From the NCBI GenBank assembly GCA_034509925.1, contig CM067526.1, positions 2,326,501-2,390,500 of the forward strand: 64,000 nucleotides of DNA, given 5' to 3'. The notes under the pieces were generated by a model. That model was given only the letters and a program-made list of their open reading frames with translations. It searched no databases and had not been told where the DNA came from. Shown in pieces: positions 1-64,000 of this stretch. The DNA comes from Hirudinaria manillensis. Lineage: Eukaryota; Annelida; Clitellata; Hirudinida; Hirudinidae. Position 1 is the stretch's first letter; each line of letters opens with the position of its first letter. Position numbers and translations under genes: made by a program.

Positions 1-540
1 TATATTTAAAATTATTTTTAAATAAATAAATCATATATATATATAAATTTATTGGACCTACGGACGAACTCCTGCTAAATGTTGCATGTAAATACCAGCT
101 ATGGATTTATTATCATCATCGTCGCAAGCGGTCGCTATTACCACCACCACCACCACCACCACCATCACCCGCACCACTATCACTATCATCATCATAGTCA
201 TCGCCACCGTCATCATCATCATCACCACAAAACATCACCATCATCATCGTTGTTACCGTAGGTCATCGTCATCATCATCACAATAACAGAAGCCGAGACC
301 AATTTAACTTCTTATTGACGACCTCCTTATTGACAGCACGAACCACGATAGCATCTCCAACTACGATAATCTCCATCGCCATCGCTATAAATGTATCGGC
401 GTCGACGACCAATCATCGATGAGCAGAGGGTCAACGTGACCAAAGGAAGGGATAGGATCATCGTAAATTCGTGAAATTAGGAAATAAAAAATAAATTACG
501 ATTAATAGGGGATAAAATGTTATTTCAACGGGTTGGTTTT

Positions 541-806
<266 letters not shown>

Positions 807-977
807 TTATTGTTTGAGGATCAGCGTCTTAGAGCGACATTAAGGCATTAGTGGAATGTAGAAAATATTATGAAAACGTAACGAAATTTCAGCATAAAAC
901 TCGAAAGCAAACGCGTGCCTCCGGCATTTTGACCACGTGATCTCTTTCCATGTGTTCGTGAATTTTGCAAAATAAAA

Positions 978-1023
<46 letters not shown>

Positions 1024-1912
1024 TATATATATATTATATTATATATTATGTCAAAAAGAATAACATCACTTATAAATAATTAAAAAATATAATATTACCT
1101 AAAATGTTTTTTTTTAAATATAAATCTCAAAAAACCAATTCAAAATTAGAATTTCTGACATCAAATAGGACGGCATTGTTATAAATTGAGTAATAAATTA
1201 ATATAAATTAGATTAAAAATAACTTTTAATTCCAACTATTTTTTAACTTTTTTTTCCAATTCCGAAATAAATCGTAAAAAATGGTAAAATTAATAATGAT
1301 TGGAAAAAGTAATTATCTTTGAATTAAAAGTCCTATCTTATGGAACTCACCTGGGATTGAATTAATTATTCATGAGCTCAGAGAGACACGTCACAGACAA
1401 AGGCCAGAAGAAGTTGGATGGAATCTTAAGATAATTATAATTGTTGACTGCAAGTATATAAAAATAAATAAAAACAAAAAATAAATAAATGAATAAATAA
1501 ATATATATATAAATAAAACACGAAAGGGATCTAATGGAGCTGGTGGTGATGACGATGACGATGATGACGGCAGTGATGATGATGATGACAATGTGACATA
1601 ATAAAACAATTTTTGCGAAGTAATAATGATATTGTAAAAATTATTATTATTTATTATATTATAATTATGATATCGATTGGAATAATTAGATGGAAATTTA
1701 GAATATAAACAAAAGGATAGAACTTTAAAAAGCATTATGATAAAGATCATCATCATCGGGAATGTCACTCAAAACCAAGTTGTTGTCGTTGCTTTTGTTG
1801 CCAGAGGTCAACCAAGGACATTTGAGGGTCAAGGGTCACAGGGAGATGACGTCCCATAAGTTTATTTATGGATGACGTCTTTCATGATGACGAAGACGAA
1901 GAGATGTCGATG

Positions 1913-2261
<349 letters not shown>

Positions 2262-3749
2262 TTAATTTGAAGATAAATTTTAAATGTGATGAATTAGCAA
2301 AAGATTTTAATGCTGATTAAATTTAAATCTATCGAAAAAAAAAACTAATTGAAAGTACACGTTGACTTTACAGAAGACCTTCAGAAATGCTGTTAAAATG
2401 CATGGATGGAGACTTTAAATTAATTTCTAAAATTAAAAAAAATTAAACCTATTCGTTTTGGAAAATCAATGTCGGAATGTAGGTCATTAGGAATATTAGG
2501 TCGGTTCGAGATGAAAATGCATTAGGTCATAATTTATGTCATTTTCTCACTCACTCCTTCCATCTTTATATATCTTCCATCAGTCCATCCATCCGTCTAT
2601 CTGTCCGTCCGACCGTCCACCCGTCAGAATGAAACTTTATCCGATCATGAATATTGATTTCAACGTTCCGCTTGAACGCTCTCTGGAAATAATTCCCTGT
2701 CGCACCTGAAGACATCCCCGGGGTCAAAGGTTACCCAACGAGTTGGAGATTCTGGAAATTTGTCTGGGTTTCACTTTCGGAATGCCTCCGGCAACAGAGA
2801 GATAGACATTCTTCAAGCAACCTCTTCTCAGAACTGGATACCAACAATAAAATGATTTTTTAGAAATAAAAATAAACTGCAAATATAAATGATATTATTA
2901 ATTAATAAATAAAAAAAGAATATTATTAATTTTCAAATGGACATCGTAAATAAAATGAAATCATCAGGTAATGATTAATGCAAACCACTGATGACGACGA
3001 CGACGATGATGTAATTTAAAAATTTTACGATGCTATGTCAAACTACGAAGACGTGGTGATGATAATGATAATGATGATGACGACGACGACGATGATGACG
3101 GTGATGAAGTTAATTGTTGTTGTAACAAAGAAATATTTTCTGATTCTCCAAGAGGGAATTGTCTCTGAAGCCACTTGGAATAAGTTTTCAACCCGCGGCT
3201 CTTTTGAAGCATTGTTCTGCTTCGAAGATGCCCCAAATAAATTGATCGACGTCGTCATCATCATCGTCATCATCATCATCATCATCATTAAAGTATTGGA
3301 GCCACGCAAGCCACCTTCTCGTGGGCCTCATTATCATCATCATCATCATCTTGGGAACGTTCGAATGGTGAGGATTAATGAGACGGGAAGCATACTTTTT
3401 GCTGTCAAGTGCCTCGATTGTAATCGTCATCATCATCATCGTCTTCGGCGGCGTCGTGATCGTTACCCTCACAGATATCATCACCATCATCATCATCCTT
3501 ATTATCATATCCAATGATATCATCACCATCATCATCATCATCATCCTTATTATCATATTCAATGATATCATCATCTCCGCCGTCGGCATCGTCTTCGTCG
3601 TCTTCGTCGACGTCATTTTAAAAACCATCACCGTGGACATCCTCTTAACGTGGCTTCATTTAAAAGAGAAACCAAAAAGTCATTATCGACCACGAAAACA
3701 TGGCACGAATCAAGAGTATAATGAATGAAACGCCCAGTGACAGTCACTA

Positions 3750-4798
<1,049 letters not shown>

Positions 4799-4970
4799 TA
4801 TCCTAATGGCTATTATAAGTACTATAAGTTGATGCACTTCTGTAGACAAACCAATCATTTGTCATCATTAATGTATAAATACGCATAATTAACGTCTTAA
4901 TTTCAGATTTCCAGTCTGCACCCACAAGACCTACTAGAACCACGTCATCGTTTATAATTAAGACGACCAC

Positions 4971-7900
4971 ATGGCGACGACGACGACGATGAGACCACCA
5001 ACGACGTCGGTCGCTAGCGGCAACGCTGGCGACAGGTTCCCGTTCCACGTGGACTGCGACGAAGGTGTGATTTCAGGTGTCGAGTGGTCGCAATGGCACC
5101 TGTTCATCAACGTGTATCTCACCTGCTTCGTCTGCCTGCTGGGCTTCATCGGGAATTCCCTGACCGTACTCGTCATTTGCAGGTCCGTGCTTTCGCTTTC
5201 GCTTTCTCGTCGATTCGATTTGATCGCGGAAATCCCCACGTCGGATCATGTGCGAGTTTTAACGATGCCCGTTTCCACTTTGCTTTTAAAGTTATTTTTG
5301 TCGGCACTCGAAATGCGAAACAAAGCAATAAATAAAAATAATAAAAAAGAAAACAATAATAAAAACAGCACAAAAAACAACATTCCTTTCCATGAAAACT
5401 AACTGACTATAACTGTGCAACAACAACAATAGCATCGTCAGATCAATAAACACAACGATTTCACAATCTTCACTACAATCGTCGTAGTCATCGTCACCGC
5501 AATCATCGTCGTCGTCGTCGTCATCTTTTATAATCACTGCAAGCACAAACGACGTGTCAAGAGGATCAAAAGTCTTACGGAATCTTTCCATTCCAGGGAC
5601 AAAGACAGATACAACACGACGAATTGGCTTCTCCAGACCTTGGCAGCTGCTGATTCACTGTATTTGGTCACGTGTCTCTATACACAGCCAATCACGATCC
5701 TGCACAAGATGTGGAACAGGGCTCCACCCCAGCATTTGCATTCCATCGATGGTCATCGCATCCAGTTTATCTCCGCTCTGCCTCCGTTTTTGGAATACGC
5801 TCAATCATTTCCATCATCATCGTCGTCGTTACCAGCTTCCGTGACTTTTCTATCATCGCCCACGTTGAACATAGAACAGAAAATCTCGACCAAAGAACTA
5901 AAACATCCTCCTGGATTTCGCAGGCCGATGATGGAGTTTGGCGTCAAAAGGGACCATTTTACTTCCTCCTTTCTAGAAGAGGCCATTACACAGAGGCCGG
6001 ACAAAGGTCGCTCCCTGGCTTACGTTGGAGGATCATCATCATCATTATCATCTTCATCATTATCGTCATCGTTGTTATCGTCGCCATCATCAATAAAGTC
6101 ATCATTATTGATGAAACCCGGAGAAATGATCAATCCGTTGTCATTACCACATCCATTAGCATTCTCTCAATCGTCATCATCCTATAAAATTTCCGAATCA
6201 CCTTTACCACCACCATCATCGTCATCGTCATCACCAGCGGAATCGAAATCTCCGGCGATGATATCGCTGCGAAAGGCATCCATTGTGCCGCTACTGCCGG
6301 TATGGGGCAACAAACAGGAGCCTCGAGATTTGAACCTGGACCCGCGCTACTACGACTCCGTCGACGACTTGATGATGCCCGACTTTTCCTACGAGGACTA
6401 CATCTCTCCGTGCAACGACGCTATGGCCGAAGGACAGCCGGTGGAGAGCCGCAAGGACCTCTGGACCGACGTCTTCATGTGGCCGCTGGCGTCGACGGCG
6501 CATACGGCCACCATTTGGGCCGTCGTCCTCCTCACCAGCGACAGGTACTTGGCCGTCTGCCACCCATTCAAGTCCCATCTCAGAACCCTGAGCAGGATCA
6601 GATGGGCCACCTTCGGTATCTTCGTAGCTGCCGTCGTCTATAACATTCCACTCGTGTTCGAGAGAAAGATCATCTGGAAAGCAGTCCGGCTGGAGTCGAG
6701 CGACCAGGCGACCGCAGGCGACAAGGCGGTCGGCGTGGTCTACCACATGGACGGTAGCGACAAGTCGACGTTCCTAAAAAATCCAGTCTATCAGATGCTT
6801 TACAAGACCGTGGCCTACTTTGTCTTCAAGTCCATCGGTCCGCTTGTTACTCTGTTCACTTTTAACCTGCTTCTTCTTCAGGTTAATTATATTATCGTTG
6901 TATTTATTTACCTATTTGTTTATTAAATTAGCTGTTTTACTTAACTTATTATCAATAAGTGGTGATCACGATTTTCATAGTTTAATATTGACATTTTTTT
7001 TTTGGTATTTTCTACATAAATACCCCTTTAAGACCAATAATTTATTCACGGTCGTCGTAGATGTGTTTATTTATTTTTTCATTCTCCATAACAAAAAAAA
7101 AGATTCCATTTCCGAACATCACGTGGAAAATAATGTCAGAGAAAATTCAAAATGCTTAAAAGATCCTCGGAGAAGACTTGGCAGTCCATCACCCCATCCT
7201 TTGCGTCTGTCTCTGAGAGAATGTGCTGTCTCCTGGTCTTGCATTAAAAATCATCACTCAATTTATTCTGGCGTTTCGAAATGTTTTTACTTCCATTTAT
7301 TTAAGATCAATTTGAGACCTGAATTTTGAGAAGATTTTTCTCCTTAAATTCAACTGAAACGAGCTGAAACGGTTTTGCAACTGTTTTGAAACTGTTGTGC
7401 AATTTCGCCGACGAAATAATAAATTTAGTAATTTAATTTAATAAATAATCTGATAAAATTACTTTACTTACTTTATTTAATAAATAATCTGATAAAATTA
7501 CTTTATTTTAAAATAATTTGGTTTTTATTTAAATTTTAATTTTATAAATCGGTTCTTTGTTTTCTTTTTTTAAAATAGATTTTTGTTCATCAATTTGGTT
7601 TCGAAGGGAGGCAATGAACTGAAACTGTTGAATTTTTTATTAAAAAGAAAAAATAAATAAAAAAGGTTTTTCGATGTCACTTCCGAAATTGGAAGAAGAA
7701 TTAAGCTTCAAATAGAATATTAGAGAATTTTCTGCCTCGTGTTTTATTAATTTTAGTTATAAATATAAATTAAGTTTAATAATTTAAAGTATGAAATTTA
7801 AAAATATTTTTTCTAAGAATTTGAGCGTTAAATAAAAAAAAAAATCATGTAGCCATTTGACTAGTAAAGATGTAACTGTAAAGGTAGAAGCTAAAAATGT

Positions 7901-9136
7901 ATTTTCCAATGGACCAGCTATCAAGGCAGTCTTTTCAAATTCTTTATAAATGAGGACGTTTAAGAGATGTCTTTCATTTCACGAGTTTAAACTTTCCAAA
8001 AATCGCAAAAAAAAAAAACAACAACAAAACAAACTGTCATCCATCGACTCGTGAATCGAATGGAGTTTGTCTCCGTGTCATGTTTTATTTTATTTTTTTT
8101 TTAAAATCGTTTTTCTTAAAATAATGCCTCATCTTTTTCAATTAATGCCTTTTTTTAGGATTAAAATAAGAAAACAAGCCAAACGAAGGAATGAAAAACG
8201 CTGCGATTAATCACGATTAAAAGTTCGATCGATGGCGATATTCGTTAACGCTCGAATGTTTTGTAAATCAAATCTCTCCCTCGTCGAAGAGAACTGGATT
8301 TGCCAACGGTTCGTTTCGGTTGAGAAGAAAACGTTAGCGAATGTTTGCTCTGAACCGCAAATCAAGCATTTTTCAACCTCTTTTGACGTCCATTGATGTT
8401 CAACAAACACGAGACATCAATCAACCTTCCAAATCTTAACAGACCACCTGGGCAGACAACGGGCCCGTCCGAAAGAATTTGCAAGAGACTTTCTACCCCC
8501 AAAAGAATCTAAAATCAATTTCGAATGGGACTCCAAAGATAAGGGCTTGAAAGTTTTTTTTGTGTGTGTTCTGAACAAGAAAAATATGCGTCTTTCCGAA
8601 GCGGGGACAAAACAATGAAGATCGAGCGTACGAATGGAAAGTACTTAAATAGATAAACTCACAAAAGCAAACCGGTTATAAATTGAAAATGAGGAGAAAT
8701 TCTGCCTAAGGACAATAAACGAAGTCTCTGAGATGACCTTTGGCTTGGCATGGATTCGACCCGGGGTCAAAGGGTTTAAGGGCATCCTTTGTCAGTTGAT
8801 ATGTCTGACTGCCTTCCCAGTTATGTTTTTATGAGTTGTTCTTAGAATTTCTCTTCTTTCCTTCCACGAAGTTATTGCTCCTTCTATGGTCCCAGACAAA
8901 TGACTGTTTACGAGGGCCATGAATTATCGCGCATCATTATTTACAAATTTTCCTAACAAAAATCGACAAAATACGACGAATTCTTTCATGTTAAACAGCA
9001 ATAAAGAAGTTTGTTTTGTTTACTTTTGAAGCAAAATGTGACCCAAGGAGGCAAATTGTTTCATTAGTCTGAATGGCTTCCAGGGCCTTTTATTTAAAGA
9101 AAATAAACATACAATCTAACCATTTCTAGTGATCGC

Positions 9137-9188
<52 letters not shown>

Positions 9189-10115
9189 TATTTATATAAT
9201 AGTATCCGCATATTATTATTACCCACCTAGTTACATAATGTTAGTATTTATTTATACTGACTAATTTCGAACATCTTTATTAAGTGCTCTTGCATTAAGT
9301 AGTAGTTGTTGTTGTTTCTGTTGAATGCCCTAATGGTGGCCTCGTTGTCAACAATTTGCTTCAACGAGACCCAATTTCTATATTCTTTTTAATCTCAATT
9401 TGCCGATGCGAATTACATCTCCTCGACAGGTTTATAATTGGTATAATTTTCCTTTGAATTTCGAAAAGATTCGCAGAAAAAAGGAAATCATTTCGTAGAT
9501 AATTCTTTCCAGAAACTTCGTGCGAATAGGAGGCGTCGTGGACGAATGTGCCACAACAACCATCACCACCAACAACAACAGCAACAACAACAGCAGCAGA
9601 AAGTTTCTCAACAATTCCAAATGAAGCCACTCCACTCTCAACAATCTCAGCAATCGTCTCAACATCATCCGGCTCAACAACAACAACAAAATCAGAATCG
9701 ACAACAATCGCACATCGAAAGCAGTTCAAAGCATCGAGAGAATATCACCATAATGCTCATCATTGTGGTCAGCGTGTTCATTGTTTGTCAGCTTCCAGAC
9801 GTATTCCTACGCATCGCCGCCACCCAATTCACGGCCCAATTCCACCACACGATTAGGGACTACTTTCTTCTCTCTAATAGCATTGCCAATCTCCTTCTGG
9901 CTCTTAATTCATCCATCAATTTCTTCATTTATTGCCTGGTCGGCAGGAAGTTTCGAAACATCCTCTTCAACTCTTTGCCAACGACTTGTCGCCGTGGCGT
10001 TCAGAACTGCAGGGGCTGCAGAAGCAGGAATCGCGAGGGAACGCCGGAAGACGCCACCAATCGAGCGGAGACCCACAGAGAGCGAGTAAGCAAAACGACT
10101 CTGTCTGCGAGATGA
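4971..10115 (+). CDS. FMRFamide-receptor-like neuropeptide GPCR (class A), 3 exons
   Basis: Exons 4971-5182, 5597-6881 and 9513-10115 join in frame (AG|G, then CAG|AAA) to give 699 aa ending at a TGA. Seven membrane helices are visible: TM1 at about 45-70 with GN (N62), TM2 81-106 with the LAAAD aspartate D90, TM3 361-386 followed by DRY (386-388), TM4 about 408-427, TM5 about 475-498, TM6 576-600 with CQLP where CWxP is usual, and TM7 617-640 with NFFIY at 635-639. NSSINFFIYCLVGRKF closely resembles FMRFamide-type receptors, so the likely ligand is an amidated peptide acting at the plasma membrane through a G protein. The third intracellular loop carries a poly-Gln run (about 519-528). Oddities are a loop 1 of about 250 residues and no cysteine in loop 2. 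Intron 2 is 2.6 kb and AT-rich. The family is fairly certain, the ligand is not. Confidence 0.85.
6882..9512 (+). other. GPCR intron 2
   Basis: A 2.6 kb AT-rich intron between the TM5 and TM6 exons. The donor is CAG|GTTAAT and the acceptor TTTCCAG|AAA. It contains a tandem duplication of about 55 bp around 7437-7507 and an (ATT)n array at 9137-9184. I see no additional exon in it. Confidence 0.75.
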
Positions 10116-11855
10116 GATGCGTCTCTCCTGAGATGATTTCAAGAACATCCCTCGTTCTGTCCGACATTGTTTCTGATTTGGGGACTACCGAGTCTCGTCA
10201 TAGCGGTGGATTCTCGCACGTGGGAGTCGCAACGCATTCGTAGACTTGTTGAGTTACGATCAACCGCGTAGTCGCGAGGCATTTTCAGCAAACGATTTTA
10301 AAATAGAAGGACTAAACTAAGGAGGCAAATTGTGCGCTGCGTTCAGACAAAATTTACATTACGCCCGTCCGCAAATGTCAAGGTGACAGATTAAAATAAA
10401 CTAGATCAGCATAAAAAGTAGTCCTCATTATTCCATTAGACACGATCTTGAGATGTCGGGAACAATCCAAAAACTCCATTTATAAAGATTTAAACCTAAT
10501 TTATCGGTCTTCAAATCAGTCTTTCGCTGAAAGGAGTTGAAATCTTGAAAAAGAAGGTAAATTATTTGGAGCTGCTGCATTATAGCACTTTATTGACGCT
10601 GGTAAGAGTTGCCAAGGTTCATTTGAATTTTTCTAAATAGATTAATTTATAATATTTAATTAAATAATAATTTTTGCTGAACATCCAAGAAATGTCCTGC
10701 CTTTGCACAGTAATGAGTAATTAAGCAATTTACATTTCATTCGCTAGAGTACACTTTTGTTTTTTACATTCCATTCGCTAGAGTTCACTATTCGCTGTAG
10801 GTAAAAACCCCTTCACGAAGAACATTGCCTCTCAAAGAGACATTCGTTACAATGGAACAGCCTTACAGTTCCGATCAACTTACTCAGTTGTATGAAAGAA
10901 CGATAAAAGAACCTTGTTTTTATGAAATTTTATTCCTACAAATTAAGTTATTATATTTCTTACCGCTGCGTTCAGTGACGAAATTTTAGAATTTATGGTT
11001 TTCAGATTTCTTCAGTCGCTACGAAAAATAGGAAGTAAATTATTTTCGACTGAAATACGAAGTTCCGTTGTTAATCTTTGATTAAATTGCCAAAAATTAT
11101 CAAAACATCACACAAATGGCTGGGATTTTGGCAGTAATATTGCATAATGGCTGCTAATTTTCTACACTAGATGGAAAAAGATCCGGAATTTAGGCGGATA
11201 AGAGTAACAATCCAGTAGGAGTACAAGTTATTAAGGATTTAGAGCCAAATATTCAAAAACATAATTTGGAGCGAGAATGGAAGGATAGTAATTAGCAAAA
11301 CGAAGTGGTTAAGAAAAGAAAGTTTTAACGTTTAGATCCACACAGACATCCAACAGGGCAACTTCTCAAGGATGGAACTCGGTGCGAGCGAAATAAATCG
11401 TACGCCGAGCATTTGTGCGAAATGACCGTGGTATGAACAACAAATCCGAATAATTAACAGATCACGCTTTTTTAATTCTTAATTTTCTTCAGCTTTTTGT
11501 CAGAAGCCTTTTCGTTTTTGACGAGCAGAGGTGCCACGAGAAATTATTGGCGATAAAATCGAAGAAAGCGAATCTCGATGAGGTAGCAGAGAAAGGGATC
11601 CGACGACAGCAAACTTGCAGCGTTCAGCTGAATCGAAGTCGATATTTCTTCCGAGGCAAGGACTTGCGCAAGGTATTTAGAGATCGTCATACCCTGTCTC
11701 ATAGTCACCTCGGCATTGGAAGCTGCTATGGTCGTTTTGTAATCCAGTCGTGCGATTGATCTTCTGATTGAAATGATGGTCGAAGCGCAGTTGTAAATCG
11801 ACAAACAAATTGTCTCGGATTTAGTTTTATTATGCATCTCTAAGTCGCAACAAAC
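10116..11855. other. Intergenic, nothing recognised
   Basis: AT-rich sequence between the GPCR stop and the next start codon. Short open frames on both strands look like no known family and lack coherent splice partners. The 3' UTR of the GPCR and the promoter of the downstream gene must lie here, but no clear element can be placed. Confidence 0.6.
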
Positions 11856-12977
11856 ATGGCCGAACGCGAGACATCTCCAACGAAAGATTCAGAAGATGAC
11901 GAAGAAGACACGTTCGGAGATCTCATCGGATGCCAGCCGATCCTCAGACAACATCATCACCATCGTCTGTCCTTTACTCACAGAAATTCGCTCCACATCC
12001 CAGGCTCAACCGGATTTACTCTCCCGGGAATAAAATTAACAGGTCGACAGTTTCTCGGCCCTCCGGACAGATACGACAAGAAACTGAGGCGCCTCTCGGA
12101 CCCCGGTGGTGGAGGTTTAGGATCACTCAGGCTCGATGAAGTGGGAAGGTGAAATGAAACATTTATAACTTTTCTTCAAAACGTTTTTGAAGTTCATATT
12201 AAAGATACCTGATAATTGCTTCTTCAGAGTTCACAGTCCTAGCGGCAAACTGTGCGACCCGAGACTGGAAGTTATAAGATCGCTGAGTCCCTCGAAAATC
12301 TCCCAAGCTGCGGGAGAAGAAGGGGAGGCATTGGCCACACCTCTCTTGGCTGCAAGGTCGTCCAGATCAAAATCTGTTTTCCAGCTCCCTTGCGGCATAA
12401 ACCCCAGGAGCTTTGAGGGTCGCTCAAGGTTAGTCCGCTCAATAACAGCTAAACATCTATGCGATCAGAAAATATATAACCCTAATCCTAACTCTAACCC
12501 TAACCTGGACATAAATCTTCTTCCTATCTCAGGTCAATGTCAGTTTCTATTCAATCGTGTGGTGAGGGCAAAGCTTCAACTCCGACGAAAACCAGACCGG
12601 ATAGTCCAACTCCTCCGTCGTGCTTCTACGAGCAACCGCTGCTTTTAAGACCTAAACCCTTTCACTTGAAACCGATTCCACCGTTTGATTACCACCGCCA
12701 TCATCTCCTTCGACAGCAGTTAGATCCCATTACACCAGTGATAAGAATAGACGACTCCTCGAGGCACCTAGGCGAGAGGCAAGATGACTACGATGAAGAG
12801 AGAATGGACGAGTATAGTTCCAATCCATCTTCTCCTTTAGAGTTCCTCAGTCCTTCAGCTCTCTTTCGCAGACGAAGGAGTATCTCCCTGGAAGGTTCCA
12901 GACTGGAATCGATCCTAGAAGAAAACTCAAAACCTTCCAGAAAAATGTCTCTCCCTGACTTTGACAACAACGCCTGA
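11856..12977 (+). CDS. Predicted disordered phospho-motif protein, 3 exons
   Basis: Exons 11856-12148, 12228-12428 and 12533-12977 all join as AG|G or AG|A (phase 2) and give a 312-aa protein ending at TGA. The start has a strong context (AACATGG). I do not recognise the family. The N-terminus is acidic (about residues 11-20), then comes a His run (33-36). The body is rich in Ser, Pro and Arg with no membrane span. Several basophilic kinase motifs stand out: RRLSDP (78-83), RRRRSIS (277-283) and RKMSLP (301-306). The first and last also fit the RxxSxP 14-3-3 consensus. Proline-directed sites such as SPSK and SSPLEF are also present. A scaffold or kinase-regulated adaptor is possible, but that is only inference. 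The short introns (79 and 104 nt) and consistent phase make it a credible gene. Confidence 0.7.
12478..12506. repeat. Telomere-like CCCTAA run inside an intron
   Basis: A degenerate run of five to six CCCTAA-like units in the second intron of the gene at 11856-12977. Too short and imperfect to be a telomere. It may be an old interstitial telomeric insertion or chance. Confidence 0.6.
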
Positions 12978-14564
12978 GAGTGGGGAACGTTAAAACTAAA
13001 AAGGTTGTAGCAGCGATCCTAGTTTCACCTGGTTGTTTCACATGATGGATGTCTCGTGTTTTGCAAAAGAAACATGAAAAAGAAAATTCTATTCTTGGAT
13101 CGACTCGAACAGAATCCAGCGACTCCGCTCGATGTAGCACCACAAGTATCGGACGTTCGCTCCGTAAACGTCGTAAGCGTAAACAAAGACTAGTGATGTG
13201 CTGTGGTAGAATGTTCTGAGTAAAACAAAAATAATTTTTCTATTCAATCTAGTTTTTTTTTTGTCTCTCACCCACGTTTGCGATGTATTTTTGTGCATTT
13301 ATTTTTTTAAACAGAATATTTACGAATTATCTTTTCAATTATTTTGTCACCATGCCCCGAAGCAAAAGACTTATTTTCCCTAGTCGGACGACGACGTGAG
13401 AGTACGCTCATTGGATTTAATACGACCCAGCAATAGCACGGAACTCCGCTGTTCAAAATCAATTTAATTTCCGCTTTCATCGCCGACGGCGTCCGGGCGA
13501 AAACTGTCAATCGGGTTGTTATGGCTTTCGATATTATTGAATAAATCGTCTCAATCAATCAACCAGGCCTGCCTCTCATCATCCCCCATCACGTACGGAT
13601 GGCTGCGCGTGGAACAGCGGGGTGCGGAGGGGTATAGGGAGAGGCCGATTGCCGTTCGTTCGCATGCGAGTGCTCGCGTGATTGTTCGTAATGAATCAAA
13701 CATTTCGAACAGACTTTCCCTGCTTAAGTGGACGTTTTGTTCTCCAGCCTTGGAGTAAAGAGCTAATTAATCTGGCTCTCCAGATTCAACCGATTCTAAT
13801 CCTAAAAATTGCCTCAAACCCCTTTCCCCCCCTTGTCCAGGAGCTGGGGAGACCTTGAGGGCGTCCATCAATTAAAGGGGAACCGACAAAGAAATAGGAA
13901 AGCGTCAAGAGGACGAGATAAGGAGCGCCGAACAAGAGTAAACAGCTCGTGTTAGGGAGACGCGTGCAGAACACGGAAGCGCTTTGAAGCAACTAGCTGC
14001 GACAGGCGAGATGCTACTATTGATTCTTGCCTCGAACGATACAGGAGACGAGACCGAACGATAGCCAGAGAGACAGGCAAGCACACAAGCAGATGAACAC
14101 GACGTCAGCAACGTCTCCTTGAAACTACGCGGCCTGAAATGAAACAGACGTTGGCAGAGCTAAGTAAGATGGCAAACATTTTAGAGCCAACAGACGAGGA
14201 GCATTTTGGACGTCTCACTTGGACCCGGAAGACTGGATGGATCAAAAAGCAAAAAGGAAGTAAACAAACATGGCTTCCAAGCTTACAGGAAGCGCTGAGC
14301 GTGTAGTTTCCGGATTGAGCGATAAATGGAATGCACAAAAAATATGCACGGTAGTCGAGGAGAAACTGTTTTTATTATATTATGTTTTAATGTTTTTCTT
14401 TATTAAAAAATAGTTCCAATAAAATAAAATCACATCACTGAGAAGATTAAAAACAGGGGAGGTCCTTAATTAGGCTACCGTAAAAAAGGTTCAATCCCAA
14501 AACGCAGGTGGGCAGTCTTAAATATTCATGAGCCGTAATTGAAAATTCACTGAAAAGAGAGGAG
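12978..14564. other. Intergenic, nothing recognised
   Basis: About 1.6 kb between two convergent genes (the + strand gene ending at 12977 and CFAP44 ending at 14565 on the - strand). The part from 13560 to 14300 is less AT-rich than its surroundings, but neither strand shows a frame with recognisable protein features. Confidence 0.55.
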
Positions 14565-17500
14565 TCAGAACCTTTTGATGAGGGAAGGACAATAAAACAG
14601 CTTGTTTTTTTCCTTTTTCAGCTTTTGTATTTCATATGCCTGCTTCTCCACTACCGTGAGGGTTTTCTTCAGATTCACCGGGTTCGGTTGTCTCTTGATC
14701 ACCTTAAAGAAATCCATAAAAACAGTTACCACCACCACCACCACTACTACCATCGCTACAGCTGCTGCCACCACCACCACCACCATCATCATCGTCATCA
14801 TGGAGTCTTCACAATCCTTGTAGCCACTACTTACCATGTCCTTTTGTTTCGAGGACAAGTCACCTGCCAGCTCTTCAGACACGTCTTTGTAGGCGAGCGT
14901 GTAGTTGATGATGTCAGTGTTCATTCTCACTTCCTGTGACAGTTCGGCCTCTTTGTTCGTGATCAGTTTCTGTCAAATCGGAAAAATGCGAGGCTTTTTT
15001 TTTAGAACCACTGCTCGCTTCAATCGGTCAATCGCTTCAACCGCTCACTTCAATCACTCCGACTTCTGCCAAGTTCTTGGATTTGATGAGGTCGAAGTCG
15101 TACATGAGTTCCTCGAGAGCAGGACTGACGAGGATGCTTTCGATCTTCTCCATGTTCACCATCTTTCCGAACTTTCTCTTCATAGCCTTCTTGACTTCTT
15201 CGTCGGCTTGGCTGATCCTCTCCGTCATGCGAGCCTTGCTTCTCGCCAGGACGTGATGCTTGTCCTGCGTCTCCCTGGAATTCAACAATTTATTCCTCTG
15301 CCTACTTTTTCCGAGATTTTCAATTTCCGGAATAAAAAACGTTTTGGACGTCGGATAACCGATAAAAACTTCGCCATCTTTCCCAGATCATTACTAATTC
15401 ATTGCGTGCAAATTGCAGACCCCAATTTGTCAAGTGACTCGATCCCGATAAAGTATGGACTCGCAGTTTTTCATTTTCGTTTTTATATTTATGGATTAAT
15501 TACTTTTATTCGACTTATTGAACGTCTCTGTAAGCCACGAGATACTTCACGCAGATTTACCTAAACCTAAAGATCGTCAAATGGATATTCAAGATAACAT
15601 CACGAATTACGAAGCAACCTATGTATCCACCCATCCCACTCATCCATCCACCCATCCACCCACCTACCTATCCCTCCCTCCATCCGAACCTGATGCTCTT
15701 CAGCTGAAACTGGCACTCGTTCTCCAGCTGTTGGATGCGCTTCTCGAGAAACTTGAGTTGGTGGAGGTCAACGACCAACATGTCGGTCGAATCGAGCAGC
15801 ATAGCGTCGTTTTCCTCGTCCAAGAATTCGATTTGCCTCGCGGTCAGCAGAATCACAGTGAAGAATTCGTTCACTGCCCTCAGCTTGGCCACCTAAACTA
15901 CCAATCAATCGAAGCGATCAATCGGTCGACCAACCGATAGAGCAACCAATTAATCAACCAATCAGCCAACCAATCAACCAGCCAATAATGCTTTCAATTA
16001 AAATATTTACGAGAGACTGTTTACTTCCAGAAATCTAAATCTTATGGCTTAACATAATTAATTCCATAATTTGCACGCATATTTAAAAAAACAAATATTG
16101 GCCCTTGAAGGCAAAGGTTCCGCCAATTCTGAACGTAATCGATTAGAAAGTCGTCCGTCCTGCTAAACGCAATGAATTATTCATGAGCCAAAAAAACACT
16201 TCAGCTTAGCGGACGCAATGTTTACTCTGGCAAACAGCCAGTTTCCTGCCCTGTGGATCCTTCTTTCAATCTTGAAGTCTGAGCCAAAAAACATTCAAAA
16301 ACCTCATTTGAATGGTTATTAATAATTCAATGCAATGAGGCCGACCAATGAGGTTCGAGGGCAATTATAAGCACGCAACTCATTAGTAATAATTTATTAA
16401 TTTATTTATTAATTGCGACCTGGTAAAGGTCGAGATTGAGGGCAGCCTTTGCGGCCTCTTCGACGGCCGTTTTGACGATCTTCTTCCTCACTTCCAGCTC
16501 CTTCGTGGCTCCATCTTTTAACTTTTTGTTCTCCGTTATCTTTTCCAAGATGTCCAACCTTGCGTCGATAAATTATTAATCGAATCGGTGACATCAATTT
16601 TTTCCCTCTCAAATCATCACCCAACGCCATTCGAAGGAGCTAAGCGCGTCGTGAATAAATTATAGAAAACATTCGTGTGAGTTCCAATTATGGTGAAAAT
16701 CTGAGGACAGAAATGATATAATAATGGTATATCATTATAATATTGGTATAACAATTGGATGGGGGCGTGGTTTAGCGCGCATAAATTAAAAGGGGCACCT
16801 GTTTTCCCTGAGCTGGATGGTCTTCTCGTAGAGAGCAATGTTGCAGCCCTCGGGGCAGACGTCGAGGTTCATGTAGTTGTCGTCTTCCTCGTCGTAGTTC
16901 TCTTCGTCATCGTCGAACTCCTCCTCGTCAAAGTCGTCCTCCTCGTCGTCTTCTTCGTCGTCGCCTGGAAGCGGAACAAGTGATTGGTTTGTGGTAATAG
17001 GTTTGTAACCTACAAGACTGATGAAGATGCTGACGATGACGTTTCGCTGCTACCGATGCCGTCGTCGTCATCAACATAATCATCGTCTTCACAATCACTT
17101 CCATCGTCATCGTCTTCTCGCTTTGCATCATTAAGATGATAAGCAGCAACACTAACAACAACGACGACGACGACGACAACGACGATGACAACAACAACAA
17201 CCTTGACCCATCCTGTAGTCAATCTGCACCTTCCTTCTGACCTTCTGCTTGTAAACTTTGACGAGGAAATCCGTGAACTTGTAGTTCTCAGGGATGATGG
17301 AAAGGAAAGTCTTTTCCATCTGATTCTGCTGCAGGGTCAACTTGCTGACCTCCTTCAGGCACTTTTCTATCTTCTGGTTCAAGTCTTCTATCTGGCGATT
17401 GGTGACGATGATTGATGATGATGATAATAATAATATTTATGTTGAAAAACACCAATGAAATTGAATAATCAATGTGGTAATTATTATAATTATATAATAA

Positions 17501-20500
17501 ATATAATTTTACGAATAATAATAACTATTATTATAACTATGATAATCGCTATCTAGCAAGAGTGACAAAAACGAGTGATTTGAATAACCCGTAAATATGA
17601 ATTTGGTATCCATGGCAACTTAATTGTTTTGATTCAATCGATTGATTGACGGTAGGAAAGGTGCAATGAACGAATGACGACGACGACGACGTCAGTTATT
17701 GTCTGGGTAAAACCGAACGACATGGATTTTTGTAAGCAACCAATTAGAGGCCAGTGTTTAATGACCTTTTTCTGGAATTCCAGTTCATCTTTCAGTTTCG
17801 AGTTGAGGATGGCAGAGAGCACTTCCTCCTCTTTCAGCATCTCAAACATCTTCATCTTCTCCTGCTGCAGCAGCAGCTCCCTGTCGACGACTATTATCAT
17901 CATCGTCGCAACTATATAAAGTTGTGACAATAACAATAATCACAGTCACCGTAGCTATTCTCACCACGACCGCTGCCATCGTCGTCACCATCGTCATCAC
18001 CATCACCACCATCACCACCATCGTCATCATCACCACCATCGTCATCATCACCACCATCGTCATCATCACCACCATCGTCATCGTCATCATCACCACCTTA
18101 GCTCTCCCTGCTTGAAGAAGACGTCCAGAGCGAACTTGATGCTCCTGAGGAAAACGAGGTTGGCATCGAAGAACTTGATCTTCTTCTCCATTTCTGACAC
18201 GATGTTCTCCTGCTCGTATTGACTCCTATTGAGAGGAGGTCGCATGAGTGAGTGGATGAATGGGTTGATGAATGGGTTGATGAATGGGTTGATGAATGAA
18301 TGAATGAATAAATGAATGAATGAATGAATGAATGAGTGAATGAATGAATGAATGAATGAATGAATGAATGAATGAATGAATGAATGAGTGAATGAATGAA
18401 TGAATGAATGAATGAATGAATGAATGAATGAATGAATGAATGAATGAATGAATGAATGAATGAATGAATGAATGAATGAATGAATGAATGAATGAATGAA
18501 TGAATGAATGAATGAATGAATGAATGAATGAATGAATGAATGAATGAATGAATGAATGAATGAATGAATGAATGAATGAATGAATGAATGAATGAATGAA
18601 TGAATGAATGATTGTAGGAATATTTTTGAGGTTGTAACACAGATATTTATCTTCACCATCTGCTTTCATCAGATAGAACTTCATGCCTGGAATAATGAGG
18701 GGGGAATGGACGGATGGATAGATGAACGGACGAATGGATGGATAGATGTATGGATGGATGGACAGATGCATGGATAGATGGATGGATGGATGGATAGATG
18801 GATGGATGGCTAAAGATGTCATAACGCACTCGATCCTGTCCCTGGTGAGTATCATCTCTTCGAGCTCGTTCATTGTAAGATCCACTAACTATGTAAACAA
18901 TATCATCATCAGCTTTTGTGGCAGCAGCAACAACAACAACAACAACAACGTCATCAGTTAAGCCAACCCTATCTCCGCTTGACTTGCTCACGATCGGAGT
19001 GTCTTGAAATTCAACCCTTTGAGAGAGCACGTTGACCTTGAACCTCCTGGAATACAAGACAAAAATAAAATGAATTAAAATTTAATATATAAAAAAAAAA
19101 GAAAAACTGAAAAATAAAGCAAAACAAAATAAAAACAAAGACCTCCAAAGCGAAACCGAAAACCGACCACTCTGGGTATTCATCGACGGTTAATTCCAAA
19201 TCTATTTTCGGCAAAACCACGTCCGACGTGTCCGGATTCAGTTGTTTCAGTTCGTTCAGTCGATTTTTGGCCGCCAACCAATCAGAGATGACCGACTTCT
19301 TTCTTGCTCTCAGCTTCACTAGCATGTCGTTATACTTTTTCTTCAATTGGTATTGCTGAAACCATCACCATCATCGTCGTCACCATCACCATCATCATCA
19401 TCGTCACCATCATCATCATCATCATCATCGCCAATGTCATCATCATCATCATCATCGCCATCATCATCACCATCAGCGTCGTCATCACCGGTTATTACCT
19501 GGATGAGGTGGTTGACGAGAGCCAGAGTGCTCTTCTCCAAGGTGAGCTTCTGCTTCTCCAGCGTCACTTTGTCGCCAACGGACGTCTTGAGCTTCATGTC
19601 GCCGAGGTTGAATTTTGCTTCTCTGATGATGTCGTCCTCTGAATCACCGCTCTCCAGCAGTCGTGGCTCGCTGACCAGGAACGCGTCCCACTGGGATGCG
19701 GACGCGTAGAAAGAAAAATATTTTAGAAAAAATAAATAATAAATAAAATAAAAATAAATAAATAAAAATAAAAGAAAAATTTCGTGCTCAACATAATCTC
19801 GATTGCGTGTCATCATCAGTACAGTTATTGTCGTCGTCGTCGACATCATCATCCTCCTCCTCCTCCTCCTCATCATCATCATCATCACCACCACCACCAC
19901 CACCTCTCTCTTTCTCTTCTCTCTCATGAGCCTCTGCGCCTCCATCTTCTGAAACATTTTGATTTTCCTCAGTCCCTGGTTGCCCATCTTCTTGAGTTTC
20001 TCGTAGAGATTCTGATGTCTCGTGTCTCGAGCTTCGCTGGTCTCGTCACCGCTGGAAGGCGAAGGGTCTGGTAATATTTATATTAATATTAATGCCTTTT
20101 AATTATCTTTAATATCAATATTAATATTATTTAAATAAAATATTTTTTTTTTATAATCCTTTTATTTTACATCACCAGCATCAAGTCGTTCAAAAAAAAA
20201 AGGTGAGTCTTACGGCCTCCTTATGCAGTAGTTTTGTAGTCGTCTGCGTGTTAATTACGTGAAAATATTGTAAAATATTCAATATAAAAGATCAAGTCTC
20301 AACTCTCTTCTAAGTTCCTTGATGCGGTCTCTGAATCGAGGGTCCTTGAGCCCACGGTGGTGTCGACCAAGACTTTGTCGGCAATCAGCTCCAAATCTTC
20401 CGACTGAACTGCCAGGCGGTAAGAAGACACTTTGAAGTTATTTCTGAGACCTTTGACTGTCATCAGACCCAACTCCTCCCTATCAGTGTACCTGGTTGAA

Positions 20501-21003
20501 TTGCAATTTGTATCTCTTGGAAGTGGAACTTAATGGCTGATAGTTACTGTTTATGTTTATTTTTTCTTATTCCTTGGATGAACATATTTTTTTCAAATTT
20601 AAACTTGATAAGTCAATTTATGTAAAATCTAAAAAAAGAAAAAAATATTATGATTAAACATAAGTGATGATTAGCTGATAACATCATCATCATCAATTCT
20701 TAGATCCAGGACTTAATCCATCATCACCATCACCACCACCACCACTACCTCCACCACAATCATCATCACCACCACCACAATCATCATCACCACCACCACC
20801 ATCATCATCATCACATTCTCCACATAGCCATCAATGAAAGAAAGTGACCTCTGACCTTTCCTGAACCTTTTTCAAGGTAATGTCCGTCTTGATGGTGTCG
20901 AAGAGTAGCTGCCTCCTCGCAGATTCCATCATGTCCTCCCTCTTCTTCGCTGCTTCCTTTTCGAACACTGGATCCATTTCGTACTCCTGCACACGATATT
21001 TAC

Positions 21004-21036
<33 letters not shown>

Positions 21037-24000
21037 GATCATCATCGTCATCGTCGTCAGCATCATCATCATCGTCGTCATCAACATCATCATCATCGTC
21101 GTCGTCGTCGTCAGCATCACCTCTTTATAGAGTCTGAGATGGGCTGGCAGTTTCTGATTGTGTATGACCAATTCTTTGAAGGTCCTCTGCATCTTCTTCA
21201 GAGTTTCCATCGTCTGCTTCTTGCTCTCCTCGGCCTTGGCTTTGGCCTCCATCAGTCGCTTGAACATCATCGAATCTTGAAGACTGTCGATGGCGAACGA
21301 TTGAGCGTTTTGGTTGATCGAATGAGTGATTGATTGATTGAATGAGTGATCGAATGAGTGATTGATTGATTGAATGAGTGATCGAATGAGTGATTGAATG
21401 AGTGGTTGAATGAGTGATTGAATGAGTGATCGAATGAGTGATTGAATGAGTGGTTGAATGAGTGATTGAATGAGTGATCGAATGAGTGATTGAGTGAGTG
21501 ATTGAATGAGTGATTGAATGAGTGGTTGAATGAGTGATCGAATGAGTGATTGAGTGAGTGATTGAATGAGTGATCGAATGAGTGATTGAACGAATGAATG
21601 AACTGATGAGACATTGGTTTGAAACAATTGAATATGGACATAGGATACGAATAAAAGTCGCGATCGCTTCATCATCATCATCACCATCATCGCCATCGTC
21701 GTCGTCATCGTCACCATCACCACCGTCACGTGATTACGCACCTTGATGCCGATGAGTCGGTTATGTCTTCCACGTCAGGCAAATCCTTGATGTAGAAAAA
21801 GATCGTTAACATCATTACTTACTCATCAGTTGTTATGTAATCATTCGGAGAAAAAAAGAAGAAGGAAGGAACGAGAAAACAAAATCGACATCACTACCAT
21901 CACAGTCATCATCATCATCATCATCATCATCGTCTTCACCATCATCATCGTCATTAATAACCAGCTAAACGGATGACCTTGTGCGGAGGAAAGACGGCCT
22001 TCCTGGAAATAATCTCCAGGACGCTGAGGTCATCGGGTTGCTTCAAGTGGACCTTGAAGGAGAACAGGTTGCCGTCCTGGCCCGCCAGGAACAGATACCT
22101 GTCGTTGCTGCTGAGGCACATGTCGCGCACCTGTGCCCCCTTTGAGTCGAAGACCGACAATACGTAGTAGCGGTCCAGCTTTTGAAGCTTGCGATCCGAG
22201 AAATCGTAGGCGATCACGGAGCCGCTGGCCGTGCCGAAGAACAGCATCTGATTGGTGGCACTGTATGGTGACAGTGGTGATGATGATGATGATGATGACG
22301 AGGAGGAGCAAGGGCTACTGGTACGGTGGTGGTTGTGGCTAGGAAAGCGATATTGATGAAGATGAAGATGACCTCGAGGATGGTGATGATGATGATGATA
22401 GTACATAATGAAGGTGATGATGATGGTTTCACAAGTACTACAGTAAAGTAAAGGCAAATCTTGCTAGAAAAGACATTTGATATTAGAAGATTGCACAAGT
22501 TGTGATATAACGAAGCCTCACATCATCAACGTCATCATCGTTATCATCATTACTACCACCAGCACAATCATTATCATCATCATCTTCATCATTATTACTA
22601 CCGTCATCATCATCATCATCAACAACCTACTGATACAGGTGGCAGTGCACAGGTGTACCGGCTGCCGGTATGAGTTTGGTACTATCCAATAGGAGCTGAT
22701 CGTTCTGATCGTCGAATGTGCATTCGTGCAAATGGCCGGCATTCTGGCCGTCCTAAGAATCGTTGAAGGGTTGTTACGAATTTAAATCATTTAAATCTTC
22801 TAAACCAGCAGATAATACTTTTAATAATTACTTTTAATATTATAATTAAGCACATTAATTGCTTTTAATTAGATCGATTAATCAGATATAATTAATTAAT
22901 ATTTAATTAATTATTTATTTAATATAATTAATTATAAATATTTATTTAATTAATATTTAATAAATAATTAATATAATTATAATAATATTTAAAATATAAT
23001 TAATTAATTAATTGGGCGTAGTTACCACTGAGACCCAGAAGGCTGACATGTTTTCGTTATAAAAGGCAAAGAGTATGTTATCGTAGGAGTCCTGACACTT
23101 CTTCAATTCTTCGAATTCATCGACGACAATTTCCTCTTCTTCCTCTTCCTCCTCGTTTTCTTCCACCTGGATGTAGTGCTCCAGGTGGGTAATCTTGGAC
23201 GAGGTTGCTGAGAGGTCAAGGTTAATGGATGTACGTGTACGTGGCATGGCGATGGTAATGATGATGATGATAAAAAAAACTATCATTAATAATAATAATA
23301 ATAATGAAAATAATAACAATAACTTAAATATTAGTCACAAATCCAACCAATACTCACTGGACGAGAAATGCGCTGTAAAGACCAACAATGGTAAATCTTA
23401 AGTCAATAGTCTCATAGCAAACACTATGACAAGTATGTATAATATACATTGTATATGTTTTACCTGGAATGTTTAAGAACAGCCATTAACTTATTAACTC
23501 AGTGACCTATGACCTCACCTTTATTAACTCCAGTTAATAAGTTACATGTTATTATAACAGTAATTTAATACAAAAAGAAACATTGTTGAGAACATTCTTT
23601 TACAAAGAAATTTAACGTACCTGTTGAACGTCCTAAATGGAACAAAATATTGGTTAATTTATTACTAACGAAAGAAAATAATTTGTTAATTTATTATTAA
23701 CGAACGAAAATAATTTGTTAATTTATTATTAACGAACGAAAATAATTTGTTAATTTATTATTAACGAATCGAAAATAATTTGTAAATTGATAATTTGATA
23801 AACAACTCACTGGTGGAATGTCCTTGAAAATGAATAAAAATGAATTTAAGTTACAATCGGACTAAATATGTAAACAAACAAACGCTTTTACAAAAAAAAC
23901 AAACCAACTTGCTGTATGGCCTTGTTGTGAACCAGTCTGGAGACAAACAAACAAAAATACAAATACAAATAAATTCATGACAGATATTTCCATCATATTT

Positions 24001-25361
24001 GAATAAATTAACTGCTTAAGCTAAAATTTATTCATAAAATTATTCAGAAATAACATCGTGAATATTCAAATTTATTAATTAACTTGTACTTAATAACAAC
24101 AGAGATACCCATCGTAATCATAAATCATAATCACAATCAGTCATCAGTCTGCCAGCCAACCTTTGCGGCTGCCCTTCTCATTTTGAGCTGAAACTCCTTA
24201 TGGTCGAGATCAGTGATGTGGTAGGACTGAGAATTGTCGAATTCGAAGACGCTTGATACGTCAAACTCCACCACTTTGCCCCTCTCACAAGACACGAGCA
24301 GGTAGTTAAAAGCCTGTACAAAAAGTAATGATGTGAAACAATCAACGGTGTGAATCATCGGTTGGACATGACTGGGGGTGTCCTTAGAAGGGACTTTACT
24401 GACTATGGTCGCAGGAGACCAAGACAAGTTGGTGACACACTCCTCAGTCTGGACGAAGCCTATCTTGTTCAGCTTCGACTGGGAAATGGTGCAGAAGAAA
24501 ACGGTTTTGTCTTTCGACTGGAAAAAATAGAAAACAAGGTACAGAGACGGATTCACGAAATATGTGTCGTTAAAATTTCTTTGGTATATTTATGATAAAA
24601 CACAAATCAAACTAAAATCTTTCTATTAATAGGTCAAAAGATAACCGCTTGCATAGTACACATGGCAGTATACATGTTGGATAAGTGACAGGCAAAAGAC
24701 AATTCAAGGTGGAAATTCTTAACCGCTAACCCTAATCACAGCCATAACCCTATCCTACCCAGACACTACCCAGATAACCCTGCCTTGCCTCCTCGCTCTG
24801 GAAATCCATGGTAAACAGACAAATCTGTACCTGCCAGTGAATTGACTTTTGCCTGCCACTTACCCAGTAAGACTCCCATCTTCGTCATCGTCGTCGTCGT
24901 CATCACCACTTGTACCAAAAAATGTGGCTTACCCCCGAGGCGAGGAGGTTGAGTTCCTCGTTGAAACTGAGCTTCGTCACCGACTCGTTGTGCGGTTTGA
25001 TGACGTCGCAGAGTTTTATCTCGCAACTGGTGTTGTCAGACTTTTGCTGGAGTCTCACCATACGAACCACGCCGTCGCTGAAGCCAGCCACCAGCGATCC
25101 GCCTGTTTTGTCCACCTGGAGATGAGATGACGACGACGACGATATTGGTGGTAGTGGTAGTGATGACAATCACCAATGTTCTCTTATTGTCGAAATGACG
25201 ATTCTCTAAATCTGCAATTGGATATTCTTCCTTAATGGAATATGCCAATTTTATCTATTATATCTTCGACGGGGGAGAAACTAGTTTATGTTAATGATGG
25301 CACGTGAAGGACGACCAGCTGACCAACCTAACCATCTAATCAATCAATCGGTCAATCAAGT

Positions 25362-25430
<69 letters not shown>

Positions 25431-28248
25431 CCAACTTTCAGAGGCAACCAGATCATGGAAGTGACTGAGCTGTTGTACTTGGCTATGAGGAAGTGAGTTC
25501 CATACAGATAGTCGTGGACTCTTATGGTGCCTGAATGTTGAACAATGCAAAATTAATTAATATTCATTAGTGACAATTATAATAAAAATATTATTATTAA
25601 TCATTAGAGAAAATTTTGATATGTGATTGGTTAAGAAGGTTATGAATAAACATCAACTGTAGCACGTGACCCATGGCCTTTCTCATCAACTAACAGTCTT
25701 CCCCAGCAGTGGCTATTATCTGAGTGACCGGTGAAGTCACGCATGAGTTGATAGCACCTGCATGGCTCAGAACCAATGGTCTCGGTTCAAAGGAGTTCAG
25801 TCTGAAGGAGAGGTCAATCATCCATATGGCTCCGTTGCGATCCTTTTTATAATGTTAAAGTTATTAATTGTAAATGATTATATTTCATAAATCTGAAAGA
25901 CTGCTGGTCTTTGAAACATATGGTAGTCTTTGTTAAATAAATAAATCCAAAATAATGTTATTTCTGATTTATAACACCGGTTATCATTACGTAATGAAGC
26001 GTTAATCATAATCATAAACACACCTGGACAAGCCACACTCCACTATCGGATGCCGATGATTTATCCACCTTGACCAAGTAGGTCAACTCAGACTTCTTTC
26101 CGATCTTGACCTCATCCAGGGGATCCATCTCCCACTTCAGCTGTTCGATATCTCTCTCAGCTATCCTCTCTTCAATGTCCCAAACCTGTCAAATGCTCGA
26201 GTCAAACTCGAAGAAATGAACCGTTGATTCAAGACACAGCAACTATCTATCTGACTCGTCTCTTCTGATAATTCCGAATAAAAAGATACACGACTAGAAC
26301 TTGTAGACATAAAAGAAGTTTTCAATAACATTCAAAAGACATTTATTACGTTCTATTTAGTAATATTGATTTGATGAAGGATCGAATGCTCCTTAACCAT
26401 AATCACAATTGATCAAAGATTGAATTTAATCACAATCATAATCATAATCACAATTATTCGACGAACCCTAATGACACCATCGAGGCCGACTGAAAGAATT
26501 GATCCGTTGTCGTTGACAATCTGTTCGATAGATCCGTCATGGCACGTCTTGCCTTTCCTAGTGATTTCAGCCACGCAGATTCCATCTTCCCATAAGAGAA
26601 TATTTCCCCACTCGCTACCAGATATCGCTCTGTCGCCGGAAATCTCTGCAAAGCCTCTGATGTCCGAGAGCTCCACGTGCCCAAACTTACCCAGAACTCC
26701 CTGCAATTTGCATCCAGTAAAAGTATCGGCCATCGTCCAGAATCTATAAAGTAAGAAATTAAATCACAAATCCAAGGATAATCTTTATTATTTATTTATA
26801 AATATCTCAGGATAAAATATTGAAGAGTGTCATCATAATCACTTGATGTGACCGACTCCAGAAGTGATGAGTTTGTCCGAAAACTCTGTGGAGAAAGTGA
26901 CTTTGAAGACATCCTGTGAAAATGCCTTGCTTCTCCAGGTTATCCTTTCATTCATCCAGTCCCAGATAGCCAGGGTGTAGTCGGGCTCTCCACTGAGAGA
27001 AGCAAGGAGCGAGGAGTCTGAGCTAAAGTAAAAAAAAATTAATTTGTATGCAATCTAAGTTGCTGCTTAGTGCTTATTGGAGATTAAAAATTGGTAAAAG
27101 TTAAAGAGATTTTTGCATTCACTTGAAGTCAAGATAGGAAAACTGCTTTTCAGCTCCAAACTTTAGCATCCTGAGAAGAATAAAGTTGGGATATTGGAAT
27201 ATGTTGATGGTCGGTTTGTTGCCTCTTTCGCCGACAGCAAAGTAGTTTTTATCAGAGTCAACCTAAAAATATTAACCAGTCACAGCCCTTTGTAAAGCAC
27301 AGAAAGATTTTTTTTTGTATTATGGGACGGATAACTAATGTTTCAGTCATAAATTCAAAGTATCATTTTTGTAACTAAATTATAAAAGATTAATTCTTTG
27401 ACTAAATGCTATCTAAGACTCTTAGCGAAGACGCTTAGACCTACATCAGCTTTAACGCAAATTCGAAACTCACAGCAATGGCGCTCAAACCACTGCCTCC
27501 TAGACTTCTCAGATACTTCTTTTTGTTTTTCTTGAAATTATAGAAGACCACATAATTTCCTGCCAGATAGGCTAGGACTGTATGATCAAGTGCAATCAGG
27601 TTGTACAATCTTTTGCAATCGTATCCGTAAGTTGAACTATCAAGCATGTGTTTGAGATTTAACAAAATCTACATTTATAAATTCAGTTTTCCACGTAGTA
27701 GAACTTACTATAAAGTTAAGAGATTGTAGCCTAAAATCCCAGGATTAGAAGTGAATGGCTTCGAAAAGAGTCTCATGTAATTGTAACAGAATTTATGGTC
27801 ATACTTATTCTCTCCGGCCATTTCCAGGGCGTATGCGTCTTGATAATCTATTCCTAAATTAGCAATTCATTCAGTTAAACATCAATCAATTTAGAATTCG
27901 ATCACATTCAGACTAACCAGTCGTGTCCACCATGCTCCATCGACCATACATGTCCAACTCGGCATCTTCATCAGTCTCGTCATCTTCGTCATCCTCCTCC
28001 TCCTCTTCTTCCTCCTCCTCTTCCTCTTCTTCATCTTCCTCGTCTCTTTCAATTTCGGCCTCCTCGTCTCCGGCACCTCCAGGTTCACCTCTACTATCTA
28101 GTTGTTTCTCTACACTAGTTACCTCCAGACTTCCCTCCAACTCCAAAAACGTTACAGCATAATTGATGATGTTGACTGCGAAATTCTGTGAGAATTCCTT
28201 AATGGACACCTCATCATCGCCAAATACGACATCATCTTTCGCATCCAT
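14565..28248 (-). CDS. CFAP44: Cilia- and flagella-associated protein 44 (WD repeat/coiled coil), about 36 exons
   Basis: Chained exons give about 1,811 aa, close to the roughly 1,850 aa of vertebrate CFAP44. CFAP44 works with CFAP43 in tethering axonemal inner dynein arms (tether/tether-head complex) in motile cilia and flagella. The N-terminus is a long Glu/Asp tract. WD repeats follow, with family-typical strings [20 protein letters not shown] and YGYDCKRL. After a linker the C-terminal half is coiled coil, including SFAIDSL-adjacent helices, [26 protein letters not shown], an acidic block followed by DVCPEGC, and [15 protein letters not shown]. The exon phases close without a frameshift from ATG (28248) to TGA (14565). 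Least certain are the 35-nt exon 18830-18864, the microexons at 23.36-23.94 kb, and whether 24161-24517 is one exon or two. Introns are packed with simple repeats. Identity is near certain, single exon edges less so. Confidence 0.93.
18241..18612. repeat. (TGAA)n tetranucleotide array
   Basis: About 370 bp of GAAT/TGAA repeats, nearly perfect, with GAGT and GGGT variants at the left end. It lies in a CFAP44 intron just upstream (in gene sense) of the exon 18097-18225. On the minus strand it reads as Phe-Ile-His-Ser repeats in every frame, which is not coding. Confidence 0.95.
18698..18810. repeat. (GGAT)n / GATA-type tetranucleotide array
   Basis: About 110 bp of GGAT, AGAT and ACGG tetramers in the same CFAP44 intron region. 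Reads as His-Pro-Ser-Ile on the minus strand; not coding. Confidence 0.9.
21318..21600. repeat. 12-bp minisatellite (GAATGAGTGATT family)
   Basis: About 280 bp of a 12-bp unit GAATGAGTGATT with ordered variants (GATC, GGTT and GAGT in the last part). It lies in the CFAP44 intron upstream (in gene sense) of exon 21121-21283. Open frames through it are periodic artefacts. Confidence 0.92.
23358..23936 (-). other. CFAP44: Candidate microexon cluster in CFAP44
   Basis: Four very short candidate exons lie between the last WD exon (24161-24517) and 23026-23207: 23909-23936 (28 nt), 23811-23822 (12 nt, GACATTCCACCA), 23621-23632 (12 nt, GACGTTCAACAG) and 23358-23372 (15 nt, CGCATTTCTCGTCCA). Each has an AG before it and a GT after it, with GTGAGT twice and GTACGT once. 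The 28 nt change the phase from 0 to 1. The 12-, 12- and 15-nt exons keep it, and the next exon starts with the two bases needed. The encoded linker would be Ser/Thr/Arg-rich, built of similar four-residue units (RHST, RRST). A 32-bp tandem repeat separates two of them. Transcript evidence would be decisive. Confidence 0.55.
23653..23780. repeat. 32-bp tandem repeat, 4 copies
   Basis: Four consecutive copies of a 32-bp unit, beginning GTTAATTTATTATTAACG, start at 23653, 23685, 23717 and 23749. They lie in the CFAP44 intron between two candidate microexons. The first and last copies carry single-base differences. Confidence 0.9.
25354..25430. repeat. (AATC)n microsatellite
   Basis: Around 19 near-perfect AATC units ending 6 bp before the exon edge at 25436 in CFAP44. 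The donor of that exon (AAA|GTTGGTG) lies immediately next to the repeat. Confidence 0.92.
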
Positions 28249-28528
28249 CTTTTGCTAACAGCCGCCCTAGGTTCAAATTTTAAAGTCATCGGATCGCATA
28301 GACCAAAAATAAACAAAAATTAACTTTCAATAAATGATTTATTTTATGTTCAATTGATTTTAATAATGTTGATGAAAATTTCAAATGATTGAAAATTTTT
28401 CGAATGAGATTGTTGATGTTTTATTCGCCTCGAAGTGTCGAAGTGTATTGATATATAATAGCAACGAAGTCGTTTAAACACTAAGTCTTGATTTAATTTG
28501 GGACGGCGTTAGTCCGAGAAAACAGTAA
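28249..28528. promoter_or_regulatory. Shared CFAP44/LIG4 bidirectional promoter region
   Basis: Only 280 bp separate the divergent start codons of CFAP44 (28248, minus) and LIG4 (28529, plus). Both 5' UTRs and promoters must overlap or abut here unless upstream non-coding exons exist. I see no TATA box clearly tied to either gene. Co-regulation of a ciliary and a DNA repair gene is not implied by this arrangement alone. Confidence 0.6.
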
Positions 28529-31500
28529 ATGACGACTGTTGCGACAAAAATTTCCTTTTGTAAGGTTGCTTCCCTTTTGGAGAAATTCTGCAGGTTGCAC
28601 GGAGAAATTAAAAAGAAAAACCTTTTAAAGTCGTTCATAAAGCAATGGAGAGAGCTTGAGTTGAAATTACGCAGTTCTGGCGATGGCATTGAAGTGAGCT
28701 TTGTAATTCAAGTTTATATATGCTGAAATTTTGTTTGTTAGGTTTAGATCTCTATCCCAGTAGTTAAATGTTAGCCAATTGACTGGAAAAGGCCAACTTA
28801 TTGGCTGTCTGTTCTGTTCCATTCCCCCTCTCTAAATTGTAAATTTATTAAGAGCTGATAACATTTGCCATTTAGGGGTGGCTTTTGCTTGACACTTTTG
28901 CTGATTTTCCAAATAGCTTTTCATTTGACATTTCATGCCTTCGAAAACATTATGTAATTACTTTAGACTTAAATTTGTGGCCAGAATGATTCATTTTTTC
29001 CTGCTCTGAGACTCCTTTTGCCTCAACTTGATAAGGACAGAGATGCTTATGGTATTAAAGAGGTAGGCCAGTTTTCTACTAATTAAGAGCCAGCTTTTAT
29101 GAAGAATATTTTAAATTTAATGCATATTTATTTTAGTATACACTTGCAAAACTCTTCATAAGAGTATTTGGCCTTGGTCCTAAGAGCCCCTCAGCTTTAA
29201 ATCTCATCAACTACAAGAATCCTAAGGCAAGCAAAGATGTGAGTAGCAAGCTTTATTAATATACAATGTTGTGTTTCATATATTTGATCAAAGCATTCAT
29301 GCTCTGAAGATCAATTTTTAGAAATTAACTCTTGCAAGCATGACATCTTTACTCCTAACGTAGTCAATTAATTAATTTTATTAAATCTTTTATTAATCCC
29401 TTCCTCACATCGGCTAGGTTATAGCCAGCAATGACTTTGCCACTGTGGCTTACAATGTCCTTAAGGACAGGTGCCCTGAAAAGGGAATGCTATCAATAGC
29501 CGATGTCAACAAAGAGCTTGATTCCATGGCTGCAGGTTATGCAGCCAAAGACCAGGATAGGGTTCAAAGGTCACTGTTACATCTCATGAAAAATGTTTCT
29601 GGTCAGGAGTTGAAATGGCTTGTAAGGATTATACTCAAGGACATGAAAATGGGAATGGGTATGCTGTTATAGTTGGAATTTTATATTTGTTTAATATTAT
29701 TTAATTAATATTGCTTGTGGATTATTAATTGATGTAATAATCTAATAATTAGTCAAGTCTTATGAGCAATGATTTGACAAGAGTACATTGCAGTGGTAGT
29801 GGCTTACTTAACAATGGTTATTGATGACTCCTTAGGACAAAGGTCAATATTCCATTGCTATCACAGTGATGCTGAAGAAGTTTACAATGTCAAGATGTCT
29901 CTGGAGAAGGTCAATTAATTATTCATTTGACCCTGGAGCTTTTTTGTAGCACCTCCTACTCATTAGCATAATAGTTGGGATAGGCTAGAGATTTGCTGAC
30001 AGCCTTAAATTTTGAGATTACTATTCATGTGAATTAAGCATAATGAATAATATTTTACCATTGCATAGTTTGGTCTAAGTTAAATAAAATATTCTTAAGT
30101 TTTTCAGATAATCCAAACAGTTGATACTAAAATAGGCCAACAAAGCCATCTCAATCCATTATGTATATGTCTATATTTGGACATTTATATATTTAATTTT
30201 TAATAATAAAGCATAATATTACTGGAAATTCAAGTCTTATATCTGATGATGACTTTTAAATACACAGGTGTGTCTCACACTCAGGGATCCTGATGTCAGA
30301 TTGCATGAGATTGAAGTTTCTTTATTCACTCCTTTCAGACCCATGTTGGCACAGAGAGGGTCACTGGATGATGTAAGCAGACCACATTCAGTCACTATTT
30401 ATTAACAAATTATAAATTATTTGTTGTGCTTTTATTAATAATTTTTAAAATTGTTCTTTGAGGCAATCAGTTTTGCATCTTTAAGAAATTTATTTTGAAT
30501 TTAAAATGTTATTTTACCATATAATTGTAATCTGTTTTTTGCTCAGATATGTAATTGAAATCTTTAATGCTGCTTTATTCACTCACATAAATAAAAAAAT
30601 ATTTTTAAATTCCAAATTCTGTAATTTGGAATAATTATCTTTTAATTTTTTTTACTAAAAGATTGAAGCATCTATGAAGGGACAGCCATATTTTATTGAA
30701 GTCAAATATGACGGCGAGAGGATGCAACTTCACATGGCTGATGGAAAGTTCAAGTACTTCTCGAGAGGGTGCGTTTTGTTTTTCACGTAAACAAAACCAG
30801 AATAAAATTGAATCAAATATAAATTCATTATTTATTATTTTTATTTATTATTTTATTTTTACTGTTTTCATTTATTTATTTTATTTATTAATCAAGCTCG
30901 TTCTTTTTTTTTTCTTTCTTTCGCTCTCCTTCTGAAGAGGCCTAGACTACACTCAAACCTACGGCGAGGACCGTAACCACGGCAACACGACTCCGTACAT
31001 CTCCGAGCAGTTCGCAAGTTCCGTCCGCTCGTGCATCCTCGACGGGGAAATGGTTGGCTATGACCCCCAGGATGGAACCATTGGTTGGTTTGTCACCAGG
31101 TGGCGTGACGAGCATTTTGCTGGTGGACGATGTCCTGCATGCGTCCTGCTTTATGTCTTTGTACAACACACTGTTTCAAATTAAAGAGACTTTTTTTTTT
31201 AATTTCAAGAATTTGCATTTATCTCTTATTTGCTATTTATTGTCATTTGATGAATTGTCATTTATCTCTTATTATTTCTGGAATTATTGAATAGCAAACT
31301 AATTATTAATAATGACATTCCTATTGTTATTAATATGATTTAACAAACTTAACATGCAGAGTACTAACGTCATTCTGCATCTATTTTCAAATTAAGGCAC
31401 AAAAGGCGAAAACTTTGACATAAAGTCGCCTCACCTGGAGAAATACCAGCCAATGTACATCGTCTTTGACATCTTGCTCCTCAATGACAAGGTGCTGTCA

Positions 31501-31666
31501 AATGTTCCTCTGAGGGTGAGAAGGGAGACCCTCAGTGGGGTAATCAGGGAACTTCCTGGTAGGATTCTCATCTCCAAAGCTCTGGAAAAAAGAACCAGGT
31601 TGGAAAAATGATACAATTACTTTCATTTAAATATGAACAATAAGGCTATTAATATTATTATTATTA

Positions 31667-31718
<52 letters not shown>

Positions 31719-34700
31719 CATCATCATCATCATCATCATTATTAAACAGCAACACCAAACACTAGGCTAATGATAGCAATAACGTCATCATCATTGTCCG
31801 CATTATTAATTGCACTCCTGAAGAACATGGCGTCAGCAATGATTTTGATGCATAATAATAAAAATAATAATAATAATAGATGTTGTAATTATCTGGAAAA
31901 TAAATTATGTTCACATTCATCTTACTGAAGAGAAACTCGCTATGTTGACCAGGCAAGAGTGCATCGATGCATTGAACGAAGCGATTGACAAAAGAGAGGA
32001 GGGCATAATGATCAAGGACCCAGAGTCGGTCTATAAGCCAAACTGTAGGAACAAGGGGGGCTGGCACAAGATCAAGCCGGAGTACATCGTGGGTCAGTCG
32101 GAAGACCTCGACCTCATTGTGGTCGGTGGGTACTTCGGGGAGAGGTCAGCCCTGGTGACCCACTTCCTCTGTGCTGTGGCACTGGACCCAAAGGAAGGAG
32201 AGAACCCGAAAGAGTTTCACACCTTTACCAAGGTGATTGGAGTTTATTTAAAATGGTGGTTATTATGTTGGTGATGTTGATACTAATGGTGATATTAATG
32301 GTTATTATGATGGTGATGAAGGTGACAGATGATGATGATGACCATGTTGATGATGATAACGACAATGATGATCATAATGGGAAAGGTTGTGTAACTGATA
32401 TATAAATCTCTTAGATCTTTTGTTTCAAGATTTATCATTTTAATAACATTTTCATTCATTGTCATCATCATCATCGTCATCGTCGTCGCCATCATCGTCC
32501 TCGTCGTCATCATCGTCATTATCGTCATCATCATCAGCATGTGTTTATCAGATTTGTTTTTCCAATTACTTCATATTAAGGTTGGATCAGGTTACAACCT
32601 GGAACAATTGAAGGAAATCAACCAGAAGCTCTCCAACGATTGGCTGACGTTTCAAAAATCCAAGCCTCCCAATTGGCTGAAATTTCCGTCAGGTTTTAAG
32701 CAGAGACCGGATGTTGTTCTCGGTGACCCGAAGAAATCAATCATCTTTCAGGTATTTGGATTTCTTATTCGTGTGGCTGGTGTTATTGTCGTGCCGAAAC
32801 AATTAATATTACTCATCAATTTAATGATTATGCAAATTATTCTAATGGGAGCCTGCAATTTGCTGGTTATTAATAGCAACTTGTTTGAGTTATTTTAAAT
32901 CATAGGGCAGCCTAGCTAATGGCACTTGTGATTATTATCAATATAGTTTTTTTAAAGTTTTATTACTAAAACTAACTAAAAACTAAATAAAAACTAATTA
33001 AATCATTCAATTTTAAACACTTTTGTTTCATTTTACCTTTAAATCCTAATATTTATAGGTTAAAGCGGCCGAAATAGTTCAGTCCGATCAGTACAAAACG
33101 GGCATGACCTTGAGGTTTCCCAGGGTCATTAAGGTCAGGTACGACAAGCCTTGGTACGACTGCATGACCCTCAACCAACTTGAGCAACTCAAAAAGGTTG
33201 TTGTGATAATAATCGGTGCTATTGAATGTACTGTCGTCGATAATAAGTAATAATTATTAATTATTACAGAATTGATTTAAAGAATTATTAATTAATATTT
33301 ATTAAAGAAATATGATGGGAAGCTGACCGGATTGCACGTCACATCCGGGCAGCTGAAAGGGAAGACCTTATCGAGAAAGAGGAGAACCACTGCCCAGACC
33401 AAGCCCACCGTGGACAAAAGGTTTCGGGGCATTGAGCAAGAAAATGTTCAAAAGGTAGATCGCACGGGATGAATTGAATTGTTTTCATTTATTTATATAT
33501 TTATTTAGTTATTTATATATATATTTATTTATTTTGTGTACTTTAAATGCAAAATGTTAGTTCTTAAATTTGGAAAAATAAATTATGTTTCATTTCTTTT
33601 TTTTCCGTCAGACATCCGTCGTGTTTTCTGGTAAAGAGTTTTGCGTCATGTCGGGCGATGATAAAAAGAGCAAGTCTGAACTGGAAGAGCTGGTGGTGAA
33701 GAACGGAGGATCCATTGTCCAGAATCCAGGTGATGAAGGGTGGTTTTGATAATGATGACTGATGATGATCATAAGAATCCAACACTGTTCAACATTACAA
33801 TCATCAACTGCAACTTCAACATATGTAGTTTATATGTGTATTTGTATGTATGTTTGTATGTATGTTTGTATGTATGTTTATATGTATGTATGTTTGTATG
33901 TTTGTATGTATGTTTATATGTATGTATGTTTGTTTGTATGTTTGTATGTATGTTTGTATGTATGTTTATATGTATGTTTGTATGTATGTTTGTATGTATG
34001 TTTATATTTTTGTTTGTATGTATGTTTGTATGTATGTTTGTATGTATGTTTGTATGTATGTTTGTATGTATGTTTATATGTATGTTTATATGTATGTATG
34101 TTTGTATGTATGTTTGTATGTTTGTATGTGCACAGACGATGAAACCTTTTGCACCGTGGCCGGCAAGACCACCCTGAAGGTCAACAACATCATCAAAATT
34201 GGAAACAGGGATGTCATCAAGTCAGACTGGTTGCTGAGATGCGACGGACGTCAACAGCTGTTGCCATGGTGACGACTGCTTTGATGACGTTTTGCGTCGA
34301 CGGAGAATAACGATCCTTGGATATGTTTTTGTTGTTTTTAATTATTATTATCTATTATTATTTTTATTTCCTTATTTGCTTTCTGTTCTTATTAAAAGTT
34401 CAATATTCCCTAATAAACAATTTTTAGGAGGTCATTAACAATGCTAATTGATTAATAATGAATTACTCATGAATGATTCATGAAATTCAAACAACACAAC
34501 ATCGTCTGTCTCCACCAGGCTGCCAATGGACATGATCCACACCTCCCCGAAAACCAAACAATCCCTGGCCGAAAACTACGATTGCTACGGCGACGGTTTC
34601 TATGACGACACGTCCGAAGATGCCCTGAGGGATGTTTTCAATAACATGAGCATCGATGATGATGTTGGTCAGAATTTATATCTTAATCAGATTAATGAAT

Positions 34701-35751
34701 ATTTGTTACTTTAGCTTAGGCTCTGATATTGTTATTCACGACCAACTCTTTAATTTCCTTGCGTTAGTTTACCCTAGCATAAATTATGTTAATTTCAATT
34801 AATGAATATTGAAAAGGTTTTCTGTTATTTTATGTGGCTCTTGTTGTTATTTGACTAAATGCTTTTCTATTTCATCACAGAACGTTTTGAGTTGGAAGCA
34901 AATAGCAGAAGTGGAATCAAAGTACTTTGAAGATGAAGACAACGTCTTTGGAATGTTCCGATCACACACGTGAGATTTGAGAATTTCGATTGTGGATGAT
35001 TTACTTATTATGGTTGCTTTATTATCATCATTTTTCCTGCTTCTTCTCGGTCTCACAGCCGGTGATGAATGAATGCTGAGCACTACCAGTGCTCTCAGCA
35101 ATTCACCCAAGAACTTTTCGAAGAATGTGGGCAGTGCCCAGCAAGGAGATCTATTTATTCTAGTTATTATTATTATTATTACTATTATTATGCTGATAGT
35201 TGTTAACTTGTATGTGATTTCGGACTGAACAATTTAGGATTGGATGGATGGATGGATAAGAGAGTGGATGAATGAAGGATTGATTCTGCAACCACTGCAA
35301 CCCCTGAGACAGAAGGTTGTAATTTGTGATCCATGCAGGGCTTATTTCCAAGCACCAAACTCCCTCAGTTCAGTACTTTTTGGAATTTATGGCGGACGTG
35401 TTTTCAAATGCGCTGCAGATGATGATGATGACGATGGTGGTGGTGGTCATGGTGATCCTGGGTTCAGTACAAATGTTCTCATCATTGCAGCCAATGGGTT
35501 TGTTTTATGCTTTTGATTTTATTCTATATTTAAATGGTTTTTAAAATGATTTGTACTGCATGGTAACAGTGCATCCAATGTTATATGTCTAACAATGAAA
35601 ATCCCTTTGTTACATCAGATCCACAGGCCATGATGATGATGATCTTCCTAGTGGAAGGAAGGTGATCACAGAACAGTGGATTCAGGATTCCATTGAGGCT
35701 GGAAAGGTATTGAATGAGGATCATTACCTATCTAAAGAGTATCAGGTGTAG
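28529..35751 (+). CDS. LIG4: DNA ligase IV (ATP-dependent, NHEJ), 19 exons
   Basis: Exons: 28529-28693, 28985-29062, 29137-29238, 29418-29658, 29836-29909, 30268-30372, 30662-30768, 30938-31083, 31397-31598, 31953-32232, 32581-32751, 33059-33196, 33308-33454, 33612-33729, 34136-34268, 34519-34663, 34881-34969, 35309-35497, 35619-35751. All phases close, giving 920 aa (human 911). LIG4 seals double-strand breaks in non-homologous end joining with XRCC4. The N-terminal helical DNA-binding region precedes the catalytic lysine in VKYDGER (K270). Further ligase motifs are LDGE (E328), FDIL (D364), EEGIMIK (K428) and WHKIKPEY (K446, K448). Two BRCT domains follow (about 653-741 and 815-920, tryptophans in SDWLLRC and TEQWIQD). 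The linker about 785-812, ending FGMFRSH, matches the XRCC4-binding clamp. Complete and apparently functional. The exon 35309-35497 donor is the least certain edge. Confidence 0.95.
31650..31744. repeat. (ATT)n/(ATC)n microsatellite in LIG4 intron 9
   Basis: About 95 bp of ATT units grading into ATC units within the LIG4 intron between exons 9 and 10. Not coding. Confidence 0.93.
33838..34128. repeat. (TATG/TTTG)n array in LIG4 intron 14
   Basis: About 290 bp of alternating TTTG and TATG tetramers. The array runs to within 7 bp of the acceptor GTGCACAG of LIG4 exon 15, so the repeat itself supplies the sequence where branch point and polypyrimidine tract should be. Reads as Tyr-Val-Cys-Met/Leu in all plus-strand frames and is not coding. 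Confidence 0.95.
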
Positions 35752-36616
35752 GCATGAAGATCATACCTGTTTGGTACATGCTGAAAGTGCTGCATATTCT
35801 TCTGAAGGCAATCTCCCTGCCATATCGTGCTATGCAGAATTGGCTGGGTTACAGTTGTTCTTTGGCCATAACAGTTATTATGATGTGTTTGTTATGGTTA
35901 TCTTGTAAACTACTTATTATTAACTCCAAATTAATATCTGTTTTGTTCTTTCCTGTTGATTTGTTGATTATTGTTAAGGCTATTATTTAGAAATTTCCAT
36001 GAAGGTTTGTTGTTGAATATACAATTTTATAATTGTATACAATTGTGTATAAAAATATACAATTATAAAATATAATATAATATTTATAATTGTATACAAT
36101 TGTGTATAAAAATATACAATTATAAAATATGTAAAGAATGTATAGAAGTCTTCGGAGGCTTTGTTTTTTGTTTTTTGTTTCTTTTGTTGCATCTGCTTTT
36201 ATTTTTATAACGTGAGAAACTGGTCTGAACCATCGCTGTTGGACAACATCATTTATTGTTTTGTTTTTTTTTAAAAGAGAAAACGTTCAACAAAAAGTTA
36301 ATTAAAGGTAGAATATAAAATAAAAAGTTAAATAAAGGTAGAATATAAAATATAAATTAGACACTTAGTTAATTATGATGCTCACTCGGTTGAAAAGGTT
36401 AGTGGCTAAACATGAACGCTCGTCGTGAAGAGTAAAAGTGGCAAGGTTATTATAAAATAGTCCTGGCCGATGAAATAGATAAGTTGCTGCTGGTTGATGC
36501 GTTATTAAAATGATATATAGTGAGAATTAAGTTAAGTGTTTATAAATAATTCATGGCGCATGCTTATTAGCTCTCGGTTTGACTAATAAATAAAATAAGT
36601 ATCAAGATTGTAAATA
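35752..36616. repeat. LIG4 3' flank with local tandem duplications
   Basis: AT-rich sequence between the LIG4 stop and the end of the convergent secreted-protein gene. A segment around TATAATTGTATACAATTGTG is duplicated in tandem at about 36025-36130. A second duplication (AAAGTTAAATAAAGGTAGAA type) lies at 36292-36352. No gene seen. Confidence 0.7.
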
Positions 36617-37984
36617 CTATAAAGAGTTAGTAATCCACTTTAAAGTTGAATTATAAAGGGAATCAATGACGTTGAAATCTCTGCAGATTCGATCGGCCGT
36701 GCTGTGAGTAGCTGGGAGACTTAAGGATGTTGTTAATTTCCTCTCTTGAGGGGCTACGTAGGGACCCACGAAGCATATAATGCCGATGACACCGCCTTCA
36801 GGATTGTAAAGTAAATCCTTATACAAATCTTGGAAGTCTGAATCATGTTCTTCCTCTTTCATTCCGTTTATGAGAACGTAAGACTCCACTAAGCCGGAGT
36901 AAAAGCTTTTCAGTTTTTCATACATGTCAGTTGATGTGTTCTAGAAGGAATGGATAATAAAGTTAAGAAATAAAGATAAATAAAATTGTGAAATAGTTGA
37001 CGGAAATCAAGCTGTTACTACGAAATGCCCGCATCTTGTAACAGGTGTATGATTAATCTCTCAGTTGCCATTCTGTACAAGCCCGGGCAACAATTACTAG
37101 AGGCCAATAGTAATTTGTCATTAGCCGGTTGAACACCAAACAATGCATACCTCGGTTGTATTAAAAATGTCTTTCGAAAGCGTTGACTCATCATTTCTGT
37201 GAGGTTCGGTACAGATTTCTTCTTCGTGAATTCGAGTTTCGATCTATTGGAAAGAAAATGATAATGGAATAATTGACAGAATTTTAATTCGGTTTAATTT
37301 TTTTCTTCTAATTTCAGACTTTATTTTTTACAAATAACCTTTTTGAACTTTAGTTCCAAAAAAAGCTTTATAAAAGTATTGGGAAACAAATGGTTGAGTG
37401 TCTATATCGATCCATTAAAATGTTACCAAATGTTCACGCGATTTCCCAACAGTTCTAAAATACGTTGCAGTTCAATAACATTTTTGGCTATAAATCGAGA
37501 TTAATTATAAAAAATATATAAATGTGTAGTGTAAATGTGGCTAAAGGAAACTTATAAGGATAAAGGATAATGTATAGAAAGAAAATCAGTCAGCAGTATT
37601 TAATTAAATAGAATTTTAATCTATTCATTTCCAAGTTGTAATACATTTGTACTGCATAAGTAGCCATTTAGATGTGGTGCGTACGTTCAAGATGTTTTGG
37701 TTAATAACATTCCAAAGTATCTGCCCAATGCAAGTTCTTAAATCACCACTCACGTAATGCTTTCTCAGGTGTTCTAGTTCTCTTGACAGAACTCCTAAGT
37801 TGTCCTCCATGGCGGTCAGTACTTCGAGAATGTCCTCCTCATCGAGTTTGTAGTATTCGTCAGGGTTGCTGCATACTTGTTCCAAGACATCTTTGAAGGC
37901 AAGTGGCATGCCATATGTAAAAGCCAATCCTCCAACTAGTATCAACAGAGCTGTCGCACGGAAGGATTGTACGGTTAGCACCAT
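36617..37984 (-). CDS. Secreted helix-rich four-cysteine protein, 3 exons
   Basis: Minus-strand exons 37754-37984, 37151-37243 and 36617-36940 join in phase 0 at both introns (donors GTGAGT and GTATGC) to give 215 aa. I chose the ATG at 37984 because it starts a typical signal peptide (residues 1-25, MVLTVQSFRATALLILVGGL and on). The frame upstream is open but has no better ATG. The mature protein has four cysteines (38, 88, 164, 194), three N-glycosylation sequons (NTT about 105, NTS 109, NST about 206), and long amphipathic helices around 43-77 and 113-150. Size, helices and cysteine number resemble a small helical cytokine or hormone, but I recognise no family. It lies next to the Ig-receptor array on the opposite strand, so a ligand role is only a hypothesis. 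Confidence 0.65.
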
Positions 37985-39995
37985 AAGTATTACAAATAAT
38001 GATATTAAAATGATTAAACTAATAAATTTTGTCAATTCGAGTAGAAATAAATGTGCATACCAGTTCCTAAAATCGCCTTAATCATTTTCACTATTCGTCT
38101 TTTTTTTTTCAAATTATCTACAGATATTACTTTCAGAGTACCGAAGTTCTTGTGTGGAAGATGCAGTGACTGAATTCTACATATAAAGGTTCCAACAAAT
38201 TTCCGTCCATTTAATCAGCTAATTGTTTGATATCGAGTTCATAAGAAATCACGTACAACTTGTTGCATCAGCAGTACGTACGGTTGGGCAAGCATCAACT
38301 TTTCTGCTCCGTGCCGAAAGTTTCAGTTAATGACGACATCAATTGTAATAATGGTAATTATTACAGTACGCTGTGAGGATTTAATAATGGTTAAAAAATA
38401 TTAGATCTAGATATCAAATATCTTTGGGATTTTCTCTAAAAATTGAAAAATCTCGAATAATTAAGGAATATTGGTTATTTGTCATTAATAACCACCTCAG
38501 GAAGTTACATTGATTGTCGTATGTCTTAATTAAACAGCATCGATCCTATAACTAAAATATCCTCTCTCTCAATTTAGCAATGAAATTCTTTCTTAAGAGA
38601 AATATAATAATTTGATTAATTATTTCCTTCGACTAATTGGATATTACAATTTAGGTTAGCCAGAAGAAGAATTGGGGTTTTGCCAACCATATTTTGTTTG
38701 TAGTTTGGCTTCATTAACGATATTAATCGTGTTGCCACTTTTAAAGGTATTTCATTTATCTGTGACATTTGATTGAAGATTGGTTAGTCAACATTAACGT
38801 TTAGGATTTTAAAGGAAAATATTTGTCACTTGTCACTTATTAGAAATTCCATGGTTTTCCATGGTAGATCTACGTCAATACTTTTAATTTTCCTAATTGC
38901 TATTCAAAGAGCGACTATTCTGCCACTCAGAATTCAAGATTCAAAATCGTACGCTCCGACTTTTATCCTGATGATCAAAAGCGTTTCAGTCGAATTAGCA
39001 ATCACCCTTTCCTGTCATTTCGTCTGACAGTTCAGACAACTAATCATTTTCTTGCATTACTTCCCGGTGAAATTTCACCAATTACCGGATTCTTTTGTAA
39101 TTGTCTCGGTGACGACGAGGTATTTAAAAGTGGCTCAACGTGAACGTTCTTTCGAGGCAGAGATTGAGTACTTTTATATGCTGCCTTGCAATTTTAAAAA
39201 TATTAATCTTGAACAAATATTTTCAAACTTGAATTGGAAATATTGAGATCGTGGTGAAATCCAGATGGATTCTGAAGTACCTTTAGTGGCCTGAGTGGAT
39301 GGTTGTTCTGGTATATACATTACGAACATTTAAAGTTGAGTGACAGATTTATTTTAGGTGTTTTATTTATTAATTAATTAATCACTTAATTGAGACTTAT
39401 CACTTAAGTGATAAAAGGTGAGTCGAAATGCTGAAATATTATTGCTTTTGATGACTTCTTATTGACAGAGTGTGATTCCAAAGAGAAGTTCGAAAATCAG
39501 GCAATCAATTTGAAACATACAATCTAATGATTAGATTACTTTATATTGGTATCATTAGACATAATATGGAGTAATTCTTTGATTAAAAATGTATTTGCTT
39601 ATTTTCAGTTTTTGAATTTTTAATTGTGGTAACGGTTGTAATTCTGGATTTTAAATCAGGATTATTAATGTTTGATTTCACTTATTTATTTAACAGAAGG
39701 GCAGGCATTAAAACCATTTGGGTCAACAAATATTTATGTTATTTTGTTTATTTGTCTGAAATTTTACACTTATACAATTTTGTACAAGTCTTATCGACAA
39801 AAAAAATAGAACTTGAAACTAACATGAAAGATAGATTAAATTAAATAGTGCTTGTTAGCCCTAAAAATAATTACACCCGGTATCACCCAATCGAAGAAAC
39901 CATACAAATTTAAGAAATTGTGAAATAAAACCTAATATTAAATAATAATAAATAATATACGTAATTTCATCGAGGGTTTCCTCAGGAAAGATGTA
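37985..39995. other. Intergenic, nothing recognised
   Basis: About 2 kb of AT-rich sequence between the divergent secreted-protein gene and the first Ig-array upstream element. It must contain the promoter of the former. No coding frame with protein-like features or splice partners is visible. Confidence 0.6.
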
Positions 39996-40121
39996 TCATT
40001 GGTCACAATCAACTTTTCCTTCTGGCTGCTTCAGTATAATTAATATAATTACATTTAACTGTTCACTGGGCTTTCAGTTAATAGCCAAGTACAAGTTGTC
40101 TTTTCGTTTAGCAATCGTGTT
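39996..40121 (+). promoter_or_regulatory. Array upstream element, copy 1
   Basis: Contains, in order, ATTGGTCACAATCAACTTTT (inverted CCAAT box), TTCCTTCTGGCTGCTTCAGT, ATAATTAATATAATTACATT, TAACTGTTCACTGGGCTTTC and AGCCAAGTACAAGTTGTC. It ends about 210 bp upstream of the Ig gene 1 start codon. The same element precedes all six genes and recurs at the right edge. Confidence 0.85.
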
Positions 40122-40333
40122 GTTTCTTGTTACCAGGAAATGTCGATTTCTTAATTTGAGTGTTTTTGCAATTTAATAAGTTAATAAATAATTAATAAAT
40201 TGAAATAGCGACATTCGTATAAACATTTTTAAACGAAAAAATAATTCAAGAATATTTCGAAGTTTGTTCCGAATAGAAAAATAATTAGAGATTCAATGGT
40301 AATCATTTTAATTTGGTATTTCGCATCAAACAA

Positions 40334-42100
40334 ATGTTAAAGAAAATTTTTAGTTTTTATCTTTGGCTTTTCTCACAAGGTTTGTCAGCACTTTCATGTT
40401 ATAATTTAACTCAAGAGTTCCTTACAATTCAATTTTGAGTTGATAAAATAATGACTTTCATAAATACCAATCGCGTTATTATATCTCGATCTCCTAAAGT
40501 AGCATTGCGAATCTCAGAACAACTACAATCATTGTTGAAATACTTTTATTTGGAATGATTCAAATTTTATCCCAGCTTCAAATCTTGAGAACTCAGCAAA
40601 AACTAATACAGTGGTAGCAGTTGATTCAACAATAATTGCAGAGAAAGGAATGAACGTTACTATTGAGTGCAACAAATCTTGCAATTTCGATTCTCCACTT
40701 TGGGCTTATAAACAACCAAATGAAGCAGCTTTTGAGGACCTCGTTGTTGTGGGCAGTTGTTCGATTAGGAACAAAATTCCTGGAAGGAAGGATCTGTGGT
40801 ATACGGTCATAAATGGCGCAAACTGTAAACAGACTTTGCTTCTACCTGAAATCCAGTTTGAAGCAACCGGAGTTTATGTCTGCTGGGAAGGCTTATTGGC
40901 TAAAGGAGTGACAAATGTTATTGTTGTTAGTGAGTGATATCGATATGTTATCAGTCTATTTAAACTTTGTTAATGATTATTTTTTTAATTAAAAATTCAC
41001 AGATACAAACAAAAATTGTTCAATTGAGCCTGATTTCTCAGACTCAGAAAATATCCTTCTGAAACAAAACGATTCAATCACCATCAGATGTTCTTTCCAA
41101 TATTCAGCAGATCAATCATGCATCGCTACTCCCATTTGGACAGATCTCACAGGATACAGAAATTTAACGATAAGCGCTAATGATTTCGAAGCCAACATGG
41201 ATGACAAACATGCATGGATCCATTTCGAACCTGGTGCTGATATAAGAAATGGAACAAGATTCAACCTATCCTTTGCATTTAATTGTTTTCCCACAAATTC
41301 CAGCGACAAAATTCAAAGTTCAGAAGCAAGACAATATTATTTTGGACTTGTACCATTCAAAATCTTTATTCACGGTAAAGTTTAAATATTTTTGTTCATT
41401 AAATACATTAGTTATGAAAGGTGAAATAGATGAAAGCATATTTATATTTTTAATTTAAGCCGTTAGCTGAGGCCCTCAGAATTTATTATTTTATTTTAGC
41501 ACTTTAAAAGACAAATTCAATCTTTTTCTGAATTAGTAATCAATCGAGGTTTTTTCAAAGCAGTTCTAAAAATTATTAAAATATATTTATTTGTGACACA
41601 ACTTGGTAAATTTGATAAAAAGTACTTCTAGCTTCAGGTTCTATGAACAATAAAAGGATTGTCCAACCAAACTTCATCAGTTTTCTGCTCAAAGTCGCTA
41701 TTAGCTTAGCCATTGCAATTGTTATTATTGTTACCTTTTCAATTTTCATTTGGAAGTTCTACTTATTTAAAGGTAAATAGTTTTAAAATTTGAAACAATT
41801 CATTCCAAACCAGCTATTAATATCAAGCGCATTGATACGTGTTGTGATAGTATTTGAGCCAGCCAATCACAGAGAAACCAATTAGTTTTTCCAGTATCAG
41901 TTTTTTATTAGAGCTTGTTGTTATTCCAAACAGTTGTCAATTCTCCTTCGATCCGCGATGATTTCATGACGGGAAGAGCTCTGCCTGTCATTCCCTTGGA
42001 CGAAGTCTTTAAAGTAAAGAAAGATTTTCAATGTCGAAATATTAATGGATTAAGATTCCATGAGGATTCCACCTACGACGTCATAAACGATTTAGCTTAA
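40334..42100 (+). CDS. Ig-type transmembrane receptor, array gene 1
   Basis: Exons 40334-40379, 40576-40929, 41003-41374, 41638-41772 and 41934-42100, all introns phase 1, encode 357 aa. Order: signal peptide (1-15), N-terminal Ig-type domain (about 30-133) with IECNKSC, core LWAYK and GVYVCW, second domain (about 137-257) with four cysteines and WTDLTGYRNLT, membrane helix (about 268-293, SLAIAIVIIVTFSIFIW), and a tail of about 60 residues. The tail holds GRALPVIP and ends STYDVINDLA. Y350 fits the ITIM consensus (S/V/I/L)xYxx(I/V/L) and also a YxxI sorting signal. Several sequons predict a glycosylated surface protein. An AATAAA follows at about 42124. Ligand and function are unknown. Phase-1 exon structure is typical of Ig-superfamily genes. 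Confidence 0.82.
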
Positions 42101-43738
42101 CTAATTGAGAATGAGAACAATGGAATAAAATGTATCGTTGTTGTTGGTTTGATAAGTTTCGGTAACTGGTATATTCCTATTTTGTTATAATGAATTTCAA
42201 ATGGATATTAATTGCCACCGATTGATTATCCTGTTAATATATTTTTAATTTTTTGTTTTCCAATATGTTATAAAATGATTTTATTTTTATAACTACTTTT
42301 GTAACATGTTTATGGCGTTTTGACTTGATAATCAGTTTGTCAACTGAATATAAATTTATAATATGTTAATAGTTTTATTAAATGGGTTGCTTTGTAGAGG
42401 CTCTTATTGAATCAAACATCTTTTGAAATCTATCTGTAACAAAATAGATATATTTTAATCTCGCATTTCATGTTTCCTTTTGTGTTGAAAATCGAACTAT
42501 GGAATTAATGTTCAACTTGTGAAACCCATGACATGACGATAAAGTATCTTTGAGTTCTCTTTTTTTGGAAAGTAGAGATGACTATTTCTTTGAGAAATGG
42601 ACATAAGTTGAGTATGAAGAGGATAATCTTGATAACGATAAGCTCTGAATGTTATCCATAAATTATGAATATGTTGAGCTTGAGGCACCCCAAAACTCAT
42701 GAAGACATGTTTATAAGTTTTTAAAGGTTCAGGATTTGAATCTACGAATAATTTATTTATTTAATAATGAAATAAAAAGCGCCGAATATTTAACCTAACC
42801 ATAAAAGCATATTATTTTGTTTAATAAATTAATTTGATTAAAACACCATATTAAATAAGAATATTAAATAAGAATTTGAAGATGTTTTCCTTTACTAATT
42901 TATAGAGCAGTGAATTTGAAAATATTCCTTAAAAAAATCGGTCCCGCTGAAAAACGGATGGTACTCATTTGAAGATCCAAAATATTTATTTAATTCTTTG
43001 ATTAAATGTTTTTAAATAATTGAATATATTATTAATATATTAATCCAGGAAAGAGTATCACCAATTACACTACTCGCTCGGATTGAATATTAATTGCGAT
43101 ATATTTAACAAAGATCTTTAATTGCCCATGACCAAAATACAGCCATTTTTTTAAAATTTAATAAAATTTAAATTGGCAATAGTGATAATAATAAATTATA
43201 TAATTGTTATATAATTTTCGAAAGTACCAGAGAACAAAAATGAAAATTTATTGGTGCAGAAAAAAGATTAATGCAGACCAACCCTGACTAACATTTCTTT
43301 TATTATCCAAATAATTTAATAGCGATTTTGAACATAAAGATCAAAATTAATTTTGCAATATTATTATAGATTAATTGTTAGTTTCATGATTATGTTTATC
43401 CATGTATTAATTGCCTGCCATTATTGAAAACGGCTATAATGTTACATTAACTGTTAGTCCCATGTGTTTTACAAAGCCTAATAGGTAGGAGTCACTGCTA
43501 ATTCAGTTTTACATTGTAACATAACACAAAGTAATGATATCATTAAATAAACAAGAATTTTGAAAAAAAGAATCGAAGGAGTTTTTATTTACATCTATAA
43601 AGAATTAACTTGAATTGAACAATATTAGAATTGCAGAAAATATGGCGCGAGAGACGAAACAGAAATAATATGCAATCATAACAATAATTATAATAATAAG
43701 AATAACCTCAAGAGGATGGGTGTTTTAGAGGTCTAAAG
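42101..43738. other. Spacer between array genes 1 and 2
   Basis: AT-rich, with the AATAAA of gene 1 near the left end. No further exon or RNA gene recognised. Confidence 0.6.
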
Positions 43739-43850
43739 TAACTTTTCCTTCTGGCTGCTTCAGCATAATTAATATAATTACATTTAACTGTCCACTGGGC
43801 TCTCGGTTAATAGCCATGTACTAGTTGTCTTTCATTTAGCATTCGTGTTG
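43739..43850 (+). promoter_or_regulatory. Array upstream element, copy 2 (left part lost)
   Basis: Matches the other copies from ACTTTTCCTTCTGGCTGCTT onward, through TAATTAATATAATTA and ACTGTCCACTGGGC. The left end reads AGAGGTCTAAAGTA where the other copies have the ATTGGTCACAACCA segment, so the inverted CCAAT box is missing. AGCCATGTACTAG also differs from AGCCAAGTACAAG. Confidence 0.8.
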
Positions 43851-44103
43851 ATTCTTAATTCAGAGAATTGTCGATACTTATTTATTTAGTATGAAAGATT
43901 GTACAATTAAATTAAAACAAAATAAATGGCTGTGTAGAATTAATTTACAAATCAAGATTTGTTACAATTTTAAAAGTAAAGTGATTTAAATCGAAGTTGT
44001 CTGACATGCGTTGTAAGTTTGAATAGATCAAGTCTAGCGTTAAAATTAAAAATAATTCCACATGTTCCTCTGCCATTTTGTTGGTGTATTTCGAATTAGG
44101 AAA

Positions 44104-45705
44104 GCCTTAGAAGTTCTTTTAAGCATTTTTTTATTTCTCTTCATAAATGGTTAGTCGCTAAAATGTCATTAAATTTGCTTATTTAAAGACTTTTTTTGCA
44201 ATTCTTGAAAATTTAGACTCGGTGAATGAGAAAACTGGAAATAATAGTGGAAGTCTAGAAATAAAAATTATTAAAGAAGGAACTGGTGTTGTTATTGAAT
44301 GCCGTTCATGCAACGGTAGTTCCTTGGTTTGGACTCACAAACCACCCAACGGAGTACCAGCTGATATCGTCACAGGTAAAGAAGCAGTTAGAAAAGACAA
44401 CCAGGCAGAAGATGATCAGTGGTTTAACATTGCTTTTGACAACAACATCTGCATTAACAAATTATACATCCACGAAATTCAAATAAACAAAGCTGGAGTA
44501 TACACCTGTTGGAAAGATTTGAACATAATGAGAACAAATGTCATCGTCATAAGTGAGTCACTTCAATCAAATATTCCTCATTGTCGTTAAAATATCAGCA
44601 ATATTTTGTATAATTTAACGCTTTATTTTCAACTTGACAGAAGAAAACTTTCGATGCTTCAGCGAACCAGATTTTCCGAAAACCATCCTTTTGACACCAA
44701 ATAGCACAGTCACCATCAATTGCACTTTTCAATATTCAGCGGATGAATCATGTATTGCTACACCTATTTGGATAGATCTCACAGGATATAGGAATTTCAC
44801 AGTGCCTAGCATTGACTTCGACGTTAGCATGACTGACAGCCATACCTGGATCAATTTCAAACCTGGCGCTGAAATCACGAATGGAACACACCTCAATTTA
44901 TCTTTTGTTTTTAATTGTTCTTTCTCGAACAACAGCCAAGACAAATACGAAGTCCGAAGCAGTCGATATGACTTGGGTCAAATACCGTTTACATTATTTG
45001 TCGAAGTTGAGAAAGGTTCGTTCACTCTGATTCTATCAAATCAATTTTTTATTGAGCGAAGTATGCATAGAGGTAGAAACTCGTGAAGAAATCAAATAAG
45101 TCGGAGGGTTTGTCCTGCGAGACTAAATACAACCTGGATAGTCTAGATTATACACACAAGTCACTCCAATATTTATAACTGTTTTGTAGAGTCCTTATTT
45201 TGATAGATTTATATTTGTCTAAGGATATTTATGATAGTTCAGAATTTGTTTATTTTTTTAAAAGGGACCACTAATAACATGAAAACACCCGATGAATCCA
45301 GGATCAAACGAATGTTGACAACTGGGATTATTACAGCCATGGCAATTCTGACTGTTTTCCTTTTTCCTGTACTAATATGGAAGATCTATAGGAGCTACAA
45401 ATTAATTAATGGTAATATTAACTTCGTTGTTACAAATTTTACGAAATTATAATTAATTTGAAAGAAGATATAAAATTACTTGAAAATGTTAATTAATTCT
45501 GTATTTTTTTGGAAATATAAGTCATTCACGTTTACTTCAAGCCACAGAAATTGACGCCAGTGTTGTGGGCAAGGCTCTACCAGACATTCCCATGACTGCT
45601 TCCTACTCCTTGGAACATCTTGGAGCCCCGAAGCTACCTCCACGTAGAAATATTGTTGAATTTAGGTCACCAGAAGAAGCAACTTATGAAGTCATTAAGG
45701 ATTGA
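44104..45705 (+). CDS. Ig-type transmembrane receptor, array gene 2; start codon missing
   Basis: Exons 2-5 are intact: 44217-44552, 44641-45015, 45265-45411, 45548-45705, phase 1 throughout. The signal-peptide exon (46 nt, ending at 44149 with GTTAGT donor) is recognisable, but where the paralogues have ATG this copy has GCC (44104). The in-frame triplet at 44098 is TAG, and the exon has no in-frame ATG. Domains: first Ig (IECRSC, VWTHKPP, GVYTCW), second Ig (SADESCIATPIWIDLTGYR), membrane helix ITAMAILTVFLFPVLIW, tail with GKALPDIP, PPRR and C-terminal ATYEVIKD (Y348 by alignment). The body shows no stop or frameshift, so it is either a young pseudogene or uses another first exon or a non-AUG start. 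Confidence 0.72.
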
Positions 45706-47520
45706 AATGAACAACCACACCAATCAATCAATTTTTGTGTAGACCCATTGCAATTATATTAATATTGCAACATTAATGACCTCAAAGTCTATTAGAATGA
45801 AAGAATGCTTGAATTGAGAATAAGGATTGAAAATAATATTGTACATCAATTATCTTATTGCGTTTGTTTTCCATTTACTACCATTTGGTAAAATGTTTCA
45901 CTCAAACTGTTTTTCGATGATTTGTTTACGTAATATCTTAGTTAATCGTATCCATTAATGATTAATCAATTCATTTCCAAATATTTCACCAGTCTAGGAT
46001 TTGGTTTAAAATCTTTTGGCTTCTATTATGTAGAGCGATTTTTTACATTTCGGAAGTAATAAATTTTGTTGAACTGGTTGAACCGAACAGTAATTCAGTA
46101 TAAAATTCTTGGTAGTGCTAAAGATTTGTTGGACAGAAGATTGATGCCATGAATCCACCCCTCGCCACCAACCTCTCCTCACCACCCATGTTATACTGCC
46201 CCCTTTCGACAATTCTCAGACACCTCAACCTCTGACAGTATCATCTTTGTATATGTCCTGAATTAATTTCAGTATTTATCGTTCTCCCAAATCTTCAACA
46301 GTTTTTGACAATCGTATCTGCTCTCGTCGTTGACCTTTCAAGGTTAACCACCTATTGTTTAATGCACATTGAATATTCCAGAAGTTGATTCCTCATAGTG
46401 ATTACAAACTTCTAATAACTCAGGGATCTATAATTAATTGAACTTTGAAATTTTTTAGAATTTAATTTCTAATGTTTGAATCTTTTTTTTATCATCAACT
46501 GCAAACAAACGCTTTTCTTAAACTAATCCTTCAAATCCTTAAGTTTTCTTCGTAAGACTAGGATTTGTTTGCTCAAGGAGTTTATTTCTGTGCATCGTAA
46601 TAGAAGCATGAAGGACCCAAAAGTTCAAAACTATTTTTAAGTCAAGGATTAAAATTTAACAGGCAAACGTTCAGTTCTTTTAAGTATCTTCTGGTTATGT
46701 GTGTTGCTCAAACGTTACTGCTTCATTCGAAAAATTACAATGTTTGTGCCGGCTATAGAGAAGTACAGAAATGTGATTTTCATAAAATTTTGTAAATATT
46801 TCATGCAAATATCTAAAGTCATTAGGAATAAATTACAATTAATATTTAATATTTTTTTAATTAATTCTAAATCAATCGATATTAGAACTAATTAAATGGT
46901 ATTTTTAAATCTTCAAATTGCTGTTAAATAACCATTAATTGTGGTCGGAAAAAGATTGTAAAGTCTCACTCATTATTTTAAAAACAAAAGAATCACTCTA
47001 AAAATGCACCAAGATTATTTTTCAAATTCATCTATTTTGATGTGATTTTATCTGGATGTAATTCAAATTAAGAAATAATTAAAATATTATTTTTTAAAAT
47101 ATTATTATTTGTAAATTAGTTCCTATATTGACAAAACGTAATTTGTTTGTAGACATAATAAGATTAATTATTTATTAGGTTAATTACGGTTCAATTAATT
47201 TTATTTTATATAAATTCTAACAAATAACGTAAAATGTCACTAATTTGTGAGATAGCGGGTGAAAGACCAATACTCCATAAAAATATTGATTATATCTGTC
47301 AGGGGAAAACCTGCAATATTTAAATGAGCTTTAAAAAAGCTGTCCTAACTCGATATAATGCGAATTTTACCATTATTAATAAAATATTAAAAAATTGTAT
47401 GAAATAATGGACGATTAATAGGGAAACGGTTGAGCAAAAGAATTTACAAAAATTAATTCCGAATTATTTTCAAGCGATTGTAAACTGAAAATATATGAAA
47501 CCAAAAAGGAATCATAATGC

Positions 47521-47561
<41 letters not shown>

Positions 47562-47599
47562 TCGCTCAATGGATTCTAACAACTTTAATAAAACAACTG
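45706..47599. other. Spacer between array genes 2 and 3
   Basis: The part at about 46030-46200 is clearly similar to 49940-50110 downstream of gene 3 (shared GAACTGGTTGAACCG and AAAGATTTGTTGGACAGAA strings), showing the duplication unit includes 3' flank. An (AAT)n array lies at 47519-47561. No gene seen. Confidence 0.7.
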
Positions 47600-47727
47600 T
47601 TTCATTGGTCACAACCGACTTTTCCTTCTGGCTGCTTCAGCATAATTAATATAATTACATTTAACTGTTCACTGGGCTTTCAGGTAATAGCCAAGTACAA
47701 GTTGTCTTTCGATTAGCATTCGTTTGA
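47600..47727 (+). promoter_or_regulatory. Array upstream element, copy 3
   Basis: Full element including inverted CCAAT (ATTGGTCACAACCGAC), TTTTCCTTCTGGCTGCTTCA, TAATTAATATAATTA and AGCCAAGTACAAGTTGTC. Ends about 130 bp before the gene 3 ATG. Confidence 0.85.
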
Positions 47728-47858
47728 TTCTTGTTAAAACAGGAAATGTCGAAGTTGTATTACGAATGTTTCTTTAATCTGAATTAATCGAATAAAGCGA
47801 AGACTTAACGTATTATACCTAACCCTATTTATTTTGTTCTAATGATTGAGTTGGAAAC

Positions 47859-49631
47859 ATGCTAAAAATATGTATCAGCCTGAGTTTGTTGCTTTTCTTT
47901 GGCGGTTAGCAATTCCTTGATACTACCACAAACAATTAATAGTTTACTGTTATCATTAAATTCATGTCTCATTCATTATGGCACATCAAAATGTAAGGTA
48001 AATTTAAATTACATTATGTTATAAATTCGATTCCATAATATTGATTTAAAAAAAAACTATTTTAACGTTTATGTTTCACATTATCAATCCAATGAATTGA
48101 GCTGTTGAGCATGAAATAATATAGTTATCTACTCAGGTTTAATAAACAAAACCTTTCATTTAATAGAAACAATTGATACACGGTCAGAAATTCAGGCAAC
48201 TGAACTTATTGATGCAATGAAATTTATAAAAGTCGGAGAAGATATAACTATTGAATGCAACTTGTGTGATATTAATTTACTGCAATGGACATACAAGGGC
48301 CCAAACAAACCACAAGAAGAAATTGTTACAGCAGGCAAATCAATCAGAACAAAATATCAAGGAAAAAATACGTCCTGGTTTGAACCTGTAAGCTATTCAA
48401 ACTGCATGTTCATTTTGCATTTGCCAAAAATTCAATACGATGCTGCTGGAATATATAGTTGTTGGGACAATTTAAATAAAATATCAACGACAAATATCGT
48501 CGTTATAAGTAAGTGAACTTCATATAAATTTATTACCAAAAATAATGATAAACTGTTAATTTGAATTTAATAGGCGATAACAACAATTGCTCCAGCGAAC
48601 CAGATTTTTCAGACACCTTTCTGATACAAAAAATTTCTTTTACCATCAAATGTTCTTTTAAATATGCAGCAGATGAATCATGCATTGTTACTCCTGGTTG
48701 GACAGATCTCACAGGATATAGAAATTTAACCTTGCCTGATGATGATTTCGAAGTTAAAATGGATAACCTACATGCATCGATCCATTTCAAGTCTGGTGCT
48801 GACATCTTAAATGGAACACAACTCAATTTATCTTTTGTTTTTAATTGTTCTTTCTCAAACAACAGCCAAGACAAATACGAAGTCCGAAGCAGTCGATATG
48901 ACTTCGGCCAAGTACCATTCACACTATTTGCCGCATTTGAGAAAGGTTCGTTCAAGATAATTCTATCAAATCTTTATTGAGCGAAGTACGCAAAGAGGTA
49001 GAAGCAGAGGTAGATGAAATAAATTCCGCCCGTGTGGATGAGCGATTCAGTACCACCTTGATAGCCCAAATTATGCACAATAGTCACTCCAGTACTTAAA
49101 ACCTTTTTCTAGAGTTTAGATTTTTTTTATTTATGAAAAGACTCGTGTTAGTGCTTAATTTGATTTTTAAAGGGGCTTCCACTACGGTCAGAAATGAGGG
49201 ATCACCGATCAATCGATTGCTAACAACTGGGATTATTACAACCATAGCAATATTGGCTGTTTTCCTTTTCCCTGTGCTAATATGGAAGATTTTCAAAAAC
49301 TATAAATTAATTAATGGTAATATTAATCTATTTACTAAAAATTTACGAAAAAACATTATAAATAATTTGTAAGAAGAAATAAAATTGCTTGAACATTAAT
49401 TAATTAATTCAGTAATTTAAAAAAAGTCATTCACATTTACAAGCGATAGAAGTCGACGCCAGTGTTGTGGGCAAGGCTCTACCAGACATTCCCATGATTG
49501 CTTCCTACTCCTTGGAACATCTTGGTTTGAACCTTTTGAACACCTTGGAAGCCCCAAAGCTACCTCCACGAAGGGACATCGTTACATTTATGCCACCAGA
49601 AGACGCAACTTATGAAGTCATAAAAGATTGA
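47859..49631 (+). CDS. Ig-type transmembrane receptor, array gene 3
   Basis: Exons 47859-47904, 48167-48508, 48574-48945, 49173-49316 and 49450-49631 give 361 aa. Signal peptide MLKICISLSLLLFFG. First Ig domain with IECNLC, LQWTYKGP, SNC and AGIYSCW. Second domain with KYAADESCIVTPGWTDLTGYR and FNCSFSNNSQDKYEVRSSRY. Membrane helix ITTIAILAVFLFPVLIW. The tail carries GKALPDIP, PPRR and C-terminal ATYEVIKD (Y356), plus a short insertion after SLEHLG relative to gene 2. Closest relative in the window is gene 2, sharing tail, second domain and 3' flank. Role unknown; a tyrosine-phosphorylated surface receptor is the best inference. Confidence 0.82.
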
Positions 49632-51721
49632 AATAAACTATAAACACCAATCAGTCACTTTCTATGTAAAGTAGTCAAAACAATTATAAACTCAAAGTCT
49701 ATCGGAGTAATATTCGCTTGAATTGAGAATTTGATTGCAAATATTAAGTACTTTACTTCTGCTTTCTTAGAGGCACACCCTTTTGTTATCCATTTAAGCG
49801 TATTTGGCCCATTTATGTCGCATTCCGATTATTGTACGTTACGCACCTTTAGTGTATCTTTTCCACTAATCAATTCAGGTGCAAATATTTCACAAGGATA
49901 TGATTTGATTTAAATCCATTTTTTTGGATTCCTTAATGTAGAGCGATTTCTTGCATTTCGAAAATAATAAATTTTAATGAACTGGTTGAACCGTGAAGTA
50001 ATTCAATATAAAATATTTGGCACAGCCAAAGATTTGTTGGACAGAAAATTGACACCATGAATCCATCCCTCACTACCAATCTCTCCCCACCACCCACCCA
50101 TCTCCCCTTTAGACAATTCTAAGGCACCTCAACCTATGGACATCCCACCTCTGTATCTGCTCAATATATTCCTCTAAATTCCATCAGTAGTTTTCAGTAG
50201 AGAAACTGCTCTTCTTAAATTCTTCAACAGTTTTTGGCAATCTCATCTGACCTTAAGGCGTCCTTTCAAGACTTCAAGACCGACTTCAGCATTGACGGCT
50301 TTGCTCCTTGTCTAAATTTATCATTCCAACAAAACTGAGCCCCGCCTCCATTTTAATTTCTAGCTGGCTCTATTTTAATACGCCGAATACTCTAGAAGTT
50401 TTCATAATAATTACAGACATCTAATTAAATTAGGAATCAATTCGTTAAAATTAATTAATAACTTAGAATTTAATTTTTAATGTTTCAGTCTTTTTTATCA
50501 TTAATTGGCAAACTGATATTTTTCGTAAACGAAGCCAATCCTTCACAAAGACAATCCGCACGGTTTTTTTTTGCCTAATGAGTACTAGGATTTCTCTTCT
50601 CATAAAGCGTGTTTCTGTGTATTGCAACTGAAGAGAGGAAGAACTAAAAGTTCATAATTATTTTTAAGACTCGGGTTAAAATTTCACAATCCAGCTTTAG
50701 GCCCTGAGATGCATCTCGTTTTGTATATTGCAGCAACTTTACTGGATAATTAGAGGAAACTTAGATCCTTGTTAGATGCTAGTTACAGCAACGTAAATAA
50801 GTAACAATTTTGATTAAATTAATATAAATATAAATACATAAATATCTAAAATCATTCAAGTGACTGGTACAAAATGAATGATTTATTTCTTATATATATA
50901 TCCTTGAAGATGATGTTACGATAATTAAGATTAGGATTAAATGCACTCACAATTAATATTAATAATTTTTGTGAGTTAATTCGAAATCAATTTTAACAAT
51001 TCAAATTACGACAGTAAAAAAATGGCAGAACTGTTTAGTAGCACAACTTAAAACAGTTTTCCTGAAAATGTTTCATTCTTTAAGCTGTTGTTCATTAACC
51101 ATTAATTGTAGCCATAAAAAGCATTAATTATCGCCCATTAGTTTAATGAATCAAGAATCAGACTAATAATGCATCGAAAGATTTATCTTCGTATTAATCT
51201 ATTCCGATATGATGTTATTGTGATTGCATTAAGTGTTTACATTAAATATGATCTTAAATTTTATCTAATCTGTAAATATCTGATATATTACTAGAACTTA
51301 ATTGATTGTTAGATATAATTAGGTTCTTGACAAAATTATTTATTTCAGGAGTTCTAACAAATAAGCAAAATATTTCACGTAAAGCCGTGAGAAGTGGAGT
51401 CCAAAAACAAATATTCTGTGGAGATATTGATTATAACTGGCAGGAGAAAACCTGTATAAGAAAACTAGCGTAATTCAGTGCAATATGAATTTTAATACAA
51501 GATTTTTTATAATATAATATAAACTATCTTAATATAAAATGGGCGCATAAATGTAAAAAAGATTAAACAGAAGCGTTTATAAAAATAAATTTAGCGTAAT
51601 TCTCCAGCCATTACAAAATACAAGCATATCAAAATAAAGGGGTAATAATGCTAATAATGCCAATAATATTAACAATAATCATGTCATTAAATGGATACTA
51701 ACAACTTTAATAGAACAAATG
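49632..51721. other. Spacer between array genes 3 and 4
   Basis: Carries the duplicated 3' flank (49940-50110) and AT-rich unique sequence. An AATAAA overlaps the end of gene 3. No gene recognised. Confidence 0.65.
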
Positions 51722-51850
51722 TTTCATTGGTCACAACCAACTTTTCCTTCTGGCTGCTTCAGTATAATTAATATAATTACATTTAACTGTTCACTGGGCT
51801 TTTAGTTATTAGCCAAGTACAAGTTGTCTTTTCGTTTAGCATTCGTGCTG
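51722..51850 (+). promoter_or_regulatory. Array upstream element, copy 4
   Basis: Full element with ATTGGTCACAACCAACTTTT, TTCCTTCTGGCTGCTTCAGT and TAATTAATATAATTA. Ends about 85 bp before the gene 4 ATG, the shortest spacing in the array. Confidence 0.85.
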
Positions 51851-51933
51851 ATTTTCGCTACCAGGAAATGTCGAATTCATATTACGAATCTATCTACATA
51901 GATTTATTTTATTTTAGTATTTGAGCTTTAGAA

Positions 51934-53696
51934 ATGCTGAAAACATATTTTAGGTTTTGTACGTTGCTTTTCATAATCGGTTAGTAATTGCATTATATTA
52001 CTACAGACCATTACTAATGTATCTTCAATACTAAATTTATGTTTTAATTGTGGCACACGGAAATGGAAGGTAAAGTTTAATTAACATCAAATCATGAATT
52101 TTATTTTAAGACATTCGTTTGTTTTTCAATTACTTTCAACTTCAGTGTCATATTCCGGATTGTGAAGTCATTGAATTGAGTAGATAATACAATTATCTAA
52201 AAAATGTTTAATACTCCATTTATAGATGCAAACGCAGGGGAAAGCACTGAAAGTCAAGAACATACAGTTACAAGCTTTAATATAATAACAAAGATCACAA
52301 AAATCGGAGAAGATGTTGCCACTGAATGCCGTTGGTGTAATATTGATAGCCTGCAATGGACATACAAGGGACCGAAGAGATCACATGAAGAAATTACTGT
52401 AGGTAATAAAACAATCAGGAAGACAAATCAAGAAAAATATACTTCTCGGTTTGGACGTATAAGCTCTTCAAACTGCACTCATGTTTTGCATTTGCCTAAT
52501 GTCCAATTTGATGCTGCTGGAATATATCGCTGCTGGGAAAATGTGAATACAATATCGATGACAAATGTCATCGTCGTAAGTGAGTAAATTTGACACACAT
52601 ATGTTAAAAATTTATCTTAAATAGTTTTAAATAGTCATTTTAAATACCTACTAGGTGATAACAACACTTGCTCAAGCGAACCAGAATTAAAACACTCTGA
52701 CAACATCCTTTTGAAACAAAATGACTCAATCACCATAAACTGTTCTTTTGAATATTCAGCAGATGAATCATGTATTGTTACTCCTCTCATAGGACACAAT
52801 AATTTAACGACTGGTATCGCTGATATGAATGGCAAACATGCATGGATCCACTTCAAATCTGGTGTTGACATCACAAATGGAGCACACTTCAATTTATCTT
52901 TTGATTTTAATTGTTCTTTCCAAAACAACAGCCAAGACAAATACGAAGTCCGAAGCAATCGATATGACTTTGGTCAAATACCGTTTACATTATTTGTCGA
53001 AGTTGAGAAAGGTTCGTTCAACATGGCTTTTTCAAATTATTTTTTATTGAACTGAATACAGAAATATATAGAGAAGTAGAAACTCATAAAAAAATAATAT
53101 CCTCTAGAGGGCTGGTCCTGTGTGACTCACTGTTACCTGGATAATCCAAATTTATGCACGACTTATGTTATAAAGTTTAGATTTTTATAAATTATAATTA
53201 TCTGTTCTAAAGAATTTTTTATTAATTAGATTTGTTTTACAATAAAGGACGGACCACTATTACCGATGGACCAGAGAATAACAATTTTCTAACTATTGGG
53301 ATCATTATAGCCATAGCAATTCTGACTGTCTTCCTGTTTCCAACATTAATATGGAAGATCTACAAGAACTACAAATTAATGAAAGGTAATATTAATATCA
53401 TTTTGAAAAAGTTAAAAAAATCGTAAATAATTTTTAAGGTAAAAATAAAATTAACTGACTATGTTAATTAATTAATACCGTTTAATATCAACATATTTTC
53501 AAATGTATGTCATTATTAACATTTACTGAATTTTGCAGATATAGATAACAGTGTGGTAGGCAGGGCTCTTCCAGAAACTCCTATGACTGCTTCCTACTCA
53601 TTGGAACATCTTGGGACTATGAATCATCATCCGTATAGAAACACTGCTGAATTTAAATTATTAGAAGAAGCAACTTATGAAGCCATTAAGGATTGA
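51934..53696 (+). CDS. Ig-type transmembrane receptor, array gene 4
   Basis: Exons 51934-51979, 52226-52579, 52655-53011, 53248-53385 and 53539-53696 give 350 aa. Signal peptide MLKTYFRFCTLLFIIG. First Ig domain with TECRWC, LQWTYKGP, SNC and AGIYRCW. The second domain lacks the stretch corresponding to IWTDLTGYR of the paralogues (it reads PLIGHNNLTTG), so a normally invariant tryptophan is gone, though all four cysteines remain. Membrane helix IIIAIAILTVFLFPTLIW. Tail with GRALPETP and C-terminal ATYEAIKD (Y345). Introns and phases match the other genes. Member of the gene 2/3/4 subgroup. Confidence 0.82.
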
Positions 53697-55398
53697 AATA
53701 AACTATAAATACTATCACGTTTTCAATCACGTTTTATGTGCATTTAGATTACAAAAACTTGACTTCACACCAATGCCAATTGGCTTTGTTTGTAAAAGAC
53801 GATTTGTTACATTTTAGAAATAGTAAATAAAGCTGTTATTGAACTTGTTGAACCGTGAAGTGACATCATAAAATACTTGGCGTTACTAAAGATTCGTTAC
53901 ACAGAAGACACTTTTTATTCGTTTTTATTTTATGGTATCCGGATATATAAATCCATCCGTCGGCACCAAACTCGCTTGTCTTATGGTTACCATCATAAGT
54001 CTGAATAAAATTTATCGCATTAATAATAATTTCTATAACTAATTATTATAACTTTTCAGACCTTCACAGGTCGAGAATTAAACAAATTAATTGGTTAAAG
54101 AAAAATAAACATTTAGCTATGAAATGGCTTAGAATTTCATTTTTAATGTTTGAGTCTTTTATTTTATCATTAACTTGTAAACCACTATTTTCCATAAATG
54201 TGACCGATCTTTTAAATCAATTGTAATGGCGATTATTAAAAATTATTTTGATCTAAAAGTCAGGATTACAGTTTTCATAATGTGAAAAACATTTTAAAAA
54301 CGTGTAAAGCATCTGTGGATTGCAACCGATTACAGGAAGTTCACAAATTAAGTCATGGATAGAATGGCCAAATTACATAAGCTGCTTACATATATTGTAT
54401 TGTATACGTGTATGTATTGCTTCAACCTTACTAATTTACTAGAAAAATTATTTACATCCAGAATAATGATGATTTGATTTTCATCAAGTTTATATAAATT
54501 AGGAGCTAACAATTTTTCCTCGCAAAACGTAATGTCATTCATCTGACGAAGTAAGGAGTCATTTGCATTAAACTTAGGATTAAACGCACTTACGATTGAT
54601 ATTTAGTGATATTCATTTTTATTATGTATGAATCAATAGAAACCAGTTGTATTATAATGAAACCAATAGCCAATGAAATGACATCTTTAAAAAATGATGG
54701 AACATTATTTATAGTCTAACTCCACAAAATGCTTTCATAAAATTTTTGTTTCAATCTTTAAAATCCTGTTCAGTAATCACTAATTGCTGTCCGCAAAAGG
54801 ATTAAGTCTCACCCAGTGGGTTACGACTATCATTTTAAAGATTAAAGAATACCACAAAAAATAATCCATGAGTTTTCTCGAATTCATCTGTTTCGATGTA
54901 ATATTATTGGATATTATTCAATGTGATTCACATTAAGAAATATATAATTATTATTTAATTCATAAATTCCTCTTTATATTATATCAACGTAATTGGTTGT
55001 CAGTAATTAGATTCTTAGCCTAATGACCTTAGCCTTATTTATAGAAATTCTAGCAAAAAGAGCAAAAGTTTGAAATGATGTCTTACGCCAATCTTCATCT
55101 TCTGCATAAATATTGACGTCCTTTCATAATTAATAAAGAAAAATGATTTAAAAAAAATTAAGTGAGAATTGCTATAAGACCATTGAATGCGAACTTTATT
55201 CCTGTGGAGCTATATTTTAAAATTTCCACGAAACAAAGGAGAATTTAATGACAAAACATTTGCTAAAGGAATCTACAAAAAAAAATCGAGTAGTTTTTAG
55301 GCCATTTATTAATAAAATATACATTACAAAAATGAAATAATATTGCTACTAATAATGACCTTTAAAGGATACTAACAATTGCAAGAAAAGAAAAGATG
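53697..55398. other. Spacer between array genes 4 and 5
   Basis: Includes a shortened copy of the duplicated 3' flank near 53800-53900 (GAACTTGTTGAACCGTGAAG) and AT-rich sequence. No gene recognised. Confidence 0.65.
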
Positions 55399-55528
55399 TT
55401 TCATTGGTCACAACCAACTTTTCCTTCTGGCTGCTTCAGTATAATTAATATAATTACATTTAACTGTTCACTGGGCTTTCAGGTAATAGCCAAGTACAAG
55501 TTGTCTTTTCGTTTAGCATTCGTGTTGT
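55399..55528 (+). promoter_or_regulatory. Array upstream element, copy 5
   Basis: Full element, nearly identical to copies 3 and 4, ending about 175 bp before the gene 5 ATG. Confidence 0.85.
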
Positions 55529-55704
55529 TTCTTGTTAGAACAGGAAATGTCGAAATCGTTTTGTGAATGTTTTCTTTAGTCTGAATTATCTAAATAAAAC
55601 AAGAAGCTAAAAAGTATTGACAAAACAAATATTGAAAAAAAAAACATTATTCGCTTTTTATTATATCTATTTATTTATTTTGTCATAACGTTTGAGCTGT
55701 AGAA

Positions 55705-57849
55705 ATGCGAAAAACATGTTCAAGATTTTATTTGCTGCTTCTCATATTGGGTTAGTAATTATTTGATATTAGCGCAGAACAATACTAACTTACTGTTATT
55801 ATTAAATTTGTGTTTTAATTATGGTAAGTCAAAAAAGAGTTTAAATTAACATTAAATTATATTTTTGATTATAAAACATTGTTTTTTTTAAATTATTTAA
55901 AATCTAGTGTAATATTCAACATCATCAACTCGGTAAGTTGAGTAGATGATGAGCATGAAATGATATAATTATCTATAATAGTTTAACCTGCCAATTTAAT
56001 CGTTCGTAGTTGGAGATGACGTTGTAAGACAACTGGAAGCTCAGGAAAATACTACTAATGCAAATAATCCTAGTACAACAACAAAATTTATAAAAGCCGG
56101 AGAAGATGTTACCATTGAATGTAATTTTTGTAATATTGATGGCCTGCAATGGACGTACAAGGGGCCAAACAGACAACAAGAAGAAATTGCAACAAAAAAT
56201 AAAACAATCAGAAAAAAACATCAAGGAAAGAATGTTTCATGGTTTGAACTCATAAACAACTCAACCTGCAAATACAGTTTGCATTTGCATAAAATCCAAT
56301 TTGGTGCTGCTGGTTTATATTGCTGTTGGGAAAACATGATAAGAAAAGTAATTGTATATATCGTCGTTATAAGTGAGTGAAATTGATTGAAATTTCTCTC
56401 AATTTATTACAAATGTTATTAATATTGTTATTTTAATTTTAATAGGTGATACCCTCAAGTGCTCAAGCGAACCAGAATTCTCAGACTCTAACGACATTCA
56501 TCTGAAACAAGAAGATCCATTTACCATCAAATGTTCTTTTGAATATTCAGCAGATGAATCATGTATTGTTACTCCTATATGGACAGATCTCACAGGATAC
56601 AGAAATTTAATGATACCCGCTAATGATTTCGAAGCCAACATGGGTGACAAACATGTATGGATCCATTTCAAACCTGGTGCTGATATAAGAAGTGGAACAC
56701 TTTTCAACTTATCGCTAGCATTTAATTGTTCTTCCTTAAACAGCAGCGGTACTATTATGAGCGGACTAGAGGGTCGATATGATTTTGGTCAGACTCCATT
56801 CACACTTTTCAGAGGTTAGTTCTATGTTATTACTTTTGAATTTACTTCTTAAAAGTCGTGCCTTAAAAAGGGTTTTAAAAAATGGAATTAAAGTGTTTAA
56901 AAAAATATATTTAAAAATTATAACAAAAGTTTTTTCAACATTTAGATTTTTTTTACAATTTTTATCTGAAATTACGTTTTTAATTTTTTTTATTCGATTT
57001 TTTAAAATATTTTTAAATGCCAACCCTATAATTTCACTATAGTAACTTAAATTTCCTCTGACCTTTAGGTCATTGCGAGCGGGCATTAATTTACAACCCG
57101 AAGAAATAAGTATAATTATTTGATAAATAAACAAATATAAGACACTATAAGTAATAAAATTTCAGCAAAATATGACATTTATATTTAGTTAGGGTATTGT
57201 TTCAAAGGGGTAAAGTTACATCAGTAAGAATATCAGAACTTCAGAATACTCGGGCAATTACTTAAAAGCATATCTGAAAATAAAATGGTTTAAAACAGTC
57301 TTAGTTATACTGGTATGCTTTATTTCCAAAAATATTTAATTCAGAAAATAATCAGAAACCGACCAACAATTTACTTACTTTCTGTATCATCGTTGTCATC
57401 ACATTCGTCGCTATAGTACTGGTTCTGATGTTCTCATGGAAGTTCTATAAATTATTTCACGGTAAGCTTAATTGATTTGACTGGATTTAGTTGATACATC
57501 TTTGAAGTAATAAACATATGCTTACAATCAGTGGCGGTTAATTTAATTTGTATAGAGGGTCAATGAAAACGGCAAGACCCTAAACGGCATACAATTCTAA
57601 TAAGGCCATGAAACACATGTCTTTATTAGAATTTAAGATGCCTATTTCTTACTCAATAAATGTTTTGTCTTTCACATGGTATGAACAGTTGCCAGCATTT
57701 CCACAAATTACGATGCCAGTGTTATTGGAAAAGAACTTCCAGAAATCCCTATGGAAGACCTCGGAACTTTGGACGATCATCGCCGGAGAGACTCTGAAAT
57801 CAGAATGCCGGAAGACGCCACTTATGCTGTTATAAATGAATTTATTTAG
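55705..57849 (+). CDS. Ig-type transmembrane receptor, array gene 5
   Basis: Exons 55705-55750, 56010-56372, 56446-56814, 57345-57461 and 57689-57849 give 351 aa. Signal peptide MRKTCSRFYLLLLILG. First Ig domain with IECNFC, LQWTYKGP, STC and AGLYCCW (an extra cysteine). Second domain with SADESCIVTPIWTDLTGYR, most like gene 1 (NDFEANM, GADIRSGT). Membrane helix FCIIVVITFVAIVLVLMFSW. Tail with GKELPEIP and C-terminal ATYAVINEFI (Y344). The second exon lacks an early ATG, so it is easily missed by simple frame scans. The intron before the membrane exon is longer than in the other genes. Confidence 0.82.
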
Positions 57850-59745
57850 AGAAAACTAAAAACCATGCAAAAAATAAACAGACTATTCATGCCTGATTAA
57901 CTGTTAATACTTGCATGAATTACTAAACATTCATTTAAAGTGGTTAACTTAGTTTTGGTCCGTTGAACTACAATTCTTGATTTTTGACATTAAAATGACC
58001 ATGTCTGGTATCAAAGCGTCTTCCTATTTTTAATTCGTTCTCCGACAAGTAATGACCAAAATGAATGAGAGAAATGGCGAGAGATAACAAATAATATAAT
58101 ATAACAAAAATATTAATAATGGTAAATTTATGGAGCTCTTCCTCTCCGCTTAAGGACACTCCATGCCTTTTAATATAAACGTCGGTAAAACCATACTTGT
58201 GATCAGTAATCTTATAATATTTTGCAAGTGTTACCTAATTAAAATTTCTTAGAAAGTGGTGACTCGTGTTCTTAATGGCTGAAACGCTATCCTTTGTATG
58301 CGAACCTCATTCCGCCACAGTTAATTCAATAATAAATTAATTATTTTTAAAAATAATATTAAATACAAATCACTATTAGATGATGGAAGTTCGTACGTAA
58401 TTAGGTAGGTTTAAAGTTGTTTCTGAAATAAACATTGAAAGTTTTGCTCATGTCATTATTATTATGTTGATGATTTTTCGGTAATTATTTGTTAATAATT
58501 TATAAAATCTGGATAAAGTTCATTATGCTTACGCTTCATAATATATTTGAAAAATAATAGTATTATAAGCACAAATGAAAAATATTTTTATTACCCTTTA
58601 TGAATGTAATGACTTGTCTAGTGAATAGGTCAATGCGCGTTTTTAATTTAACAATTAGTAATTAAGTTTATTTTAAATATAAAATAAGAGCAATATTTTC
58701 ATACTTATTAATTTCTAGGCCGTATATTTGAGTAACAAAGCGCGGTAATAGTGGCAGGCAGATCTCCGAAATTTTTTTAATTGCATCCTCAGACTGACAA
58801 TTGCTTCGATAGAGACATGGAATCTGAAGATCTTGACACTATACATTGCATGGCTTGCCCTTGCAATCATTTAGAAATGTTAATAAATGACCAATAATAA
58901 AACATTTTCTGAATAAAATGTTAAAAATAATTTGTACCAATAATTTATTTCATTAATAGTTTTCAAATTACACTTAAAGTCTTCTCCCAATCTAGTTCTT
59001 AATGGCAGAAATAATGATATCAATTGTTACTCAGTAGGCAAACCATTAAAAATACCAGACTTTTATGATCTTTACATGCGATTATTAAAAATGTGTACAA
59101 GCTATTGTCGTAAATGTAAAAAAATAAAAATAAATAAAATATCTTTTGGTAAATTAAATTCAAACTTAAGTTTAAATTTCTTAAAAGATATTTTATTCCG
59201 GAATTAAATCTAATTAAATGAATCGTTGGAGATTGTTTAAAATAGAAAGTTTTCACATCTTCTCGTGGTCGCTTTTCGATGGCTGCGCAGTCTTGAGCAG
59301 GGTGTTAAGGACGAAAAATCAAAATAATTCAGAGAGATTAATTATATCAATAATTATTTAATTATAATTAATAAATATTATTATTATAATTAATCGCGGA
59401 TTTAAGGCAAACAAACGAACAAAAATATACAAGTAAGATTGCAAAAGCATGGGAACGCATAAATAATGATCAGGGTTAATCTTTAAGTGCAGGCCACGTT
59501 TAGCTTAACATCTAAAAGCATCAATAATTTTAAAAAAAGTAAACACAAGGTTTCGTAACTGAAATACACTTCAAAATGTGCACCTGTTTTTAAATTGTAT
59601 TAAATCTACAAACATTTTATGTAGGTACATAGGTAGCTGCTATGTGATAGCGTGATTAACTACTACTACTTTCAATAATAATAATAATAATAACAGTAAT
59701 AATGCAGCAGTAGTAACCGTCATCAACTTTAAGAGGAAAGAAGAT
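57850..59745. other. Spacer between array genes 5 and 6
   Basis: AT-rich, with an AATAAA near 57873 and an (AAT)n tract at 59675-59700. No gene recognised. Confidence 0.65.
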
Positions 59746-59873
59746 GTTTCATTGGTCACAATCAACTTTTCCTTCTGGCTGCTTCAGTATAATTAATATA
59801 ATTACATTTAACTGTTCACTGGGCTTTTAGTTAATAGCCAAGTACAAGTTGTCCTTTTGTTAAGCATTTGTTC
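59746..59873 (+). promoter_or_regulatory. Array upstream element, copy 6
   Basis: Full element with ATTGGTCACAATCAACTTTT, TTCCTTCTGGCTGCTTCAGT and TAATTAATATAATTA. Ends about 160 bp before the gene 6 ATG. Confidence 0.85.
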
Positions 59874-60034
59874 TAATCTTTGCTACAAGTAAATGTTGAA
59901 TCCTTATTTTGATAGCTTTTGTCGTCTGATGTAATCTAATAAAGTTGAAATTATTGTTGTAAAATAAAAAATTACACAATTAAAAAATTACAGATGATCT
60001 TATTTTTGTTCCTTTTGTGTTTTGAAGTTTATCA

Positions 60035-61793
60035 ATGTTAAAGACAGTTTTAATTTTTAATATTTTGCGTTTGCTTCAAGGTTAGTAAATGCTTGTTACG
60101 ACTGATCTTCATTTAAATTCCATATTTGTTAAATATTAATTCTATCATAACGATCAATTATAAAAATTAATATTAGATTAACTGACTTGAAGTTAAATTA
60201 ATTACTTATCACTTGAAAACGACGCCATATTATTTCATTACAAAAATAAGTTGCTTTTGTGAAACAGAATTATGATAACGAAATAGTTCAACAAATATTT
60301 AGCAAATGAATAATTTTCTTTTATTTTCTTATTTTCGTAGCCACGCAGAATGTTGTACCAACTGAGAAAGCAATAAAATCCTTGGAGACAATAACAACAT
60401 TTGCTAAGGAAGGAACCGATGTTGTTTTGGAATGTAACTTATGCGATGTTGATTTACTAAAATGGACCTACAAACCATTCAATGGTACGCAAGAAGACAT
60501 TGCTGAAAATAATAATCTTGTTAGAAGTAAAAATTATGGGAGGAAGTATCCATGGTTTAGGCTTGGATATAATTCAACCTGTATTTATAACTTGTTCTTG
60601 GATAAAATCCAAATCGATGCTGTTGGAATATATAGCTGCTGGAGAGGTACAGTGGAAATTAAAAAAAATCATGTCGTAATTATAAGTGAGTAAATTTGCA
60701 TAAATAGCTGTTGCAGAATATTATTTTTAAAAGTTTTTTTTTCAAATTAGAAAATGAAACCGATTGCTTTGTTGAACCCAATGTCTCAGACTCGGAGAAT
60801 ATCCTTCTTAAAGAAAATGACTCAATCACCATCAAATGTCCTTTCCAATATTCAGCAGATGAATCTTGTATTGTTACTCCTATTTGGACAGATCTCACAG
60901 GATACAAAAATTTAACGATGCCTTGTAATGATTACGAAGTTAAAATGGAAGACCTACAAGCATCAATCCTTTTCAAACCTGGTGCTGACATCACAAACGG
61001 AACACGTTTCAATCTATCTTATTCTTTTAATTGTTCTTTCTCAAACAACAGCCAAGACATTCAAATACTACATCTAGAGCTATACGAATTTGGTCAATTG
61101 CCTTATATATTTTTCGTCGAGGAAAAGAAAGCTTCGGGTTATTGATTATTTTAATTCTAATTTTTGTTTGTAATTTTATAATTCATTATAGCTAATTTAA
61201 TAATAAATAATTGCTTTATACATTATCGCTATAGAGGCAGGTATTTATTAAAAGAAAGTTATGTTTTTACGAATAATGACCTTGTATTCAATTGACAGAA
61301 AACCGTATTACCAAAAATGGTGGAAAGGATTACCATTATTCCATGCTTAAGAATGTTATTATCATATCCATAACAACCTTAGCTGTTGTTCTGGTTTTCT
61401 TGTTCGGTTGGAAATTCTACAAAACATTTTATGGTAAAATTCAGTTCATTATTTGGAAAGTTTTCTTCTTTTTTTTTTTTTTAATTTCCAAGTTAAATAT
61501 GTCATGAATTATTCACCGAATATTTTTTAAACATAGGATAAAAATTTCCATATTTATTTTGCCACTTAAAATATTTAGCATTTCATATATTTTTATTATT
61601 TAATAATTTATTAAATAAATTTCCATTTTAAATAGCGGACATTGATTCGACAAAATATGATGGTGGCGTTGTGGGCAAAGCACTTCCACAAATTCCTGTG
61701 GAGCAACCACAAGCGATGAACAGCCTTCATTGGAAAAATAACACTTTCAGACCATTAGAAGACACTTATGATGTTATAAACGACTTTGTTTAA
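60035..61793 (+). CDS. Ig-type transmembrane receptor, array gene 6
   Basis: Exons 60035-60080, 60341-60685, 60751-61137, 61299-61433 and 61636-61793 give 356 aa. Signal peptide MLKTVLIFNILRLLQG. First Ig domain with LECNLC, LKWTYKP, STC and VGIYSCW. Second domain with SADESCIVTPIWTDLTGYK and four cysteines. Membrane helix NVIIISITTLAVVLVFLFGW. Tail with GKALPQIP and C-terminal DTYDVINDFV (Y349). The splice donor used by genes 2-4 after exon 3 (AAAG|GTTCG) reads AAAGCTTCG here. A GTTATT 6 nt downstream keeps phase 1, so I place the exon end at 61137, adding two residues. An AATAAA follows near 61913. Confidence 0.8.
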
Positions 61794-63868
61794 AAAGCTT
61801 TTAATCTATTATTGACTGAATTAATCATCAACTTTTTGCGTGCTTGTTTGATATTCCAAGTGCCACTTGTTAATTGGATCCATCACATTCATAATTAGCT
61901 ACTGGCTACAGAAATAAATCCTTAATTTTCACTCTAAGTTGTAGGAAAAGCTTGTTCTTTATTTTTAATCGGAAATAAAATGTTTATTTCCTCTAAGGTA
62001 AGCGCTGATATGGTTCCGATTTGATAACCAAAATGATGAAGATTGATAGCAAGAGATGGGACAGTTGATAAGTGACAATTAGAGAAGAGCACCAATTAAT
62101 CATATCGCAATTATGATTTTTATTGTCACGGGCTAATCAAATTTGATATATGGACGAGTCACACTATTATTATAATTATAATTATAATTATTATTATCAT
62201 TATTAATATTAATTTGATTATTATTTAATTTTCTAAAACTCACACCTTGTCATTTAATTTTAAATAAAAGAGTGAACTATATCATCTTTTGTGGCTTTTC
62301 AATCTTTTAAGAACATTTTTTTGCGAAGTACAACTGGTTGAAAAACTAATCAGTTTCGGTCAAGCTTGTGATATTTCTTCGTAAAATTTGATCATCGTTA
62401 GAAAAACTTACAAATAGTAAGTTAATAAGAATTCTCCCTATCGATGTATAACAATATCTGAGTATTACATTCAATTTACTTGGTTTCAGAGGCAATGAAA
62501 GCGATACGTTTTGTACTTTTCAAGTCATTGGAATTAAGAAAAAAATAGTTCTAGATTTAATGGCTTAGATATTTGAGTCCAATTATCAATGCCTTACTAC
62601 GGGCAGATTTTTTATTAGTCCAGCTCAATCATTCGCAATTTATAATGATGAACCGTTAGTAAAGAATCTAGTTTCAGTTACAAAAATAGCTGATCTTTTC
62701 AACTTAATTATTTGGCCCGAATATATTTATGTTCAGCTTCAAATGCTTGTCTGGAATGTATCTGTTTCAAAAGTAGCAAAAGTAAAAATCTATGGTTGGT
62801 TATTCGACTTAAGCTCACTAATGTTGAAGATATTCTTTACGAGAGAGCAGTTTAAATTTATTTTTCAAAACTTGAAAATTGGTTTCCTAAAGTTATGATT
62901 CAGCCTGGGTTTCAAAATAAAAATATAATTATAACTATCTTAATATCAAATATTTAGATTATTTAATGAATTCAAACATTTAATTAATATTCTCTGCCTG
63001 TATAAAATGCTTTCCTCTGCTGATGCTATGTAAATTTATAGAACGTCCTAGATTTGTTTAACATGATAATCGAATTAAATCAATCGGTCGAACCTCAGCC
63101 TTTGCGAGATAATTATTAATTACGAATATTTCATATCGCATCAAACATGCATAATAAAACAAATGTCTTATTAGATTTCTTAAAGTATTTCAAATGAAAG
63201 ACCAAAGTAACCGATATTAAATAAGAACATTAACTGAATTTCATTCAGAAAAATTAAAATTCGGTCCTCAATCGATTTAACTCTTTATTTGTTTCACATT
63301 CAGAACTTCCCACGAAGATCATTAACTCAGTTCGAGTTAACGGATAAAAGATCGTAATAAACAATTAAAATATTCAAACTGCCGAGAATATTGAAAGGTT
63401 AACATTATCAATCGAGCATATCCAGTGACTGCAGTTGACGGTGTTGATAATAAATTGTAAACATTTGATACAAACTCAAATGCACTTTTCACAAAGTAAG
63501 TATTTATCTTCTCATCCTGAAAAGTCGAAATAACAAAATAGAAAATAAAAATAACATTTAAAGAAAATCAGACATAATTAGCAAATTCATTCTGGTTGGT
63601 CATTATTTTATTATAATTACGTTATAAATAGTAAATTCTTCAATCTTCTACCGACGCCATACAAAGTGGACCCTTGCAAAAAATTTGATTTTAAGGATGG
63701 ATCGGGCCAAATCTTAAATTCTTTATAGCATATTATACACCATCACATGTGTAAGAAAATAAAGTCTATCTAGTAGAATTATCAAAATAATAATAATAAT
63801 AATATTAATAATTGTAATAATAAGAATAACAATAGTAATAAAAATATTAACTTTAAGAGAAGAATTAT
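61794..63868. other. Spacer after array gene 6
   Basis: AT-rich sequence with no recognised gene. It leads into another (AAT)n tract (about 63786-63850) and the seventh upstream element. Confidence 0.65.
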
Positions 63869-63998
63869 TTTATTGGTCACGGCCAACTTTTCCTTCTAGC
63901 TACCTCACTATAATTAATATAATTACGCTATACTATACAACTAGTTTTGCATTAGCTGCTAGTACAACTTGTCCTTTCTTTAGCATTTAGTGTTGATC
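63869..63998 (+). promoter_or_regulatory. Array upstream element, copy 7 at window edge
   Basis: Diverged copy: ATTGGTCACGGCCAACTTTT with CCAAT box retained, TTCCTTCTAGCTACCTCACT, ATAATTAATATAATTACGCT and a recognisable right end (AGTACAACTTGTCC). Its gene would start beyond position 64000, so the array continues to the right. Confidence 0.78.
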
Positions 63999-64000
63999 TT

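Follow-up and report, generated by a model that had tools for sequence, protein, structure and literature searches.

To our knowledge, paired receptors, which share an ectodomain and differ in the signal that they give, have been described mainly from vertebrates. Among invertebrates, the Alr proteins of Hydractinia are Ig receptors encoded in a gene complex. As presented in an excerpt of PMC12065747, the fester co-receptors (FcoR) of Botryllus form a large linked family with V-type Ig domains, a transmembrane (TM) region and tyrosine tails that include a core YxxI/L/V. In the oyster, a lophotrochozoan, the Ig receptor CgIgIT2 has a signalling tail with tyrosines (PMC11999971, in part). Here we set beside these systems an array of receptor genes on chromosome C1 of the leech Hirudinaria manillensis, the first members of which lie in a 64-kb stretch of DNA (the window, to which positions refer unless they are prefixed with a chromosome).

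Gene array and predicted receptor architecture

An earlier note on this DNA had described a tandem array of six genes for Ig-domain receptors with ITIM-like tails. Analysis of the window confirmed six complete genes (g1-g6) at the positions that the note had given (40334..61793), all on the plus strand, each with five exons and with every intron in phase 1. The tandem arrangement held but the number did not, as the six are the first of 26 two-domain receptor gene units in approximately 100 kb (C1:2367081-2466755), and further relatives are located on the same chromosome. The count is of pairs of a V exon and a second-domain exon (n=26, plus strand throughout), an isolated, incomplete V exon at C1:2398720 being left out. 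Every gene model follows splice consensus in one assembly, which the available portion of PMC10671345 describes as built from HiFi and Hi-C data into 13 chromosomes. Hirudin-family exons support a leech source over a tunicate one, which the idea of allorecognition had raised; the GH6 domain of tunicate cellulose synthase gave no match, a weak result in that its controls gave none either.

The exons of g1 (40334..42100) are 40334-40379, 40576-40929 (V-type Ig), 41003-41374 (second ectodomain exon), 41632-41772 (TM) and 41934-42100 (tail, STYDVI). In the same order, g2 (44062..45705) has exons 44062-44149, 44217-44552, 44641-45015, 45265-45411 and 45548-45705 (tail ATYEVI); g3 (47859..49631) has 47859-47904, 48167-48508, 48574-48945, 49173-49316 and 49450-49631 (ATYEVI); g4 (51934..53696) has 51934-51979, 52226-52579, 52655-53011, 53248-53385 and 53539-53696 (ATYEAI); g5 (55705..57849) has 55705-55750, 56010-56372, 56446-56814, 57345-57461 and 57689-57849 (ATYAVI); and g6 (60035..61793) has 60035-60080, 60341-60685, 60751-61137, 61299-61433 and 61636-61793 (DTYDVI). 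The array genes encode predicted type I membrane receptors with a V-type Ig domain, a membrane-proximal domain, one TM helix and a tyrosine tail, and the single helix and tyrosine tail expected of each receptor were borne out. The V-type assignment of exon 2 was likewise upheld by structure prediction and fold search: the V fold was recovered by a model of the g5 domain submitted to Foldseek and by a PDB profile, the V-set Pfam score was near the cut-off, and the B-F cysteines and core tryptophan of the fold were invariant in 14 of 14 exons. For exon 3, a low-confidence model from g6 placed Ig domains at the top of the fold search, weakly, and sequence searches gave no match.

Literature searches gave no description of this family, in agreement with the earlier suggestion that it might be undescribed. 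Beyond the H. manillensis genome, no relatives were found except 11 short ORFs in one second genome, and receptors of this predicted family are so far known from these two genomes. Eight of nine second-genome exons had their closest relative within the second-genome set rather than among the H. manillensis exons compared; a single origin of these exons was nonetheless rejected, as six changes were needed on the tree (from which g12, g16 and g25, with long branches, and P0010 and P0011 were omitted) and no simple species-wise clade was formed.

Two signalling classes

The units divide into two signalling classes, of which class A comprises eight genes (g1-g7 and g10). A genome search with an element upstream of g5 (55399..55522, the query sequence, 100%) returned eight copies, each 5' of a class A gene and nowhere else. 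Those in the window, all on the plus strand, precede g1 (39996..40117, 98% identity to the query), g2 (43740..43845, 92%), g3 (47600..47722, 97%), g4 (51722..51845, 98%), g6 (59747..59868, 95%) and g7 (63868..63987, 77%), the exons of the last lying beyond the window end (V exon match at C1:2390980). An Rfam search for an RNA element at this repeat gave no matches within the window. Class B genes differ from class A in both the upstream region and the TM.

The tails of the two classes were compared in an alignment of 19 of the 25 tails, omitting g9, g12, g13, g20, g21 and g22 as broken, short or uncertain. Class A tails carry a single TYxxI (TY[DEA]xI) close to the tail end, and the T, Y and I of this motif are kept in 8/8 together with two proline columns; the motif is preceded in six of the eight by [RK]xxPxxP, which occurs in 12 of 25 tails across the array. 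Intact class B tails have three tyrosines, mostly arranged as YxxI-x11-YxxI-x4-YxxI, and all 11 intact tails keep these tyrosines despite a mean identity of 0.30. The spacing YxxPhi-x11-YxxPhi was found in 10 of 19 tails, none of class A, against 0.09 expected from shuffling (g16 through another tyrosine pair).

Scored against the strict motif, the tails were mostly not ITIMs. With the strict ITIM taken as [ILVS]xYxx[ILV], one of the six window genes and 4 of the 25 array tails carry the motif, and 21 are without it. The array tails also lack the ITAM spacing YxxL/I-x6-8-YxxL/I (consensus as quoted in part of PMC12058738), their own spacings being mostly 11 and 4. Motif counts over the 25 tails therefore reject both the canonical ITAM and the strict ITIM as the general tail type, and the class B three-tyrosine module would be neither. 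Of the 25 units with a TM exon, 24 have no charged residue in their best 19-residue helix, and an adaptor-coupled activating form with a charged TM was thus not found; the predicted helix of g9 has one lysine, at its inner edge. Elsewhere in the genome, SH2 matches are followed by a phosphatase match on the same strand at C8:5849018-5852767 and C13:7993157-7990233, and these loci are suggestive of possible signalling partners by proximity only.

Ectodomain cassettes shared between classes

Exon 2, intron 2 and exon 3 form a cassette of approximately 0.8 kb that encodes the V-type Ig and membrane-proximal domains. In seven of the eight class A genes this cassette has 88-95% DNA identity with that of a class B gene, with no blastn match outside it. 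In the window (plus strand), the g1 cassette (40558..41377) is 94.6% identical to g17 and 94.8% to g21, both downstream of the window, while those of g2 (44227..45022), g3 (48183..48952), g5 (56077..56817) and g6 (60320..61112) match g24 (93.1%), g23 (94.3%), g20 (90.2%) and g26 (91.7%), respectively. No class B partner of g4 was found in the pair scan or the trees. That scan, reaching from 900 nt 5' of exon 2 to 1500 nt 3' of exon 3, covered 144 pairs of a class A and a non-A unit; eight had a block of at least 600 nt at 85% identity or more, all on the cassette, and these cover the seven genes. Some cassette similarity was present in 108 of the 144 pairs, as one family would give, and the best non-partner blocks reached 85-86% over 232 and 395 nt; the A/B pairing is therefore, as judged on these alignments, a matter of length and degree.

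The similarity extends through the intron within the cassette and ends at its borders. Intron 2 identity was 81-100% in six partner pairs versus 51-65% in six non-partner pairs, and the 200 bp flanking the cassette on each side were 42-62% identical in partner pairs versus a baseline of 42-50%. Trees of the V domain (25 of 26 units, the broken g22 omitted) and of exon 3 pair A with B, class A taking seven changes and never forming a clade in 200 bootstraps; the sole class A genes nearest each other in the V tree are g7 and g10, which are whole-gene duplicates. The tree of TM and tail, which covers 19 of the 26 units but neither g20 nor g21 among the partners, separates the classes, with class A as one clade (support 98/94; 200 of 200 bootstraps). 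One unit, g24, is a conversion mosaic of g2-like and g3-like sequence, with 0 of 5000 shuffles as extreme; among nine mosaic tests, raw p values were 0.0002 for both with g24 as child, 0.036 for g20, 0.050 for g2, 0.088 for g17 and 0.33-0.94 for the rest.

Among the 18 non-class-A units, g8, g9, g20, g21 and g22 are damaged or incomplete. The sole partner of g5, g20, has a stop in the predicted tail frame that a later acceptor would skip. An excess of breakage outside class A was rejected (5/18 vs 0/8, Fisher p 0.28, not significant).

Interpretation and comparison with known systems

We favor, at a probability of about 0.6, the reading that the array is a paired-receptor system in which ectodomains are held matched by conversion limited to the ectodomain while the signalling halves differ. 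Gene conversion would keep the outer halves of A and B copies alike and would halt at introns 1 and 3, because these are too diverged to pair, so that the signalling halves stay distinct. The partners would bind one common ligand when their cell meets another cell or a microbe, Src-type kinases would phosphorylate both tail classes, and the one-motif A tail and three-motif B tail would recruit different SH2 proteins, leading to different, perhaps opposed, signals. That class A dampens and class B triggers is plausible but unproven. A pooled dN/dS that is higher in V than in exon 3 speaks for the paired-receptor reading; its value below 1, the unpaired g4, the damaged units, the rarity of strict ITIMs and the uncharged TM helices speak against it.

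The same cassettes could arise in an ordinary birth-and-death tandem family, with ectodomains converted at random where homology remains and the A/B match functionally meaningless. This account is possible, if tentative: conversion requires homology, and diverged introns would confine it to the cassette; unpaired and damaged units are present; and the pooled dN/dS of 0.76 for V and 0.48 for exon 3 (eight pairs, six of them A-B partners), both below 1, requires no positive selection. It sits poorly, however, with seven of eight class A genes having partners outside their class, with a V tree in which only whole-gene duplicates join class A genes, and with tail motifs that are tightly constrained per class in spite of low identity over the tails as a whole.

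A family for cell adhesion or neuronal wiring, with ectodomains that self- or cross-bind, tail classes that couple adhesion to different adaptors and no immune role, appears unlikely given the fast-evolving V domain (dN/dS above 1 in four of the eight pooled pairs, and in five of the 13 pairs measured in all), the high copy turnover with broken members and the g24 mosaic, and the few short ORFs outside this genome, even though exon 2 matches include V and other Ig domains of adhesion molecules (CRTAM, CD226, contactin) and [RK]xxPxxP and YExI tails could suit any Src-type adaptor. It is very improbable that mis-joined haplotypes or repeats produced the partner copies. The g21 locus recurs as a 98.5% copy 4.65 Mb off at C1:7.10 Mb, which could be a mis-join, but the partner copies are 5-12% apart, lie between unrelated flanking sequences, continue into different exons 4 and 5, and come from the HiFi and Hi-C assembly of 13 chromosomes (PMC10671345, in part).

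The chances are roughly even that an annelid evolved a whole repertoire of paired receptors independently of vertebrates, with most class A cassettes duplicated on two signalling modules, conversion fenced by diverged introns, and a class B tail whose conserved three-tyrosine module is of its own type. If so, the matched two-class leech repertoire would open two questions to study in a protostome: whether the balancing of two signals on one ligand has arisen repeatedly, and which motif replaces ITAM and ITIM. Ready constructs and markers for work on binding, signalling and expression are provided by the matched pairs and by the element upstream of the class A genes.

Beyond the Ig receptors and the gene complex, the Alr likeness lies in ITAM/ITIM-type tails, by description in the excerpt of PMC12065747. 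Hydractinia is colonial with fusion phenotypes, whereas leeches are without them. Since leeches are non-colonial animals, allorecognition at colony fusion, as in the Alr and fuhc systems, is probably a less likely role than recognition in immunity or at cell contact. FcoR resembles the leech array in the linkage, V-type Ig, TM and tyrosine tails noted above, but its domains are a V, a sushi and two C2, and its pairing is with fester genes, whereas the leech receptors have two ectodomain exons and are paired through near-identical ectodomains (PMC12065747, same excerpt). CgIgIT2 has five Ig domains and a classic ITAM and, unlike the leech genes, is not described as a tandem or paired array in the available part of PMC11999971.

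Vertebrate paired receptors bind the same ligand with opposite signals, whereas the leech pairs are known here from sequence. The leech class B bears its own three-tyrosine tail and the leech TM is uncharged in 24/25, while the vertebrate activating form couples to an ITAM adaptor through a charged TM residue; strict ITIMs are rare in the leech, and no sequence relation was seen past the generic V fold. The likeness to vertebrate paired receptors that had been suggested earlier was nevertheless strengthened by the paired-tail pattern. In both, near-identical ectodomains stand on different TM and tail modules (in the leech, in seven of eight class A genes), and as in CD300A/CD300C, on the partial account of PMC12447643, the genes are linked, conversion would keep the ectodomains alike and the tails differ.

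Gene structure and extent of the array

Hirudinaria manillensis, the Asian buffalo leech, was analyzed as a genome of 148.4 Mb in 23 contigs, with the window at C1:2326501-2390500. The published assembly consists of 13 scaffolds (14.76-8.30 Mb), a further 9 small scaffolds and the mitochondrial genome (PMC10671345). The earlier note had described six five-exon genes with phase-1 introns in the window (g1-g6), and this structure was upheld: the frames are open, the splice sites are GT-AG and all introns are in phase 1. Elsewhere in the window, plus-strand exons at 5433-6926 and 9447-10115, possibly of one gene, match 7TM receptor families, and the plus-strand exon at 31849-32274 belongs to an ATP-dependent DNA ligase, presumably ligase IV from its motif. 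Long trinucleotide repeats with several open frames on both strands occupy 458-4861. Matches to hirudin-family exons were located on contig C4.

When a single exon 3 and a single exon 2 were used as genome queries, they returned 39 and 28 places, respectively. Profile scanning across the stitched region resolved 26 pairs of a V exon and an exon 3 (units g1-g26), all on the plus strand of C1:2367081-2466755, plus a lone partial V exon. A weak, divergent module of a V and a second domain lies inside the array on the minus strand (C1 ~2411073-2411894). A transmembrane (TM) exon follows exon 3 in 25 of the 26 units. None was found after exon 3 of g8, which lies about 0.4 kb before g9; the two V and second-domain pairs (C1:2394396-2396589) may therefore constitute one four-domain gene. 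A further exon-3 copy at C1:7101581 falls inside 3053 bp that match the g21 locus at 98.5% identity. This copy of the locus, spanning C1:7099684-7103425 and 4.65 Mb off on the same chromosome, is either a recent dispersed duplicate or an assembly error.

The union of searches, with two more distant exons added as queries, gives a wider family of about 44 places, of which 26 are in the array, 1 at 7.10 Mb, 5 at C1:2.503-2.522 Mb, 10 at C1:2.972-3.033 Mb and 2 on C3. The distant exon-3 relatives (C1:2503112-2522119, C1:2971882-3033501 and C3:7110506-7114978) occupy both strands, and V-like exons precede some of them; those on C1 suggest that the receptor complex of this chromosome extends beyond the array. 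Other V-set exon clusters were observed at C13:952-967 kb, C11:500-608 kb, C2:13.52-13.56 Mb and C10:4.80-4.86 Mb.

The Ig-type assignment of the ectodomain was confirmed for exon 2, which a predicted model, a fold search and a PDB profile identify as a V-type Ig domain. Exon 2 carries two cysteines beyond the usual pair, all four being invariant in 14 aligned exons, and the additional two may form a second bridge. Exon 3 likewise has four invariant cysteines (14 exons aligned) and is probably Ig-like, its predicted model being weak; no relatives were found in Pfam (four proteins given) or among PDB sequences.

Two signalling classes

Tail sequences from 25 units were examined. Class A comprises g1-g7 and g10. 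All eight of these tails have TY[DEA]xI near the end, and six (g1-g6) contain [RK]xxPxxP, which is a class I SH3-ligand pattern and occurs in 12 of the 25 tails overall. A short upstream repeat precedes every class A gene (about 90-340 bp 5' of the start codon for g1-g6); a genome search detected only these eight copies, and no other unit showed the repeat when the 1.3 kb preceding exon 2 was compared by blastn. Within the window, the copies of the five genes other than g5 share 92-98% identity with that of g5, while the V exons of the same five genes share only 35-53% protein identity with g5.

Intact class B comprises 11 units (g11, g14-g19 and g23-g26), in whose tails the only fully conserved columns are three tyrosines, at a mean pairwise identity of 0.30. 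The first two tyrosines are spaced as YxxPhi-x11-YxxPhi in 10 of the 25 tails (g20 included), with x14 in g15 and x9 in g16, and the second and third are usually separated by x4. The short tails of g12 and g13 carry [RK]xxPxxP and one YEVL/YEVF. Damage is seen in four further units: a stop interrupts the tail frame of g9 and of g20 (avoidable in g20 by a later acceptor), g21 has a tail interrupted by an insertion, and g22 has a broken V. The g20 exon 3 continues in frame into the TM exon (C1 ~2444744-2445217), so that g20 appears to lack intron 3 relative to g23.

Ectodomain cassettes common to both classes

Blastn of gene loci matched class A genes to class B partners at 88-95% identity over 740-960 bp. 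When all 144 combinations of class A with other units were tested, blocks reached a minimum length of 600 nt and a minimum identity of 85% in eight, exactly the partner pairs g1-g17, g1-g21, g2-g24, g3-g23, g5-g20, g6-g26, g7-g19 and g10-g19. Some cassette match, mostly weaker or shorter, occurred in 108 of the 144, the best non-partner blocks being 85.8% over 232 nt and 85.3% over 395 nt. Only two matches, short and weak (72 and 126 nt), fell outside the cassettes, both to g8 and neither between partners. For g1 (with either partner), g2, g3 and g5 the block extends 3 to 7 nt beyond the exon-3 donor; that of g6 stops 25 nt short of this site, and those of g7 and g10 run on for 83 nt.

Intron 2 is expected to be free to drift. 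Between partners it matches about as closely as the exons do (73/73, 87/88, 61/65, 67/71, 50/62 and 85/95; lowest in g6-g26, 81%), which points to copying of the cassette as a unit rather than to protein-level selection alone. In the V and exon-3 trees every class A gene but g4 groups with its partner, and in the TM and tail tree class A is a single clade. A single block duplication as the origin of the pairs is ruled out by the uneven V synonymous divergence across pairs (0.04-0.26) and the scrambled partner order along the array. The switch from g2-like to g3-like sequence within exon 3 of g24 is a direct trace of gene conversion.

When eight pairs were pooled (six of them A-B, together with g13-g14 and g8-g11), dN/dS by the NG86 method came to 0.76 in V and 0.48 in exon 3, and V exceeded 1 in four of the eight. 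These values fit a faster-changing recognition domain and are not proof of positive selection.

Relatives and parallels

Full-length searches returned one protein among 5.8 billion, and an exon-3 alignment search returned 11 short ORFs at E<=0.1, ten in ENA records (contigs up to 914 and 428 kb) and one from another source. Nine of them (P0001-P0009) reach a best identity of just 60-76% to any H. manillensis exon and so derive from another genome, probably another leech; we assumed a single genome for all nine. Only P0006 is orthologue-like to a single gene (g15, support 99/91), and in the exon-3 tree the A-B pairs fall within the H. manillensis set. Exon-3 proteins share 76% at most between the two sets whereas partner exon-3 DNA is 88-96% identical, as would be expected of ongoing homogenisation.

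Two signalling modules, common ectodomain cassettes, a conversion trace and tail-motif constraint are established by these observations. The likeliest reading of the array is a paired receptor system, in which the units would be membrane receptors, both partners would bind one common ligand, the tails would be phosphorylated and SH2 partners would differ between class A and class B tails. SH2 and phosphatase exons are plentiful in the genome, and two loci look SHP-like by the proximity of such exons. Our guess is that the single-motif class A tail is inhibitory and the three-motif class B tail activating. No description of the array was found in the mostly open-access literature searched on leech or annelid Ig/ITIM receptor families. 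The array resembles paired receptors in how it would work rather than by demonstrated membership of the CD300, FcoR or CgIgIT2 families. Its closest parallels are Botryllus FcoR (PMC12065747), oyster CgIgIT2 (PMC11999971) and vertebrate pairs such as CD300A/CD300C, in which the ectodomain is preserved by conversion although signalling differs (PMC12447643).
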